Of a stretch of 64,000 nt of DNA, positions 1 through 64,000 are shown one piece after another. A model generated the notes under the pieces. That model was not told the origin of the DNA, made no database searches, and saw only the letters and a program-made list of their open reading frames with translations. This DNA is from Betaproteobacteria bacterium HGW-Betaproteobacteria-6 (lineage in GTDB: Bacteria; Pseudomonadota; Gammaproteobacteria; Burkholderiales; Rhodocyclaceae). Position numbers and translations under genes: made by a program. Numbering within the stretch: the first letter of the stretch is position 1; the number at the start of each line of letters is the position of its first letter. The DNA lies in the NCBI GenBank assembly GCA_002842145.1, contig PHCF01000001.1, forward strand, positions 18,903 to 82,902. The letters are read 5' to 3'.

Positions 1-184
1 TGCGCAAGGCTACCCGGGCCGGTTCGAGGCGGTCGGCGAGGACCAGCCGGTAGCGCTTGTCGTCCGGAATGTTGGTGAGGTGCTCGACGCCCTCGTCATC
101 GACAAAACCGAAAATGCCCCCGGCCGCCTGGGCCGGGACCGAGGTGGCGATGGCTAGGCAGAGGAGAAGAGGGCGCAGGGGCAT
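1..184 (-). CDS. Secreted DUF4124/lytic transglycosylase-like protein, N-terminal part
   Basis: Only the first 61 or so codons lie in the window; the gene runs off the left edge. The ATG at 184 opens a typical signal peptide with a hydrophobic core (LLLCLAIATSV) and a PAQA-A cleavage site. The mature protein starts GGIFGFVDDEGVEHLTNIP, the pattern seen in DUF4124 and at the N-terminus of many betaproteobacterial periplasmic SLT-type transglycosylases. The catalytic domain is not visible, so the enzyme assignment is an inference from this leader domain. No strong ribosome site is seen upstream. It is divergent from the secretion operon; about 130 bp separate the two starts. Confidence 0.6.
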   Translation of the reverse strand, partial: MPLRPLLLCLAIATSVPAQAAGGIFGFVDDEGVEHLTNIPDDKRYRLVLADRLEPARVALR

Positions 185-314
185 CGACGGCAGAAGTGGG
201 AGCAAGGCGCCCAGACTACGGGCCGAGTGTTACAGGAGATTGACCGCGCCGTCATGGTTCTGTAACGCTGAATGCATACCATCGCCGATACCCTCAACCA
301 ACCTTGGCGACCCT

Positions 315-770
315 GTGCTGCGCAATCCGCTATCCCGTCTTGTCGACCGACCGAATGTTTGCCGACCGCGTCAGCGCGGCTTCACCCTGCTTGAACTGCT
401 CGTCGTCATGGTCATCATCGGCCTGCTCGCCGGCTATGTCGGCCCGAAGTATTTTTCGCAGATCGGCAAATCGGAAATCAAGGCGACGCGAGCCCAGATC
501 GATGGTCTGGAAAAGGCGCTCGACCAGTATCGGCTCGATGTCGGCCGCTACCCGAACAGCGAGCAGGGGCTGGCGGCGCTGACCAAGCGCCCGGCTGGCG
601 AAAGCCGCTGGCAGGGGCCCTACCTCAAGAAGGAGGTGCCGGCCGACCCGTGGGGCGCCTCCTATCAGTACGCCCAGCCCGGCGAGCACGGCGATTTCGA
701 CCTTTTCTCGTTCGGCAAGGATGGCAAGGCCGGTGGCGAGGGCGAAAACGCCGACATCACCAACTGGTGA
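315..770 (+). CDS. gspG: Type II secretion major pseudopilin GspG
   Basis: Main subunit of the type II secretion pseudopilus, inserted in the inner membrane and cleaved by prepilin peptidase. The prepilin site G|FTLLELLVVMVIIGLLAG is clear, with Glu at +5 of the mature protein, and is followed by the GspG hallmark YPNSEQGLAAL and a C-terminal DLFSFGKDGKAGGEGENADI calcium-site region. The mature length of about 129 residues fits the family. No ATG is in frame; GTG at 315 gives a 22-residue leader, longer than usual, so a nearby CTG is possible. First gene of a tightly packed operon; gspF follows after 13 bp. Confidence 0.88.
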   Translation: MLRNPLSRLVDRPNVCRPRQRGFTLLELLVVMVIIGLLAGYVGPKYFSQIGKSEIKATRAQIDGLEKALDQYRLDVGRYPNSEQGLAALTKRPAGESRWQGPYLKKEVPADPWGASYQYAQPGEHGDFDLFSFGKDGKAGGEGENADITNW

Positions 771-783
771 ACCGGGCATAGCA

Positions 784-1968
784 ATGGACTACGACGTGAT
801 GGCCGTTTTCCCCGGTCGGGGCGTAAGCCGACTGACGGTTTCGGCCGAATCGCCCGACTTGGTCGCGGCGATGCCGGCGCTGCAGGGCGGCGTCATCGTT
901 TCGCAACGCCCGCTTGGCCGACGCCAGGCGCGCGGGCGAGGCGGGAAGTTTCCGCTGCCGCTGTTTACCCGTCAGCTGCTGTCCCTGCTCCAGGCCGGGC
1001 TGACCGTGGTCGAAGGTCTGGAAACGCTGGCCGAGCAGGATCGCGGCTCGGCCACTTCCGAAGTGTTGAGCAGCCTGCTCGCCCATCTGCGTGAAGGACA
1101 GTCGCTATCGGCGGCCCTCCAGCGCCATCCTGAAGCCTTTCCCGATCTATACGTGGCGACGGTCAGGGCCAGCGAGCGGACCGGCGACATGCCCGAAGCG
1201 TTGGAGCGCTACCTCGTTTTTCACGAAAAGCTGGCCGAGCTCAAGAAAAAAATCGTCAGCGCCGCCATCTATCCGGTCTTGCTGATGTCGGTCGGCGCCC
1301 TGGTCACGCTCTTTCTGCTTGGTTATGTCGTGCCCCGCTTCGCGCTGGTCTTCGCTGACAGCGGGCGCGATCCGGAGGGCATTTCCAGTTTGCTTTTCGC
1401 CTGGGGCGGCTTCATCAATCACCACGCCGGCGAGTTGGCCGTCGGCGCCGGGCTCGCCGTAGCCGGCCTGATCGGGCTGTTTTCCCTGCCCGCCGTACGC
1501 GCCGCGGTGGCCCGTGCCGCCTGGCGTGTCCCGGCGCTGGGCGAGCGCATCCGGCTGGTCTTCCTGGCCCGTTTCTACCGCACCACCGGCATGCTGCTGC
1601 GCGCTGGCATTCCCCTCAAAACGACGCTGGGCATGGTCGCCGACATCCTCCCCGTTGCCCTGCGCACCGGCCTGCTACGGGCGATCGCCGACATCGAACA
1701 AGGACAGCCGTTTTCAGCGGCGGCGGAAAGCGGCGGGCTGACCACGCCGGTGGCGCTGCGCATGATCGCCGTCGGCGAGCGCAGCGGCCAGCTCGGCGAC
1801 ATGATGGAGGCGGTCGCCACCTTCTACGACGAGGAAATCAATCGCCTCGTCGACATGTTCACCCGTTTGTTCGAACCCCTGCTCATGACGGTGATCGGCT
1901 GCGTCATCGGCGGCATCGTGTTGCTGCTGTACATGCCGATCTTCGATCTGGCCGGCAATTTCCAGTAG
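784..1968 (+). CDS. gspF: Type II secretion inner membrane platform protein GspF
   Basis: Polytopic platform protein linking the GspE ATPase to pseudopilus assembly. It is 394 residues, the normal family length, with two repeated cytoplasmic GspF domains (about residues 55-180 and 260-380) that each begin with a F..RQL..LL.AG-type motif. Hydrophobic spans lie near residues 160-185, 215-235 and 360-385. The ATG at 784 was chosen because an upstream in-frame ATG at 721 lies inside gspG. An adjacent weak match to the dispersed repeat falls in its first codons and may be chance. Confidence 0.92.
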   Translation: MDYDVMAVFPGRGVSRLTVSAESPDLVAAMPALQGGVIVSQRPLGRRQARGRGGKFPLPLFTRQLLSLLQAGLTVVEGLETLAEQDRGSATSEVLSSLLAHLREGQSLSAALQRHPEAFPDLYVATVRASERTGDMPEALERYLVFHEKLAELKKKIVSAAIYPVLLMSVGALVTLFLLGYVVPRFALVFADSGRDPEGISSLLFAWGGFINHHAGELAVGAGLAVAGLIGLFSLPAVRAAVARAAWRVPALGERIRLVFLARFYRTTGMLLRAGIPLKTTLGMVADILPVALRTGLLRAIADIEQGQPFSAAAESGGLTTPVALRMIAVGERSGQLGDMMEAVATFYDEEINRLVDMFTRLFEPLLMTVIGCVIGGIVLLLYMPIFDLAGNFQ

Positions 1969-1976
1969 GAGCCGCG

Positions 1977-3674
1977 ATGAACTCACCAAGGGATGCCTGT
2001 TTGCCGATGGAGCACGATCTCCTGCTCGGCGAGGCCCGCCGGCTGGCCGCGGCCGGTCGTGGCCTGCCGGCGGTGATGGCCGCGCTGCAGGCCGATTTTG
2101 GCCAGAGCGAAGAGGCGGCCGGCGAGTTGACGGCAATGGCCTTCGGCCTCAGGGCGATCAGCCTGGCTGAGCTTTCCGAACACGCCCTGGTGCTCTCCCT
2201 GGCGCCGTTTGCCGAGTTCATCCGGCGTCAGGCGCTGATCCTCGAGGCCGGCGCGGCATATCTGATCGCCACGCCCAACCCCTTCGACGTTACCGTGCGC
2301 GACTGGCTGGAAGGTCTGGTGCCGCTCGACAAGCCGTTGCACTGGCGCCTGGCACCGCCTTCGGTGCTCACCGCCTTCCTGGCCCGCGAAGAAACCCGGG
2401 TCCGGGCGCTCGACGGCAGCCTGAGCGGCGAGGGCGGCCAGATCGCCATCGGCTCGGTGGCCGAAGATCTTTCGCTGCAACGCATTTCCGAAGACGGTAG
2501 CGCCGTCGTTCGCCTGCTGCGGTCGACCCTGCACGATGGCCTGAAAGCCGGGGCCAGCGACATTCACGTCGAGGCCAACAATCGCGGCCTGGCCATCAAG
2601 TACCGCATCGATGGCGTACTCAATTACGCCGGGGCTATCGATGGCGTCGACACCGCCGAGCAGATGATTTCGCGCGTCAAGGTGCTATCCGAACTCGACA
2701 TCTCGGAACGTCGCGTGCCCCAGGACGGCCGCTTCAAGGTCAGCTGGCAGGGGCGTGAAATCGACATCCGCGTCTCCATCATGCCCAGCATCTGGGGCGA
2801 GGATGCCGTGCTGCGCGTGCTCGACAAGCAGGCGCTGACCGATCATCTGCAGGGCCTGCGTCTCGATGCCATGGGCTTCGACGCCGACATCATGGGGCGC
2901 ATCCGCCGGCTGTCCAGCGAACCCTACGGCATGGTGCTGGTGACCGGCCCGACCGGCAGCGGCAAGACGACGACGCTCTACGCCGCGCTGACCGAGATCA
3001 ACCACGGCGAAGACAAGATCATCACCATCGAAGACCCGGTCGAATACCAGCTTTCGGGCGTCCTGCAGATTCCGGTCAACGAGAAAAAGGGCCTGACATT
3101 CGCCCGCGGCCTGCGCTCCATCCTGCGCCACGACCCGGACAAGATCATGGTCGGCGAAATCCGCGATGCCGAAACGGCGCAGATCGCGGTCCAGGCCGCG
3201 CTGACCGGTCACCTGGTATTCACCACGGTGCACGCCAACAATGTGTTCGACGTCATCGGCCGCTTCCTGCACATGGAGGTCGATCCCTACAACCTGGTCT
3301 CGGCGCTCAATGGCGTCGTCGCCCAACGGCTGATCCGCACGCTGTGTCCATCCTGTCTGCAGCCGGCGACCCCGAGCGCGGAAGAGCTGACGGTCGCCGA
3401 TATCAGCGATGTTGGCGCCGACTGGAAATTCCGCCGCTCGGTCGGCTGCGGTACCTGCCGCGGCACCGGCTATCGCGGCCGCAAGGCCATCGCCGAACTG
3501 CTCGTCCTCAACGACGAAATCCGCGAACTGATCATCAGCCGCGCTCCGATCCGCCAACTCAAGGAGGCGGCCCGCCGTAACGGCACCCGTTCGCTGCGCG
3601 AAAGCGCCCTCGACCTCGTCCGCGACGGGATAACCAGTCTGGAAGAAGCCAATCGTGTCACTTTCGTGGCTTGA
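1977..3674 (+). CDS. gspE: Type II secretion ATPase GspE
   Basis: Hexameric cytoplasmic ATPase powering pseudopilus assembly. Of 565 residues, the N-terminal 160 form the N1/N2-type docking region. The ATPase core carries Walker A GPTGSGKTT near residue 325, the Asp box (EDPVEYQ), Walker B IMVGEIRDAETA and the His box (TGHLVFTTVHAN). A tetracysteine zinc module follows (CPSC then CGTC, about residues 460-495), typical of GspE rather than of most PilB-like relatives. It starts 8 bp after gspF stops and its 3' end overlaps the next gene by 20 bp, which indicates translational coupling. Confidence 0.93.
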   Translation: MNSPRDACLPMEHDLLLGEARRLAAAGRGLPAVMAALQADFGQSEEAAGELTAMAFGLRAISLAELSEHALVLSLAPFAEFIRRQALILEAGAAYLIATPNPFDVTVRDWLEGLVPLDKPLHWRLAPPSVLTAFLAREETRVRALDGSLSGEGGQIAIGSVAEDLSLQRISEDGSAVVRLLRSTLHDGLKAGASDIHVEANNRGLAIKYRIDGVLNYAGAIDGVDTAEQMISRVKVLSELDISERRVPQDGRFKVSWQGREIDIRVSIMPSIWGEDAVLRVLDKQALTDHLQGLRLDAMGFDADIMGRIRRLSSEPYGMVLVTGPTGSGKTTTLYAALTEINHGEDKIITIEDPVEYQLSGVLQIPVNEKKGLTFARGLRSILRHDPDKIMVGEIRDAETAQIAVQAALTGHLVFTTVHANNVFDVIGRFLHMEVDPYNLVSALNGVVAQRLIRTLCPSCLQPATPSAEELTVADISDVGADWKFRRSVGCGTCRGTGYRGRKAIAELLVLNDEIRELIISRAPIRQLKEAARRNGTRSLRESALDLVRDGITSLEEANRVTFVA

Positions 3675-4422
3675 CCGCCTGACCCTCTTCATCCACCCGC
3701 AGCGCGTCGTTCTCGAACGGCAGCCGTGGCGCGGCGCGCGCTCCCGGCAATTGAGCGAGGTGGCGCCGCCGGCTGCCGGTGAAGCCGACTGGCAGCCGGT
3801 GCTGGCCGTCGCCGAAACGCTGCTCAGGAGCACCGGCAAGGGCGCGTCCCTGCATATCGTCGTCGCCGACCATCTGGTCCGCTACGCCTTGCTGCCGTGG
3901 AGCGAGATGCTGACCGGCCAGTCTGCACGCCTCGACATGGCCCGCGCCCTGTTCCGCAATGCGCTGGGCGAACGGGCGGCGACGCTGGATATTGCGCTCG
4001 ACCGTCCGGTCTTCGGCAAGAGCGGCGTTGCCGCCGGTATCGATCGCCAGTTGCTGGACGGCCTGCGCGCCGCCGCCAAGGCCCGGCGCCTGCGCCTGAA
4101 CAGCGTGCAACCGCGCCTGGTCGCCGAACTGGCAGCGCAACAGAAGCAATTGAACGATGGTTGGCTGGCCTGTCTCGACCTTGGCTGGCTGACGCTGGCC
4201 GGCATTCGCGACGGCGAGATTGCCAGCCTGCGCAATCACCGCGCCAGTACCGCCGAGCCGGATATCCAGGCCGGCGAACTGGCCGGCTTGCTGGCCGCCG
4301 AGTCCGCTACGGTCAACGGGAAAAAAGTGCTGATTTCAACTTCTGCCGGCGCTGCCCCGGCGCTGGCTGGCGGCTGGGAAACGACCCTGGTCGCGCCGGT
4401 TGCCGGAGGTGCCCATGCGTGA
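3655..4422 (+). CDS. PilM/GspL-like assembly protein
   Basis: A 255-residue protein starting at GTG inside the end of gspE. It looks like the cytoplasmic actin-like PilM/GspL cytoplasmic domain family: it has no membrane span, position and size match, and the next genes are PilN-, PilO- and PilP-like. Direct motif support is weak; the central part (LDIALDRPVFGKSGVAAG and LACLDLGWLTLAGI) resembles the phosphate-binding hairpins of this fold. In this layout it would recruit GspE to the membrane through the PilN-like partner. A degenerate dispersed repeat lies inside it at 4306-4340. Confidence 0.6.
   Translation: MSLSWLDRLTLFIHPQRVVLERQPWRGARSRQLSEVAPPAAGEADWQPVLAVAETLLRSTGKGASLHIVVADHLVRYALLPWSEMLTGQSARLDMARALFRNALGERAATLDIALDRPVFGKSGVAAGIDRQLLDGLRAAAKARRLRLNSVQPRLVAELAAQQKQLNDGWLACLDLGWLTLAGIRDGEIASLRNHRASTAEPDIQAGELAGLLAAESATVNGKKVLISTSAGAAPALAGGWETTLVAPVAGGAHA
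4306..4340 (+). repeat. Dispersed 38-bp repeat, copy 1 (in coding sequence)
   Basis: GCTACGGTCAA then CGGGAAAAAAG and TGATTTCAA. It lacks one C of the ACCG arm and diverges in the GGCC spacer. Read in frame as ATVNGKKVLISTS in the PilM-like gene. Confidence 0.55.
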
Positions 4423-4942
4423 TTTGGGCCTCGATTTTCAGCCGCGCCGCCCCGGCCTGCTGACGGTTGTCCTGCTTCTCGCCGGCGTGCTGCTTTGCGC
4501 CGACGCCTGGCTGGAGGATCGTGCACTGCTTGGCCAGCAGGAAGACGTCGAAGCCCGGCTGGCCCAGGCCAAGCGCCGGGCCGACCGGGTTGATGCCGGC
4601 CGTCGCGACAGCCGCCCGGAAAATGTCTTTTCGGCCGAAGAGGGCAAGGCCCTGCGCCAGACCATAGCCCTCATCCGCATCGACTGGGAGCAGCTCTACC
4701 GCAGCATCGACGCCGCAACCAGCGAGGACGTCGCACTGCTTGCCATCCGCCCCGGCGCGGCCGGCAAGGCGGTGCAGATTTCCGGCGAGGCGCGCAACAT
4801 GGCGGCAGCGCTGGCCTTCGTCGAAGCCCTGCGCCGCGAACCGCTGGCCAACGCCGTGCTGCTCTCGCACCAGGTCAAGCGCAGCGACCCGCAACAACCC
4901 ATCCTCTTCGAGATCGCCGCAACATGGCTGACCGGTTCCTGA
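4415..4942 (+). CDS. PilN/GspL C-terminal-like membrane protein
   Basis: A 175-residue bitopic protein: short cytoplasmic N-terminus (MRDLGLDFQPRRPG), one membrane span (residues 16-32, LLTVVLLLAGVLLCADAW), a coiled coil, then a periplasmic ferredoxin-like fold region. This is the PilN plan, equivalent to the C-terminal half of GspL. The ATG at 4415 was preferred over an upstream in-frame codon because GGAGGT lies 5 bp before it. It overlaps the preceding gene by 8 bp and the following one by 19 bp. Confidence 0.68.
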   Translation: MRDLGLDFQPRRPGLLTVVLLLAGVLLCADAWLEDRALLGQQEDVEARLAQAKRRADRVDAGRRDSRPENVFSAEEGKALRQTIALIRIDWEQLYRSIDAATSEDVALLAIRPGAAGKAVQISGEARNMAAALAFVEALRREPLANAVLLSHQVKRSDPQQPILFEIAATWLTGS

Positions 4943-5493
4943 ACCTCCTGCTCGCCCGCCTGCGCTTTACCGCGGCCAATCTGCCGGTGCTGCCGCTGAT
5001 CGCCTTCCTGCTGGTTGTGGCCGCCGCGCTGATCCACCTGGTCGTCTTGCCCGGCCGGGAGGCCGCTATCGAGGACGGCGAGCGTCGTCTGGCCCGCCTC
5101 GAACGCAGCGCCCGCCGGGCCGCGCTGGAGCGCCAGACCGAGCGGGTGACGCCGGAAGATACGCGACAGCGCCTGCTCGAGCGTTTCCCGAGCGAGGACC
5201 AGCTCAACGCCGAACTCGGCCGTCTGCTTGACTTGGCGAGCAAGGAAGGCCTGCAAGTGCCAACCGGCGACTATCGTCTGGTGCCGGGCAAGGACGGTCT
5301 TTTCGACCGCTACGTGTTGAACCTGCCGGTCAGCGGCAGCTACCAGACCATACGCCGCTACGTGGCAGCGGTGCGCCGGGAATTCCCCGATCTCGCCGTC
5401 GAGGACATCAGCCTGCGTCGTGAAAGCATCGACAGCGCCGAAGTCGAGGCGCAATTGCGCTTCATCCTGTTCGGCCGGAGGAGCGCGGCATGA
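4924..5493 (+). CDS. PilO/GspM-like membrane protein
   Basis: A 189-residue protein with one membrane span at residues 22-42 (PLIAFLLVVAAALIHLVVLP), then a coiled coil rich in Arg and Glu (residues 50-85), then a periplasmic domain ending in a beta-strand-like tail. The order matches PilO and GspM, which pair with PilN/GspL in the inner-membrane platform. Start and stop codons overlap both neighbours, so the operon is probably translated as one coupled set. Confidence 0.68.
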   Translation: MADRFLNLLLARLRFTAANLPVLPLIAFLLVVAAALIHLVVLPGREAAIEDGERRLARLERSARRAALERQTERVTPEDTRQRLLERFPSEDQLNAELGRLLDLASKEGLQVPTGDYRLVPGKDGLFDRYVLNLPVSGSYQTIRRYVAAVRREFPDLAVEDISLRRESIDSAEVEAQLRFILFGRRSAA

Positions 5494-6029
5494 CGCCGAA
5501 GCAACGCTGGATCATCCTCGGCAGCCTGCTCTCGGCCACCCTTGTTGCGGGCTATCTGGTTGACGATGAAGTCGCGCCAGAAACGAGCAAGCGCAAGGGT
5601 TCCGCCGCCCGCCAGTCGGCACCTTCATCGCCGGCCGACAGTCGGCGGGCCGGGCCGAGGGAGCGGACGACCGGGCTGGCCGTCGCCCCACTCAGTTTTC
5701 CCGAGCCGGCGCCGCTTGATGAGAACCAGATAGCGGCTGGCGAGACGCGGATCGACCCGTTCCGCAACAAGAACTGGTATGTCGCGCCGCCTCCGCCGCC
5801 AGCACCCAGGCCGACAGCGCCGCCGCTGCCTTTCAAATACCTGGGAAAGCTCAAGGAAGACGGGGAGATTCGCGTCTTCCTGAGCCATCAGGGCAAACAC
5901 ATCATTGCCAGGGTCGGCGATGTGATCAACGGCAGCTACAGCGTCGAGGAAATTTCCGGCGGGCAGATGACCTTGCTCTACCAGCCGCTCAAGGAAATCC
6001 AGATGCTGGCCATCGGCGCTGACAAGTAA
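5490..6029 (+). CDS. GspC/PilP-like periplasmic connector
   Basis: A 179-residue protein with an N-terminal membrane anchor (WIILGSLLSATLVAGYLV), a Pro-rich linker (PPPPPAPRPTAPPLP near residues 95-110) and a C-terminal small beta domain (FKYLGKLKEDGEIRVFLSHQ... VGDVINGSYSVEEI). That C-terminal pattern is the homology-region/PilP fold which contacts the secretin. No secretin gene follows; the next gene is an unrelated esterase beyond a 270-bp gap with hairpins, so the secretin must be elsewhere or absent. Confidence 0.7.
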   Translation: MTPKQRWIILGSLLSATLVAGYLVDDEVAPETSKRKGSAARQSAPSSPADSRRAGPRERTTGLAVAPLSFPEPAPLDENQIAAGETRIDPFRNKNWYVAPPPPPAPRPTAPPLPFKYLGKLKEDGEIRVFLSHQGKHIIARVGDVINGSYSVEEISGGQMTLLYQPLKEIQMLAIGADK

Positions 6030-6073
6030 GGCTAGCCGGCCGAGCGCAGGTTTCATGTCCGCCCCGGCGGGTG

Positions 6074-6166
6074 AATGACAATGGAACTTTTGTGCAATCC
6101 CATTGTCATTATTTTCCGGCGCTCGAAATTGTAGCGCCGGCCCGTTCGGAATGAGCCGAACGGCTC
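6074..6166. other. Cluster of inverted repeats after the secretion operon
   Basis: Three hairpins lie in about 90 bp: an 11-bp stem (AATGACAATGG at 6074-6084 with its complement at 6100-6110), an 8-bp stem CCGGCGCT/AGCGCCGG (6116-6140), and two mutually exclusive stems, GTTCGG/CCGAAC (6144-6161) and GAGCCG-AA-CGGCTC (6153-6166). No long T-run follows, so a classic intrinsic terminator is not certain. It could end the operon or act on the esterase leader. Confidence 0.6.
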
Positions 6167-6251
6167 ATTTCCGTGACGATGAATTGAAACAATTGGCGTC
6201 AATGATCGTTCTGACGTGACGAGGTTCATCCGGCGTTTTTTGGGTGGCACG

Positions 6252-6286
6252 TTGTTACGGTCAACCGGCAATTTTCCCCAAAATCA
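6252..6286 (+). repeat. Dispersed 38-bp repeat, copy 2 (mRNA leader)
   Basis: TTGTTACGGTCAACCGG followed by CAATTTTCCCCAAAATCA. It ends directly before the ribosome site (AGGAG) of the esterase gene, so it should lie in the transcribed leader. Confidence 0.8.
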
Positions 6287-6300
6287 GAAGGAGACAAAAC

Positions 6301-7812
6301 ATGAAAATTCAAAAAAAGGTGCCGCCGCTACCCGCCGTGCGCTGCCTCGGCGCGCTGCTCATGCTGCTCGGTGCCGGCGCTGCCCAGGCCGACCGCTGTG
6401 CCAATCTGGTCCAGGCTTTCGGCAATCAACTGGCCGACGTCAGTTGCGTCGACAGTGCCGACCTGACCACGGCCAACCCGGATACGACCCCGGCCAACAA
6501 TTCGCTGCCCGGCCTGCCGCCCTTTGCCTTCACCCCGCAGACCGACCGCGCGACGATCTCGCCGGATGCCGCCAATCGTCCGCCGATCACCAGCCCGGTG
6601 CCCGGCGTCCAGCTCAATGCGCGGATCGCCAGCGACCCGACCGGGCAGGCCCGCTTCCTGCTGCGGCTGCCGGCGAAATGGAACGGTCGCCTCGTCGTCG
6701 CCGGTGCTTCCGGTACGCGCAGCGAATTCAACGGCGATTTCGCCTGGAGCGATTACGTCATCCAGAAAGGCTACGCCTACGCCTCCCAGAACAAGGGGGT
6801 GCTCAACCTCAAGTTGAGCGACCCCAGCGATCCGCTGGCTTGCCGCCTCAACCCGGATTCGCAGCTATGGGTCCAGTTTTACGATAACGGCCCGGGCCAG
6901 GAGTTCACCCGCTGGCGCGACTACATGGTGCTCGCCTCCAAACTCGCCCACAAGGGCGCGGCCGCCAACTACGGCAAGAAGCCGCGCTACACCTACGCCG
7001 TCGGCACTTCGAACGGCGCCTACCAGGTGCGGCGGGCCGTCGAGTCGGCGCCGGAATGGTTCGATGGCGGCGTCGATTGGGAAGGGACTTTCGTCGATGA
7101 AAAGGCCCCCAACCTGCTGACCGATTTGCCCACTGCGATCCTCAATTTCCCGGACTATGTGGCCAGCGGCGGCGACGCGGGCAGCACCGCCGCCAAGAAT
7201 ATTCGTGGTGCCGGCTATCCGCCCGATCTGAAGGCCGGCGCCAGCTCGCTGTGGTCGATGAATTCCGCCTCGTTCTGGGAGGTGACGCTGTGTCAATGGC
7301 AGAAGCGCCTCGACCCGAGCTACGACACTTACAGCAGCGGACCGGAGAACTACAACTACTTCGCCCGTCTGCCGGTCTCCGGGGCCGACGGCAATATCGC
7401 TGATTTCGCCACCACCGGCCGCATCCAGCGCCCGCTCATCACCGTCGCCGGTACCATGGACGCGCTGCTGCCGATCGATCACCATGCCCGCGCCTACGCC
7501 CGCAAGGTGGTGGCACACAGTAGCGAGCGGATCGATGACGATGATCATGATCGGCGTCGTCACCATCACCATGATCGCAACCCGGCTTACCGGCTTTACG
7601 AGGTGCAGAATGGCAACCACATCGAAACCTACAAGCTGAGCCTGCCGCAATTGGAGTTCATCCAGCCGCACGCCCAGCGCGCTTTCGATTTGCTGGTCAG
7701 CCACGTCGAGCAGGGTACGGCACTGCCGCCCGACCAGTGCATAGCCCGCGGTGCCGCCATTGCCGACGAACCTGCCCAGCCAGGACACTGCGCCGAACTG
7801 CTGGCACCCTGA
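6301..7812 (+). CDS. Secreted alpha/beta hydrolase, tannase/3HB-oligomer hydrolase-like
   Basis: A 503-residue exported hydrolase. The ATG at 6301 follows AAGGAG by 8 bp and opens a signal peptide ending AAQA-D. The nucleophile elbow is GTSNGAYQVRR near residue 240, where Ser is followed by Asn-Gly. Candidate charge-relay residues are Asp in TVAGTMDALLP and His in VQNGNHIETYK. These elements match the tannase/feruloyl esterase and 3-hydroxybutyrate-oligomer hydrolase group, but the substrate cannot be named. An odd acidic/His-rich insert (DDDDHDRRRHHHHD, near residue 415) sits just before the catalytic His and could bind metal. Monocistronic between the hairpin cluster and a small unknown gene. 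Confidence 0.72.
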   Translation: MKIQKKVPPLPAVRCLGALLMLLGAGAAQADRCANLVQAFGNQLADVSCVDSADLTTANPDTTPANNSLPGLPPFAFTPQTDRATISPDAANRPPITSPVPGVQLNARIASDPTGQARFLLRLPAKWNGRLVVAGASGTRSEFNGDFAWSDYVIQKGYAYASQNKGVLNLKLSDPSDPLACRLNPDSQLWVQFYDNGPGQEFTRWRDYMVLASKLAHKGAAANYGKKPRYTYAVGTSNGAYQVRRAVESAPEWFDGGVDWEGTFVDEKAPNLLTDLPTAILNFPDYVASGGDAGSTAAKNIRGAGYPPDLKAGASSLWSMNSASFWEVTLCQWQKRLDPSYDTYSSGPENYNYFARLPVSGADGNIADFATTGRIQRPLITVAGTMDALLPIDHHARAYARKVVAHSSERIDDDDHDRRRHHHHDRNPAYRLYEVQNGNHIETYKLSLPQLEFIQPHAQRAFDLLVSHVEQGTALPPDQCIARGAAIADEPAQPGHCAELLAP

Positions 7813-7957
7813 TCTGACGTTTCCTCTTCAAGGGGCATTGGTTGCGGCACGTCCTCCGGCCGGAGGAGGTGCCGTTTTCAATCGATTGTCATTTTTTGTT
7901 CACCGGGAGGTAACGGGGACGCCCTATATTCGAACTGCTTGAGCGAAGGAGAACGCC

Positions 7958-8254
7958 ATGACGCGTGACGAAATGATTCGATTGCTGGTCCTTGACCGCC
8001 TTGAATACAGCGACGACCTGGCGCGCTATCTGCATCTGCAAGGCGTGCTCGAGAACGGCTTTCGCGGCTTCCGGGCGTTGTCGGACCATGAACTGGCCGC
8101 CGAGATTCAGGCGCTCGGATTGGACCGCCGACTCGACGCCGCCGATGGGCCGGACGATGACCTCGACGCCTTTGCCGACGACAACCTGTTTGACGCCAGC
8201 CTGTCGGTCGGCCACGTCTTCATCCTCGAGCAGTCTGCCGACTTCTCGCAATAA
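7958..8254 (+). CDS. Unknown 98-residue acidic protein
   Basis: Not recognised. It begins MTRDEMIRLLVLDRLEYSDD and has AAGGAGAA 5 bp upstream, so translation is plausible. It is acidic, with a low-complexity stretch DAADGPDDDLDAFADDNLFD in its second half, and has no signal peptide or membrane span. It lies alone between the esterase and phoD, all on the same strand but with gaps of about 145 bp each side. A weak look-alike of the dispersed repeat lies in the gap before it (7873-7913). Confidence 0.65.
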   Translation: MTRDEMIRLLVLDRLEYSDDLARYLHLQGVLENGFRGFRALSDHELAAEIQALGLDRRLDAADGPDDDLDAFADDNLFDASLSVGHVFILEQSADFSQ

Positions 8255-8401
8255 GGCTGCGCTCCGGGCGGGTCTTCCCGCAGCGAAAAACGCGCCAAGT
8301 CTCACATTGTTAGCCGCCCGTTTCACTGACATTTTCCGGCAATGCTGTTGTAATTCTCCGCCGCTAGGCTGGGCTACCTTCATCTCTTCCAGGCAGCCCA
8401 C

Positions 8402-10153
8402 ATGTCCACTCGCTCTCAGACCCAACGTCGCCGTTTTCTCCGTCATTTCGCCATGGGCAGCGTTGCTGCCTCGGCCGGCAGCCTGCTGCCATTGCGCGCC
8501 ATGGCCCACGGTGTCGATGCCGACGACCGGCAGTTCGATGAACTACGCGCGCTGGCCCATTTTCCTCATCGGCACAAGGTCAGTTTCGCGCATGGCGTGG
8601 CCAGCGGCGACCCGCTCGCCCGCAAGGTCATCATCTGGACGCGTGTTACCAGCGAGCGCGGCGGCGTCGTTCCGGTCAAGTGGGAAATGGCCCTCGATGC
8701 GGCATTCCGTCGTGTCGTCCGGGCAGGCGTTGCGCTTACCGATGGCCGCAAGGATCACACTGTCAAGGTTGATGTCAGCGGCCTGAAACCGGACACCATC
8801 TATCACTATCGCTTCGCCGTCGGCCATACGGTCTCGCCGGCCGGTCGCACGCGCACCTTGCCGGTGGGCAGCGTTGCCCAGGTCAAACTTGCCGTGTTCA
8901 CCTGCTCCAACTTTCCGGCCGGCTATTTCCACGCCTACCGCGAAGCAGCAAAGCTTGAAGGCATCCATGCCGCCGTCCATCTCGGCGACTACATCTACGA
9001 ATACGGCCGCGATGGCTACGCTTCGACCGATGCCGCCGCGCTCGACCGCGAAGTGTTGCCGGCCGGCGAACTGCTGACACTCGACGACTATCGCCAGCGC
9101 TACGCCCAGTACCACACCGATGCCGACCTGCAGGCCGTGCACGCCGCCATGCCCTTCATCAACGTCTGGGACGACCACGAAATCGCCAACGACACCTGGA
9201 AGGACGGCGCGGAGAACCACGATCCGGCGACCGAGGGCGATTTCACCGTCCGCCGTGCCGCCGCGTTGCAGGCTTTCCACGAATGGCTGCCAATTCGCAC
9301 CCCCGACCCGCGTCGACCGCAGCAGATCAACCGCAGCTTCGCCTTCGGCAATCTGCTCGCCCTGCACATGCTCGATACCCGCGTCATCGCTCGCAACCGG
9401 CAGATGGAGTACGCCAACTATTTCGTCAGCGATGGCAGCTTCGACGGCGTACGCTTCGCCGCCGATCTGGCCGATACCGAGCGCCAGTTGCTCGGGGCCG
9501 AGCAACTGCTCTGGCTGCAACAACAGCTTTCCCGCTCAAACGCTACCTGGCAGCTACTCGGCCAGCAGGTGCTGATGGGCCGCATGAACATCCCGGCGCC
9601 GCTGGTTCTCGGCCAGATCGGGTTCTCCGCCTATTCGGCGCTGCTTGCCAAAGCGCAGACGGCGCCATCCACGCTGACCCCGCAGGAGCAGTTCATCCTC
9701 GCCCAACCGGCCATCCCGTACAACCTCGATGCCTGGGACGGTTATGCCATGGCCCGCGAAACCGTGCTGGCCATGGCCAGGGGAATGGACAAGAATCTCG
9801 TCGTGCTGGCTGGCGACACCCACAATGCATGGGCGAGCGATCTGCTGGACTACCAGGGCAACGCGGTCGGCGTCGAATACGCAGTCGCATCCGTCTCCTC
9901 GCCGGGGCTTGAGGAATATTTCCCGAGCGAAAACCCGCTCGCCGTGGCGGCCGGTCTGGAAGCCATCATCGGCCCTCTCAAGTACGCCAACACGGGCGAT
10001 CGCGGCTACATGGTAGTTACCGCCACGCCGGGCGAATGCCGGGCCGACTGGCACTACGTCAGCACCGTCAAGGCCGAGGAGTACACCACCCTGGCCGGCA
10101 AGTCGCTGCGTACCTTGCCCGGGGCCGCCAATCGTCGCCTGCTGCCGGTGTGA
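8402..10153 (+). CDS. phoD: PhoD-family alkaline phosphatase
   Basis: Calcium/iron-dependent phosphodiesterase-phosphatase exported by the Tat pathway. The leader has twin Arg in QRRRFLRHF, a hydrophobic stretch and a site near AMA-HG. An N-terminal PhoD domain (GVASGDPLARKVIIWTRV) precedes the metallophosphatase core, with metal-binding motifs FTCSN (Cys ligand), HLGDYIYEYG, VWDDHEIAND and VVLAGDTHNAW. The length of 583 residues is a little longer than typical PhoD. It stands upstream of phoA, and the pair probably frees phosphate from organic esters outside the cell. No convincing Pho box is seen directly in front of it. Confidence 0.9.
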   Translation: MSTRSQTQRRRFLRHFAMGSVAASAGSLLPLRAMAHGVDADDRQFDELRALAHFPHRHKVSFAHGVASGDPLARKVIIWTRVTSERGGVVPVKWEMALDAAFRRVVRAGVALTDGRKDHTVKVDVSGLKPDTIYHYRFAVGHTVSPAGRTRTLPVGSVAQVKLAVFTCSNFPAGYFHAYREAAKLEGIHAAVHLGDYIYEYGRDGYASTDAAALDREVLPAGELLTLDDYRQRYAQYHTDADLQAVHAAMPFINVWDDHEIANDTWKDGAENHDPATEGDFTVRRAAALQAFHEWLPIRTPDPRRPQQINRSFAFGNLLALHMLDTRVIARNRQMEYANYFVSDGSFDGVRFAADLADTERQLLGAEQLLWLQQQLSRSNATWQLLGQQVLMGRMNIPAPLVLGQIGFSAYSALLAKAQTAPSTLTPQEQFILAQPAIPYNLDAWDGYAMARETVLAMARGMDKNLVVLAGDTHNAWASDLLDYQGNAVGVEYAVASVSSPGLEEYFPSENPLAVAAGLEAIIGPLKYANTGDRGYMVVTATPGECRADWHYVSTVKAEEYTTLAGKSLRTLPGAANRRLLPV

Positions 10154-10169
10154 TTGGCGCCGGATATCG

Positions 10170-10191
10170 GTGACACATGCGTGACATCCCC
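10170..10191 (+). promoter_or_regulatory. Pho-box-like direct repeat upstream of phoA
   Basis: Two heptamers GTGACAC and GTGACAT start 11 bp apart (10170 and 10181), the spacing of PhoB half-sites, and differ from CTGTCAT mainly at the first and third bases. A possible -10, TAGACT, lies at 10209-10214, about 17 bp downstream; this is further than the usual 10 bp. Confidence 0.5.
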
Positions 10192-10291
10192 GCGAAATAA
10201 TTGCGCACTAGACTCGGACGTACGGACATGCACCTTGCTGGATGTCCTGTCCGATGCTCACCTCAACCCCAGCTAACGGAGCTTTTCAAGA

Positions 10292-11839
10292 ATGTCCAAT
10301 AATATTCAACGGACGGTGATCGCCAGCGCGCTGACCGCCATCTTTGCCCTTGGTGGCGCCATGTCGGCCCAGGCCGCCGAACCGGTCGTGCAGGGACCGG
10401 AGTCGGTTCAGGACTGGTACAAAAACGGCCAGCGCTTCATTCATCAAAGCAATCATCTGCGCGCCGAACACCGCCGTGCCAAGAACGTCATCCTTTTCGT
10501 CGGTGACGGCATGGGCATCTCGACGTTGACTGCCGCCCGTATCCTCGAAGGCCAACTTAACGCCAAGCCAGGCGAGGAAAACCGCCTTTCGTTCGAAAAA
10601 TTCCCGTACGTCGCGCTTTCCAAGACCTACTCCTGGGATCAGCAGACATCTGACTCCGCGCCGACGATGACGGCCATGATCACCGGCTACAAGGCTCGTG
10701 AAGGCCAGCTGTCGGTCAATCACCTGACGCCGCGCGGTGAGTGTTCGGCCGCCGTTATCGCTGCCAATTCACTGCCGACCATGCTCGAACAGGCTGCTGC
10801 CGCGGGCAAGGCGACCGGTGTCGTTTCCACCGCCCGCCTGACCCACGCCACGCCGGCCGCTACCTATTCGCACACCTCGGTCCGCGACTGGGAAGCCGAC
10901 TCCAACATTCCGGCATCCTGCGGCACGACCGGCGTGGTCAAGGATATCGCCCGCCAGCTGATCGAAGTATCGCCGGTCGTCAAGCGCAGCCTGAAGGTTG
11001 CCCTCGGTGGCGGTCGTTCCTACTTCATGCCGAAAACTGCTTTCGATCCGGAATACGCGACGACCAAGGGGCGTCGTAACGACGGTCGAGACCTGACCGC
11101 AGAATGGGTCAGCACGCGCGGCGCCAAGGCTGCCTATGCCTGGAACAAGGCCCAGTTCGATGCGGCCGACCCGGCTTCCACCGATTTTCTGCTCGGCCTC
11201 TTCGAGCCGTCGCACGTCCAGTACGAAGCTGACCGTGCCAACGACCCGGCCGGCGAACCGTCGCTGAGCGAGATGACCGAAAAGTCGATCAAGATGTTGC
11301 AGAAGAACCGCAAGGGCTTCTTCCTGCACGTTGAAGGTGGCCGTATCGACCACGCTCACCACGCCGGCAACGCCAATCGCGCCCTGCTCGACACCATCGA
11401 GATGGCCAAAGCCGTCAAGAAGGCGGTCGACATGACCGATCCGGAAGAGACGCTGATCATCGTCACCGCCGACCACAGCCACGTCTTCACCATCGCCGGT
11501 TACCCGCATCGCGGCAACGACATCCTTGGCCTGACCAAGGAAGTGCCGGCTGTCGATGGCAACCCGACGGCACCGAGCAAGGCCGGCGACGGCTTGCCCT
11601 ACACCACGCTGGGTTACCAGAATGGTCCGGGTGCGGTTAGCGGCGCGCGCGCCGACCTGACCAGCGTCGATACCACGGCCCTCGGCTACCGGCAGCAAGC
11701 CGTCGTGCCGATGGGGTCGGAAACCCATGCCGGTGAAGATGTCGCCATCTACGCCACTGGCCCGAAGGCCTATCTGGTTCATGGTTCGATGGAACAGAAC
11801 TGGATCTACCACGTGATGAAGGAAGCCTTCGGCTTCTGA
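10292..11839 (+). CDS. phoA: PhoA-type alkaline phosphatase
   Basis: Zinc/magnesium phosphomonoesterase of 515 residues with an N-terminal signal peptide ending AQA-A. Core motifs are present: NVILFVGDGMG (metal ligand Asp), nucleophile Ser in SDSAPTMTAMITG, VEGGRIDHAHHAGNA (metal ligands), TADHSHVF and SETHAGEDVAIYATGP. It resembles the large Gram-negative PhoA-like group more than the E. coli enzyme because the Ser is followed by Ala-Pro-Thr. It stands alone behind a Pho-box-like site, with a hairpin after its stop. Confidence 0.9.
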   Translation: MSNNIQRTVIASALTAIFALGGAMSAQAAEPVVQGPESVQDWYKNGQRFIHQSNHLRAEHRRAKNVILFVGDGMGISTLTAARILEGQLNAKPGEENRLSFEKFPYVALSKTYSWDQQTSDSAPTMTAMITGYKAREGQLSVNHLTPRGECSAAVIAANSLPTMLEQAAAAGKATGVVSTARLTHATPAATYSHTSVRDWEADSNIPASCGTTGVVKDIARQLIEVSPVVKRSLKVALGGGRSYFMPKTAFDPEYATTKGRRNDGRDLTAEWVSTRGAKAAYAWNKAQFDAADPASTDFLLGLFEPSHVQYEADRANDPAGEPSLSEMTEKSIKMLQKNRKGFFLHVEGGRIDHAHHAGNANRALLDTIEMAKAVKKAVDMTDPEETLIIVTADHSHVFTIAGYPHRGNDILGLTKEVPAVDGNPTAPSKAGDGLPYTTLGYQNGPGAVSGARADLTSVDTTALGYRQQAVVPMGSETHAGEDVAIYATGPKAYLVHGSMEQNWIYHVMKEAFGF

Positions 11840-11892
11840 TGCAGGACCGGGGGGCGGCCTGGCCGTCGCCCCGGCTGACGTGATGAAATGCC

Positions 11893-11912
11893 GGAGCGCC
11901 TGCGGGCGCTCC
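11893..11912 (+). terminator. Hairpin after phoA
   Basis: GGAGCGCC-TGCG-GGCGCTCC forms a perfect 8-bp stem with a 4-base loop, 50 bp past the phoA stop. Only a short, imperfect T-run follows (CGTTT), so termination may be partial and allow read-through to the next gene. Confidence 0.6.
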
Positions 11913-11936
11913 ACTCGTTTGATGAGGAATCCTGCG

Positions 11937-12665
11937 GTGAACGCAAAAAAAACCCCGTTTTTCGCCAGCCTCCTGCTGGCGCTATCGCTTTCCGGCCATG
12001 TCGTGGCTAACGAAGCCCGCCACGATCATGCCGCGCCGGTCGCCAAAATGACGCCTTCCCAGCAAGTCGTCCCGGTGCCCGTTGCCGCCCGCTTCGATCT
12101 CAAGGTGAACCAGACGCAAACCGACTGGTACCTCTGGCGCGAAGCCGACAGCATCGAAACGGCCAGTGCCGCGGTCGGCCAGAACGATATCTGGCGCCGT
12201 GTCAGAGGCAACGAATACAACTACCGTCGCGTTTTTCATAACGACCAGCGGGTGGTCGACTACACCTCCGGTGAAATCAAGACTCGCCACGCCGAACCTG
12301 ATTGGTCAAAACTTGCCTCGGTAATCTCGCCGCAACTGCTTCGGGAACTCAAGCGCGGCGCCAGCAAGACGTTGTTCGGCGAGAAGGCCGTGCGCTACAC
12401 CGGCAAGCTTGGCGGCCAGACTGTCGACCTGTGGTGGCTGGAAAAGTCGCAGCTCCCGGCCAGTCTGCAAATGGCCAGAACCGGTCAGCGCATGACCCTT
12501 ACCCTCAAGGAGTTGCACAGCACGGCGCCTGCTGCCTGGCCGCGCGCTACTGAAGAGCGAATCGCTGATTACGGGCTGATCGATGCCGCTGATTTTGGCG
12601 ACATGGAAAGCGATCCGTTTGTGGCTCGTATCCTGCGCCAGGATGGTCACAGTCATTCGCATTGA
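11937..12665 (+). CDS. Unknown exported protein with His-rich tail
   Basis: A 242-residue protein of no recognised family. GTG at 11937 was chosen because GAGGAA lies 7 bp upstream; an in-frame ATG at 11922 has no such site. It has a signal peptide (FFASLLLALSLSGHVVANEA). The mature part starts with RHDHAAP and ends GHSHSH, giving His clusters at both ends that could bind metal. The middle has a beta-rich pattern (TDWYLWREADSIE ... NDIWRRVRGNEYNYRRVF). It follows phoA on the same strand and overlaps the next ORF, so it may act with the phosphatases; this is only suggested by position. Confidence 0.6.
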   Translation: MNAKKTPFFASLLLALSLSGHVVANEARHDHAAPVAKMTPSQQVVPVPVAARFDLKVNQTQTDWYLWREADSIETASAAVGQNDIWRRVRGNEYNYRRVFHNDQRVVDYTSGEIKTRHAEPDWSKLASVISPQLLRELKRGASKTLFGEKAVRYTGKLGGQTVDLWWLEKSQLPASLQMARTGQRMTLTLKELHSTAPAAWPRATEERIADYGLIDAADFGDMESDPFVARILRQDGHSHSH

Positions 12666-12960
12666 CCTGCGGTGCTGGCTGCGTGCCATGCTTGTCGCCG
12701 CTGCCGCGATGTTCCTGCCTGCAGTGCACGGTGCCGAAGCCGATATCTATGTCACCACCGGACCTGACGGGATTGAGATATTTTCTAATCTGCCTCGTGG
12801 TCCGGTCGCTGCGCCGGGCAAAGCGGCAAGCGTAACGAAGAGCGGCACTGTGGCCGTGGCCTTGCCGTCAGAAACGCTTTCCTCGCCCTTGGCCGAGATG
12901 TCGAGTGGGCAGGGCAGTGAGGCTGAAGCCACTGGAAAATCTTTTTTGGTCGATGACTGA
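12643..12960 (+). CDS. Small secreted DUF4124-like protein
   Basis: About 105 residues from ATG 12643, which overlaps the previous stop by 23 bp; a later ATG at 12688 is an equal alternative. The signal peptide ends near HGA-EADIY. The motif ADIYVTTGPDGIEIFSNLPRG matches the beta-hairpin of DUF4124 (a start also seen in the partial gene at the left edge), but the rest is low-complexity, rich in Ser, Ala and Glu. No further function is visible. A dispersed repeat follows 30 bp after its stop. Confidence 0.55.
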   Translation: MVTVIRIDLRCWLRAMLVAAAAMFLPAVHGAEADIYVTTGPDGIEIFSNLPRGPVAAPGKAASVTKSGTVAVALPSETLSSPLAEMSSGQGSEAEATGKSFLVDD

Positions 12961-12990
12961 AGGAGACCTGATGTGATGGCGCTCGCTGTC

Positions 12991-13029
12991 ATTTCAAAAT
13001 TGGCCATTTTTTCCGGTTGACCGTAGGTA
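12991..13029 (-). repeat. Dispersed 38-bp repeat, copy 3 (intergenic, at integrase remnant end)
   Basis: In repeat orientation: CTACGGTCAACCGG, AAAAAAT, GGCCAATTTTGAAAT. Near-perfect copy whose core directly joins the truncated end of the integron integrase remnant. Confidence 0.9.
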
Positions 13030-13032
13030 ATG

Positions 13033-13251
13033 ACCGATACCGTCAGGAGTGATGGTACGGGCTACCAGATTGATATCCCTGACCCGCAAAGCGACGCATG
13101 CGTGGCCTCGCAGCCCCGCGCCGTAAATCAACTCGGCCATTAGCTGGCCAGTCCCTTCAGTTGCGGCCGGTACCGGCCGCGCTTCTTCGCTCTTCTGGCT
13201 GAAATGTCGGCGATGGCAGACGATCGAGATCTGGTCGAGAAGGCGGGGAGG
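13033..13251 (-). pseudogene. Integron integrase (IntI/XerC-like) remnant
   Basis: Two recognisable pieces of an integron tyrosine recombinase lie close together in one frame. The first, PPRLLDQ followed by a HFSQKSEEA stretch, matches the IntI N-terminus that contains the DQ.R...HYS.RTEEAY pattern. The second, LMAELIYGAGLR then ALRVRDINLVARTIT, matches the catalytic-domain block LLYGSGLRL...LRVKDID and keeps the first catalytic Arg (in GAGLR). About 150 residues between them are missing, as is everything after this block, including the HxxR and Tyr motifs. It cannot be active. It points away from the cassette-like genes, as intI does in integrons. Confidence 0.72.
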
Positions 13252-13462
13252 GGAGGTAGCGGCATTACCCCAAACGGGTCGCTTCTGGGACAAAACGCGC
13301 CAACATGAAAGCATGGACGCCTCCTGCCAAACCGTCCGTACCATTGAAGTTGTTATGCGGATCTTGTCACGCCTCTTTCCTTGCCCTGTGGTCAATTCCG
13401 ACGGCATAATAAGCGCATGAACATCAATTCATATACGGTTCCAGTAGGCCCGTTTAATAGCT

Positions 13463-13628
13463 GTTAGAGGTCGCATGTCTCTCTTCGACCTAGTTGTTGT
13501 CGGTGCACTGATTGCTATCGTTCTCGCGCTCCTCCGTGCGAACGATATCCTCGGCGAACTTGGTGGCTAGCTGTCACAATCGTTCTCCTTTTTCTTCTCA
13601 TGCTATCGCTTCAACAATGACCTCTAAC
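13463..13628. other. Inverted repeat bounding a small cassette-like unit
   Basis: GTTAGAGGTC at 13463-13472 and its exact complement GACCTCTAAC at 13619-13628 enclose one short ORF. GTTAGAG/CTCTAAC resembles the core-site pairs at attC ends, and the right arm overlaps the ORF stop, as in integron cassettes. The expected closing GTT core of the right attC was not found before the next gene. Confidence 0.45.
13475..13620 (+). pseudogene. Small membrane-protein cassette ORF, possibly frameshifted
   Basis: ATG 13475 opens MSLFDLVVVGALIAIVLALL, a clear membrane span, and stops after 31 residues at 13570. Shifting frame by one base at about 13560 continues with WWLAVTIVLLFLLMLSLQQ, a second span ending at 13620 right at the right-hand inverted repeat. 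This suggests a two-span protein of about 50 residues interrupted by an indel; alternatively the 31-residue form is the real product. No family recognised. Confidence 0.4.
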
Positions 13629-13716
13629 GCTACAGTCGAGGCGCTGCTTCGCCGCTGGGACGCAGTACCGACGATGCCGGCCCGTCGTCCTTCGCTTTCA
13701 CGGTGGGCGGCATAAG

Positions 13717-14178
13717 ATGCAGCACTTGGAGCTCCTTGCAGGACCTCTGCTTGCACTGGGTGGGGCTACTCTGGTCCGCAAGGCGAACTCGTTGCTTTCA
13801 CTTCACAGGAGCATCACTTCCTGGCCAACTGTTCCGGGTATCGTTGTTCGGAGCGAACTCCATGAAGACACTGACGCTGATGGTGCGTCTTTTCGCGTTG
13901 AAATCTCCTGTTCGTATGTGGCAGAAGGAAATACCTGTTTCACGTCACGCCATACCGACGGCAGATCATTCGCTCACCCTGAACAATCGGCCAAGGCGTT
14001 GGTTTCGGCCTTCCCGGTCGGCCGGTCCGTTTTGATTTCTGTCGATCCTGCAAACGCGGCTATGGCCGTGCTGAACACAGGCAAGCCACAGTACGCCGTG
14101 GTCATTCAGCGAATTGGCATGGTCGCCCTGGCGGCCGGCATCGGACTTGCCGCGTATGGCATGTTGGTGGCTGTATGA
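13717..14178 (+). CDS. DUF3592-like membrane protein (cassette)
   Basis: A 153-residue protein with hydrophobic segments at both ends (ELLAGPLLALGGATLVRKA and VIQRIGMVALAAGIGLAAYG) enclosing a beta-rich domain (SWPTVPGIVVRSELHED... YVAEGNTCFTSRH... FPVGRSVLISVDPANAAMAVL). This is the DUF3592 layout; function unknown. Base composition is less GC-rich than the flanking chromosome. It ends 8 bp before an attC-like site, with no strong ribosome site of its own, as is common in integron cassettes. Confidence 0.65.
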   Translation: MQHLELLAGPLLALGGATLVRKANSLLSLHRSITSWPTVPGIVVRSELHEDTDADGASFRVEISCSYVAEGNTCFTSRHTDGRSFAHPEQSAKALVSAFPVGRSVLISVDPANAAMAVLNTGKPQYAVVIQRIGMVALAAGIGLAAYGMLVAV

Positions 14179-14185
14179 GCAAGCC

Positions 14186-14290
14186 GCCCAACCCCTCTGG
14201 CAACCGGGCACCCGGTAAGCAGCGCTTCCCTTGCTTGGCGAATACCTGCGGCCTGCGGCCTCCGGTCCCCGGTTTTCTTGAACGTTGTGC
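14186..14290 (+). other. attC-like recombination site
   Basis: Starts with GCCCAAC (fits RYYYAAC) at 14186-14192, right after the DUF3592 stop, and ends with GTTGTGC (near GTTRRRY) at 14284-14290. The 105-bp length and internal GC-rich imperfect dyads are compatible with attC. Its two ends are only partly complementary, so it may be degraded. Confidence 0.45.
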
Positions 14291-14328
14291 GCCATGAAGC
14301 ATTCGCATTTTCTTTCACGAGGCACATT

Positions 14329-14703
14329 ATGAAATTTGCAAGGCGTGTTTTTCTTTGGGCGGGGATTTACGGGATTCTTGTCCTGCTTCCGATGTTTTTT
14401 CTGGAGCACAAGATTGGCGTTGATTTTCCACCGGCGACCAATCATCCGGAACAGTATTACGGGTTCATTGGCGTGGCATTGGCGTGGCAATTCGCATTCC
14501 TGCTGATCGCGAGTGATGTACATCGATATCGTCCGCTCATGCTGCCCGCGATGGCTGAGAAGTTCCTGGCTGCCGGTGCGGCAATATGGCTATTTGTACT
14601 TGGTCGTATTGACGCTTTGACGGTCGCGCCATTTCTGGTTGATGTTGTCCTTGGCTTCCTTTTTGTTGTCAGTTATGTCCGTAGCGGCGACCGTTCTTCC
14701 TAG
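14329..14703 (+). CDS. Unknown four-span membrane protein (cassette)
   Basis: A 124-residue hydrophobic protein with spans near residues 7-25 (VFLWAGIYGILVLLPMFF), 45-63 (GFIGVALAWQFAFLLIA), 78-95 (FLAAGAAIWLFVLG) and 100-117 (APFLVDVVLGFLFVVSYV). ATG 14329 follows GAGGCAC by 4 bp. No family was recognised. Small unknown membrane proteins flanked by attC-like sites are typical cassette cargo. Confidence 0.6.
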   Translation: MKFARRVFLWAGIYGILVLLPMFFLEHKIGVDFPPATNHPEQYYGFIGVALAWQFAFLLIASDVHRYRPLMLPAMAEKFLAAGAAIWLFVLGRIDALTVAPFLVDVVLGFLFVVSYVRSGDRSS

Positions 14704-14728
14704 CGGACTGCTGTACGCATGAATTTCA

Positions 14729-14795
14729 GCCCAACCTGCCATTCCGCCTGACCTGAGCAAAAAGCCGCGCAGGCCGCCCAATTCGGACGTTATGC
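14729..14795 (+). other. attC-like recombination site
   Basis: GCCCAAC at 14729-14735 and GTTATGC at 14789-14795 bound 67 bp, with an inner inverted pair GCCTG/CAGGC. It lies 25 bp after the preceding ORF. A further GTTAGGT core at 14829-14835 suggests a deleted neighbouring site. Confidence 0.5.
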
Positions 14796-14949
14796 CCTAT
14801 GAATTCTGCGTGCTCTCCGAATCCGGGCGTTAGGTTCGTCCTGCAACGCTGGAGGCTTTAGTTCAAGTGCTTGGTTGGGGCGCAAATCCTGAACGATCAC
14901 CGCGCTCCTGCAAGCAAATTGCGGAGTGGCGCGCTCGACGAGGTGTTGC

Positions 14950-15087
14950 ATACAGCCCATTCTGCAAGCGGAGCGGCCGGAAGTTGTCTTCGCCGAGACG
15001 TCCTTCGACAAAACGCGTCATCTGCCTACGAAACTGGGCGACCCGGTCATCCACCCGTTGTTGGTCTAAGTCGTTGTGGATGAACAT
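14950..15087 (-). pseudogene. Sulfite/nitrite reductase N-terminal fragment
   Basis: From ATG 15087 the reading frame gives MFIHNDLDQQ, VAQFRRQMTRFVEGRLGE and DNFRPLRLQNGLY, the N-terminal block of ferredoxin/NADPH-type sulfite and nitrite reductases (usual form MYQYD..DRQ...RVAQFRDQ... EFRPLRLQNG.Y). After residue 46 the similarity stops and no siroheme/iron-sulfur domain exists in the window. It is a stump left where the cassette region meets the chromosome, only 26 bp from the 3' end of ccoG. Confidence 0.6.
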
Positions 15088-15112
15088 GGTTGTCAGTGAA
15101 TCCGGACTGGGG

Positions 15113-16504
15113 TCAAGGCAGGACAAAGCTGCTTTTTTCCATGACCGAAGTCGACGCGTCATGCGTGGCTGATATCTGAAAATGAATGGGCTGGATGCCT
15201 TTGGCTTCGGTATCGCTGGGCATGGCAACGGTCAGTGAAAGTGGCCGGATGCTGCCGGCATCTACCGAGAACTCACGCTCACCAACTATCCCAATGCCTG
15301 GTAGTCCGGTGACCTCAACCTTGAAACTGCGCGCCGTCTCATCGAGGTTCAACAGTTTGACCGTGTAGGCATTCTCAATCGTCCCTTCGGCCGTTTCGCG
15401 ATGCAGCGCGCCGCGGTCACGCAGCACATCGACGAGCAGCAGCGAACGGTCGGAGAGCGTCCAGGCGCCCAAGAGAGTAAACACGACCAGCAAGCTGGCG
15501 TAGATAGCGACGCGCGGTCGTCCGACAAGCCCCTTCGGTGGCGCCTCCCCAGCCAGTTCCTTCTCCGACTTGAAACGGATGAGTCCGGTTGGCGCACCCA
15601 CCTTGGCCATCACCTGGTCGCAGGCGTCGATGCACAGGCCGCAATTGATGCACTGATATTGCAAACCATCGCGGATGTCGATCCCGGTCGGGCAAACCTG
15701 CACACAAATCCCGCAGTCGATGCAGTCACCGGAATTACCTGCCTGGAGACGTGCGTTGCGCGGCTCACCCCGCTGGCTATCGTAAGCAACGTTCCTTGTC
15801 GTCGGGTCGAACATCACCCCCTGAAATCGCGAATAAGGGCACATGTGCTGGCAGACAGCCTCTCGCGCCAAGCCGGCCTGAACGTAGGTGAAGGCGCAGT
15901 AGAAGATGAGCCAGAAGCCTTCCCAAGGGCCAACGCTCCAGTCCGGCAAGGTGGGGAGCAGTTCGCGGATGGGCGTGAAGTACCCGACGAAGGTGATTGC
16001 TGTCCAGGCGGCGAAAATGAACCACAGGCCATGTTTGATGGTTTTGAGGCCAAGCTTGCGCGCATTCATGGGGCTCTGGTCGAGTTTCAAGCGCGCCAGA
16101 TGGTCCCCTTCAACCTTGGCTTCAATCCAGGTGAAGATCGATGTGTAAACCGTTTGCGGGCAGGCGAAGCCGCAAAACAGCCGCCCGGCCAGTGCCGTGG
16201 TGAAGAACAGGGCCGTCGCCGCCAGAATGAGGACGAATGCCATCAGCAAGGCATCCTGGGGCCAAAGGACCAGTCCGAACAAATAGAACTTCTCGTGCGC
16301 GATATCCAGCAGGACAGCCTGCCGGGTGAGTCCGTTGACATCCCAGGTCAGCCAGACGGTGCCGTAGAAAATGAGCTGGGTGAACCAGACCATGGCCCAG
16401 CGCAGCGTGTTGAACTTCCCGCTCGTCGCTTTCGCGTGAATGTTCCCCTTCTTGCGGTAAAGCTCCAGCTTGGCTTCCCTTACCTTGTTGATCGGTTTGC
16501 TCAT
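15113..16504 (-). CDS. ccoG: Cytochrome oxidase assembly protein CcoG (FixG/RdxA-like)
   Basis: Membrane-bound dicluster ferredoxin acting in copper delivery to cbb3 oxidase. It is 463 residues from ATG 16504, preceded by GGAGGG. Five hydrophobic spans are seen. A conserved CGFACPQTVY motif lies near residue 110 and two 4Fe-4S motifs follow (CIDCGICVQVCPTGIDIRDG and CINCGLCIDACD). A C-terminal Ig-like CcoG domain lies after the last span. No ccoNOPQ or ccoHIS genes are in the window, so it is separated from its usual partners. The C-terminus lies against the degraded island. Confidence 0.9.
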   Translation of the reverse strand: MSKPINKVREAKLELYRKKGNIHAKATSGKFNTLRWAMVWFTQLIFYGTVWLTWDVNGLTRQAVLLDIAHEKFYLFGLVLWPQDALLMAFVLILAATALFFTTALAGRLFCGFACPQTVYTSIFTWIEAKVEGDHLARLKLDQSPMNARKLGLKTIKHGLWFIFAAWTAITFVGYFTPIRELLPTLPDWSVGPWEGFWLIFYCAFTYVQAGLAREAVCQHMCPYSRFQGVMFDPTTRNVAYDSQRGEPRNARLQAGNSGDCIDCGICVQVCPTGIDIRDGLQYQCINCGLCIDACDQVMAKVGAPTGLIRFKSEKELAGEAPPKGLVGRPRVAIYASLLVVFTLLGAWTLSDRSLLLVDVLRDRGALHRETAEGTIENAYTVKLLNLDETARSFKVEVTGLPGIGIVGEREFSVDAGSIRPLSLTVAMPSDTEAKGIQPIHFQISATHDASTSVMEKSSFVLP

Positions 16505-16574
16505 TTCTGTTTCCCTCCTGTCACGATGGCGAGGGGTGAAATTCCCTGCCGACCACGGGAGCACAGTAAATCAC

Positions 16575-16630
16575 CTGTTCCTTGATGGAAACAGATTCAG
16601 AATTTTGGTTTTTCTATAGGAACAGATTCA
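16575..16630. promoter_or_regulatory. Candidate operator between ccoG and the MocR gene
   Basis: Direct repeats GGAAACAGATTCA (16587-16599) and GGAACAGATTCA (16619-16630) start 32 bp apart. CTGTTCC at 16575-16581 is inverted relative to the first. MocR proteins commonly bind such paired repeats, and the MocR gene lies next door. Regulation of ccoG is an inference. Confidence 0.45.
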
Positions 16631-16668
16631 CGAGCCAGAAGCGTGATCACGTCGCGCGATGGGCTGCG

Positions 16669-18081
16669 CTAGAGCTGTTGGCTGATCAGTTGCCCCAATG
16701 TCGCCATGGCGGCATCCAAGCGACCGGAGTCCGGATGTCCGAAGTTGAGTCGCAGGTGATGGCTGAATTCTCGTTTGGCCGAGAAGATGGGGCCCGGGGC
16801 GATACTGATGCCTTCGCCAAGTGCCTGCTGATGCAACAACAACGTATCGACTTTGGATGGCAACTCCAGCCAGAGGAAATAACCCCCCTGCGGCCGGGCC
16901 AGTTTCGTTCCGGGCGGGAAGTAACGCTCAATGGCTTGAACGAGTGCGACCTCCTGCGCGGCAAGCCTATTCCGCAAATGGCGGAGATGGTTTTCGTAGC
17001 CGCCATGCTTGAGGTAGTCAGCAACGGCAATCTGAACGGGGATGGTTGTTGCCAGACTCAACGAGAGTTTTTGCCGTTGGATATCGCGCGCATAACGCCC
17101 CGCTGCCACCCAGCCGAGACGGTAGCCAGGCGCCAGACTCTTCGAGAACGAAGAGACATGCATGACCAGGCCGGTCCGGTCCTCTGCCTTGCTACAAAGA
17201 GGTGCCTGTTGGCAAAAATACAGTTCGTTGTATACATCGTCCTCAATGAGCGGAACGTCGTGGCGTCCGAGCAGTTCCAGCAAGGCCATTTTGTTCTCAT
17301 CCGATACCCTGCTGCCTGTCGGATTGGCGAAGTTGAGCATGAACAGGCAGGTCTTGATGGGGTGGTGCCGTAGGGCATCCTCCAAGGCTGACAAACTGAC
17401 CCCTTCTCGGGGATGACTCGGGATTTCGATGACCTTGAGGCCCAGGCGTTCACTTGCCTGCAAGCCGGCGTAAAAAGTGGGTGATTCGATGGCGATCAGA
17501 TCGCCGGGGCGGGTGACTGCCTGGAGGCATAAGTTGAGTCCCTCCATGGCGCCAGAGGTGATGACGATTTCCTGCGGGGAGACATTCGCTCCTTGCGCCA
17601 GGTAGCGTAAAGCCAATTGACGGCGTAATTCTTCGTTGCCAGGGGGCAGGTCCGTTACCGTTGCCAACGGGTCAAACTTGCGCGCTGCCTGGGCGAGATA
17701 GCGTCCGAGCTTGTCGAGCGGGAACAGATAGGGGCTGGGAAAGCTGGAGCCGAGCGGTACAACAGAAGGGTCGCGAACGCTATCCAGTATCTGGAAAATG
17801 AAATCGCTGACCCGAAGATCAGTGGAGCCGCCGACCGGGTGCGTCATTTCAGGCTCTGGTAAGTTTTGCCCCAAACGAGCCCGCACGAAATAGCCTGATT
17901 TCGGCCGTGCTTCTATCAGTCCTCGGCTCTCCAGCAGGTAATACGCCTGAGTGACGGTTATCGGGCTTATGTCGTGAATTCGACACGCATTTCGAACGGA
18001 TGGAAGTTTTTCACCTGGGCGCAGAACGCCCTCAAGAATCAGCTTTTCGGTTTGGTCGGCAAGCTCTTGGTAGCGGCTCAT
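16669..18081 (-). CDS. MocR-family PLP-dependent transcription regulator
   Basis: A 470-residue fusion. Residues 1-70 form a GntR-type winged helix (LADQTEKLILEGVLRPGEKLPSVR ordering, then ISPITVTQAYYLLESRGLIEARPKSGYFV). The rest is a fold-type I aminotransferase domain with SGAMEGLNLCLQ, NPTGSRVSDE and the PLP-binding Lys in SSFSKSLAPGYRLGW. Such proteins sense pyridoxal phosphate or an amino compound and activate nearby genes. No pdxST or GABA genes are adjacent, so the target is unclear; the ccoG upstream repeats are one candidate. Confidence 0.88.
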   Translation of the reverse strand: MSRYQELADQTEKLILEGVLRPGEKLPSVRNACRIHDISPITVTQAYYLLESRGLIEARPKSGYFVRARLGQNLPEPEMTHPVGGSTDLRVSDFIFQILDSVRDPSVVPLGSSFPSPYLFPLDKLGRYLAQAARKFDPLATVTDLPPGNEELRRQLALRYLAQGANVSPQEIVITSGAMEGLNLCLQAVTRPGDLIAIESPTFYAGLQASERLGLKVIEIPSHPREGVSLSALEDALRHHPIKTCLFMLNFANPTGSRVSDENKMALLELLGRHDVPLIEDDVYNELYFCQQAPLCSKAEDRTGLVMHVSSFSKSLAPGYRLGWVAAGRYARDIQRQKLSLSLATTIPVQIAVADYLKHGGYENHLRHLRNRLAAQEVALVQAIERYFPPGTKLARPQGGYFLWLELPSKVDTLLLHQQALGEGISIAPGPIFSAKREFSHHLRLNFGHPDSGRLDAAMATLGQLISQQL

Positions 18082-18159
18082 GAAGGCATGGTATCAGGCT
18101 GTGTTCCGTGGCGATTGGGTGGGCATCAAGGAACAGGCCGTATTGGACGACCGGGCAAC

Positions 18160-18186
18160 AAAAAACCCCGCACTGGCGGGGTTTTT
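18160..18186 (-). terminator. Intrinsic terminator of tRNA-Val
   Basis: CCCCGC-CAGT-GCGGGG on the minus strand (18166-18181) is followed by six T. A run of five T also follows on the plus strand, so it may work both ways. Confidence 0.85.
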
Positions 18187-18219
18187 GGGGACTACCGTGG
18201 ATCACGATAGTTGAGAATC

Positions 18220-18295
18220 TGGTGCGTCCTGACGGGCTCGAACCGCCGACATTCTGCGTGTAAGGCAGACGCTCTACCAACTGAGCTAAGAACGC
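18220..18295 (-). tRNA. tRNA-Val (anticodon UAC)
   Basis: A 76-nt cloverleaf on the minus strand. The acceptor stem is GCGTTCT/AGGACGC with one G-T pair. The D arm is GCTC/GAGC, the anticodon stem TCTGC/GCAGA with loop CTTACAC (anticodon TAC), and the T arm is GGCGG with TTCGAGC. CCA is encoded. A terminator lies 34 bp downstream. Confidence 0.96.
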
Positions 18296-18433
18296 TTGGG
18301 CGCGCATTATAACGAATTAAGCGCGTTGCGCCAGTGTTCCGGATGAGGTTGAGCTGTTTGGCGCTTCGCCCGGGCGTGTGGAAATCGTTGTGCGGCGAGA
18401 GAACTTCGTTATTTGTTGGTAATCTACGAGTCG

Positions 18434-19807
18434 ATGCCCGCCAATTCTCCAGTTCAATTTACCTTGCCCGCCCTGGCTGGCTTGAAACTCTCCGAATTGA
18501 TCTCGGCGCTCAGTCACGCGCTCGACATTACCGAAGGGCAGCCGGAAGGCCACTGCGTGCGTTGTTGCTGGATCGGCATGCACATAGGCCGTCGCCTCGG
18601 TCTCGGTGACGACGATCTGTGGAGTCTCTACTACACCTTGCTGCTCAAGGATCTGGGCTGCAGCAGCAACGCGGCGCGCATCTGCGAGCTGTACCTGACC
18701 GACGACCTGAGCTTCAAGCGCGATTTCAAGAAGGTCGGCGACAGCCTGCCCAGGGTGCTTCAGTTCGTGCTCAGCCATACCGGGCTCAGGGCGCCGCTGG
18801 CCGAACGTTTCCGCAGCGTCATGACGATCATGCGCGATGGCGAACAGATCGCCACCGAGCTGATCGCCACGCGCTGCCAGCGCGGTGCCGAAATTGCCCG
18901 CCTGCTGCGTTTTCCCGAAAGCGTCTCGGCTGGCATCTACAGTCTGGACGAGCATTTCAACGGTCAGGGCAAGCCGCAGGGCCTGGCCGGCGAGGCGATA
19001 CCGCTCTATTCGCGGATAGCGCTGCTGGCTCAGGTGATCGATGTCTTTCATACCTCCGGCGGCCCGCTGGCGGCTTTCGACGAGGTTCGGCAGCGCGCCG
19101 GTGGCTGGTTCGATCCCGATCTGGTGGCGGCATTTGAGCAATTGGAGGGCGATGACGCCTTCTGGAAAATCCTGGCTTCACCCGATGTCATGATGGCGGT
19201 GCTGGCACTTGAGCCGGCCGGTCATGTCGTGGCGCTCGATGATGATTATCTCGACGACATCGCCGCCGCCTTCGGGCAGGTCGTTGACTCGAAGAGCCCC
19301 TATACCAGCGGGCACAGCACACGGGTTGCGCTTTACGCCGACTTGATCGCCGAAGCGCTGGGCTTGGCGGCGGACCGTCGGCGCTGGCTGAAGCGGGGCG
19401 CGCTGCTCCACGACGTCGGCAAGCTCGGTGTCAGCAACAGCGTGCTCGACAAGCCCGGCAAGCTCGACGATGAGGAGTGGGAGGCGGTCAAGGCGCACGC
19501 CATGTACACCGAGACAATCCTCTCGCGCATCGACGCTTTTACCGAGCTGGCGCAGGTGTCGGCCGCCCACCACGAGCGCTTCGACGGCAAGGGCTATCCG
19601 CGCGGCGTGACCGCGAAAGATATCTGCCTCGAAACGCGGATCATCACGACGGCCGATATTTTCGACGCGATCACCGCCGAACGCCCGTATCGCGGCGCTG
19701 TGCCGATTCCCAAGACGCTGGAAATCATGGCCGAGAATGTTGGCACGGCCATCGACGCGAAATGTTTTGACGCGCTGAAACAGGCACTTGCCCGCCTGCC
19801 GGCCTGA
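18434..19807 (+). CDS. HD-GYP domain protein, probable c-di-GMP phosphodiesterase
   Basis: A 457-residue cytoplasmic protein with two HD-like halves. The N-terminal half (residues 10-260) is a degenerate domain. The C-terminal half carries the HD-GYP signature: HSTRVALYADLIA, LLHDVGKLGVSNSVL (HD pair and K), then the AAHHERFDGKGYPRG element with GYP intact. It should hydrolyse cyclic-di-GMP. ATG 18434 was chosen over an upstream TTG; the ribosome site is weak. It sits 57 bp before rimO on the same strand. A GGDEF protein and a PilZ protein occur 12-18 kb downstream. Confidence 0.85.
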   Translation: MPANSPVQFTLPALAGLKLSELISALSHALDITEGQPEGHCVRCCWIGMHIGRRLGLGDDDLWSLYYTLLLKDLGCSSNAARICELYLTDDLSFKRDFKKVGDSLPRVLQFVLSHTGLRAPLAERFRSVMTIMRDGEQIATELIATRCQRGAEIARLLRFPESVSAGIYSLDEHFNGQGKPQGLAGEAIPLYSRIALLAQVIDVFHTSGGPLAAFDEVRQRAGGWFDPDLVAAFEQLEGDDAFWKILASPDVMMAVLALEPAGHVVALDDDYLDDIAAAFGQVVDSKSPYTSGHSTRVALYADLIAEALGLAADRRRWLKRGALLHDVGKLGVSNSVLDKPGKLDDEEWEAVKAHAMYTETILSRIDAFTELAQVSAAHHERFDGKGYPRGVTAKDICLETRIITTADIFDAITAERPYRGAVPIPKTLEIMAENVGTAIDAKCFDALKQALARLPA

Positions 19808-19864
19808 ATCCCCCGTAAAATACGCCCTTTGTTTGCCGGCCCGTCCGGATAAGGTTTCCATCGC

Positions 19865-21196
19865 ATGACTATTCAGCAAAAAGTGCCGACCGTCGGCTTC
19901 GTTTCCCTCGGCTGCCCGAAGGCTTCTTCCGATGCCGAGCGCATCCTGACCAAGCTGCGCGCCGAAGGCTACGAGATTTCGCCGAGCTACGACAATTCCG
20001 ACCTGGTGATCGTCAATACCTGCGGCTTCATCGACGCCGCCGTCGAGGAGTCGCTCGATGCCATCGGCGAAGCCTTGAACGAGAACGGCAAGGTCATCGT
20101 CACCGGCTGCCTCGGCGCCAAGGGCGATATCGTGCAATCGACGCACCCGGCCGTGCTCGCCGTCACCGGCCCGCATGCGGCCGATGAGGTCATGGGCTAC
20201 GTGCACACGCACCTGCCCAAGCCGCACGACCCGTATTCCGACCTGGTGCCGCCGCAGGGCGTGCGCCTGACGCCGGACCACTTTGCCTACCTGAAGATTT
20301 CCGAAGGCTGCAACCACAGCTGCACCTTCTGCATCATCCCGTCGCTGCGCGGCCCGCTCGTTTCCCGCCCGGTCGGCGATGTGCTGGCCGAAGCTGAAAA
20401 CCTGGCCCGGGCCGGCGTCAAGGAGATTCTGGTTATTTCGCAGGACACCAGCGCCTACGGCGTCGATCTCAAGTACCGCACGGCCTTCTGGGGCGGAAAG
20501 CCGGTCAAGTCCCGCCTCAAGGAGTTGTGCGAGGCGCTGGCCAGCTTCGGCATCTGGGTCCGCCTGCATTACGTTTACCCGTACCCCTCGGTCGATGACG
20601 TTATCCCGCTGATGGCCGAAGGCAAGATCCTGCCTTACCTCGACGTGCCTTTCCAGCACGCCAGCCCGACCATTTTGAAAGCGATGAAGCGCCCGGCCTC
20701 GGCCGAAAACACGCTGGAACGCATTGCCAAGTGGCGGGAGATCTGCCCGGAAATCGTCATCCGCTCGACCTTCATCACCGGCTTCCCCGGCGAGACCGAC
20801 GAGGATTTCGATCAACTGATCCAGTTCCTCGAGGATGCAAAACTCGATCGCGTCGGCGCTTTTGCCTATTCGCCGGTCGAAGGGGCCAAGGCCAACGAAC
20901 TGGGCGAACTGCTGCCCGAGGACGTGCGCGAAGATCGCCGGCGCTGGCTGATGCAGGTCCAGGAAGATATTTCCGCCGCCAAGCTCGAAGCCAAGATCGA
21001 CACGGTCATTCAGGTGCTGGTCGACGCTGTTGATGAGGAAGGCACGATTGCCCGTTCCAAGGCCGACGCGCCGGAAATCGATGGCGTGGTGTACATCGAT
21101 GGTCACTTCGACGCCCAGCCCGGCGATTTCATGCAGGTCAAGGTCATCGACGCCGACCACCACGACTTGTACGCCCAGCCGGTCGGGCAGGGCTAA
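19865..21196 (+). CDS. rimO: Ribosomal protein S12 methylthiotransferase RimO
   Basis: Radical-SAM enzyme that adds a methylthio group to Asp of ribosomal protein S12. The 443 residues comprise an N-terminal UPF0004 domain with three cluster Cys ([30 protein letters not shown]), the radical SAM motif CNHSCTFC near residue 150, and a C-terminal TRAM domain. [11 protein letters not shown] is the RimO signature, rather than that of MiaB. The TRAM part ends with [11 protein letters not shown]-type sequence. The gene is in a same-strand run with the patatin-like gene (6-bp gap). Confidence 0.94.
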
Positions 21197-21202
21197 ACTG
21201 CC

Positions 21203-22069
21203 GTGGCCCGGCCGCGTCTCGGTATCGCGCTCGGTTCCGGCTCGGCGCGTGGCTGGGCTCACATCGGCGTGTTGCGCGCCCTGCAGGAGGCCGGCATCGA
21301 GCCGGACGTCGTGTGCGGCACCTCGATCGGTGCCTTTGTCGGTGCCGCCTACGCCTCGGGCGATCTCGACAAGCTCGAGTCCTGGGTGGGCGGACTGAGC
21401 CGGAGCGATGTGCTCGGCTTCTTCGATGTCAGCCTGACGGGCGGGTTGATCAAGGGCGCAAAGTTGCTCGACTTTGCCTCGACCTCCTTCCTTGACAACA
21501 CCTTTGCCGATCTCGACCGGCCCTTTGCCTGCGTTGCCACTGACCTGGCTACGGGGCGCGAAATCTGGTTGCGCGAGGGATCGGTCGCCGACGCGGTACG
21601 TGCCTCGATCGCGCTGCCCGGTCTGTTTTCACCGCAATTGCTCGACGAGCGTTTCCTGGTCGATGGCGGCCTGGTCAATCCAGTGCCGGTTTCGCTGTGT
21701 CGGGTGCTTGAGGCCGAAGTGGTGATCGCCGTCGATCTCGGCATGGACATGCTGACCACGCTGCAGCGCCGCAACGGCAAGCCGGCGGCAGACGGTGGCG
21801 GCTGGCGCAATGCCGTCGGTCGCTGGTTTGGCGGCGGCGAGGCGACGCCGGTCCTGCCTTCGCTGGCCGATGTGGTGAGCAACAGCATCGCCATCATGCA
21901 GGGCCGTATCTCGCGTTCGCGCCTGGCTGGTGAGCCGGCCGACGTGCTCATCACGCCGCGTCTCGGGCAACTCAACCTGCTCGACTACCATCGTGCCGGC
22001 GAAGCCATTGCCGCCGGGCGCAAGGCTGCTGAACACATGCTGCCGCTCCTCCACTCCCTGCTCGATTGA
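21203..22069 (+). CDS. Patatin-like phospholipase (RssA-type)
   Basis: A 288-residue serine lipid hydrolase-like protein starting at GTG 21203. The oxyanion motif GSGSARGWAHIGVL, nucleophile elbow GTSIGAFVG (Ser near residue 45) and the catalytic Asp in DGGLVNPVPV form the Ser-Asp dyad of the patatin/RssA family. No signal peptide, so cytosolic or membrane-associated. It lies between rimO and the FAD oxidase; the gene gaps are 6 and 7 bp, which suggests one transcript. Confidence 0.86.
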   Translation: MARPRLGIALGSGSARGWAHIGVLRALQEAGIEPDVVCGTSIGAFVGAAYASGDLDKLESWVGGLSRSDVLGFFDVSLTGGLIKGAKLLDFASTSFLDNTFADLDRPFACVATDLATGREIWLREGSVADAVRASIALPGLFSPQLLDERFLVDGGLVNPVPVSLCRVLEAEVVIAVDLGMDMLTTLQRRNGKPAADGGGWRNAVGRWFGGGEATPVLPSLADVVSNSIAIMQGRISRSRLAGEPADVLITPRLGQLNLLDYHRAGEAIAAGRKAAEHMLPLLHSLLD

Positions 22070-22076
22070 CGACGCC

Positions 22077-23468
22077 ATGCCTGATTCCCTGATCGCTCGC
22101 CTCGTTGCGCTGGTCGGACCGGCCCAGGTGCTGACCGAGCCGGCCGACATGGCGCCCTTCGTCACCGACTGGCGCGGCCGTTATCGCGGCGCCGCGCAAT
22201 GCGTCGTTCGTCCCGGCAATAGCACCGAGGTGGCGGCGGTCGTCAAAGCCTGTGCCGAAGCCGGTGTGGCCATCGTCCCGCAGGGCGGCAACACCAGCCT
22301 GTGCGGCGCGGCAACGCCGGACGACTCAGGCGGCGCGGTGGTCGTCAGTTTGAGCCGTCTCAATCGCATTCTTACGGTCGACCGGGAAAACAGCACGATT
22401 TCAGTCGAGGCCGGCTGTACGCTGGCCGCTGTCCAGGAGGCTGCGCGCGCCGCCGACCGGCTCTTTCCGCTGGCCCTGGCGTCGGAAGGGACGTGCCAGA
22501 TCGGTGGCAACCTGTCGACCAATGCGGGGGGGGTCCAGGTTCTGCGTTATGGCAACACCCGCGAACTGACGCTCGGCCTTGAGGTGGTCCTGCCTAACGG
22601 CGACATCTGGAACGGCCTGCGCGGTCTGCGCAAGGACAACACCGGCTACGATCTCAAACAGCTATTTATCGGCGCCGAAGGCACGCTGGGCATCATCACT
22701 GGCGCCGTGCTCAAGCTTTTTCCGCTGCCCAAAAGGCTGCTTACCTGCTGGCTGAACGTCGTTTCGCCGGCTGCTGCGGTCGACCTGCTGAATTCGGCAA
22801 AAACCGATTTTGACGCGCAACTGACGGCCTTCGAGCTGGTTTCGGAAACGGCGCTCGGGCTGGTCCTCGAGCACATTCCCGATACGATGCGGCCGTGCGA
22901 ACCCTCGCCATGGTACGTCCTGGCCGAGTTTTCAGATGCCGAGCCGGCCGCCGTCGAAGCCTGGCTGGCCGGGCGAATCGATAGCGGAGACGTCTCCGAC
23001 GGCGTCGTCGCCCAGTCGGAAACCCAGGCCAAAAAGCTGTGGGCGCTGCGCGAGAGCATTTCGGAGGCGCAGAAGATCGAGGGCATCAGCATCAAGCACG
23101 ACATTTCAGTGCCGGTGTCGCGTATTCCCGAATTTCTGGCGACGGCGGATGCGGCGCTGGCCAGCGCGTTTCCCGGTATCCGCGTGGTTGCCTTTGGCCA
23201 TGTCGGCGACGGCAATCTGCATTACAACCTGTCGCAGGCCGATGCCCACGATAACGCCGCTTTCCTCGCCAGCGAGTCCGAGGTGCATCGTATCGTTCAT
23301 GATGCGGTGCACGCCCTGAACGGTTCGATTTCGGCAGAACACGGCATCGGCCAGCTCAAGCGCGAGGAGATCCTGCGTTACAAGAGCGCTGTCGACGTGG
23401 CGCTCATGCATTCGCTCAAGCAGGCGCTCGATCCGCGCGGCCTGATGAATCCCGGCAAGGTGCTTTGA
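22077..23468 (+). CDS. FAD-linked D-2-hydroxyacid dehydrogenase (GlcD/DLD-type)
   Basis: A 463-residue flavoprotein of the GlcD/D-lactate/D-2-hydroxyglutarate dehydrogenase family. The FAD-binding domain shows CVVRPGNSTEVAAVVK, VPQGGNTSLCGAA, GGNLSTNAGGVQVLRYGNTRE and GAEGTLGIIT. The C-terminal cap includes AFGHVGDGNLHYN and SISAEHGIGQLKR, which hold the catalytic His and metal ligands. No iron-sulfur partner gene is adjacent, so it may be a single-subunit enzyme. Its stop touches, with no gap, the stop of the convergent kinase gene. Confidence 0.85.
   Translation: MPDSLIARLVALVGPAQVLTEPADMAPFVTDWRGRYRGAAQCVVRPGNSTEVAAVVKACAEAGVAIVPQGGNTSLCGAATPDDSGGAVVVSLSRLNRILTVDRENSTISVEAGCTLAAVQEAARAADRLFPLALASEGTCQIGGNLSTNAGGVQVLRYGNTRELTLGLEVVLPNGDIWNGLRGLRKDNTGYDLKQLFIGAEGTLGIITGAVLKLFPLPKRLLTCWLNVVSPAAAVDLLNSAKTDFDAQLTAFELVSETALGLVLEHIPDTMRPCEPSPWYVLAEFSDAEPAAVEAWLAGRIDSGDVSDGVVAQSETQAKKLWALRESISEAQKIEGISIKHDISVPVSRIPEFLATADAALASAFPGIRVVAFGHVGDGNLHYNLSQADAHDNAAFLASESEVHRIVHDAVHALNGSISAEHGIGQLKREEILRYKSAVDVALMHSLKQALDPRGLMNPGKVL
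22371..22412 (+). repeat. Dispersed 38-bp repeat, copy 4 (in coding sequence)
   Basis: CTTACGGTCGACCGGG, AAAACAG, then CACGATTTCAG. Read in frame as LTVDRENSTISVE in the FAD oxidase. The core has G for A at one central base. Confidence 0.6.
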
Positions 23469-24815
23469 TCAGAGCTCGGTGAGTTCGAAGGGCAGCGTGA
23501 AGCTGAAGCAACTGCCGACGCCGACCTCGCTTTCGATTTTGAGCGTGCCACCCAACAGTTGAATCAGTCTGCGGGCAATCGGAATGCCGATGCCGGTGCC
23601 GCCATGGCGGCGGATTATCGAGCTGTCGACCTGGACGAACAGTCCGTTGAGGGTGCTGATCTTCTCGGCCGGGATGCCCGGGCCGGTGTCGCTTACGGCG
23701 AATTCGATGGCGATGGTTTTTTCTGCAAGGCTGTGGATTTTTGCCGACACGGTGATGCTGCCACGCTCGGTGAATTTGATGGCGTTGCCGATCAATTGGG
23801 CAAACGCCTGCTGCAGCAGGGAAATATCGCCCTTGACGATGGGTGGCAGGTCAGCAGCAAAGCGCTCCAGCAAGTCGAGTCCCTTGCTCATGCTCGGTTT
23901 GAAATAAGTGGCGAGCAGCGTATTGCCAAAGTCGTTTATGGCGAAAGGTGTCGGAATTGCCTTGATGTGCCCGGCCTCGAGTGCCGAAAGCTGGATCAGG
24001 TCGTTGATCAGCGCCATCAGGTCCTCGGCCGAGTCGCGCAAGGGCTTGAGCAACTCTTGTTGGGTTTCGCTGAGGGGTTCCTGCTCAAGCAATTCCGAAA
24101 AGCCGAGAATGCCGTTCATCGGCGTACGCAATTCGTGGCTGATGTTGGCCAGGAACTCGGTTTTGGCCCGGTTCGAGCATTCGGCTACTTCGCTGGCTTG
24201 GGCCAGTTCTTTGAGCAGGCCATCTTTTTCATGCTCAAGCCGGAAGGTGTCCTGCAGTGCGCTGTGGAAAAAATCGGCGCTGCGCGTCACCGCCAGCAGG
24301 AGGATCAGCGACATGGCGGTGAAGGCGATGTGCAACGGGTCGTTGCCGAGTGTGCCGAAAGCCACGGCGAGGGCGACTGGGATCGCGTAGCAGCGGAAGA
24401 TGAAACGGTCGGCCGCCAGGATCGGTACGGCGCCGGCGACCATGCCGGACATGACCAGGCCGGTCAGCAGTTGTAGATGGGTGTTGCCTTGCAACATCAG
24501 CAGCAAGGCGCCGCCAGCCCAGACGGCGCCCGCTCCGCACGCGCTGAGCAGGGCGCGCTGCCGCCACAAATGGGCGTCGGCCAACTTGTCCGCTGGCCCG
24601 GCGCGCCGATAGCTGACGGCCTGGCTGATGCGCAGGCTGGCGATCACGATGGCAGTCAGCCACCAGCCATAAACGGCTGAGTTGTCCACCAGCGAAACGG
24701 CGACCCAGACCAGGATGGTCGAATTGACGATCGAAACAATCTGCCCGAGCAGGACGTTTCGGTAGAGCAGCTCGACCCTGCGGCCGAGTACGAAAGCGTC
24801 AGTCGGCGCTGTCAA
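23469..24815 (-). CDS. Membrane sensor histidine kinase
   Basis: A 448-residue kinase. Residues 20-190 contain about six hydrophobic spans (MASE-like sensor). A short coiled coil and HisKA follow, with phospho-accepting His in [18 protein letters not shown], then an HATPase domain ([38 protein letters not shown]). There is no receiver domain, and no response regulator is adjacent. Its start overlaps the hslO stop by 4 bp (ATGA type), so it is probably co-translated with hslO. Confidence 0.86.
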
Positions 24816-25690
24816 TGTAGTGCCTTGCCTTCGCTGGCGGCAAACAAGGCGGCGACATCCTCGGCGCTGAAGCGGTAATCGCGGTTGCAGATGTCGTCGC
24901 GGATGACGATTTCGCCGTGTTCGGCGAGGATAGTCTCGGCATCGGCATGGCCCAGGCTACGGATCATGTCGGCGACCTTGTTGCGGTCCTCCGGGCAGTG
25001 ATAGGCCACCGGGCGCGGGTCGTAGAGACGGATGCCCCGTTCGCTCATATCTTCGTGGAAGAGGCGGCCGAGCAGGCTTTCGCTGTCGAGTTCGAGCAAT
25101 TCGGCCGGCTTGACCGTGGCCGCCAGCTGGGTGATGCGCTGCCAGCCATCCTCGTCGTGGTGATCGGCGGCGGGCATTTTTTGCAGGAACAGGCAGGCTG
25201 CAGCCTCCAGACTGCAGGCAGCGAACAGGCGCGACGGTTGCTGCTCGGACTGTTCGAGATAGTGTTCGAAAATCGCCGCGATGCTGTCGCCGACCATCGG
25301 CACGAAGCTCTGATAGGGCTGGCGGGCTTCCGGCATGTCGAGGCTCATCATGAGCTGGCCGCCCTGGTGGGCGCCAAGCAGGTCGGGAACCGGGGCAGCC
25401 AGCACGACCGGGTTGCTGCGTGCCATGCCGCGCATTTGCAGCTGTTCGTTGCAGTCCATGACCAGCAACTGGATCGGGCCATTGCCGCGCAATTGCAGGG
25501 TCAGGCGGCCGGGCTGCTTGAGCTGGCCGGCGATGAGGGCGGTGACGGCAGCCGTCTCGCCTAGCAACTGGGCAACGGTCGGCTGGTAGTCGCGACCGGC
25601 CTGCATCTGCTGCCAGGCGTCGCCGAGATGAACGACGGCGCCGCGAATGTCGAGGCCTTCGAAAATGAAGCGCTGAATGGTGCTGCTCAC
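24812..25690 (-). CDS. hslO: Hsp33-type redox chaperone with incomplete cysteine switch
   Basis: A 292-residue Hsp33: [19 protein letters not shown] at the N-terminus and the Hsp33 C-terminal helix layout support this. GTG 25690 is chosen because it overlaps the yffB stop (GTGA), leaving other upstream codons inside yffB. The usual C-x-C and C-x-x-C zinc cysteines are not all present: the first pair reads YHCPEDR and the second [11 protein letters not shown], leaving only Cys232 and Cys268. Zinc binding by four thiolates is therefore impossible; the protein may sense oxidation by a two-Cys mechanism or work constitutively. Confidence 0.9.
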
Positions 25691-26031
25691 TTCAGTTTTT
25701 CCGCGTAGTTTTCCGGCGCGAAGCCGACGATGAGCTGGCTGCCGGTGTCGAGTACCGGACGTTTGATCAGGCTCGGGTATTGCGCCATCAATTTGAGGGC
25801 TTTTTGCTCGTCGACCGCGGAACGTTCCTCGTCGCTGAGCTTCTTCCACATCAGGCCGCGCGTGTTGAGCAGCTTTTCCCAGCCGGCTCGGGCGTTCCAG
25901 TCGGGCAGATTGGCCTCGGCGACGCCGGCCTTCTTGTAGTCGATGAATTCGTAGGCGACACCATTTTCAGTCAGCCAGTTCATGGCTTTCTTCATGGTGT
26001 CGCAGTTCTTGATGCCGTAAACCTTGGTCAT
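25687..26031 (-). CDS. ArsC/Spx-family protein YffB
   Basis: A 114-residue thioredoxin-fold protein of the ArsC/YffB family: VYGIKNCDTMKKAMNWL has the single Cys of the family and Lys three residues later; later conserved parts are ALKLMAQYPSLIKRPVLD and GFAPENY. These proteins are glutathione-dependent thiol reductases of uncertain substrate; arsenate activity is not implied. ATG 26031 gives a family-like length. It overlaps hslO by 4 bp and joins two other genes on this strand. Confidence 0.87.
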   Translation of the reverse strand: MTKVYGIKNCDTMKKAMNWLTENGVAYEFIDYKKAGVAEANLPDWNARAGWEKLLNTRGLMWKKLSDEERSAVDEQKALKLMAQYPSLIKRPVLDTGSQLIVGFAPENYAEKLK

Positions 26032-26081
26032 GACTGCGTATGTTCGTTGCGGAGTGCGAATCATACCAGCCGATGCCGGAC

Positions 26082-27419
26082 CTATCTGAACTCGAAGGCC
26101 TCCTGGTGGAACGCGGCGCGCGACAGGCCGCTGGCCTGTAGTGCCTGGCCCAAAGACCTGCCCCAGGCAGCCGGGCCGCAGAACCAGACGGTGCTGTCAG
26201 GCCGGAGCGTAGAGGCGACTTCCTGCGGCGTAAGCGGGCCGGTGTTGTCGGTCTGGCGGCGGTGCAGGCGGACGCCGGCGGCGTCGCAGAGGGCTTCCAG
26301 ATGTTCGGGGAAATCGCCGGGAGCGGCGTTTGGCGTGCAGTAGAACAGATCGGCAGTAGCTTTCGTTGGCGCCGGGGCGGCTGCCAGTTGCTCGAGGCGG
26401 GCGAGGAAGGGCGTAATGCCAATGCCGCCGGCGACCCAGACCTGATGAGCCGCATTCCCACGGTCAACCGGAATTTTTGGCGAAAAATCAAATGCGCCGT
26501 AGGGGCCTTCGAGGGTGATCGTCTGGCCGGCCTCGATCAAGGCGGGGAGCTGGGCGGTGAAATCACCGAGCGCCTTGATGGCCAGGGTCAGCGTGCCTTC
26601 CTGCGCGTTCCAGGCCGAGGCGATGGTGAACGGGTGGGCACCTTCGCCGCGCGAGCCGAAGTTGGCGAAGAGGAATTGTCCGGCCTTGTGACCGGGCCAG
26701 TTCTTTTCGGGACGGCAGACCATTTCAAGCAATTTGCCGTCGTGCTGGCTGATTGAAACGATCTGGGCCGAGTGCTGGCGCTTGCGGCCGATGCGATTCG
26801 ATAGCGAAAGCAGGGCGGGCACAAGGCCGGCAGCGGCGAGCGCGGCGGTCAGCCAGCCGAGCGGACTTTGCCAGAAAGTCGTCGGCATGAGCATCAGGCC
26901 GTGGAAGGCGCCGGCCAGGAAAACGGCGCCAAAGGCCTTGTGCACCCAGCGGAAATAGCGGTAGGGAATACGTTTGACGAGGGCGACGACGACCAGGGCG
27001 AGCAGGATGTACCCGGCCCATTCGCCGACATCCTTGGCCAGATCGATCCACATGTCGGGTTCGCCACGTGGTCCGCGCGGGCCGCGTGGACCGGTGATCA
27101 GGCCGGCCTTGGACAGATTCTTGGGCAGCCATTCAATCATCCAGTGGGTGAAGACGAGCAAACCGGCGCCGATGCCGATGTTCTTGTGCAGGCGGTAAAG
27201 TTTATCGAGGCCGCCGAAGCGTTGTTCGAGCCAGGGCGAACGCGTGGCGAGCAGGATGCCGGCGCTCATCCACCACAGGGCGAGCAGTCCGGACAGGATG
27301 ATCAGTGGCTTGCGCCAAGCCCAAGGGCCCTCAGGGTTGGCGGCAAGTACGTCGGGCAGCGCGAAAACTCCCCACAGAGTGAGGGGGATGAGGGCCAGGA
27401 AAAGCAGGGGGCGTTTCAT
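26082..27419 (-). CDS. Ferric reductase-like membrane oxidoreductase
   Basis: About 445 residues: five or six membrane spans with His pairs (LYRLHKNIGIGAG, FTHWMIEWLP, FRWVHKAFGAVF, AGAFHGLML) suited to bis-heme binding, followed by a ferredoxin-NADP reductase module. The latter has the FAD motif HPFTIASAWN and NAD motif WVAGGIGITPFLARL, plus terminal AFHQEAFEFR. Electron transfer across the membrane from NAD(P)H is inferred. A short loop GPRGPRGPRGEP lies between the second and third spans. Start choice between 27419 and 27449 is uncertain; neither has a clear ribosome site. Confidence 0.78.
   Translation of the reverse strand: MKRPLLFLALIPLTLWGVFALPDVLAANPEGPWAWRKPLIILSGLLALWWMSAGILLATRSPWLEQRFGGLDKLYRLHKNIGIGAGLLVFTHWMIEWLPKNLSKAGLITGPRGPRGPRGEPDMWIDLAKDVGEWAGYILLALVVVALVKRIPYRYFRWVHKAFGAVFLAGAFHGLMLMPTTFWQSPLGWLTAALAAAGLVPALLSLSNRIGRKRQHSAQIVSISQHDGKLLEMVCRPEKNWPGHKAGQFLFANFGSRGEGAHPFTIASAWNAQEGTLTLAIKALGDFTAQLPALIEAGQTITLEGPYGAFDFSPKIPVDRGNAAHQVWVAGGIGITPFLARLEQLAAAPAPTKATADLFYCTPNAAPGDFPEHLEALCDAAGVRLHRRQTDNTGPLTPQEVASTLRPDSTVWFCGPAAWGRSLGQALQASGLSRAAFHQEAFEFR
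26457..26494 (+). repeat. Dispersed 38-bp repeat, copy 5 (antisense in coding sequence)
   Basis: CCACGGTCAACCGGAATTT then TTGGCGAAAAATCAAAT. It runs opposite to the ferric-reductase gene and reads FDFSPKIPVDRGN there; the A/T parts are partly altered. Confidence 0.75.
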
Positions 27420-27517
27420 GATGGCAGCGGAATAGTGTTTTGATGACATCAGTCTAGTCCGCAAGTTGCCATCCCGCTGTCAGCAGCGTGTTTCAGGTTG
27501 TAAGCAAATGAAACTGC

Positions 27518-27557
27518 CTTTTCAATTTTGGCCTTTATTTCCGGTTGACCGTGGCAA
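27518..27557 (-). repeat. Dispersed 38-bp repeat, copy 6 (after tex stop)
   Basis: Begins immediately next to the tex stop codon: TTGCCACGGTCAACCGG, AAATAAA, GGCCAAAATTGAAA on the tex strand. Nearly complete match to the consensus. Confidence 0.92.
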
Positions 27558-29879
27558 TCATTTGCGCAGCTTGGCAAAGGCCGAGGCCATTGCATTGCCG
27601 GCCGGAGCCGGGCCGGTGCTGCGCTGCTGGGGGTGAACCGGCGCATTGCCACGGCTGCTCGGGGCGTTGTCGTGGCGCTTGGCCTGGCTCGGCTCGTCGC
27701 CCATGCGCATGGTCAGCGCGATGCGCTGGCGCTGCAGGTCGACTTCGAGCACCTTGACCTTGACGATCTGGCCGGCCTTGACCACCGTGTGCGGGTCCTT
27801 GACGAAGGTGTTGGAGAGCGCCGAGACGTGCACCAGGCCGTCCTGATGCACGCCGATATCGACGAAGGCACCGAAGGCGGCGACGTTGGTCACGACGCCT
27901 TCGAGGATCATGCCCGGGCGCAGGTCGCCAACCTTTTCAACGCCGTCGGCGAAGGTCGCCGTCTTGAACTCGGGGCGCGGGTCGCGGCCGGGTTTTTCCA
28001 GTTCCCTGAAAATGTCCTGCACGGTCGGCAGGCCGAAGCGTTCGTCGGTGTATTTCGACGGGTTGATGCCCTTGAGGGCGCGGCTGTCGCCGAGGATTTC
28101 CTTGATCGACTTGTTGAGGTCGACAATGATTTTCTCGACCACCGGGTAGGCTTCCGGGTGCACCGACGAGCTGTCGAGCGGGTTGTCGCCGTTCGGCACG
28201 CGCAGGAAGCCGGCCGCCTGTTCGAAGGTCTTGTCGCCGAGGCGCGGTACCTTTTTCAGTTCGTCGCGCGAACGGAAGGCACCGTTGGCATCGCGGTAGC
28301 TGACGATGTTGGCGGCGAGCCCGGCGGTCAGGCCCGAAATGCGGGCGAGGAGCGGCACAGAGGCGGTATTGACGTCGACACCGACGGCATTGACGCAGTC
28401 TTCAACCACGGCATCGAGATTGCGTGCCAGTTTGGTCTGCGAGACGTCGTGCTGATATTGGCCGACGCCAATGGATTTCGGGTCGATCTTGACCAGTTCG
28501 GCCAGCGGATCCTGCAGACGGCGGGCAATGGAGACGGCGCCGCGGATCGAGACGTCGAGATCGGGGAATTCCTTGGCCGCGAATTCGGAGGCGGAATAGA
28601 CCGAGGCACCGGCTTCGGAGACGACAATCTTCTGCAACCGGGCTTCCGGATAGCGCTTCATGACGTCCTGGACCAGCTTGTCGGTTTCCCGGCTGGCCGT
28701 GCCGTTGCCGATGGCGACCAGGCTGACCTGGTGCTTGGCGGCCAGGCGGCTGATGGTGGCGATTGAGCCGTCCCAGTCGCAGCGCGGCTCATGCGGGTAG
28801 ATGGTGGCGTGGTCGAGCATCTTGCCGGTGGCGTCGACGATGGCGATCTTGCAGCCGGTGCGGATGCCCGGATCGATGCCCATGGTGACGTGCTGGCCGG
28901 CCGGGGCGGCGAGCAGCAGGTCTTTGAGGTTGCGCCCGAAGACGCGGATGGCTTCTTCCTCGGCGCGCTCGCGCAACTCGTTCATGAGTTCGAGCTCGAG
29001 ATGGGTGTAGACCTTGACCTTCCAGGTCCAGCGCACGGTGTCGGCCAGCCATTTGTCGGCCGGGCGGCCCTGCGACTTGATGCCGAAACGGACGGCGATA
29101 CGCTGTTCGCAGGGGTTCTGCGTGCCGGGTTTGACGGCCTCCGGGTCGAGTTCGGAGTCGAGGACCAGCGCGACCTGCAGCATGCCTTCGTTGCGGCCGC
29201 GGAGCAGGGCCAGGGCACGGTGCGAGGGCATCGTGGCAATAGGTTCGGCGAAGTCGAACCAGTCGCGGAACTTGGCGCCTTCGGTTTCCTTGCCTTCGAC
29301 GACGGTCGAGCGGACATGGCCGTGCTCGCTGAGGTAGGCGCGCAGGCCGCCGAGCAGTTCGGCATCTTCGGCGAATTTTTCCATGAGGATCTGGCGGGCG
29401 CCGTCGAGCACGGACTTGGCGTCGGCAAAACCGGCGTCGGCGTTGATGAACTTTTCAGCTTCGTCGTCCGGCGTCAGGTTCGGGTCTTCGAGCAGACCGA
29501 GGGCGAGCGGCTCAATGCCGGCTTCGCGGGCGATCTGCGCCTTGGTGCGGCGCTTTTGCTTGTACGGCAGGTAGAGGTCTTCGAGGCGCTGCTTCGTTTC
29601 GGCATCGCTGATCTCGGCCTTGAGCTCCGGCGTCAGCTTGCCTTGTTCCTCGATGCTGGCGAGGATGGCGGTGCGGCGTTCTTCGAGGTCGCGCAGGTAG
29701 GTCAGGCGTTCTTCGAGGTTGCGCAGTTGGGTGTCGTCGAGGCCGTCGGTCGCTTCCTTGCGGTAGCGCGAGATGAAGGGCACGGTGGCGCCTTCGTCAA
29801 GGAGGGCGATGGCGGCGTTGACCTGGGCCGGGCGGACGCCGAGTTCGGCGGCAATGCGGTGTTCAATGGGTGGCAGCAT
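27558..29879 (-). CDS. tex: RNA-binding protein Tex
   Basis: A 773-residue Tex protein of the S1 RNA-binding family. N-terminal helical region with [22 protein letters not shown]; YqgF-like middle ([35 protein letters not shown]); helix-hairpin-helix region ([19 protein letters not shown]); C-terminal S1 domain ([35 protein letters not shown]) and a basic Gln/Pro-rich tail. It probably affects transcription or RNA handling. It is divergent from fliW with a 118-bp shared promoter gap. Confidence 0.95.
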
Positions 29880-29997
29880 GGGTGCGGCAGTGCAGCAAAA
29901 ATGGGGGGTGCACTATGCGCAATAGTGGTGGAAAATACAACCATCGCCGCTGGGTGTAGGATATGTTATATGCATTCAAATTGAGAGGAGAACAAGA

Positions 29998-30441
29998 ATG
30001 AAAATTGAAACCTATTTGTTTGGCGCAGTTGAGGTCAGCCCGGAAAAAATCATCAATTTCCCGAATGGCCTGGTTGGTTTTGAGAACAACAAGCGTTTCA
30101 TGCTGGCCCATGAAGAAGGCAAGGAGCATCCGGCCAGTTTTACGTTGCAGTCGCTCGACGACCCAACGCTGGCTTTCCAGATTGTCGACCCGTCGACACT
30201 GGGGTTCAATTACGAACTGGTGTTGAGCGATGCTGAAAATGCCCTGCTACAGTCGCCGGCCCCGGAGGATGTGGCCGTTATGCAAGTGTTGTTCAAGCAG
30301 GATGAAGGCGGCAAGCCGACCATTACGCCGAACCTGCGCGCGCCGTTGCTGATCAATACCAGGGCACGGGTCGGTCTGCAGAAGATCATGGAAAACATGC
30401 GCCCGAATATCACGCTGTCGAATCTGGCCAGCGCCGTCTAG
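29998..30441 (+). CDS. fliW: Flagellar assembly factor FliW
   Basis: A 147-residue FliW. The signatures are [16 protein letters not shown] near residue 20, [14 protein letters not shown] and the C-terminal [19 protein letters not shown]. FliW binds flagellin and the CsrA regulator in a partner-switching control of flagellin synthesis. ATG 29998 follows AGAGGAGAAC by about 6 bp. No csrA or flagellar gene lies beside it here, which differs from its usual position. A strong terminator follows. Confidence 0.93.
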
Positions 30442-30463
30442 ATTACTTCGCCCTCGGAGTGTC

Positions 30464-30494
30464 AGCCACTGTCCGTTGGATGGTGGCTTTTTTT
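30464..30494 (+). terminator. Intrinsic terminator after fliW
   Basis: Stem AGCCAC/GTGGCT (30464-30469 with 30483-30488) with a 13-base loop, followed at once by seven T. Confidence 0.8.
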
Positions 30495-30532
30495 ATGCCT
30501 CGATATTCTCGAGCCAGGGGGCATACCGACGC

Positions 30533-31198
30533 TCATGACTTGCCGCGCAGCACCTTGCCGATTGCGCCTTCGCAGGCATTGGCGACGCGCTCGTATTCTT
30601 CGGCGGTATCGATCCTGGCCTGGGCTTCGTCGACCAGCTTGATCTGTCGCTGGACGTAGGGCGCCCAGCGCGTATCAAGTTCCTGGCGGAGCCGGGCGGC
30701 GGTCTGACCGACCGGGCCGCGCCAGATGGACCCGGTGGCAAAACGGGCATTGAGGGATTCGGTCAGCCCCTTCTCGATACTGGCGATGTGCTTCTGGTAA
30801 GCCTCGACGTGGCGCATTTCATGTTCGTAAATTTCCTTGTAGGCGCAACTACCTGCGGGAAATTCGCGGGCGACGTAGACGGTCATCGGGCTGAAGCCGA
30901 AGCTCAGCGTGATCTGCGGGCTGGCGCATTCCCAGCGTCCGCTCGGGTCTGTGATGGCCGGCGTATGCGAGGCGAAGCTGACGGTCGCGCTGCCGCGGGT
31001 CAGGCCGAGTACCTGTTTGCCGGGGCGGGCCAGGGCGGCGCCGATGTTTGTCAGCGACTTGTAGCTGTACTCGGTGTTGGTGCTCAGGCGCTCTTCAATG
31101 CGCTTGATCGTGACCGATGGCTTGGGCAGCGCGTCGCACGGGTCGGCCCGGCTCGGACTGGTCATGAGCAGCAGGGGAAAAATGAGCAGAAAACGCAT
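30533..31198 (-). CDS. Exported protein with HExRH motif, putative metalloprotease-like
   Basis: A 221-residue protein with a signal peptide (LLIFPLLLMTSPSRADPC). A central beta-rich part (VYVAREFPAGSCAY) precedes a helix KEIYEHEMRHVEAYQKH, where HEMRH resembles a zinc-protease HExxH, though Arg at the third variable position is atypical for activity. The C-terminal half is a long helix (SLNARFATGSIWRGPV ... ARLRQELDTRW). It resembles DUF922-like secreted proteins only loosely. Its stop is 39 bp from the fliW terminator, facing it. Confidence 0.5.
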   Translation of the reverse strand: MRFLLIFPLLLMTSPSRADPCDALPKPSVTIKRIEERLSTNTEYSYKSLTNIGAALARPGKQVLGLTRGSATVSFASHTPAITDPSGRWECASPQITLSFGFSPMTVYVAREFPAGSCAYKEIYEHEMRHVEAYQKHIASIEKGLTESLNARFATGSIWRGPVGQTAARLRQELDTRWAPYVQRQIKLVDEAQARIDTAEEYERVANACEGAIGKVLRGKS

Positions 31199-31210
31199 TG
31201 GCTGGCCGGT

Positions 31211-31732
31211 TTACAGCGGCTTCAGCGTATCGCGATAACGACGGGCGTTGGCCACGTAATGTTCGGCCGATTTCTGCAGGTTGGCGACATCCTGGTCGCT
31301 CAGTTCGCGCACCACCTTGCCGGGCGAGCCGACGATCAGTACGCGGTCGGGGAAGACCTTGCCTTCGGGAATCAGCGTATTGGCGCCGACGATGCTGCCT
31401 TTGCCGATGACCGCCCGGTTGAGGATGACCGAGCCGATGCCGATCAGGCTGCCGTCGCCGACGGTGCAGCCGTGCAGCATGACGAGGTGGCCGACGGTGA
31501 CGTTGTTGCCGATGTGCATCGGGACGCCTTCGTCGGTATGCAGCACCGAGCCATCCTGAATGTTGGTGTTGTCGCCGATGTGGATCGGGTCGTTGTCGCC
31601 GCGCAGCGTGGCGTTCCACCAGATCGAGCTGTTGGCGCCGAGGCGGACGTCGCCGATGACCGTGGCGTTGGGGGCGATCCAGGCGTTGTCGCCGAGTTGG
31701 GGCTGTTTGTCGGCGAGGCGGAAGAGGGACAT
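31211..31732 (-). CDS. Gamma-carbonic anhydrase family protein
   Basis: A 173-residue left-handed beta-helix protein of the YrdA/CaiE type, with hexapeptide repeats such as [21 protein letters not shown] and [11 protein letters not shown]. Candidate metal-binding His occur in VLHTDEG and [11 protein letters not shown], matching the three family ligands. ATG 31732 was chosen over an upstream in-frame start because AAGGAG lies 5 bp before it. The dispersed repeat lies in the leader just upstream of that site. Confidence 0.86.
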
Positions 31733-31748
31733 GCGGACTCCTTGGGTC

Positions 31749-31787
31749 ATTTCAATTTTGGCCATTTTTTCGGGTTGACCGTAGCAA
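31749..31787 (-). repeat. Dispersed 38-bp repeat, copy 7 (leader of gamma carbonic anhydrase)
   Basis: TTGCTACGGTCAACCC, GAAAAAAT, GGCCAAAATTGAAAT in gene direction, ending about 9 bp before the ribosome site. G-for-C change at the end of the core. Confidence 0.9.
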
Positions 31788-31837
31788 CGCCGGCGAACGG
31801 CGAGATCGGCCAATTTTACCTGCCCGGCGGCGGCAAA

Positions 31838-33082
31838 CTAACCGCAATACTCCCGCCAGGCTCCCCGGCCCGAGCGCTTGACCTGATATAGCGCCTCATC
31901 AGCCTGGCGGATCAAGGCCGGCACATTGTCGGCATGTTTCGGATAATGGCTCCAGCCCAGGCTCAGGCCGACGCAAACAGGCTCGTTCAGGCCGAGGTCG
32001 AAGGGGGCGCCGATCCGTTTGATCAGTTGCTCGGCCAGCGCGACGATTTCATCGCGCCCGACATCTTCGAGAACGATCAGGAATTCGTCGCCGCCGAGTC
32101 GGGCGATGGTGTCCGTTTCGCGCATGTTCTCGCGCAGGCGGCTGGCAACGACCTTGAGCAGCTCGTCGCCGACCGGGTGGCCGAGCTTGTCGTTGATTGC
32201 CTTGAAGCCGTCGAGGTCGAGGAACATCACGGCGAACGGCTTGCCGTCGCGGTGGGCGCGCTCCCAGGTTTTCTGGATGCGCGAATTGAGCAGCAGGCGG
32301 TTCGGCAGCCCGGTCAGCGCATCGTAGTGGGCAAGGCGCTCGACGGCGGTCTCGACGTGATTCATCCGGCCCATGTCGGTGGTGATCCCGACATACTGGA
32401 CCGGCTGACCATCGCGGTCCCTGACCGTGCTGATCGACAGCCACTCGTGATAAATCTCGCCGCTCTTCCGCCGATTCCAGATCGCGCCCTGCCATTCGCC
32501 GGTGCTCAGAATGGCGTCCCACATCCGGCGGTAGAAAAATTGGTCGTGCCGACCCGAGCGCAGCACGCGCATGTGCTGGCCGAGCACTTCCTTCTCGGTA
32601 TATTCCGTGGCCGTCTCGAAAGCCGGGTTGACGGCCACGATGCGGCAATCGACATCGGTTACCACGATGGCTTCCTGGGTCGACTGGAACACCGTGCTGG
32701 CGATGTGCAGCTTGGCCTCAACCTCCTTGCGTGCGGTGGCATCACGCACGACGCACAGCGTTTGTTTCTGGCTGCCGATGTCGAGGGGGGAGAGCATGAT
32801 GTCGACCGGAAACAGGCTGCCGTCCTTGCGGCAACCGAGCAGGTCGTTGCTCGCGCCCATCGCCCGTGCTTTTGGTGCCGCCTGGTATTGCTCACGATAA
32901 GTGGCATGCGCCGAGGCCAGTTGCCGTGGCGTCAGGCGCTCCACCGGCTGGCCGACAAGTTCGTCCGGAAGGTAGCCGAACAGACGTCCCAGTGCGCCAT
33001 TTACATACAGAATCAGGCCTGCTGCATCGACCACCAGCAAGCCATCGGGAACCGCCTCGAATATTTTCTCAAAGACTTGCAT
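31838..33082 (-). CDS. PAS-PAS-GGDEF diguanylate cyclase
   Basis: A 414-residue cytoplasmic protein with two PAS domains (residues 1-125, start MQVFEKIFEAVPDGLLVVD, and 130-250 with a PAC tail TVRDRDGQPVQYVGI) and a GGDEF domain. The catalytic loop is RLGGDEFLIVLE and the product-inhibition site RxxD is present (RETD, five residues before GGDEF). It should make cyclic-di-GMP in response to a small signal bound by PAS. ATG 33082 is chosen since the residues before it are not PAS-like. Convergent neighbours, single-gene unit. Confidence 0.9.
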   Translation of the reverse strand: MQVFEKIFEAVPDGLLVVDAAGLILYVNGALGRLFGYLPDELVGQPVERLTPRQLASAHATYREQYQAAPKARAMGASNDLLGCRKDGSLFPVDIMLSPLDIGSQKQTLCVVRDATARKEVEAKLHIASTVFQSTQEAIVVTDVDCRIVAVNPAFETATEYTEKEVLGQHMRVLRSGRHDQFFYRRMWDAILSTGEWQGAIWNRRKSGEIYHEWLSISTVRDRDGQPVQYVGITTDMGRMNHVETAVERLAHYDALTGLPNRLLLNSRIQKTWERAHRDGKPFAVMFLDLDGFKAINDKLGHPVGDELLKVVASRLRENMRETDTIARLGGDEFLIVLEDVGRDEIVALAEQLIKRIGAPFDLGLNEPVCVGLSLGWSHYPKHADNVPALIRQADEALYQVKRSGRGAWREYCG

Positions 33083-33272
33083 CAGTCGTGACCATGCAAT
33101 GCCTCTTACTTCTCCCGGATGATTCTGTTGAAACGCCGAATCCGCGACAAATACGTTGAATTGGATTGCTATCCGCCGCCGAAGGTTCCCCGGTTGCCCG
33201 CTCAAGCCGACCGTGAGCGGAGCGCATTGCCGCGGCCCGGCCGGGCTGGCATGATCGCCGTTCTACCCAAAG

Positions 33273-33312
33273 GATTTCAAAATGAGCGATTTTTCGGCGT
33301 TGACCGTGGCAC
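33273..33312 (-). repeat. Dispersed 38-bp repeat, copy 8 (over a start codon)
   Basis: Overlaps the start of the MazG-like gene: ATTTCAAAATG, AGCG, ATTTTTCGGCG, TTGACCGTGGCA on the plus strand. The gene's ATG lies inside the repeat's A/T arm. Confidence 0.8.
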
Positions 33313-33638
33313 TGCGGGCGTTTCGCGATGCCCGCAACTGGCAACAGTTTCACACCCTGCGCAATCTGATCACCTCGCTCAACCTCGAAGCGGCTGAGTT
33401 GCTCGAATTGACGCAATGGAAAAGCGACGCTGAAGTCGAGGCGCTGCCAGCCGATCCGCAAGCTGGCGAGGCCCTGCGCGACGAATGCGCCGACATCCTG
33501 CTCTACCTGCTGCTCATTGCCGATACAGCGGGCATCGATCTCGCCGCTGCCGCCCGCGCCAAACTGGCCAAAAACGCCGAGAAATACCCGGTGGACAAAG
33601 CCTACGGTTCGCGGGCCAAATACACCGAGCTAGGTTGA
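33282..33638 (+). CDS. MazG-like nucleotide pyrophosphohydrolase
   Basis: A 118-residue all-alpha NTP pyrophosphatase of the MazG/RS21-C6 type: metal-binding EAAELLE-type helix near residue 36 (SLNLEAAELLELTQW) and DECADILLYLLLIAD near residue 69 with EExxD-like spacing. These enzymes remove non-canonical nucleotides. The start codon sits within a dispersed repeat copy, and the 3' end overlaps the convergent rlmJ by 9 bp. Confidence 0.84.
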   Translation: MSDFSALTVALRAFRDARNWQQFHTLRNLITSLNLEAAELLELTQWKSDAEVEALPADPQAGEALRDECADILLYLLLIADTAGIDLAAAARAKLAKNAEKYPVDKAYGSRAKYTELG

Positions 33639-34475
33639 TTCGCTTTCCAGCGTGTATTTCGCACCCTCGCCCTGGGCGAGCAGCCCGGCCAGCGTCGGCA
33701 GCGAGTCGTGCAAGGTTTTTTCCAGCGTCCATGGCGGATTGATGACGAACATCCCGCTGCCGTGCATGCCGAAACCATCCCTGGCCGGTGCCTTGACCTC
33801 CAGCGTCGCATGCAGCCAGTTGGCCGCCCCCAGTCGCTTCAGCTTGTCCGGCAACTGGCGCGATTCCGGTTTGCCGAGCATCGGATACCACAGCGCGTAA
33901 GTGCCGGTGGCGAAGCGTTTGAGCGAATCCTGCAGGGTCTTGACGACAGCCGTGTAGTCGCCCTTCGTCTCGTAGGACGGGTCGATGAGAACCAGCGCCC
34001 GGCGGGGCGGCGGGGGCAGGATGGCCTTGAGGCCGGCAAAACCGTCGCCCTCAGTGATGGCAACAGCGCGGCCGGCGCCCTTGAAGCATTCGGTCAGCAG
34101 CTTGCCGTCGGTGCTGTGCATTTCATAGAGGCGCAGACGGTCGCTGTCGCGCAGCAGTTGGCGGGCCAGCCACGGTGAACCGGGGTAATGGCGCAACTGG
34201 CCGTCCGGGTTCAGCATCCTGACGAAATCGAGGTAGTTGAGCGCCGCCTTGGGCAAGCCCTTGGCTTCCCAGAGTCGACCGACGCCGTCGCGGTATTCGC
34301 CGAGTTTGCTGGCGTGAGCCGATTCAAGCGCGTAACGCCCGGCCCCGGCGTGGGTGTCGATGATCCAGAACGGCGCCGGCTTTTCAGCCATGTATTGCGC
34401 GATCTCGATCAGGATGAGGTGTTTCAGCACGTCGGCGTGGTTGCCGGCGTGAAAGGCATGGCGGTAGCTGAGCAT
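33630..34475 (-). CDS. rlmJ: 23S rRNA A2030 N6-methyltransferase RlmJ
   Basis: A 281-residue RlmJ: N-terminal LSYRHAFHAGNHADVLKH is the family hallmark. SAM motif IIDTHAGAGRYAL and catalytic motif LVLIDPSYETKGDY (DPSY in place of the common DPPY) follow. The C-terminal GMHGSGMFVINPPWTLE is conserved. It methylates A2030 of 23S rRNA. Starts at ATG 34475; overlaps the mazG-like gene tail-to-tail. Confidence 0.93.
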   Translation of the reverse strand: MLSYRHAFHAGNHADVLKHLILIEIAQYMAEKPAPFWIIDTHAGAGRYALESAHASKLGEYRDGVGRLWEAKGLPKAALNYLDFVRMLNPDGQLRHYPGSPWLARQLLRDSDRLRLYEMHSTDGKLLTECFKGAGRAVAITEGDGFAGLKAILPPPPRRALVLIDPSYETKGDYTAVVKTLQDSLKRFATGTYALWYPMLGKPESRQLPDKLKRLGAANWLHATLEVKAPARDGFGMHGSGMFVINPPWTLEKTLHDSLPTLAGLLAQGEGAKYTLESEST

Positions 34476-34497
34476 TTTGGGGAGGCCTGTCTGGCCC

Positions 34498-36024
34498 TTA
34501 ATCCGGGAGTCGGTCGAGGGCGAAGAATTCTAGCCCCTCGTTGGCTTCCATGCATGTTCCGATTTGACGGTGCAGGGAACGTCCGGGCAATTTGACCATG
34601 ATTTTCTGGCCCGTACGGAATGTGCCGGGTGCCGTGATCAGCCCGGAATGCTTGCCGAAGGCCGGCAGGGTGTGCAGGAAAACAGCCCGCTGCTCGGCAA
34701 CTTCCTCCGCCACGACATCGACCACACTGACCTGCGGCGACATGAGCTGCAAACCGAGTTCGAGCCGAATCTGCGAAGAGGAAATACGACGTACGAGGCA
34801 GACGTGAATCTTGCTCGACTCGCGCGGCTGCAGGGCGACGATGTCGCCGGCACCCAGATTGCGCTTCTCGCCCTTGATGAAACGCAGGAGGAAACCGTCC
34901 GGACTTTCGTCGACCATGGCCCATTCGCTCGACGAGTGATCGCGGCCATCGTAGCGCGAGGCCGAATCAACCGACCGGCGCGAGAACGTGTTGCCGTCGA
35001 GGAAACTGAGGACCGGCCCGAATCCGCTGACCAGGTCGCCGCGTGGGCGAAAGCGGGTGCGGTTGAAGCGGCGGGCGCTCTTGCCGCCAATGGCGACGCG
35101 CAGGGTCTGGAGCAGGGCCGGGGTCGCATCGAGATCAGGGTCGATGGTCTTGCCCGGGCGCCGGGTGATGTTGCGGTCGATGGCCGCGATGATCTGCGTG
35201 CAGTCGATGAGCAGGCTGCCGAAAGTCGAGGTCCCCGCGGGCAGGCGGGAGATTGGGTAGCCCGGATTGCCTACGTCCGGGCGAACGAGGATGCAGGGGT
35301 CGCTGGTCTTGCCGCTGCCGGTTTCTGGCGTAACTTCGCCGATCAGCGCGTAGGCGGCGAGTTGCCGGGTGCAGGTGTTGATGATGTCGATCTCGGCCCG
35401 GGGCAGCTTGGTCGGCTCCAGGTGGGCGAAGAGCAAGGCGCCGAGGTATTCGTGCTCAATCGGTGCGGTTTCTCCGTTGAGCGGCTTCGAGCGTTGGCCG
35501 CGAACCATCTGATAGAGGTCGTGCAGGGCCTGCCATGAGCTCGCCGAGGGGGCGGCATAGGCGCGGTAGGCGAGCAACTGACGGCGGCTGATCATGGCCA
35601 TGGCACGGCTCACGCTGCGATGCATGAGGTGGCTGAGTCCGTCGTTGAGATGGCCCTTGTTGATGCTGCGAGCAATGCCGGCGTAGGCGATGGCCAGGCC
35701 CTTGAGCAGGTTGTCTGCGTGCAGCGCGGAAGTGGATGTGCTGAGCGGCAAGGGCAGGACAGCTTGACCGATCAGTTTTTCGAGAACGGGGAGGGCTTCT
35801 TCGGCCTCGAGCCTGACGTCTTCAAGCAGCTTGAAGCGCATGTGCAGGTTTGCTTGCCCGTTGATGCTGGGCAGGACGCTGCCGGCCAGCTTGGCGATGG
35901 TTTCCTGCGGCGACAGGCCGGTCACCGTATCGAGCAGACCGCGAACTGCGGCTGCGCTTTTCTGTTCGGCCGCATTTTGGCCGAACGGAAACAGGTCGCG
36001 TAGCAGTTGCAGGGGTGATTCCAT
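34498..36024 (-). CDS. Large PilZ-domain-like protein
   Basis: A 508-residue soluble protein. The last 180 residues resemble a PilZ domain: RRFNRTRFRPRGDLVSGFG with the Arg-rich entry motif, then DESPDGFLLRFIKGEKRNLGAG. The N-terminal 300 residues form a helical region of unknown fold with a repeated SINKGHLNDGLSHLMHRS-type pattern. PilZ proteins bind cyclic-di-GMP, which would link it to the GGDEF and HD-GYP genes nearby. The PilZ call rests on pattern resemblance, with moderate certainty. Start at ATG 36024 rather than 36033 is uncertain. Confidence 0.6.
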   Translation of the reverse strand: MESPLQLLRDLFPFGQNAAEQKSAAAVRGLLDTVTGLSPQETIAKLAGSVLPSINGQANLHMRFKLLEDVRLEAEEALPVLEKLIGQAVLPLPLSTSTSALHADNLLKGLAIAYAGIARSINKGHLNDGLSHLMHRSVSRAMAMISRRQLLAYRAYAAPSASSWQALHDLYQMVRGQRSKPLNGETAPIEHEYLGALLFAHLEPTKLPRAEIDIINTCTRQLAAYALIGEVTPETGSGKTSDPCILVRPDVGNPGYPISRLPAGTSTFGSLLIDCTQIIAAIDRNITRRPGKTIDPDLDATPALLQTLRVAIGGKSARRFNRTRFRPRGDLVSGFGPVLSFLDGNTFSRRSVDSASRYDGRDHSSSEWAMVDESPDGFLLRFIKGEKRNLGAGDIVALQPRESSKIHVCLVRRISSSQIRLELGLQLMSPQVSVVDVVAEEVAEQRAVFLHTLPAFGKHSGLITAPGTFRTGQKIMVKLPGRSLHRQIGTCMEANEGLEFFALDRLPD

Positions 36025-36112
36025 GATGACCACAGATAATTCGACAGGCGAATTATCGGGGAATTTTCCGGGAATATCTGTGTGTTATTTCCGCATTACG
36101 TATACTCCGGCC

Positions 36113-36454
36113 ATGAATTTGAGCGAAATCCTGTTTCTTGCCCTGATCGGGCTCGGCGTCTGGTTCTGGCTGGATAGCCTGAAAACGAGGGAAATTGGTG
36201 TCAGGGCAGCCCGCCAGGCCTGCCAGGACGACCATCTCCAGTTCCTCGACGAAACCGTCGTTGGCACCTCGGTGCGCCTGGCGCGCGACGGGGCCGGGCA
36301 ACTCAGGCTGCGCCGAATTTACTCCTTCGAATACAGCGACACCGGTAACGACCGTAGTTCCGGCAGCGTGACGCTGCTTGGCCATGAAGTCGAGATACTG
36401 CATGTTCGCCCCCACCTTTATGTGATTCCGAATCCCCATGAAACTGTCCATTGA
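36113..36454 (+). CDS. DUF3301 membrane-anchored small protein
   Basis: A 113-residue protein starting with one membrane span (EILFLALIGLGVWFWLDSL), then CQDDHLQFLDETV and LRRIYSFEYSDTGNDR, a pattern of DUF3301 proteins. Its role is unknown. A possible -10 (TATACT at 36101-36106) lies just upstream of ATG 36113, which would make the leader very short. The end overlaps the mutarotase start by 17 bp. Confidence 0.75.
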   Translation: MNLSEILFLALIGLGVWFWLDSLKTREIGVRAARQACQDDHLQFLDETVVGTSVRLARDGAGQLRLRRIYSFEYSDTGNDRSSGSVTLLGHEVEILHVRPHLYVIPNPHETVH

Positions 36455-37283
36455 AACCATTGATTTCCACGGTATCGAAGCCCTCCGCCTGAACGGCCCG
36501 CGCGGCGCCAGCGCCATCATCAGCAAGCAGGGGGCACAGGTGTTGTCCTGGGTGCCGCCGGACGGCAAGGAACGCCTGTTCCTGTCCGACAAGGCGATTT
36601 TCGATGGCAGTGTCGCCATTCGCGGCGGCGTTCCCGTCTGTTTTCCGCAATTCGCCGAACGCGGCGATCTACCCAAGCACGGCTTTGTGCGGACCCGCGA
36701 ATGGACGGTCAGCAGCCAGCGCACCGGCGACAATTTCGCCCTGGTAACGATGGAGCTGACCAGCGACGCGTCCACGCTGGCACTCTGGCCGCATGCCTTC
36801 GTGGCTGAATTGACCTTGATGCTGGAAGCCGACCGCATTGACGTCGAGTTGTGCATCACCAATACCGGCGGCACGCCGTTTTCCTTTACCGGCGCGCTGC
36901 ACACCTACCTGCGCGTCGACCAGGTGGAGGAAGCCGTGCTGGAAGGCATGGACGGACTGGAGTATTGCGATGCGCTGGACAACGACCGAATCGCCCGCGA
37001 AGCCCGCTCGGAAGTGACAGTCGACAGCGAAGTTGATCGCGTCTATTTCAATGCCAAACGCCCGCAATTGCTGCACGCCGGAAAAGTGAGCATCGCCACC
37101 CAGAACCAGGGCTTTCCTGATGTTGTCGTGTGGAACCCCTTTGTCGACCGCTGTGCCGAACTCAAGGACATGCCGGCCAACGGCTGGCGCCACATGCTCT
37201 GCGTCGAGGCGGCTGCCACCCGGCCGATTACGCTGCCGGCCGGCGAGGAATGGTACGGGCGGCAGACGCTGGTTGTCGTTTGA
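36438..37283 (+). CDS. D-hexose-6-phosphate mutarotase (YeaD-like)
   Basis: A 281-residue galactose-mutarotase-fold protein: GVPVCFPQFAERGDLPKHGFVR contains the conserved substrate-binding Arg and His, and a later NPFVDRCAELKDMP contains the catalytic-type Asp/Glu region. It probably interconverts anomers of glucose-6-phosphate. The ATG lies inside the preceding DUF3301 gene, so the pair is coupled. Confidence 0.88.
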   Translation: MKLSIETIDFHGIEALRLNGPRGASAIISKQGAQVLSWVPPDGKERLFLSDKAIFDGSVAIRGGVPVCFPQFAERGDLPKHGFVRTREWTVSSQRTGDNFALVTMELTSDASTLALWPHAFVAELTLMLEADRIDVELCITNTGGTPFSFTGALHTYLRVDQVEEAVLEGMDGLEYCDALDNDRIAREARSEVTVDSEVDRVYFNAKRPQLLHAGKVSIATQNQGFPDVVVWNPFVDRCAELKDMPANGWRHMLCVEAAATRPITLPAGEEWYGRQTLVVV

Positions 37284-37410
37284 TCGCTTGGCGTTTAAAC
37301 CCGCCCGGCAAATTTGATTTGCATTAGAGCGGTGCCCGGCGGCTTTTCGCTAGTCTTGGTCATTAACGCAGCCATCCAGTCCGGATGGCTGTCTTTTGAT
37401 CGGACTGACG

Positions 37411-38142
37411 ATGACCCTTTCCCCGCTGACGGCCGGCAGCCTGCGCCGCGCTCTGGCTGAAGGCTGGCGTATCGCCGGCGCTACGCGCGGTATCAGTACC
37501 GGCTATGCCCTCATTTTTTCGCTCGGCGGCCTGGCGATCATGGGCGGTCTGCTGGCCCAAGGCTGGACGCCATTCATCATCGCTGCGGCCGGCGCTTTCA
37601 TGCTGGTTGGCCCGGTCGCGCTGGCCGGATTTTTCGGCATCGCCGGGGCGTATGAGGCTGGTGAGCCAGTCGGGCCGGGCAGCATCGTCAACGGCTTTTC
37701 CCGGGCATCCCGGGCCCTCTTGGCGCTGTCGCTGGTCTGCGCGCTGCTCTTCATGATCTTCGTCACCGACGCGGCGATTCTCTACGCCTACATGGTCGGG
37801 GCGACGCCGGTATGGCTCGACAGGTTGCTGCCGGCTTCGGCCAATATACTGTCGTTCGTGCGCTGGGCCGGCGTTTCCGGCCTGGTCGTCGCGCTGCTGC
37901 TTTACTGCGTCGCGGCCTTTTCCGTGCCGTTGCTTTGCGAGCGCCGGGCCGGGCTGGTCGAGGCTGTCGTGCTGAGTGTTCGCGTCGTTTTCACCAATTT
38001 CCTGCCGTCCATTTTTTGGGCTTTTTTCCTGTCGACCGTAACAATCGGCAGCGTCCTGCTCTTGCCGCTCCTGCCGCTGACCCTGCCGTGGCTGGCCTAC
38101 GCCAGCCGGGCGGTGTACCGGCAAGCGCTGCCCGTTTCCTGA
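37411..38142 (+). CDS. DUF2189/BPSS1780-like membrane protein
   Basis: A 243-residue protein with six hydrophobic spans; the N-terminal [26 protein letters not shown] resembles the start of DUF2189-type integral proteins. Function unknown. ATG 37411 is used because the preceding in-frame ATG at 37396 adds only a few residues. A dispersed repeat copy lies inside its last part (38010-38046), where it reads [16 protein letters not shown]. Confidence 0.7.
38010..38046 (-). repeat. Dispersed 38-bp repeat, copy 9 (in coding sequence)
   Basis: Plus-strand CCATTTTTTGGGCTTTTTT then CCTGTCGACCGTAACAATC. The core is CGGTCGACAGG in repeat orientation, with two changes. Confidence 0.65.
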
Positions 38143-38169
38143 TCGCCGGTGCTTGCCGGGTGGCAAAGG

Positions 38170-38175
38170 TATAAT
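38170..38175 (+). promoter_or_regulatory. Candidate -10 element before prfC
   Basis: TATAAT is 31 bp before GTG 38207. No good -35 box was found at normal spacing. Confidence 0.4.
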
Positions 38176-38206
38176 TGCCGCCTTTCCGTATTTCCCAAGC
38201 CCAGCC

Positions 38207-39781
38207 GTGACTCCCCTCGATACTGAAATTGCCCGCCGGCGTACCTTCGCCATCATTTCCCACCCCGACGCCGGTAAAACGACACTGACCGAAAAGCTGC
38301 TGTGGTTCGGTGGCGCCATCCAGGTGGCCGGCGAAGTCCGCGCCCGCAAGGCATCGCGCCACGCGACTTCCGACTGGATGGAGCTGGAAAAGCAGCGCGG
38401 CATTTCGGTGACCTCGTCGGTCATGCAGTTCCCCTATCGCGAGTGCATGATCAACCTGCTCGACACGCCGGGCCACGAAGACTTTTCGGAAGACACCTAC
38501 CGCACGCTGACGGCTGTCGACTCGGCAACCATGGTCATCGACTCGGTGAACGGCGTCGAGGCGCAGACGATCAAGCTGCTCAACGTTTGCCGCATGCGCG
38601 ATACGCCGATCCTGACTTTCATCAACAAGCTCGACCGCGAGGGCAAGGAACCGATCGACCTGCTCGACGAAATCGAGTCGGTGCTCGGCATCCAGTGCGC
38701 GCCGATGACCTGGCCGATCGGCATGGGCAAGCGTTTCCGCGGCGTCTATCACCTCTACGACGACGCCATCGCCTTCTTCGATCCGCAGGCCGAGAAGGGT
38801 ACGGCCGAGATCATCCAGGGGCTCGACAACCCCCGTCTCGACGAACTGATCGGCGCGCAGGCCGACGAGTTGCGCATGGACATCGAACTGGTTCGCGGTG
38901 CTTCGCACGCCTTCGATGCCGAGGCTTACCTCAACGGCAAGCAGTCGCCGGTCTTCTTCGGTTCGGCGGTCAACAACTTCGGCGTGCAGAGCCTGCTCGA
39001 CGCCGTCGTCGATCTGTCGCCGGCGCCGATTGCCCGGCCGGCGGTAACCCGTCAGGTACTGCCGAACGAACCGAAATTCTCCGGTTTCGTGTTCAAGATC
39101 CAGGCCAACATGGACCCCAAGCACCGCGACCGCATCGCCTTCCTGCGTGTCTGCTCCGGCCGCTTCGAGCGCGGCATGAAGGTCAAGCAGGGCGCCGGTG
39201 GCAAGCTGCTGTCGGTCAACAACGCCATCACCTTCATGGCGCGCGACCGCAGCACGACCGACGAAGCCTATCCGGGCGACATCATCGGCATTCCGAACCA
39301 CGGCACCATCCGTCTCGGCGAAACCTTCACCGAAGGCGAAGAACTGCGCTTCACCGGCATCCCGTCCTTTGCGCCGGAACATTTCCGTCTTGCCCGCATC
39401 GCCAATCCGCTCAAGATCAAGCAACTGCAGAAAGGTTTGCAGCAGTTGGCCGAAGAGGGCGCAACCCAGCTGTTCCGGCCGCTCTCGGGAACCGACCTGA
39501 TTCTCGGCGCGGTGGGTACGCTGCAGTTCGACGTGGTGGCCAGCCGTCTGGAAAACGAATACGGCGTACAGGTCATTTTCGAGCACTACAACTGCGCCAC
39601 GGCGCGCTGGATTCAGGGCGATGCCGGCGAGCTGCGCCAGATTTCCGACCGCTACAGTGCCAACGTCGCGCTCGACGGGGCCGATGATCCAGTCTATCTG
39701 GCGCCGAACAATGTCTATCTGAACATGGTCAAAGAGAAGTATCCCAAGCTACGTTTCATGGAAGCACGCGAGGTAATCTGA
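38207..39781 (+). CDS. prfC: Peptide chain release factor 3
   Basis: A 524-residue translational GTPase. P-loop [18 protein letters not shown]2/G3 region [11 protein letters not shown] and [17 protein letters not shown]4 NKLD ([12 protein letters not shown]). Domain 3 ends with [15 protein letters not shown]. This arrangement fits RF3, which recycles RF1/RF2. GTG 38207 gives the normal N-terminus [16 protein letters not shown]; earlier codons extend into non-conserved sequence. moaE follows after 2 bp. Confidence 0.94.
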
Positions 39782-39783
39782 GC

Positions 39784-40236
39784 ATGACCGTCCGGGTCCA
39801 GGAAGCCGATTTCGACCTTGGCGCCGAGTTGCTGGCGCTGCGGGCGGCTGACCCCCGGGTTGGCGCATTGGCCAGCTTTCTCGGGCTGGTCCGCGACATG
39901 AACGATGGGACCAGCGTTGCGGAAATGACCCTGGAACACTATCCCGGCATGACCGAAAAGGCACTCGAGGCAATCGTCGCCGAAGCCAAGGGCCGCTGGG
40001 ATATTTATGACGCGCTCGTCATCCACCGCGTCGGCCCGCTCAAGCCCTGCGACCAGATCGTGCTCGTCGCCGTGACCAGCGCCCATCGCGGCGAAGCCTT
40101 CGCTGCCTGCGAATTCATCATGGATTATCTGAAGACCCGCGCCCCGTTCTGGAAGCGCGAAGCGACGCCGCAAGGCGCGCGTTGGGTCGACGCCCGCGAT
40201 GCCGACGACAGCGCTGCAGCGCGCTGGCAGAAATAG
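39784..40236 (+). CDS. moaE: Molybdopterin synthase catalytic subunit MoaE
   Basis: A 150-residue MoaE, the large subunit of molybdopterin synthase. It shows GALASFLGLVRD, TLEHYPGMTEKALEAI, IHRVGPLKPCDQIVLVAV and the catalytic Lys in YLKTRAPFWKRE. It ends WVDARDADDSAAARWQK; the typical MoaE end is ...ARW, so two extra residues follow. A closely similar tail is found at the end of the LysR gene 2 kb on. moaD and moaA are not in the window. Confidence 0.92.
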   Translation: MTVRVQEADFDLGAELLALRAADPRVGALASFLGLVRDMNDGTSVAEMTLEHYPGMTEKALEAIVAEAKGRWDIYDALVIHRVGPLKPCDQIVLVAVTSAHRGEAFAACEFIMDYLKTRAPFWKREATPQGARWVDARDADDSAAARWQK

Positions 40237-40299
40237 CGCATTCACCGTGCCGCAGCGACGCTTGTTCGCTACGGCCGGGGCGACTGTTTTCGACTAATT

Positions 40300-40893
40300 C
40301 TAAATTCCCGACATCGGGATGAAGCCGGGCAGGGCCTTGATGCGTGCTATCCAAGCCCCGATATTCGGGTAAGGCTGGAGCGAGATGCTGCCTTCGTGGG
40401 CCAGTGCGATGTAAGGCATCACCGCGCAGTCGGCAATCGTTGGTCGATCGAGTGCCAGCCATTGATGCTTGGCGAGATGGGCTTCGATGACCGGCAGGAT
40501 GTTGCCGGCGCGCTTCACGGCATCGGCCTTGTCGATGGCGTAGCCGAATTTGTCGACCAGTCGGGCGGCGCCCGGACCATTCTGGATTTCATTGGCCGCG
40601 GTCGACAGCCATTGCATGACCTCGGCCATGCCGGCCGGGTCGCGCGGCAGCCAGCTTTCGTCGGCATATTTGCTGGCCAGGTAAACGAGGATAGCCTGTG
40701 AGTCGCGCAGTACCACCGGGGCATCGTCGAGGATCGGAACCTCGCCCAGCGGGTTGAGGTCGATGAGGGGCGCGCGCTTGTGCTCGCCGCCCATGAAATC
40801 GACTGGAACGATGTCCAGCGGAATGTTCGTCAATGCGGCAAACAGCCGAACCTTGTAGCAGTTACCAGAGGGTTCAAGATCGTACAGTTTCAT
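40300..40893 (-). CDS. Glutathione S-transferase family protein
   Basis: A 197-residue GST: thioredoxin-like N-terminal half with KLYDLEPSGNCYKVRLFAAL and the glutathione-binding motif GEVPILDD then RDSQAILVYLA; C-terminal helical half ends FIPMSGI. Activity and substrate unknown. It shares a strand and a 3-bp gap with the PNPOx-like gene upstream, and may form an operon with it. Confidence 0.88.
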   Translation of the reverse strand: MKLYDLEPSGNCYKVRLFAALTNIPLDIVPVDFMGGEHKRAPLIDLNPLGEVPILDDAPVVLRDSQAILVYLASKYADESWLPRDPAGMAEVMQWLSTAANEIQNGPGAARLVDKFGYAIDKADAVKRAGNILPVIEAHLAKHQWLALDRPTIADCAVMPYIALAHEGSISLQPYPNIGAWIARIKALPGFIPMSGI

Positions 40894-40896
40894 GTC

Positions 40897-41481
40897 TTAC
40901 TCCTTGGTGATGGATGTTGCGGAGAGCGGCGAAGAGCGGCTTTGCCACTCGCTTTCGGTAAAACGCGGAGTGATGTGGCGGGAGCAGTTCCAGTCGAAAG
41001 CGGCGATCCGGATGAGCATGATGCGCTCGACGTTGCTCCCGGGGAATTTCATTTTTGCCAATAATTTCGGGTTGACCGTAGCAAGCTCGACCATCTCGAC
41101 GTGACCCAATAATTTCAGGCGGCGCCGGTTCGGGTAATCCATCAGGATCAGCGCCGCTCGGTCATTTTTGGTCAGGTTGCCGACGCTGACGTACTGGCGG
41201 TTGCCGGATAAATCGGCAAAGGCCAGCGTGGTTGGGTCTAGTACCTGGAGAAACCCTGCCTGTCCGCCGCGATGCTGGACATGCGGCCAGCCGCTTTCGC
41301 CGACGGTGGCCAGGTAAAAACTGTCGCGGGCAGCAACGAATTCGCACTCGCGCGGGCCGAGTTCGACGACCGGTGTTTCGCTGATCTCTTCCAGTCCTTC
41401 ACCGAGGTCGCGTCCGCCATGGAGGCGCTGGCTGGCCCGGACGCTGGGCGTGTAGGCGATGGTGGCAAAGTGGCGGGACAC
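40897..41481 (-). CDS. Pyridoxamine-phosphate-oxidase-like flavin protein
   Basis: A 194-residue split-barrel protein. GTG 41481 was chosen because AAAGGAAAC lies 8 bp upstream; an open frame runs further but without coding character. FYLATVGESGWPHVQHRGG and LAFADLSGNRQYVSVGNL match FMN-binding oxidases. The C-terminal part (HITPRFTESEW) is typical of this family's general stress branch. It contains a dispersed repeat copy. It is divergent from the lysR gene, the usual layout for a LysR-controlled target. Confidence 0.78.
   Translation of the reverse strand: MSRHFATIAYTPSVRASQRLHGGRDLGEGLEEISETPVVELGPRECEFVAARDSFYLATVGESGWPHVQHRGGQAGFLQVLDPTTLAFADLSGNRQYVSVGNLTKNDRAALILMDYPNRRRLKLLGHVEMVELATVNPKLLAKMKFPGSNVERIMLIRIAAFDWNCSRHITPRFTESEWQSRSSPLSATSITKE
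41046..41084 (-). repeat. Dispersed 38-bp repeat, copy 10 (in coding sequence)
   Basis: Gene-strand reading: TTGCTACGGTCAACCC, GAAATTATT, GGCAAAAATGAAAT; in frame LATVNPKLLAKMKF in the PNPOx-like gene. Confidence 0.85.
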
Positions 41482-41592
41482 GGCAGGTTTCCTTTTTGAT
41501 GCGGGAAAGCGGCAATCATCGGCTATGCAGCAATCGCAATAAATAGACTTATAGTTAGAATACTTATGCAAATAACGGTTTAATCTCGCCCA
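41482..41592. promoter_or_regulatory. Divergent promoter region of lysR and PNPOx-like gene
   Basis: An AT-rich 111-bp gap. It holds ATAAATAGAC, TTATAGTTAGAATACTTAT with loose dyad symmetry, and a possible T-N11-A operator. LysR regulators usually bind such gaps. Exact site is not resolved. Confidence 0.4.
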
Positions 41593-42531
41593 ATGGATAA
41601 ATTGCATGCCATGACCACCTTCGTGCGCATCGTCGAGGCCGGCAGTCTGACGGCCGCCGCCGATCGCCTGGGAACTTCGCCAACCTCGGTGGTGCGCAGC
41701 CTGTCTGGGCTCGAACGGGCGCTCGGGGTTCGCCTGCTCAATCGCACGACGCGACGCATGGCCTTGACCGACGAGGGGCGCGACTATTTCGAGCGTTGCC
41801 GGCATCTGCTGCAGGATGTCGAGGAGGCTGAAGCGGCCCTGCTCGCCCGTCAGGTCAAGCCGGCCGGACGCCTGGTCATCACCGCGCCGGTGATGTTCGG
41901 GCGCTTACATGTCGGTCCGGCCGTCACCGATTTTCTTGCCGCGTATCCCGAGGTGCGCATCGAGTTGTTGCTACTTGATCGCGTCGTCGATCTGATTCAT
42001 GAAGGCATAGACCTCGCCGTACGCATTGGTACGCTGCCTGAATCTTCGCTGGTCGCCGTGCCGCTCGGTACGACCGGCCGGGTTGTCTGTGCCAGCCCGG
42101 AATACCTGGCATTCCACGGTCAACCGGAAAATCCGGCCGAATTGCAAAAGCACCGGGCGATCCGAATTACCGGATCGAGTCTTGAACCGGACTGGTCGTT
42201 TCAGGAAAACGGGCGCCCGCTACGGGTGACAATGCCCGAGAACCTGAGCACCAATCACATCGATTTCGCCATCGACGCCTGCCTGAAAGGGCTTGGTTGC
42301 GGGCGATTTCTTGCCTACCAGGTACGCGAGCAACTGGCGGCCGGCAAGCTGGTTCGTTTGCTGAGCGCCTACGAGCTGCCACCGGAGCCGGTCAATTTCG
42401 CCTATCCCCACGCCCGTCTTTTATCGTCCCGGGTTCGCGCCTTTATTGATTGGGCGGCCCCGCAGCTCCGGGAAAAACTCATCGAAGCCCGCGATGTGGG
42501 CGACAGCGCCGTGGCGCGCTGGCAGAAATAA
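41593..42531 (+). CDS. LysR-family regulator with MoaE-like tail
   Basis: A 312-residue LTTR: winged helix at residues 1-60 (HAMTTFVRIVEAGSLTAAADR, LGTSPTSVVRSLSGLERALG) and a substrate-binding domain (VRIELLLLDRVVDLIHEGIDLAVRIG). It groups with AaeR/DsdC-like regulators that control one divergent gene. The last 15 residues (IEARDVGDSAVARWQK) do not belong to LTTR proteins and match the end of MoaE. A dispersed repeat copy lies in the middle of the sensor domain. Confidence 0.88.
   Translation: MDKLHAMTTFVRIVEAGSLTAAADRLGTSPTSVVRSLSGLERALGVRLLNRTTRRMALTDEGRDYFERCRHLLQDVEEAEAALLARQVKPAGRLVITAPVMFGRLHVGPAVTDFLAAYPEVRIELLLLDRVVDLIHEGIDLAVRIGTLPESSLVAVPLGTTGRVVCASPEYLAFHGQPENPAELQKHRAIRITGSSLEPDWSFQENGRPLRVTMPENLSTNHIDFAIDACLKGLGCGRFLAYQVREQLAAGKLVRLLSAYELPPEPVNFAYPHARLLSSRVRAFIDWAAPQLREKLIEARDVGDSAVARWQK
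42113..42149 (+). repeat. Dispersed 38-bp repeat, copy 11 (in coding sequence)
   Basis: TTCCACGGTCAACCGG, AAAATCC, GGCCGAATTGCAAA; reads FHGQPENPAELQK in the LysR regulator. Confidence 0.75.
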
Positions 42532-42553
42532 AAACGGGGAGCCAAGGCTCCCC
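42531..42553 (-). terminator. Terminator of the chemoreceptor gene
   Basis: Perfect stem GGGGAGCC-AA-GGCTCCCC (42536-42553); on the minus strand it is followed by CGTTTTTA. It directly follows the lysR stop and may also limit lysR read-through. Confidence 0.85.
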
Positions 42554-42573
42554 GGAAAAATATTTCCTTCTGA

Positions 42574-44208
42574 TCAGGTCTTGAACTGAGCCACCATCTG
42601 CCGCAACGAGGTGGACAGCTCCTGCATCTGGCGTGCCGCATCGGCCGTATGGCGAACAGCGAGAGCACTTTCCTCGGACATCTGGGCGATGACTTCGAGC
42701 TTCTGGGCGATTTCGTTGCTGGCCATGCTCTGTTCCGAAATCGAGTCGGAAATGCCGTTGACCACGACCGTCACGCGTAGCGCGCCGTCGCGAATGCGGT
42801 TGATCGAGTCGCCGGCCTGGTTGGCCAGTTCGACACCGTTGCTGACCTGACGGACGCCGTCCTGCATGCTGCTGACAGCGCTGCGTGTCCCGTTCTGGAT
42901 CTTGGCCACCATCTCGCCGATTTCCTTGGTCGAGTTTCCGGTGCGCTCGGCCAGCTTGCGCACTTCGTCGGCCACCACCGCAAAGCCGCGCCCCTGTTCG
43001 CCGGCGCGGGCAGCTTCGATGGCGGCATTGAGTGCCAGCAGATTGGTCTGGTCGGCAATTTCCTTGATGGTGTTGACGATGGACGTAATCTGATCGGACT
43101 GGTGTCCGAGATCCTCGATGATCTGTGAAGACGCCTGCACCGCATCGGAAATCTTGCGCATCTCGCTGGCCGCATTGTGAATGACAGATGCGCCATCTTC
43201 CGAGATTTCACCGGCGGTTTGCGAAATGCTGTGGGCTTCGCTGGCGTTTTCCTTGACCTGATCGATGCTGACCGCCATTTCCTCGACCGAGGCTGCCATC
43301 GAAGAAGCGGCGTCGCTCTGTTGGCTGGCTCGCACGGCAACCTGCTCGGATGCGCTAAGGAGCTGGGTGGCGGCAGTGGCCACCTGCTCGGCGTTGGCGA
43401 TGATGCTCGAGATCATGAAGCGCAGGGTTTCCTGCATGCTGCGGATGTTGGCGAGCAGGCTGTCCTTATCCTCGGGAGGACAGTCGACGGGCGTCGCCAG
43501 GTCTCCGGCGGCGATGCGCTTGGTGATGGCCGAGGCTACTGCCGGGTCGCCGCCCAGAGTCTTGACGATGTTGTTGGAGAGCACGAGCAGCGAGACGGTG
43601 ATGAAGCCGGCGATACCCAGCCCCCAGAGCAGAAGCTTGATGGCATCGCTACGGAACTTGGCATCGACATCGTCAATGTAGATGCCTGAGCCAATCACCC
43701 ATCCCCAGGGTTCAAAGCCCATGACAAAGGAAATCTTCGGAACGCCTTCTTCGGAGCCCGGCTTCGGCCATAGATAGTCGACAAAGCCGGAACCGTTGGC
43801 CTTGACCATCTTGTTGAATTCCTGGAACAGGAACTTGCCGTTCTTGTCCTTGATCTGGTCGAGCTTCTTGCCCTCAAGTTCGGGCTTGATCGGGTGCATG
43901 ACCATGGTGTCCTGCAGGTCATTGATCCAGAAATATTCAACCTTGTCGTAGCGCAGCGTACGGATGGCCGCAGCGGCGAATTTCTTGGCGTCGTCTACGG
44001 ACATTTGCCCGTCATGGGCGGATTTTTCGTAGAAAGTCAGAATGCCATGCGTGGATTCGACCAGATTGCGCACCTTGGCTTCACGGTCTTCCAGCATCTG
44101 ACTCTTGCCGTTGATCAGTATTGCCGAGAGCAAGGCAGTAAGTGCGATGACTGTGATGGCGGTCATGGCGAGCAACTTGCCGCGTAGGGTCATTCCTTGA
44201 TTGGCCAT
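42574..44208 (-). CDS. Methyl-accepting chemotaxis protein, single-Cache sensor
   Basis: A 544-residue chemoreceptor. N-terminal span ([21 protein letters not shown]), periplasmic single Cache domain (residues 35-185, with [19 protein letters not shown] and [19 protein letters not shown]), second span ([19 protein letters not shown]), HAMP, and signalling hairpin with tip [22 protein letters not shown] then [18 protein letters not shown]. Cache domains of this sort bind small organic acids. Part of its 5' end (44193-44214) carries a half match to the dispersed repeat. It is divergent from clpB. Confidence 0.92.
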
Positions 44209-44336
44209 TTTTTCATCCTCCGCGTGTCATTTTTATCGAATACTTCAAAAGTATCATTATAAGCGTATCACCAATGTGTGATGCTAATGGTATTTTTTTG
44301 GTGGTGTCGGTACAGAAAATCAACCTCGGGCTGTGG

Positions 44337-44364
44337 GTTGAAATTCATGAAAAAATCCTCATCT
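44337..44364 (+). promoter_or_regulatory. Sigma-32-like heat-shock promoter of clpB
   Basis: GTTGAAA at 44337-44343, 13-bp spacer, then CCTCATCT at 44357-44364. The consensus is CTTGAAA, 11-16 bp, CCCCATnT. It is 37 bp upstream of the clpB ATG, with AGGAG before the start. Confidence 0.75.
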
Positions 44365-44400
44365 GCTGGGTATTGGATATTCCGTACCAGGAGAACTTAG

Positions 44401-46992
<2,592 letters not shown>

Positions 46993-47005
46993 TATTCGCG
47001 TGGTT

Positions 47006-47047
47006 AACGACAAAGGGCGGGGCCGGAAGGCCTCGCCCTTTGTCGTT
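47006..47047 (+). terminator. Long inverted repeat after clpB
   Basis: A 14-bp perfect stem (AACGACAAAGGGCG, 47006-47019, with its complement at 47034-47047) and a nested GGCC-GGAA-GGCC hairpin in the loop. No T-run follows, but the structure is very stable; intrinsic or attenuating role likely. Confidence 0.65.
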
Positions 47048-47065
47048 GGCGGGTGCTGAACGGGG

Positions 47066-47365
47066 TCAGCAGTTGCCTTTTTTGGCCTGACCGGGCGGGC
47101 AATGGCCGCCACCCTGATGAGGAACGCCGTTGTTGCCGCGGCCCGTGTAGTATTTTTCGCCGCGCGGGCCGTTGTGCCGTTTCCAGTAGGCCGGTTCGCG
47201 CCAGTCGTAGCCGTCCCAGTAATAGCCGCGGTCGTTGCGTGAGCCGAAAGTGATGCTGACACCGGGGGCATCGACCCGGACGTTGCCGAGATTGACGTTG
47301 ATATCAACGGCGCTGGCCATCATCGGGGCGGCGGCGACCAGCACGGCCAGAATGATTTTTTTCAT
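47066..47365 (-). CDS. Small exported DUF2502-like protein
   Basis: A 99-residue secreted protein with a signal peptide ending ASA-VD. The mature part has NVRVDAPGVSITFG, DRGYYWDGYDWREPAYW and a Gly/His-rich tail ending CPPGQAKKGNC. This matches DUF2502 (YpeC-like) proteins; function unknown. It faces clpB's 3' end. Confidence 0.75.
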   Translation of the reverse strand: MKKIILAVLVAAAPMMASAVDINVNLGNVRVDAPGVSITFGSRNDRGYYWDGYDWREPAYWKRHNGPRGEKYYTGRGNNGVPHQGGGHCPPGQAKKGNC

Positions 47366-47452
47366 GTGCTATTTTCCTTTCAGCAGGCGTGGATGAAACA
47401 GTTGAAACCTTATAACGGATTAACGTCGGCGTGGATAACGAGGATCTAAAAA

Positions 47453-48232
47453 ATGTCGGATGACCTGAAAGCATGGCAAGCCAGGCGCCATCTCGAACTG
47501 GCCGGGGCAGAAAGCTGGCTGGGCATGCGCGGGCTGTTCTGGCTGGAGCCGGGGCTGAACAGCGTCGGCAGCGGCGCAGGATCGGTTGTTCTTTTGCCCG
47601 GCGGGCCGGCGCATCTTGGCGATCTGTTCTGGCAGGGTGGAAAGGTCGTTTGGCAGTCGGTGGATGGTGAAACGCTCGAACTGCAGACCGATGTCGCCGG
47701 CCAGCCGAGCGTGGTCGATTTTCAAAATTGGTCGTTTTTTCCGGTTGACCGTGAGAGTCGCATTGCTGTGCGTCTGCGCGACCGTAACTGGGCGGCGAGC
47801 CAGTCGTTCGACGGCCTGGACTATTTCGACTTCGACCCGGCGTGGCAGATCGAGGCCGAATGGCAGGCGCTGTCGCCGCCGCTGAAAATGGAAGTGCCCA
47901 ATGTCAGCGGCGATCTGAAAATGGTTGAAGTCGGCCATCAGGCCGTGTTTGAAGTCGCCGGGCAGACGGTGGTGCTGTTACCCATGGCGGTCAACGACAA
48001 GGAGATTTTCTTCGTTTTTCGAGACCGGACGAGCGGCAAGGAGACTTACGGCGCGGGCCGTTTTCTCAAGGCTGCTCCTGCGGTCAACGGGAAAATTTGC
48101 CTGAATTTCAATTTTTCCTTCAATCCGCCGTGCGCCTTCACGCCCTTTGCGACCTGCCCGTTGCCGCCGCCGGAAAACTGGTTGCCCTTTGCCGTTCCGG
48201 CCGGGGAGCGCAAGTGGGTCAAGCCTGGCTGA
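47453..48232 (+). CDS. DUF1684 family protein
   Basis: A 259-residue protein: WLGMRGLFWLEPGLNSVGSG near the N-terminus, and the C-terminal DRTSGKETYGAGRFL, then CLNFNFSFNPPCAFTPFATCPLPPPEN with the Cys/Pro-rich motif of DUF1684. No signal peptide. Function unknown. Two dispersed repeat copies, in opposite orientation, lie inside this gene at 47718 and 48077; the second falls on the conserved C-terminal motif. Confidence 0.85.
   Translation: MSDDLKAWQARRHLELAGAESWLGMRGLFWLEPGLNSVGSGAGSVVLLPGGPAHLGDLFWQGGKVVWQSVDGETLELQTDVAGQPSVVDFQNWSFFPVDRESRIAVRLRDRNWAASQSFDGLDYFDFDPAWQIEAEWQALSPPLKMEVPNVSGDLKMVEVGHQAVFEVAGQTVVLLPMAVNDKEIFFVFRDRTSGKETYGAGRFLKAAPAVNGKICLNFNFSFNPPCAFTPFATCPLPPPENWLPFAVPAGERKWVKPG
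47718..47755 (-). repeat. Dispersed 38-bp repeat, copy 12 (in coding sequence)
   Basis: Plus strand GATTTTCAAAATTGGTCG, TTTTTT, CCGGTTGACCGTGAG; reads DFQNWSFFPVDRES in the DUF1684 gene. Confidence 0.88.
48077..48113 (+). repeat. Dispersed 38-bp repeat, copy 13 (in coding sequence)
   Basis: CCTGCGGTCAACGGG, AAAATTT, GCCTGAATTTCAATTTT; inverted relative to copy 12 and 320 bp away. Protein reading VNGKICLNFNFSF is a conserved DUF1684 segment, so part of the match may be protein-driven. Confidence 0.55.
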
Positions 48233-48322
48233 ACCGCCGTGGGTGAAGCGCAAACTTTGTTTTTGCCGTTTTGATGAGTTTGATTTTTTTTAAGTTTGGA
48301 TTGGGAGATTACGACTTTTTGA

Positions 48323-48361
48323 CTACGCCAATTGGCGTAGCGGTGGGATAATTATTCCCAC
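48323..48361. promoter_or_regulatory. Two adjacent palindromes upstream of the CZB chemoreceptor
   Basis: CTACGCCAATTGGCGTAG (48323-48340) is a perfect 18-bp palindrome, and GTGGGATAATTATTCCCAC (48343-48361) is a near-perfect 19-bp one. A TTGACT at 48319-48324 overlaps the first. They look like operators, with no regulator gene beside them. Confidence 0.6.
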
Positions 48362-48440
48362 TTAAAATTCAGCCCGGATTGCGGTGCGATGCGGATGGCC
48401 GCCTCTCTGCAAGCTTCGGTACACAATCGGAGACAAATCG

Positions 48441-49550
48441 ATGGCGTGGTTTGGAAATAGCGAACTGTCCAGCCTTAAATTGGCGCATGAAGCTTTGCGG
48501 CAGCGTGAGGCGAGCCTCCAGCAGGAACTCGAGGCAGCAAAATGGGCGTTGGTTGAGCAGCAAAACGCCGCCGCAGCCAAGAACAAGGAGTGCGAGACGC
48601 TCAAAAGCGTGGTGCAAAGCCTGTCGAGTTTCAGCGCGACGCTGGCCGGTTCGCAAGGTAGTCTGGGCAACATGGCCAACGTGCTGCATGAAGAGAAATT
48701 GCAGGCGGTCGAAGCGGCAGAAGTGGCAAAACTGAGCGGTCAGGCAACGACGGAAATTGCTACCAATCTTCACCAGCTGGCGCAGGACTCGGCGAAATCC
48801 GCCCATGAAGTCGAATCGCTGGCGATTCAAGCCGACAAGATCGGTTCGATTGTCCAGCTCATTCACGAAATTGCCGACCAGACCAACCTGCTCGCACTCA
48901 ACGCGGCAATCGAGGCGGCTCGGGCGGGTGAGTCGGGGCGCGGATTCGCGGTCGTCGCCGACGAGGTTCGCAAGCTGGCCGAGCGCACATCAAAGGCAAC
49001 GCAGGACATCGACGGCCTGGTCAACGACATCCGCCACAATTCGACGAATGCCAAGGAGGCCATGGAACTTCTCTCGTCGTCAGCTGACGATTTCAGCCGG
49101 CGGGGCGGCAAGTCGACTGAAGACATGCGCCGTCTCATGGACATGTCGCAGAAAATGGAGCACGTCATCGCGGCCAGCGCCCTGAGCAGCTTTGTCGAAG
49201 TCGCCAAGGTTGATCACCTGGTTTTCAAATTCCGCATCTATATGGCGCTGTTCGACCTTGAAAGCCTGGATGCCGATAGCGTCGCTGCCCACACCGGCTG
49301 CCGGCTCGGCAAGTGGTACTACGAAGGCGAAGGAAAGTCGCTATTCAACCAGCTGCCGGGCTATCGCGAGATGGAAGCGCCGCACGTCGTGGTTCATAAC
49401 AGCGGCAAGGCAGCCCTGCAAGCCAAGGCCTCGGGCGACATCGAGGCCATGCTCAAGCATGTTCAGGCCATGGAGCAGGGCAGTATTGGCGTCATCGACA
49501 ACCTCGAACGCATGGCGAACTCGGTTGCCGTCGACGTAATACGTTTTTGA
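48441..49550 (+). CDS. Cytoplasmic chemoreceptor with zinc-binding CZB domain
   Basis: A 369-residue protein with no membrane span. N-terminal coiled coil, a signalling region with the receptor tip [22 protein letters not shown] and [18 protein letters not shown], and a C-terminal CZB domain ([40 protein letters not shown]) with the expected His and Cys zinc ligands. Similar proteins sense zinc or hypochlorite. ATG 48441 follows GGAGAC. Upstream are the two palindromes. Confidence 0.9.
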
Positions 49551-49566
49551 TCAGACTTCCGGGGCA

Positions 49567-50700
49567 TTAGCCCCGGCTTGCTGCGGCCAGTGCCGTGGCA
49601 AAATTTTCAACCGTCTGCGCCGGATTGTGCAGCTTTTCCAGACCGAACAGGCCGATCCGGAAGGTGCGAAAATCGGCCGGTTCGTCGCATTGCAGCGGCA
49701 CTCCGGCAGCGGTCTGGACGCCTTGGGCGATGAATTTCTTGCCGGTGTGGATGTCCGGGTCGGTGGTGTAGCTGACTACCACGCCGGGCGCCTGGAATCC
49801 TTCGGCGGCGACGCTGGGGAAGCCGTTGGCGACCATCAGTTCGCGGATGCGGCGGCCGAGTTCAATTTGTTCCTGGCATACCTTGTCGAAGCCATAGGCT
49901 TCGGTTTCCAGCATGACGTCGCGCAGGGTGGCCAGGGCATCGGTCGGCATCGTCGCGTGGTAGGCGTGGCCGCCGTTCTCGAAGGCTTCCATGATCTGCA
50001 GCCACTTCTTGAGGTCGCAGGCAAAGCTTGTGCTGCTCGTCGCGTCGATGTGGGCGCGGGCGCGTTCACCGAGGGCGACCATGGCGCAGCACGGCGAGGC
50101 ACTCCAGCCTTTTTGCGGGGCGCTGATCAGGATGTCGACATTGTTGGCGATCATGTCGACCCAGACGGTGCCGGAAGCAATGCAGTCGAGTACGAAGTAG
50201 CCACCGACGGCACGCACGGCCTCGCCGACCGCGCGGATATAGTCATCGGGCAGGATCATCCCCGACGAGGTTTCGACGTGCGGTGCGAAAACCACTTCCG
50301 GTTGCTGCTGGCGGATGGCCGCGACGACCTCGGCGATCGGCGGTGGCGCAAACGGTGCCTGCGCACCGCTGCCGACTTGGCGAGCCTTGAGGACAATGCT
50401 GTCCGACGGGATCCGGCCCATGTCGAAAATCTGTGTCCAGCGGAAGCTGAACCAGCCGTTGCGGATGACCAGCACCTTGCGATGCGTGGCGAACTGGCGG
50501 GCAACGGCTTCCATGCCGAAGGTGCCGCTACCGGGCACGATGATGGCCGCCTTGGCGTTGTAGGCCTTCTTGATCAGCCGCGAGATGTCTTTCATGACGC
50601 CCTGGAAGCGTTGCGACATGTGATTCAGGGCACGATCGGTGTACACCACCGAATATTCGAGCAGGCCGTCGGGATCGGGTTGGGGCAGCAGTGCGGGCAC
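49567..50700 (-). CDS. Class V PLP aminotransferase (alanine-glyoxylate type)
   Basis: A 377-residue aminotransferase. GTG 50700 was chosen because AGGAGAG lies 6 bp upstream; the frame extends further but without conserved sequence. Conserved parts are VPGSGTFGMEAVARQF, HVETSSGMILP, DCIASGTVWVDM and the PLP Lys in ISAPQKGWSASPCCAM. It could convert serine, alanine or a related amino acid with glyoxylate or pyruvate. It is divergent from the glutamate dehydrogenase gene with 117 bp between starts. Confidence 0.82.
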   Translation of the reverse strand: MPALLPQPDPDGLLEYSVVYTDRALNHMSQRFQGVMKDISRLIKKAYNAKAAIIVPGSGTFGMEAVARQFATHRKVLVIRNGWFSFRWTQIFDMGRIPSDSIVLKARQVGSGAQAPFAPPPIAEVVAAIRQQQPEVVFAPHVETSSGMILPDDYIRAVGEAVRAVGGYFVLDCIASGTVWVDMIANNVDILISAPQKGWSASPCCAMVALGERARAHIDATSSTSFACDLKKWLQIMEAFENGGHAYHATMPTDALATLRDVMLETEAYGFDKVCQEQIELGRRIRELMVANGFPSVAAEGFQAPGVVVSYTTDPDIHTGKKFIAQGVQTAAGVPLQCDEPADFRTFRIGLFGLEKLHNPAQTVENFATALAAASRG

Positions 50701-50817
50701 AGAGTCTCTCCTGTTGATCGTTATTGAGTGGAGCATACCGCCAAGCTGTGACGGCGCGCTAGTCAGAAAGTCCGTGTTGCGCGACACTGGCAGAAAACCA
50801 GCCCGAAAGGAATCGAC

Positions 50818-52101
50818 GTGAGCACACCTCAACTGCCTTCCTACCTGTCCAAGGAAAACATCGGTCCCTGGCATATCTTCCTGCAGCAGGTCGATCAGGT
50901 CGCTCCCTTGCTCGACAAGGCGCTGTGGTCGTGGGTGGAAACGCTGCGCCGGCCGAAGCGATCGCTCATCGTCGATGTGCCGATCCGCCTCGACAACGGC
51001 GTGGTCGAGCATTTCGAAGGCTACCGCGTGCATCACAACACCTCGCGCGGGCCGGGCAAGGGCGGCATCCGTTTTCACCAGGATGTGACGCTGTCCGAGG
51101 TCATGGCGCTGGCCGGCTGGATGACCATCAAGAACGCTGTCGTCAATGTGCCGTTCGGCGGCGCCAAGGGTGGCGTGCGCGTCGATCCGCGGCAACTTTC
51201 CCTGACCGAGCTGGAGGGGCTGACCCGTCGCTACACCAGTGAAATCAGCTCGATGATCGGCCCGGACAAGGACATTCCGGCGCCGGACATGAATACCAAC
51301 GCCCAGGTCATGGCCTGGATGATGGACACCTACTCGATGGGCGAGGGGCGCACGGTGACCGGCGTCGTCACTGGCAAGCCGCTGTCGCTTGGCGGCTCGC
51401 TCGGGCGGCCCGATGCGACCGGGCGCGGGGTTTTTGTCACGGCGCGCGAGGCGGCGCGCAAAATCGGCCTGCCCGTCGATGGGGCGAGGGTAGCCGTGCA
51501 GGGATTCGGCAATGTCGGCGAGGCCAGCGCGCGGATGTTCGCCCATGCCGGGGCCAGGGTGACCGCCGTGCAGGATGTCAGCGGCACCGTGTTCAACGGC
51601 GCCGGACTCGATGTGGCTGCCCTCAAGCGCTATCTGGGCGAGCACAAGACGTTGCTCGGCGCCCCCGGCACCGAGACCATCACGAACGACGATTTCTGGT
51701 CCGTGCCCTGCGAATTCCTCGTGCCAGCTGCGCTCGAGTCGCAGATCAACCGCTACAACGCCGAGCGCATCGCCGCCCGCATCGTCGTCGAAGGCGCCAA
51801 CGGGCCGACCACGCCGGAGGCCGATGCCATCCTCGCCGAGCGCGGCATCGTCGTCGTGCCCGACGTGCTGGCCAATGCCGGCGGCGTCACGGTCAGTTAT
51901 TTCGAGTGGGTGCAGGATTTCTCGAGCTTCTTCTGGAGCGAGGACGAGATCAACGCCCGCCTCGAACGGATCATGGCCGATGCCTTCAACGCCATCTGGC
52001 AGATGGCCGAAGAACGCAAAATGCCGCTCCGTTCAGCCGCCTTTGTCATCGGTTGCAGCCGGGTCCTCGAAGCGCGGGCGACGCGCGGTCTGTATCCCTG
52101 A
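50818..52101 (+). CDS. Glutamate dehydrogenase (Glu/Leu/Phe/Val family)
   Basis: A 427-residue enzyme starting at GTG 50818 (GAAAGGA upstream). Substrate-site motif [13 protein letters not shown], catalytic Lys in [14 protein letters not shown], then [17 protein letters not shown]. Rossmann motif [17 protein letters not shown] and C-terminal [14 protein letters not shown]. It interconverts glutamate and 2-oxoglutarate. It might supply or use amino donors for the divergent aminotransferase. Confidence 0.92.
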
Positions 52102-52111
52102 TTGGGCGATT

Positions 52112-52148
52112 CCTACGGTCGACCGGGAAAAACGGCCAAAATCGGAAT
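52112..52148 (+). repeat. Dispersed 38-bp repeat, copy 14 (between converging genes)
   Basis: CCTACGGTCGACCGGG, AAAAAC, GGCCAAAATCGGAATT; fills the space between the Glu dehydrogenase stop and the fusion gene stop. Confidence 0.92.
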
Positions 52149-53699
52149 TCAGCGCCGGGCCAGGATCAGCGAGCCTTTTTCGCGGGGTTCGAGGTCGATC
52201 CGTTCGATCGCCGAAAATCCGGCGGCCAGTAGCCAGGCGCAATAGTCTTCGTGGCGGTGCGTCTGGGTTCCGGTTTCCAGCAGCAGGGTCAGGCGAAATG
52301 CGGCATTCAGGGCGTCCAGCGAGGTTTCGGCCAGATACTCGTGAATGACCAGCAGGCCGCCCGGGCTCATCGAATCGCCAATTTGCCGGATGGCCAGGCG
52401 ATTCTCTTCGGCCGAATGGTTGTGGGCGACCGAAAGGTAGAAGACCAGGTCGTTGGCCTCGCCCCACTCGTGTTCCTGCAAGGTGCCCGGACTCAGGCTG
52501 ATGCGCTGGCTCAGGCCGGCTTTCTCGATCTCCGGCCCGGTCTCGGTCAGGGCGCTCGGCATATCGACGATGACCGCGGCAAGTTGCGGGTAGCGCTGGC
52601 AGAAACGAATCGAGTGCAGGCCGTGCGAGCCGCCGAGGTCGAGCAGGCGGCGATACTCCGGCAACACCGGCACGTGCTTGAGCAGGTCTGGCCCGAGATC
52701 GGCGGCGAAGGCGCCCATGTAGGACGAGAAGAGCGGGCCGAGATGCGGCTTTTCGATCATCGCCTCCCACAGCGTCTGCTCCGGCTCGCCCTTGCGCACT
52801 GTTTCCGCCAGGCTGCCCATCATTGACCACGCTTCGTGGGTCCACAGCAGGCCGGGCGTGTAATCGACCTGGCCGGCACTGGTGAACCAGCGTTGGGTGC
52901 TCGCCGTGTTGGCAAAAGCGTCATCCTCTTTTTCCAGGTAGCCGATGGCGACCAGGAAATCGACCAGCGTTGCCGTGCCGCGCAGGCTCGAATCAATCTT
53001 GGTGGCGAGTTCTTCGGCGGTCAGCGGACCATCGACCAGTGCCTCGAAAAGGCCCAAACGACCGGCAGTAATGATCGCCGACGACTTCATCATCGGCATG
53101 TAAACGTCGAGCATGGCGAGTTCGGCCGAGCCGGTCGGCTGGCAGACATCCGGTTTGCGTGTGCGGGGAATCGCGGCGACCAGGCCCGGGTCGTCCGGCG
53201 TCGTGTCCGGCGAAAAACGCTGGAGAATCCGACCATCACGCCCGATCAGGAATTTCTCGAAGTTCCACAGCACGTCGCCAGCCCGCTTGGGCGAACAGCC
53301 GTAACCGGCCAGCTTTTCGCGGAAATCGCTGCCGCTCGGGAAAACCGCTTCCGGCAGCGCGCCGATCAATTGCGCGTAGAGCGGATGGCGCGGCGCGCTG
53401 TTGATGTTGAGCTTCTCGAACATCGGGAAATCGACGCCAAAATTGGTCGTGCAAAAACTGGCGATTTCGTCAGCCGACCCCGGCTCCTGCGCCGCAAAGT
53501 CGTTGCACGGAAAGCCCAGCACCTGCAAACCGCGTCCGCGATACTGACGGTAGAGGCTTTCCAGCCCGGCGTACTGCGGCGTCAGTCCGCACTTGGAGGC
53601 AACATTGACGACGAGCAATACCTCGCCCCGGAACTCGCCCAGTGTCAGGGCGCGGCCATCGAGGCGTTTGAGGGGAATGTCATAGAGGGAGTCGGTCAT
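52149..53699 (-). CDS. Glutathione peroxidase-SAM methyltransferase fusion
   Basis: A single 516-residue frame. Residues 1-160 are a glutathione-peroxidase-like domain: catalytic Cys in VVNVASKCGLTPQY, Gln/Trp-type partners in GFPCNDFAAQEPGS and WNFEKFLIGRDG. Residues 190-510 form a family 2 O-methyltransferase-like module: LLDLGGSHGLHSIRFCQRYP (SAM motif), then IVDMPSAL and LFYLS-type motifs, with a dimerisation helical part before. Each is full-length, so no frameshift. ATG 53699. A peroxidase joined to a methyltransferase is rare; product unknown. Confidence 0.88.
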   Translation of the reverse strand: MTDSLYDIPLKRLDGRALTLGEFRGEVLLVVNVASKCGLTPQYAGLESLYRQYRGRGLQVLGFPCNDFAAQEPGSADEIASFCTTNFGVDFPMFEKLNINSAPRHPLYAQLIGALPEAVFPSGSDFREKLAGYGCSPKRAGDVLWNFEKFLIGRDGRILQRFSPDTTPDDPGLVAAIPRTRKPDVCQPTGSAELAMLDVYMPMMKSSAIITAGRLGLFEALVDGPLTAEELATKIDSSLRGTATLVDFLVAIGYLEKEDDAFANTASTQRWFTSAGQVDYTPGLLWTHEAWSMMGSLAETVRKGEPEQTLWEAMIEKPHLGPLFSSYMGAFAADLGPDLLKHVPVLPEYRRLLDLGGSHGLHSIRFCQRYPQLAAVIVDMPSALTETGPEIEKAGLSQRISLSPGTLQEHEWGEANDLVFYLSVAHNHSAEENRLAIRQIGDSMSPGGLLVIHEYLAETSLDALNAAFRLTLLLETGTQTHRHEDYCAWLLAAGFSAIERIDLEPREKGSLILARR

Positions 53700-53915
53700 G
53701 GTGATCTCTTTTTTTTGGCTGTTTGGGGGGTAAAACAGGCAGTCCAGCGGGTAAGCATTTTACGTGTTGATCGGTTGGTGGGGGGGCTGTATCGAGTAAA
53801 TGGAAATCGCGCCGAGTGGCGATTTTATCAATGCTTGTCGGCACTGAACGGAAACGCAGGAAAGCTGCCAATGGCTTGTCTATAGAGGAATTGTGGAAAT
53901 TTGAATTAATGATAC

Positions 53916-53924
53916 TGATATAAT
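53916..53924 (+). promoter_or_regulatory. Extended -10 promoter of lipoprotein trio
   Basis: TGATATAAT, an extended -10 (TGnTATAAT), 45 bp upstream of ATG 53969. The surrounding 53700-53968 gap is AT-rich and holds no other recognised feature; the -35 is unclear, as allowed for extended -10 types. Confidence 0.6.
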
Positions 53925-53968
53925 TTTGGCCCGTATTGAACAAACCATCACTTTTGCGAGGCACCCGT

Positions 53969-54643
53969 ATGAAGAGAAAACTCGTTCCCGTGTTTGTCGC
54001 CATCGCCATGCTTGGCGCATTGGGCGGTTGTGCGACGGAGGATTCACGCAGCCTCGCCGTTGCAAAGTCGGTTTCATCGACGCAGCCGTACAACGGCATG
54101 CGCCATTCCATTTCGATCGGCAAGTTCGACAATCGGTCGAGCTTCATGCGCGGCATCTTTACCGATGGCGTCGATCGTCTGGGTAGCCAGGCCAAGACCA
54201 TCCTGATCACGCACCTGCAGCAGACCAACCGCTTCATCGTCCTTGATCGGGAAAACATGTCCGAGATCAAGCAGGAAGCCACGCTCGCCAAGACCGGACA
54301 GGCGCTCAAGGGCGCCCGCTACGTGATCACGGGCGACGTCGCCGAGTTCGGTCGCAAGGAGGTTGGCGATCACCAGCTTTTCGGCATTCTCGGTCGCGGC
54401 AAGCAGCAGATTGCTTATGCCAAGGTGGCTTTGAACGTGGTCGATGTGCAAACCTCGGAAGTCGTCTATTCGGCGCAGGGCGCCGGCGAATACAGCCTGT
54501 CGAACCGCGAGGTGATCGGCTTCGGCGGCACGGCGAGTTACGACTCCACCCTGAATGGCAAGGTGCTTGATCTGGCCGTTCGCGAGGCCGTTGATTCGCT
54601 GGTGTCCGGGATCGATTCCGGCGCCTGGCGTCCGGCCAACTAA
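53969..54643 (+). CDS. CsgG-family outer membrane lipoprotein
   Basis: A 224-residue lipoprotein: signal with lipobox LGGC (after FVAIAMLGALGG). The CsgG-like beta domain has SIGKFDNRSSFMRGIF, LQQTNRFIVLDRENM and ARYVITGDVAEFG. ATG 53969 gives the shortest credible leader, with GAGG upstream. It is the first gene of a trio with two further lipoproteins. Confidence 0.85.
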   Translation: MKRKLVPVFVAIAMLGALGGCATEDSRSLAVAKSVSSTQPYNGMRHSISIGKFDNRSSFMRGIFTDGVDRLGSQAKTILITHLQQTNRFIVLDRENMSEIKQEATLAKTGQALKGARYVITGDVAEFGRKEVGDHQLFGILGRGKQQIAYAKVALNVVDVQTSEVVYSAQGAGEYSLSNREVIGFGGTASYDSTLNGKVLDLAVREAVDSLVSGIDSGAWRPAN

Positions 54644-54663
54644 GTCCGGCTGGGCGCTCGATC

Positions 54664-55050
54664 ATGAACATTCTTCCAAAGCCGGCCCGCCTGTGCGGCG
54701 TGGTCATCCTGTCGACGATGCTTCTCGCCGGATGCGTCTCCCGGCCCCAGCCGCTTTATTACTGGGGCGATTATCAGGCCCAGGTATACGGCCACTTCAC
54801 CGGTGAAAAAGGCCCCGAGGAGCAGATTGCGGCGCTGGAGGCCGTGCGCGAGGAAGCCCTTGCCGAGGGCAAGGCGCTGCCGCCCGGATTCCAGGCACAT
54901 CTGGCCATGCTCTATGGTCGGACCGGGCGTTCCGAACGTCTGGTCGAGCAGCTTGAGGCCGAGAAGAAGCAATTCCCCGAAAGCACGACCTTCATGGATT
55001 TCCTGCTCAAGAAGTTTTTGCCGCAGGTGGATGCCAAGGTGAGCCAATGA
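54664..55050 (+). CDS. DUF4810 lipoprotein
   Basis: A 128-residue lipoprotein with lipobox LAGC, then PQPLYYWGDYQAQVYGHF and a helical part with tetratricopeptide-like pattern (PPGFQAHLAMLYGRTGR). DUF4810 family. It starts 20 bp after the CsgG-like gene, and its stop overlaps the next gene start by 4 bp. Likely co-secreted with the neighbours as a complex. Confidence 0.83.
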   Translation: MNILPKPARLCGVVILSTMLLAGCVSRPQPLYYWGDYQAQVYGHFTGEKGPEEQIAALEAVREEALAEGKALPPGFQAHLAMLYGRTGRSERLVEQLEAEKKQFPESTTFMDFLLKKFLPQVDAKVSQ

Positions 55051-55724
55051 AACAACTTATCTCGATCAAATGGCTGGTGCTGGCGGTGGGTTTCCTGCTC
55101 CTGAGCGGTTGCGCGACGCAAGCCAAGTACGACTATTCCGCCTTTCGCGAAAGCCGCCCGGCGTCGATTCTCGTCCTGCCGCCGCTGAACGGTTCGCCGG
55201 ATGTCAACGCCACCTACAGCATGCTGGCGCAGGCGACCTTGCCGCTGGCCGAGTCGGGCTACTACGTCCTGCCCGTGACCCTGGTCGACGAAACCTTCAA
55301 GCAGAACGGCATGACGACGCCGGCTGATATCCATCAGCTTCCCGTCACCAAACTGCGCGAAATTTTCGGAGCCGATGCCGCCCTGTACATCAACGTCAAG
55401 CAGTACGGCACTACCTACGCCATCGTGATGAGCGAAACGCGGGTGACGGCCGAAGGCCGGCTGGTCGATTTGCGCAATGGCCGGGTTCTCTGGGAAGGCA
55501 GCGCTACGGCGTCGAGCAACGAAGGCAACAACAACTCGGGGGGCGGCCTCATCGGCCTGCTGGTCAAAGCGGTCGTCAGCCAGATAATCGACAGCCTCAG
55601 CAACCGGGGACATGCCATCGCCGGTATGACCAGCAACCGCTTGCTGGCAGCCGGGCGTCCGAACGGGATTCTTTACGGGCCACGCTCGCCGCGTTATCTC
55701 AAGGATGGTTCGCCGACGCCCTGA
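55047..55724 (+). CDS. DUF799 (GNA1162-like) lipoprotein
   Basis: A 225-residue lipoprotein with lipobox LSGC. SRPASILVLPPLNGSPDVNAT and FKQNGMTTPADIHQLP are hallmarks of DUF799, the Neisseria GNA1162 group with a TolB-N-like fold. It completes a CsgG, DUF4810, DUF799 set seen in many proteobacteria; role unknown, perhaps an outer-membrane complex. A strong terminator follows. Confidence 0.85.
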   Translation: MKQLISIKWLVLAVGFLLLSGCATQAKYDYSAFRESRPASILVLPPLNGSPDVNATYSMLAQATLPLAESGYYVLPVTLVDETFKQNGMTTPADIHQLPVTKLREIFGADAALYINVKQYGTTYAIVMSETRVTAEGRLVDLRNGRVLWEGSATASSNEGNNNSGGGLIGLLVKAVVSQIIDSLSNRGHAIAGMTSNRLLAAGRPNGILYGPRSPRYLKDGSPTP

Positions 55725-55741
55725 TTTCATCCGAGCAGCCG

Positions 55742-55770
55742 AAAATGGGGCGTTCGCGCCCCATTTTTTT
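55742..55770 (+). terminator. Intrinsic terminator of lipoprotein operon
   Basis: AAAATGGGGCG-TTCG-CGCCCCATTTT stem of 11 bp with a four-base loop, ending in seven T. Confidence 0.95.
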
Positions 55771-55875
55771 GCCAGCTCTCCATCTGTTTGCGTGTGCGAA
55801 TTGGTGAGAAACAGGTGCGGGCATCCATTGCCGGTTACTATCCGCCTTCGCCGAATATAGAAAAGCAATTCAAGA

Positions 55876-57234
55876 ATGCAGATGGAAGTTGAACAAAAGC
55901 TCAGGGTCGCCGTTGCCGCGTCCGTACAGCTACCGAATGTGAGCGACATGGAGTTTGAAGCGTCGCTGACCGAACTGCGTGAACTGGCCAAGACGCTGGG
56001 TTTCAAGGTGATCCATAGTTTCGTGCAGAAGCGCACCAGCTTCGATACGACGGGTTATCTGGGCGTCGGCAAGCGCCAGGAAATACGCGCTTTCGTGCAT
56101 GGCGAGCCGGTATTCGACGAAGAGGGCAATGCACTGCCTTCGCTGGCCGAGGCCAATCTGCCGGAGATCGACGCGATTCTCGTCGATCACGAGATTTCGC
56201 CGTCGCAGGCGCGCAATCTGGAAATCGAGGCTGGTTGCGAGGTGATGGACCGGACCATGGTCATCCTCGAAATCTTCCATCGCAACGCCCGCTCGCGGGC
56301 GGCCAAGGCGCAGGTCGAAATCGCCCGCCTCGGCTACATGGCGCCGCGCTTGCGCGAAGCGGCCAAGCTGGCCGGGCCGCAAGGTCGCCAGCGTAGCGGT
56401 GTGGGTGGCCGCGGGGCGGGCGAGTCGCATACCGAACTCGACAAGCGCAAGATACGTGACCGCATCGCTGAACTGCAGCTCGAAATCCTCGCCATGGAAG
56501 CGGAGCGCAAGACGCAGCGGGCAAGGCGCCAGGAGCGCCAAAGCCAGGCGGCCGTCGCGCTGGTTGGTTACACCAACGCCGGCAAGTCCACCCTCATGCG
56601 GGCGCTGACCGGCAGCGAGGTGCTGGTCGCCAACAAGCTGTTCGCGACGCTCGACACCACCGTGCGCGCCCTCTATCCGGAAAGTGTGCCGCGGGTGCTG
56701 GTCAGCGACACGGTCGGCTTCATCAAGAATCTGCCGCATGGCCTGGTGGCGTCGTTCAAGTCCACGCTCGACGAAGCCCTCGATGCCTCCTTGCTGCTCC
56801 ACGTCATCGACGCCAGCGACCCCGGTTTCGAGCGTCAGTTGGAAGTGACCGACAAGGTGCTCAAAGAGATCGGCGCCGATGTCGTGCCGCGTCTGCGCGT
56901 CTTCAACAAGATCGATCACGTTGGCGATGCAGCGGCACAGGCCGAGTGCGAAGCGGTGCTGCGGGACAAGTATCCCGGTTGCGTCGTGATGAGCGCCCGT
57001 CGCCCCGAGGAAGTCGCCGCGTTGCGCCTCCAGATCGTCGCCTTTTTTCAGCGCGATCACGTTGAGGCGGAGCTGTTCCTTCCGTGGTCGGCGCAACAGT
57101 TGCGCAAGGAGATCTTTGCCCGTTGCGAAGTACTCGAGGAGAGGGCTGATGCCGATGGCGCCATCTTCACGGTACGTGGCGAAAGCGTTGTCCTCGACGG
57201 CTTGCGCGAGCAATTCGCGCAGGTTCAGGACTGA
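55876..57234 (+). CDS. hflX: Ribosome-associated GTPase HflX
   Basis: A 452-residue GTPase: N-terminal domain ending ERKTQRARRQERQSQAAVAL (after GVGGRGAGESHTELDKRKIRD), P-loop LVGYTNAGKSTLMRAL, switch region SDTVGFIKNLPHGLVASFKS and NKID-like FNKIDHVGDA. It splits stalled ribosomes after heat stress. Length is near usual. No hfq next to it. No consensus ribosome site; AAAGCAATTCAAG precedes ATG 55876. Confidence 0.9.
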   Translation: MQMEVEQKLRVAVAASVQLPNVSDMEFEASLTELRELAKTLGFKVIHSFVQKRTSFDTTGYLGVGKRQEIRAFVHGEPVFDEEGNALPSLAEANLPEIDAILVDHEISPSQARNLEIEAGCEVMDRTMVILEIFHRNARSRAAKAQVEIARLGYMAPRLREAAKLAGPQGRQRSGVGGRGAGESHTELDKRKIRDRIAELQLEILAMEAERKTQRARRQERQSQAAVALVGYTNAGKSTLMRALTGSEVLVANKLFATLDTTVRALYPESVPRVLVSDTVGFIKNLPHGLVASFKSTLDEALDASLLLHVIDASDPGFERQLEVTDKVLKEIGADVVPRLRVFNKIDHVGDAAAQAECEAVLRDKYPGCVVMSARRPEEVAALRLQIVAFFQRDHVEAELFLPWSAQQLRKEIFARCEVLEERADADGAIFTVRGESVVLDGLREQFAQVQD

Positions 57235-57256
57235 GGCGCCCGGTCGATTTTGAGCT

Positions 57257-57293
57257 TGCTACGGTCAACCGGGAAAAAAGGCCAAAATCGAAA
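57257..57293 (+). repeat. Dispersed 38-bp repeat, copy 15 (intergenic, near-consensus)
   Basis: TTGCTACGGTCAACCGGG, AAAAAA, GGCCAAAATCGAAA. Only one base from the majority sequence. Lies 22 bp after the hflX stop. Confidence 0.97.
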
Positions 57294-57363
57294 CCGACCA
57301 TCGCGCCCGGCCAGCCACATTTAGAAAGTTCTGATGCTGAACGAGGGGGGCAAACATGAGGCG

Positions 57364-57369
57364 TATAAT
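57364..57369 (+). promoter_or_regulatory. Candidate -10 before BASS transporter
   Basis: TATAAT, 48 bp before GTG 57418; no good -35 seen. Confidence 0.4.
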
Positions 57370-57417
57370 CGATTCCTTATGTAGCCAAGAGCCATTGCGG
57401 GGCTTCTGGAGAACACC

Positions 57418-58395
57418 GTGTTCAAGCTTTTATCCCTTCTTTCAAAGAATCTGATCCTTGCCATTCCCGTCATGATGGTGCTCGGTTTCGGCTTTGGCCT
57501 GCTGGCGCCGACCGCGTGGCTCAAGTTGCTGATCGTGCCGCTGACCTTCCTGATGGTCTATCCGATGATGGTGACGCTCAAGCTGACCAAGGTGCTCGAA
57601 GGCGGCGACAGCAAGGCGCAACTGCTCGCCCAACTGATCAATTTCGCCATCATCCCCTTCGTTGCCTTTGGCCTTGGCCAAACCTTTTTCCCGACCCAGC
57701 CGTATTACGCCATGGGCCTGCTGCTTGCAGCGCTGCTGCCGACCTCGGGCATGACCATTTCATGGACCGGCTTCGCTGGCGGCAACCTCGGCGCGGCCGT
57801 CAAGATGACCGTGCTCGGCCTGATCCTCGGTTCACTGGCGACGCCGTTCTACGTCCAGTGGCTGATGGGTGCGACGGTGCCGGTTGATCTGTGGGCGGTC
57901 TTTTCGCAGATCTTCTTCATCGTTTTCCTGCCCATGGTGGCTGGTCATTTCACCCAAAGCTACCTGCTCAAGAAATATGGACAGAAGGCTTTTCAGGCCG
58001 AATGGGGGCCGAAGTTCCCGCCCTTCTCGACGCTCGGCGTGCTCGGCATCGTCTTCGTCGCCATGGCGCTCAAAGCCCAGCAACTCGCTACCCAGCCGGC
58101 CGAACTGCTGCACCTCGTCGGCCCGCTGCTTGCCCTCTACGGCATCAACTTCCTGCTCAGCACCTTGGTCGCCAAGATCTTCCTGCCGCGCGGTGACGCC
58201 ATCGCGCTGGTTTACGGCACAGTCATGCGCAACCTGTCGATCGCATTGGCGCTGGCCATGAACGCCTTCGGCAGCGCGGCCTCCGATGCGGCCCTGGTCA
58301 TCACGCTGGCCTATATCGTTCAGGTCCAGTCGGCGGCTTGGTACGTCAAACTGACCGATAGGCTGTTCGGGAAGAAGTCGGTGCAGGCTGATTAA
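57418..58395 (+). CDS. BASS/ACR3-like sodium-coupled transporter
   Basis: A 325-residue membrane protein with about ten hydrophobic spans. It shows LIVPLTFLMVYPMMVTLKLTK, MLLAALLPTSGMTISWTG and TVMRNLSIALALAMNAFG, as in bile acid:sodium symporter and arsenite (ACR3) exporter relatives. Arsenical resistance is not supported by any ars gene nearby. GTG 57418 is used; GGAG lies 10 bp upstream. Substrate unknown. Confidence 0.78.
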   Translation: MFKLLSLLSKNLILAIPVMMVLGFGFGLLAPTAWLKLLIVPLTFLMVYPMMVTLKLTKVLEGGDSKAQLLAQLINFAIIPFVAFGLGQTFFPTQPYYAMGLLLAALLPTSGMTISWTGFAGGNLGAAVKMTVLGLILGSLATPFYVQWLMGATVPVDLWAVFSQIFFIVFLPMVAGHFTQSYLLKKYGQKAFQAEWGPKFPPFSTLGVLGIVFVAMALKAQQLATQPAELLHLVGPLLALYGINFLLSTLVAKIFLPRGDAIALVYGTVMRNLSIALALAMNAFGSAASDAALVITLAYIVQVQSAAWYVKLTDRLFGKKSVQAD

Positions 58396-58501
58396 CGGGC
58401 TTGGCCAGCGGTAGGGGCAGGGAACGTCCCGTTGGCTAGCGTTCGGTGATCATTGGTCCAGACCCGCCGGCCGGATTCGTCGAATGGTCCGGTTTCGGTG
58501 G

Positions 58502-60367
58502 TTATCGCGGGCTGGATGTGGCCAGCCAGGTTGCGAGAATTCGCTCAAGTTCGGCGGCTTCGATGGGCTTGCTGATGTAGTCGTCCATGCCGGTAGCCAA
58601 GCAGCGCTGGCGGTCGCCTTCCATGGCGTTGGCCGTCATGGCGACGATACGGATATCCGGATTGATGTTTGCGGTGCGCGACTCGCGAATATGCTGGGTG
58701 GCCGCGAAACCGTCCATGACCGGCATCATGCAATCCATCAACACGATTTCTGCATCGAAAGTAAGTAATTTGGCGATCGCCTCCTCGCCATTGGTGGCAA
58801 ACTCGACCTGGCAGCCTTTCCTCTCGAGCATCATGCCGACGACCTTGCGATTTACTGGCGTATCGTCGACGACCAGAATGCGGTGGCCATCCCATCTGCG
58901 TTCGATGATTTCGACCGATTTTTGATCGAGATCGCCAGCCTCCTGGTAATCGACGGTGATCTCGAAGTGGATCGTTGTTCCCTCTCCTTCCCGTGATTCG
59001 ACATCGATCCTCCCGCCCATCAATTCGACCAACTGTCGGGTGATCGATAGCCCGAGACCGGTGCCGCCGAAGCGCCGGGTGTTGCTTTGGTCGGCTTGAA
59101 AGAAAGGCGCGAAGAGGCCGGCGACAACCTCGGGCGACATACCAATGCCGGTGTCGCGAACAGTGAATTCAAGGTGCAGGCGATCGTCGGCTCCTGGCCG
59201 GCTCCTGGCGCTGAGTGATACCGAGCCTCGCTCGGTGAACTTGATGGCATTGCCGAGCAGGTTGAGCAAAACCTGGCGTAAACGGACGGAGTCGCCGAGA
59301 ACCCTGGCCGGGAAGTCGGCAGCGATATCGTTGCTGAAACTGAGCCCTTTGCTTTCTGCGGATGGCGAAAGCAGGGCGACGACATCGCCGACGACTGCGT
59401 CCGGGGAGTAGCTGTCATACTCCAGTTGCAGCTTGCCAGCGTCGATTTTCGAGAAATCCAGGATATCGTTGAGGATGCTTAACAGGGCGGTGGCGTTTCG
59501 CTGGATGGTTTCGGCAAAATCGCGCTGCTGATCGTCAAGCTTGGTTCTCTGCAACAGATAGCCCATGCCGATCACGCCGGTCATCGGGGTACGTAGTTCG
59601 TGGCTCATATTGGCGAGGAACCGGCCCTTCGCGGCGTTGGCTGCTTCGGCTTGTTCTTTGGCCTGACGCAGCGTCACCTCGTTATTGCGCAACTGGGCAA
59701 TGCTGTCAGCCACGCGTTCAACCATCTGATTGAAGGCATGAGCCGTCTCGGCCAGCTCATCGTTGCCGGTGAAGGTGAGTGGCTGGTCAAAGCGTCCCTC
59801 GGCAATTTCCCGGCTAGCGTTGCGTAATGCCGTCAGTTGGCGTGTCAGGTACGTGCCAAGGATTAGCGAGAAGAAGGCAACGAGGGCCATTTCCAATCCT
59901 GAAAGCAGCAGAAACCTTTGTCGGGTCTCGGCCAGTGCGGCCGTGAAGGGCGCGATGTCAATGCCGAACTGGATACGCCCGAAACTCTCGCCTGATACGG
60001 TAATGGCATCGTCGCGGTCGAAAATCCCGTCATCGACGCTGGAAATCGATTCGTCGGCTTGTTGTGCTTGTTGCGGCAACTTCCCGCGTTCGACCATGAC
60101 CCGGTTTTCCACATCGAGGAAGCGGATATAGCTGACTTCACCTGTCGCCAGCACATCCGTGGCGATGCCGTCGATGGTTGCCAGGTCGTAACTGAGTATC
60201 GCGTCACGGGCGCTGGCCACCAGGAGACGTCCCGTGATCGCGGCTCGCCGGGTAATTTCCTGCTCGTTTGAGTTGCGGAACAGGCTGAGCATGTTGAGGC
60301 CAAGAATGGCCAGCAAAACCCCTTCGATCAGGGCTACACCAAGAATGGTCTTGGTTCTGAATTTCAT
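58502..60367 (-). CDS. Hybrid histidine kinase with receiver domain
   Basis: A 621-residue kinase: first span ([20 protein letters not shown]), periplasmic domain (residues 30-155), second span ([21 protein letters not shown]), HAMP (residues 175-230), HisKA with [18 protein letters not shown], HATPase ([39 protein letters not shown]) and a receiver with phospho-accepting Asp in [13 protein letters not shown]. There is no HPt in the window. Its ATG overlaps the stop of the PhnD-like gene by one base (TGATG). Confidence 0.92.
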
Positions 60368-61224
60368 CAGCGATCCGATGCGCTGGCTTTTCCTACCGGG
60401 AGCGTGATGCGGAGCTGGCGAATTTCGTCCCAGTCTTTGTCGATGGCGGGCTCGATGCCTTTGAAGCTGAGTGGCTCAAGCAAATGGCGGCCGACATCGT
60501 CCTTGTCGAGAGATTGCATGGCAGAGACGATTTTGTTCAGGGTCTCCTCCGGGAGGTTTGCATGGGCAGCGAAGGCATGCGGAACATAGGCCGGCGTCGT
60601 AGCGAGGATGCGCAACTGGCTCGCGATGGCCGGATCCATGGCTTCCAGCGTGCGCTTGATGCCGCCGCCGGCGGCGAAGGTGCCTTGCGCTACACCGCGG
60701 TAGACCGAATCGTGCGAATTGACGAAACGGGCATCGATGGCTATGTCCTGACGCGAGAATTCGCCGCGGGGCAGAATGCTGGCTGCAAAGGCTGCTGGCG
60801 CCGGGAAAGCGACGAGCTTGCCGGTCAACTCGCTGAGCGATCGGAACGGCGCATTTTTGTGAATGACGATGATACCGACCAGCTTGCGGCCCTTTTCGCG
60901 GGAAAAGGCGCGATAGCCGGCCTGCTTGCTGAACACGGTGTAGTGATAGGGATTCATGTAGGCGATGGTGTACTCGCCATTTTTCATCCGCTCTTCGAAA
61001 GTGGGAATATCCGGGGCGGTCCTGAAGTTCAAGCGAACGCCGGCGCGCTGCGAAATTTCGGCGAGCAGCGGAACCCAAACCTTGGCCAGGGCTGTCGCGG
61101 CCTGTTGTGGCACGACGCCGACCGTGATTTCGTCCGGCTGCACGGCCGCCTGCGTCGCGATGGAAAAGAGGAAGAGGGATATCCCTGCTATCCGGCGAAA
61201 AATGTACTTAACTGAAAAATTCAT
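60367..61224 (-). CDS. PhnD-like periplasmic binding protein
   Basis: A 285-residue binding protein, start ATG 61224 with GGGAGGTGG upstream. Signal peptide ends AVQP after FLFSIATQA. It has [40 protein letters not shown] and [20 protein letters not shown], as in the PhnD/phosphonate binding group. No ABC transporter genes are nearby; its gene overlaps a hybrid kinase, so it likely acts as a sensory input for that kinase. Confidence 0.86.
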
Positions 61225-61269
61225 CAAAACCACCTCCCGCCCCGATTCTGCGGCCGAGCGATCATAAAG

Positions 61270-61467
61270 ACAAGCGAACGACCAGCCAACGGCATGGGCG
61301 TTCTCGTTCGGTTTCCGCTGGAGCAGCAGCTCGCTGAAACCGAAAATGCTAGCCAGTGGTGTACGTAACGCGTGGGCCGCAGGCGCAAGGAAGTCGCCCT
61401 TTGTGTGGTTTAGTTCTGTTTCCTTGGCGATGTCGCGCCAGAAGAGGATGCGGAAAATGCCGGATGC
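61270..61467 (-). pseudogene. Histidine kinase fragment (PAS end and H-box)
   Basis: Reads GIFRILFWRDIAKETELNH, then KGDFLAPAAHALRTPLASI and FGFSELLLQRKP, a PAS tail plus HisKA of a kinase. The H-box has Ala where the family has Glu (AHALRTPLASI). The piece ends after about 65 residues; no ATPase follows. Its upstream end is exactly at a dispersed repeat. It lies 45 bp before the PhnD-like ATG on the same strand. Confidence 0.7.
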
Positions 61468-61468
61468 G

Positions 61469-61506
61469 TTGCTACGGTCAACCCAAAAAAATCCCCAAAA
61501 TTGAAA
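61469..61506 (+). repeat. Dispersed 38-bp repeat, copy 16 (at a broken kinase gene)
   Basis: TTGCTACGGTCAACCC, AAAAAAATCC, CCAAAATTGAAA. Directly borders the kinase fragment. Confidence 0.92.
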
Positions 61507-61558
61507 TGCCAAAACCCCGGCCAGACAGCGCCGGAGCTTATGTTTGTAGCTGGTTTGT

Positions 61559-61948
61559 TCAGGCGTCGCGCAGAGCCAGGGTCCAGGCTTCCATGGCTTC
61601 GTTGGCCGGTTGCATCGGGGCTTCCATGAAGCTGACCACGTACTTGTCACCCATGTCCGCGATGCCGACGGAGCGGGGGCGGACGGCGAGCATTTGCGGG
61701 TTCGGGATGGCGAAGCCGAAGCAGAAAATGATGTCGACTGCGGCCTTCATGCCTTCGACGATCGGGCCGCCGATCTTGCTGGTGTGCGCGTAGTGGTCGA
61801 AGACGCCAATGAACTGGACCTTCGGGTTCTCGGCGATTTTGCCCTTGTAGTAGGCGATGAGTTCATCGACGGTGTTGTAGGTGGTTTCGGTCTTGGCGAT
61901 CTCGGCGACGAAAACGGGATATTTTTCCTGGAGCATGGTCTGTTTCAT
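61559..61948 (-). CDS. Unknown conserved 129-residue protein (DUF6858-like)
   Basis: MKQTMLQEKYPVFVAEIAK opens the protein. Conserved-looking parts are QFIGVFDHYAHTSKIGG, IIFCFGFAIPNPQMLAVRPRS and SFMEAPMQPANEAMEAW. It resembles the short cytosolic proteins tentatively grouped as DUF6858, a call I am not sure of. AAAAGG lies 8 bp before ATG 61948. The frame stays open upstream with protein-like KWVDVAFDLAGPETAIDIK, but no start codon was found there, so an N-terminal extension is possible. Confidence 0.6.
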   Translation of the reverse strand: MKQTMLQEKYPVFVAEIAKTETTYNTVDELIAYYKGKIAENPKVQFIGVFDHYAHTSKIGGPIVEGMKAAVDIIFCFGFAIPNPQMLAVRPRSVGIADMGDKYVVSFMEAPMQPANEAMEAWTLALRDA

Positions 61949-62170
61949 GGGTTTTACCTTTTGGGGTGAGTAAGCAAGCTTGATGTCGATGGCGGTTTCC
62001 GGTCCGGCCAGGTCGAAGGCGACGTCGACCCATTTCAGCGGTACCGTGACTTTAGGGGGACGGGCCGTGGCCTGCGGTCTGGAACATGCAGGGCTTGTCC
62101 GGTGTGCCTGATTGCACTTCAGTTTGGCATGTCATCGGGGATGGCCGGGGGGAAGCGAGGTGAAACAGGC

Positions 62171-62254
62171 TTAGTCGTTGACTCCACTGAGGGCATTGAG
62201 GATGGTGAGCTGTGCGGCGAAGCCGATGCCAGACGCCCAAGCGAAATTCCTCAT
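62171..62254 (-). CDS. Small 27-residue hydrophobic ORF after the Rieske gene
   Basis: MRNFAWASGIGFAAQLTILN then ALSGVND, a single hydrophobic stretch. GAGAGA lies about 8 bp upstream and the ORF begins 12 bp after the Rieske stop. Cytochrome bc1-type genes often have tiny subunits, but no family match is known; could be chance. Confidence 0.4.
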   Translation of the reverse strand: MRNFAWASGIGFAAQLTILNALSGVND

Positions 62255-62266
62255 GGCAAATCTCTC

Positions 62267-62887
62267 TCAGGCCTGGTTCTGCTCGTCGGCGCCGATGATC
62301 AGGCGGGTGTCGGTCAGGTACTGGTGGGGCGGCACTTCGAGGTTGGTTGGGGCGGGTTTGTTCTTGAAAACACGGCCTGCGAAGTCAAACGTCGAGCCGT
62401 GGCAGGGGCAAAGAAAGCCACCCGGCCAGTCGGCGCCGAGCGCCGCGTCGCCGGGCGTAAAGGCCGGCGAGGGCGAGCAGCCGAGGTGGGTGCAGATGCC
62501 GACGGCGACAAGTATTTCCGGTTGCCGCGAGCGGGTTTCGTTGGTGGCGTAGGCGGGCTGCTGGTTTTTCTCGGAGGCCGGGTCGACCAGCATGGGTTCG
62601 GCTTTTTTCAGGGCGGCCAGCATTTCCGGGGTGCGCTTGAGAATCCACACCGGCTTGCCGCGCCATTCGACGATCATCATGTTGCCGGGGAGGAGCTTGC
62701 CGATGTCGACTTCGACCGGGGCGCCGGCTGCCTTGGCCCGCTCGGATGGCATCAGACTGGCGATAAAGGGCACGATGGCCGTGATGGTGAGGGCGCCGCC
62801 GACGCCAACGGTGGCCATCATCCATTGACGGCGGGCCGGGCTTTCGGCAGTGGTGAAGGATGGACCCTGGCAGGCGCATTCAGACAT
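62267..62887 (-). CDS. Rieske iron-sulfur protein (cytochrome bc1-type)
   Basis: A 206-residue protein anchored by one N-terminal span (MMATVGVGGALTITAIVPFI) and carrying the 2Fe-2S site CTHLGCSP ... CPCHGSTFDFAG (both Cys-His pairs and the disulfide Cys present). This is the petA/ubiquinol-cytochrome c reductase type. No cytochrome b or c1 gene is in the window downstream; instead a tiny ORF and an unknown gene follow. AGGGAGT precedes ATG 62887. Confidence 0.88.
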   Translation of the reverse strand: MSECACQGPSFTTAESPARRQWMMATVGVGGALTITAIVPFIASLMPSERAKAAGAPVEVDIGKLLPGNMMIVEWRGKPVWILKRTPEMLAALKKAEPMLVDPASEKNQQPAYATNETRSRQPEILVAVGICTHLGCSPSPAFTPGDAALGADWPGGFLCPCHGSTFDFAGRVFKNKPAPTNLEVPPHQYLTDTRLIIGADEQNQA

Positions 62888-63229
62888 GGAAGACTCCCTG
62901 GCAAGCGGCATGTTCGTTTTCGTGGATGTTGGCGGCGGTTGCCTTGCCGGCCATCACCTTGCAGGCCCAGCTGGTGTGGGAAATGATGAATGGCATGCGG
63001 GGCATCGGACGTAGTTGGGATAGAAATATCAGTAGTTGCTTATCAAGACTCGTGCCAACCGTTATCTCAAAATAATTTACTTTTTGATCAATGAGATGGG
63101 AAGGTGGCAGCATTCGGTCGCGGGGGCGTTTCGGCTGCTTATTGGGGTTTCGTTGCCGAATTTGGCGGAGGGGCGCCATTATTGGCAGGGAAGCGATGCT
63201 AGTCCCGGGCGCCCTTTGTCAATCTGCCA

Positions 63230-63267
63230 TTGCTACGGTCAACCGGGAAAAAGGCCAAAAATGGAAA
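63230..63267 (+). repeat. Dispersed 38-bp repeat, copy 17 (intergenic)
   Basis: TTGCTACGGTCAACCGGG, AAAAA, GGCCAAAAATGGAAA; close to consensus. Confidence 0.95.
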
Positions 63268-63298
63268 CCGGGCAGCGCACGGTTAGGGCGCCCTGGAC

Positions 63299-63326
63299 AA
63301 AAAAAGGGCGGAGACTAACTCCGCCC
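63299..63326 (-). terminator. Terminator of the cytochrome b operon
   Basis: GGGCGGAG-TTAGT-CTCCGCCC stem (63306-63326) followed by seven T on the minus strand. Confidence 0.93.
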
Positions 63327-63351
63327 AAAACGCATGTTATTGCCGGAGTGG

Positions 63352-63960
63352 TCAGTGCCGTTCGTTAACCTCCTCCCAGCCGGTGATCATCGCCTTGATG
63401 TGGGCGAAGACGGTGTGGCCGGTGGTCGTCAGATAAACGTGGATGAAGAAGAAAGCCGTGATCATGTAGGCGCCGAGCGTATGCAGGACGGCTACCGTTT
63501 CCAGCGACAGGCTCTGGTCGATGCCCAGTCGTGCCCAGTCACCGTAGAACAGGTAGAAGATGCCGGTGCCCCAGATCAGCGGTGAAATGAAGGCGAGCAG
63601 CGCAAGGTAGGCCAGGCGTTGCAGCGGGTTGTGCTTTTGCACCACGGTCTTGTGGAACGGATGTGGCGCGTTGGTGAAAATGCCCACCGTGTAGTACTTG
63701 ATCATCGCTCCGACATTCTTCAGCGAAGGCAGGTATTGCCGCCATTCGCCGGTGGTGAATTGCCAGAAGATGGTGAAGGCCCACAGGGTAAGCAGTGTCC
63801 AGGCCGCCAGGCTATGCAGTTGCACCGCTTTATTGAAGCCGAGCAGCAGGTAGCTGCCATGGACCTCGAAGCCGGTGATCATCATGACGATGATCAGCAG
63901 TGCCTGCGACCAGTGCCAGAAACGCTCGTAGCGCTTGTAGATGTAGATGCGTTCGCTCAT
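63352..63960 (-). CDS. Formate dehydrogenase-type cytochrome b subunit
   Basis: A 202-residue membrane cytochrome with four spans and His likely for two b hemes (YERFWHWSQALLII, LHSLAAWTLLTLW, LETVAVLHTLGAY, FFFIHVYLTTTGHTVF). The YERFWHW start and HTVFAHIKAMITGWEE end fit the gamma subunit of formate dehydrogenase (FdhI) and related thiosulfate/polysulfide reductases. It accepts electrons for the quinone pool. It overlaps the upstream gene by ATGA. Confidence 0.85.
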   Translation of the reverse strand: MSERIYIYKRYERFWHWSQALLIIVMMITGFEVHGSYLLLGFNKAVQLHSLAAWTLLTLWAFTIFWQFTTGEWRQYLPSLKNVGAMIKYYTVGIFTNAPHPFHKTVVQKHNPLQRLAYLALLAFISPLIWGTGIFYLFYGDWARLGIDQSLSLETVAVLHTLGAYMITAFFFIHVYLTTTGHTVFAHIKAMITGWEEVNERH

Positions 63961-64000
63961 TTTGCATTCTCCTTGCGGCGGCTGAGGATACGGACGATGC
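63957..64000 (-). CDS. Partial upstream gene of the cytochrome b operon
   Basis: Only the last 13 or so codons (IVRILSRRKENAK, stop) are in the window. Its stop overlaps the cytochrome b start (ATGA). By usual order this would be the iron-sulfur subunit, an inference from family layout only. Confidence 0.55.
   Translation of the reverse strand, partial: IVRILSRRKENAK

Follow-up and report, generated by a model that had tools for sequence, protein, structure and literature searches.

The question raised by this locus is what kind of signal a short sequence represents when it recurs, inside as well as between genes, throughout 64,000 nucleotides of bacterial DNA (the whole stretch analysed here, referred to as the window). 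Scanning the window with a trained profile of 40 columns, we recovered all 17 copies listed in the original prediction and three more, at 11934(+), 22776(+) and 25818(-), giving 20 in total (Table 1). The ten plus and seven minus orientations assigned to the 17 were borne out by the same scan, and 11 of the 20 copies fall within called genes, so the earlier statement that about half are genic was correct. Copy number, which had been proposed for comparison with chance, far exceeds it: allowing up to three mismatches, CTACGGTCAACCGGGAAA (an 18-mer of the repeat) matches the window 14 times compared with 0.07 expected from shuffles, and 441 kb of the same genome contain 130 profile sites of at least 14 bits compared with one in the reversed sequence. 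This is a density of ~295 sites per Mb, or ~1,200 sites genome-wide if the sample is representative; the source genome is a 4.3-Mb draft in 226 contigs, with profile statistics taken from the 441 kb and pattern counts from the whole genome. Over the whole genome, exact matches to ACGGTCAACCSG number 225 forward and 228 reverse (reversed pattern, 3 and 2); when one mismatch is tolerated these counts rise to 380 and 370 (reversed-pattern control, 64 and 70). The 453 exact copies of this 12-mer (control, 5), among 750 that include the singly mismatched (control, 134), outnumber the 297 singly mismatched ones, of which ~168 remain after control subtraction. Such an excess of perfect over singly mismatched copies is described as a peculiarity of uptake sequences (PMC1626085).

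The repeat has the form ATTGCTACGGTCAACCGG-RAAAAA-N-GGCC-AAAATTGAAAT, and the profile consensus reads A t T g C T A C G G T C A A C c G g a AAAAA n ggcc AAAATT g AAat. Near-invariant in the source genome are CGGT and the AC at core positions +7/+8 (the A of ACGGT being 0). On this numbering the A/T tracts occupy +13 to +17, +23 to +28 and +30 to +32, all on one side of the core, the first two lying 3' of it and ~10 nt (about one helical turn) apart. Three tracts were found (AAAAA, AAAATT and GAAA), where two had been described. The dyad CGGT-CA-ACCG that had been read in the core is present in the source genome, though with a weak right half (G in 71%) that the other dialects, discussed below, lack. 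The repeat is asymmetric, its copies vary at many flanking positions, and no common element extends past 40 nt. An Rfam search gave no match to the repeat, the one match being a tRNA.

Table 1. Copies of the repeat in the window, as located by the 40-column profile
Copy	Position	Strand	Context	Score (bits)	Relatives
1	4303..4342	+	inside gene 3655-4422, adjoining type II secretion system genes	32.9	
2	6251..6290	+	intergenic	42.3	
extra, weak (11934)	11928..11967	+	intergenic	25.0	
3	12991..13030	-	convergent gene ends	51.6	
4	22368..22407	+	within FAD-linked oxidase gene		retained in G085, G071 and G098; gap-free erosion in G089 and G036
extra (22776)	22770..22809	+	FAD-linked oxidase gene, as copy 4	27.0	
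extra (25818)	25785..25824	-	within Hsp33 gene region	25.8	
5	26454..26493	+	within ferric-reductase-like gene, antisense	49.6	
6	27519..27558	-	intergenic, directly upstream of tex (tex on -)	57.8	identical in G085
7	31749..31788	-	intergenic	58.6	
8	33274..33313	-	intergenic (gene calls of this analysis)	43.3	
9	38006..38045	-	inside gene	45.2	
10	41046..41085	-	within PNPOx-type gene	51.2	
11	42110..42149	+	within LysR regulator gene	41.3	
12	47719..47758	-	within DUF1684 gene, antisense	47.8	
13	48074..48113	+	DUF1684 gene of copy 12, sense	40.7	
14	52109..52148	+	end of glutamate dehydrogenase gene, abutting convergent gene end	55.2	
15 (copy first noted)	57255..57294	+	past GTPase gene (HflX-type)	55.0	
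16	61468..61507	+	in or at start of phosphonate-binding/HisKA gene, antisense	52.5	
17	63229..63268	+	intergenic	51.6	

Placement was counted on the 130 sites in 441 kb, with genes called by a simple codon-usage caller (91% coding). In-gene sites number 86 (66%, compared with 91% expected) and intergenic sites 44 (34%, in 9% of the sequence), a 3.6-fold excess, indicating a preference for non-coding DNA alongside many coding copies. Sites are plentiful in convergent gaps (14 of the 44, in 23% of intergenic bases) and few in divergent, promoter ones (4 of the 44, in 25%), and in-gene copies show a mild bias towards gene ends (35% within 150 bp, 25% expected). Enrichment at gene ends and between convergent genes is what transcription terminators, or other signals acting at the RNA level, might produce. 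However, two thirds of the sites lie in genes and in both orientations, in keeping with the earlier argument that coding copies speak against a plain terminator; a single close inverted pair occurs among the 130 sites, the dyad is not conserved across dialects, and Rfam offers no match, leaving an RNA-level signal scarcely credible. The in-gene copies comprise 48 sense and 38 antisense and occupy all six reading frames, five substantially and the sixth once (several had been claimed), the sense T-V-N/D frame being the commonest (37 of 86).

The short motif is over-represented with equal use of the two strands genome-wide, and orientations are mixed locally. In several of the sampled stretches copies are slightly in excess on the G-rich strand, as might be seen with a polar guide of the Chi or KOPS kind that follows the direction of replication. 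However, local orientation in the sampled stretches is ~60:40, with no strong skew or co-orientation, which contradicts a polar replication or segregation site, one of the functions originally put forward. Both Chi and KOPS are also much shorter than the repeat, and dialects and absence from half of the genus would be unexpected for sites of RecBCD or FtsK; we give a guide function practically no credence. Copies are spaced more evenly than a random scatter would be (CV 0.79 in 441 kb).

The window was aligned with its orthologous counterparts in three relatives that are motif-rich and two that are motif-poor. Across 86 site comparisons between motif-rich pairs, sites are 91.0% identical compared with 85.6% for their flanks, and the site exceeds the flank in 71; the core is retained in 93%, and two comparisons are gapped. 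Presence at orthologous sites was a point that the original prediction had singled out for checking. Copy 8 is conserved above its flanks in motif-rich relatives, and copy 9 is 95-97% identical in relatives whose flanks are at 82-88%. In motif-poor relatives (39 comparisons) sites are 58.8% identical compared with 76.6% for flanks and the core is lost in 38, a comparison biased downwards in that sites were picked by motif presence in one genome. The conservation and erosion comparisons share sites and are not independent, and Wilcoxon values overstate significance because of this choice of sites and their recurrence among pairs.

Coding sites are mostly ungapped in the motif-poor relatives; those at 22369, 38006 and 47719 align gap-free with a decayed motif in both G089 and G036, so it is point mutation, not insertion, that creates and erases coding copies. 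A mobile short repeat (REP/BIME or MITE-like), as had also been suggested, would fit the high copy number and the few intergenic copies missing in relatives, and some intergenic copies are gapped in the motif-poor genomes. Against this, coding copies that are conserved or eroded by substitution argue that the repeat is not a mobile element, and the variable flanking positions, with no shared element beyond 40 nt, point the same way. REP/BIME elements resemble the repeat in being dispersed, tens of nucleotides long and present in many copies, but they are palindromic, extragenic and inserted, whereas the repeat is asymmetric, largely intragenic and substitution-driven. Mobility is therefore very unlikely.

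Analysis of over-represented words and trained profiles revealed species dialects, all built on CGGTCRAC with an AAWT tract following it at a distance of 15 nt. The clade of the window (the source genome, G000, with G002, G085 and G071) uses ACGGTCAACCGG with both tracts; G031 and G087 use CGCGGTCGAC and similar forms with essentially the second tract only; and the dialect of G032 is ACGGTCGAC. The first A/T tract is weak or absent in G031, G032 and G087. CGGT is invariant, and the base before it is A in the clade of the window and G in G031 and G087. The G064 profile is of low information and has drifted, and the profile density for this genome is unusable.

Counts of CGGTCRAC-N15-AAWW in 77 congeneric species are bimodal: 41 genomes carry 71-278 copies per Mb (motif-rich), 36 carry 1-35 (motif-poor), and none lies between. 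CTSoil_121, a public, unclassified MAG (JAGTRT01 contigs) that is evidently G012, to judge by its matching counts, is a motif-rich congener with 480 copies; it was the only hit when named genomes were scanned with a stringent 36-mer pattern. The same pattern reaches at most 16 copies per genome in 287 genomes from other genera of the family, and the 12-mer at most eight per genome in 24 genomes from other families of the order. On a tree of the clpB region of 66 congeners, motif-rich status changes 14 times, at least nine of them forced by well-supported branches; the tree rests on this one gene region, and recombination may blur it. Low-density genomes bearing remnants (9-35 copies per Mb) are often sister to motif-rich ones (G069 and G063 with G087 and G032; G083 with G008). 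Presence of the motif is patchy on the tree, and the remnant genomes beside motif-rich sisters suggest repeated loss, with gain as the alternative.

The repeat is scarce in foreign DNA. A second, plasmid-like replicon in G064 has 4 copies in 140 kb compared with 29.7 expected (P ~5e-9), a 34-kb element within comEC of G002 has none compared with 4.8 expected (P 0.008), and a 27-column form of the motif had no match in 2.9 million viral contigs. At one end of the G002 insert (G002:C33:109608-143311; GC 51.5%, compared with 60%) is the gene for a large serine recombinase; the insert also encodes a tyrosine integrase, a B-family DNA polymerase of viral type and a protein resembling D5/DUF5906 helicases. 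In G089 (G089:C1:2218693-2251157) comEC is broken at about the same codon as in G002, by a stretch of 32-34 kb in the two species, which looks like an element that integrates into the competence channel gene and so disables it.

Depletion from an accessory replicon also bears on the possibility that the repeat is bound by a chromosome-organising protein (nucleoid-associated, or SlmA-, Noc- or MatP-like) that some species encode and others have lost. An architectural protein would be well served by a core with phased A/T tracts next to it, and by copies that are spread and conserved. However, such depletion, the unusually strong consensus and the hundreds of coding copies would not be expected for a housekeeping protein; the motif is asymmetric, and no regional clustering typical of Ter- or origin-specific sites was seen in the window and the sampled stretches. 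We consider an organising-protein site improbable.

It is instead highly likely, in our view, that the repeat is an uptake signal sequence (USS) read by the type IV pilus competence machinery, which was the leading guess of the original prediction and is supported by sequence hallmarks matching the Pasteurellaceae pattern: architecture, density, strong consensus, dialects, preference for gene ends, avoidance of foreign replicons and repeated loss. Extended Pasteurellaceae USSs are of the Hin type, AAAGTGCGGTCAATTTT, and the Apl type, AACAAGCGGTCAAATTT (PMC12616744); in the H. influenzae USS the core is followed immediately on its 3' side by the first A/T segment, and the centre of the second is 12 nt beyond (PMC1626085). 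Like these, the repeat has hundreds to thousands of copies on both strands, a strong consensus and a core followed by two A/T tracts (PMC1626085, PMC12616744), as well as clade dialects, evolution by substitution, a non-coding preference and decay after loss, and CGGTCAA is common to both. Unlike them, it is found in proteobacteria distant from the Pasteurellaceae and is absent from the 67 other genera sampled in the host family; its first tract starts ~9 nt past CGGT, not 2, and its second ~19 nt; the bases to the left of CGGTC differ, and the clade of the window has the third tract, GAAA. Where Pasteurellaceae have the inner core GCGGT, the G before the invariant CGGT is matched in G031 and G087 and replaced by A in the clade of the window. 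Because the tract spacing is not that of the Hin type, we describe the repeat as probably working like a USS and do not file it as a Pasteurellaceae USS itself. Similarity to the Neisseriaceae DUS (ATGCCGTCTGAA and its dialects; PMC3630211) extends to abundance, dialect formation, clade consistency and a type IV pilus lineage, but the DUS is a continuous 10-13-mer with a CTG core and no A/T tracts, and its sequence is unrelated to the repeat, the consensus of which has no such continuous CTG core.

If the repeat is a USS, naturally competent congeners would bind motif-bearing free DNA by way of a receptor that the type IV pilus machinery displays at the cell surface, with the CGGTCRAC core conferring specificity. 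The phased A/T tracts 3' of the core would aid bending or kinking of the stiff duplex at the secretin pore, and ComEA and ComEC would then draw the DNA in. The motif would build up across the core genome by point mutation and biased uptake, since motif-bearing DNA would be preferentially taken up and recombined in; lineages would drift to their own dialects, and the motif would decay once specificity or competence was lost.

Uptake sequences have been placed in two families whose members are mostly host-associated, the Pasteurellaceae and Neisseriaceae (PMC7811141, PMC13192263), and to our knowledge uptake tags have so far been described only in these Haemophilus and Neisseria families. A search of the open-access literature, with subscription papers and preprints outside its range, found no report of an uptake sequence in Rhodocyclales, in agreement with the earlier remark that no described element of this form was known there. 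The repeat is a probable uptake sequence in a new lineage, the third after Pasteurellaceae and Neisseriaceae, apparently environmental and comprising at least 77 sequenced species, with dialects and with repeated presence or absence between close relatives. We put forward only tentatively, and think rather doubtful, the further reading that this third, undescribed lineage, in a large environmental genus, owes its Pasteurellaceae-like core to descent from, or transfer with, one type of receptor; were it true, USS recognition would be older or more mobile than thought. Convergence is the alternative source of the shared core. The genus may serve as a natural experiment on the identity of the receptor, on whether tags are by-products of uptake bias or serve species recognition, and on how they are lost, and the repeat would be a marker by which competence of environmental bacteria could be read from their genomes.

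Consistent with uptake by these bacteria, the machinery (type IV pilus, ComEA, ComEC and DprA) is present genus-wide: ComEC was found in 72, ComEA above the cut-off in 67 and DprA in 76 of 77 congeners, and type IV pilin genes, including minor pilins, in all 14 congeners examined. In the complete, motif-rich genome G098 no protein passes the family cut-off for ComEA, the match being confined to the HHH region of a long protein (tex). Competence genes are as frequent in motif-poor as in motif-rich species and so leave the difference between the two unexplained; with ComEC, ComEA and DprA near universal in both, co-occurrence did not single out a receptor. In the source genome itself, comEC (G000:C145:64238-66486) carries a frameshift, with ~24 residues missing between its halves, reflecting either recent decay or a draft error; the strain may thus now lack transformability, or the draft assembly may be wrong. 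We considered and rejected the idea that the motif was lost because comEC had been lost, since the gene is disrupted in motif-rich (G000, G002, G008) and motif-poor (G018, G036, G089) genomes alike, showing no clear link.

Known or predicted receptors of uptake sequences are ComP and, by prediction, ComN/PpdA. The minor pilins FimU and PilE, the obvious receptor class, are strongly divergent here and track neither the motif nor its dialect. A four-pilin cluster resembling comNOPQ proved to be the type II secretion pseudopilins GspG-J. The window itself carries, at 57-6026, a type II secretion or type IV pilus-like operon (GspG, GspF, GspE and PilN-like genes). Two types of type IV minor-pilin operon are distributed patchily in the genus (G000, G064 and G087 as opposed to G061 and G098), and different operons occur even in close relatives with the same repeat dialect; this patchiness suggests that the operons may have been replaced. 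Separately, GTTTCACGTGAAAC-type words, which resemble ParB binding sites (parS), are over-represented near contig starts in G002 and G031 (loci L060-L072).
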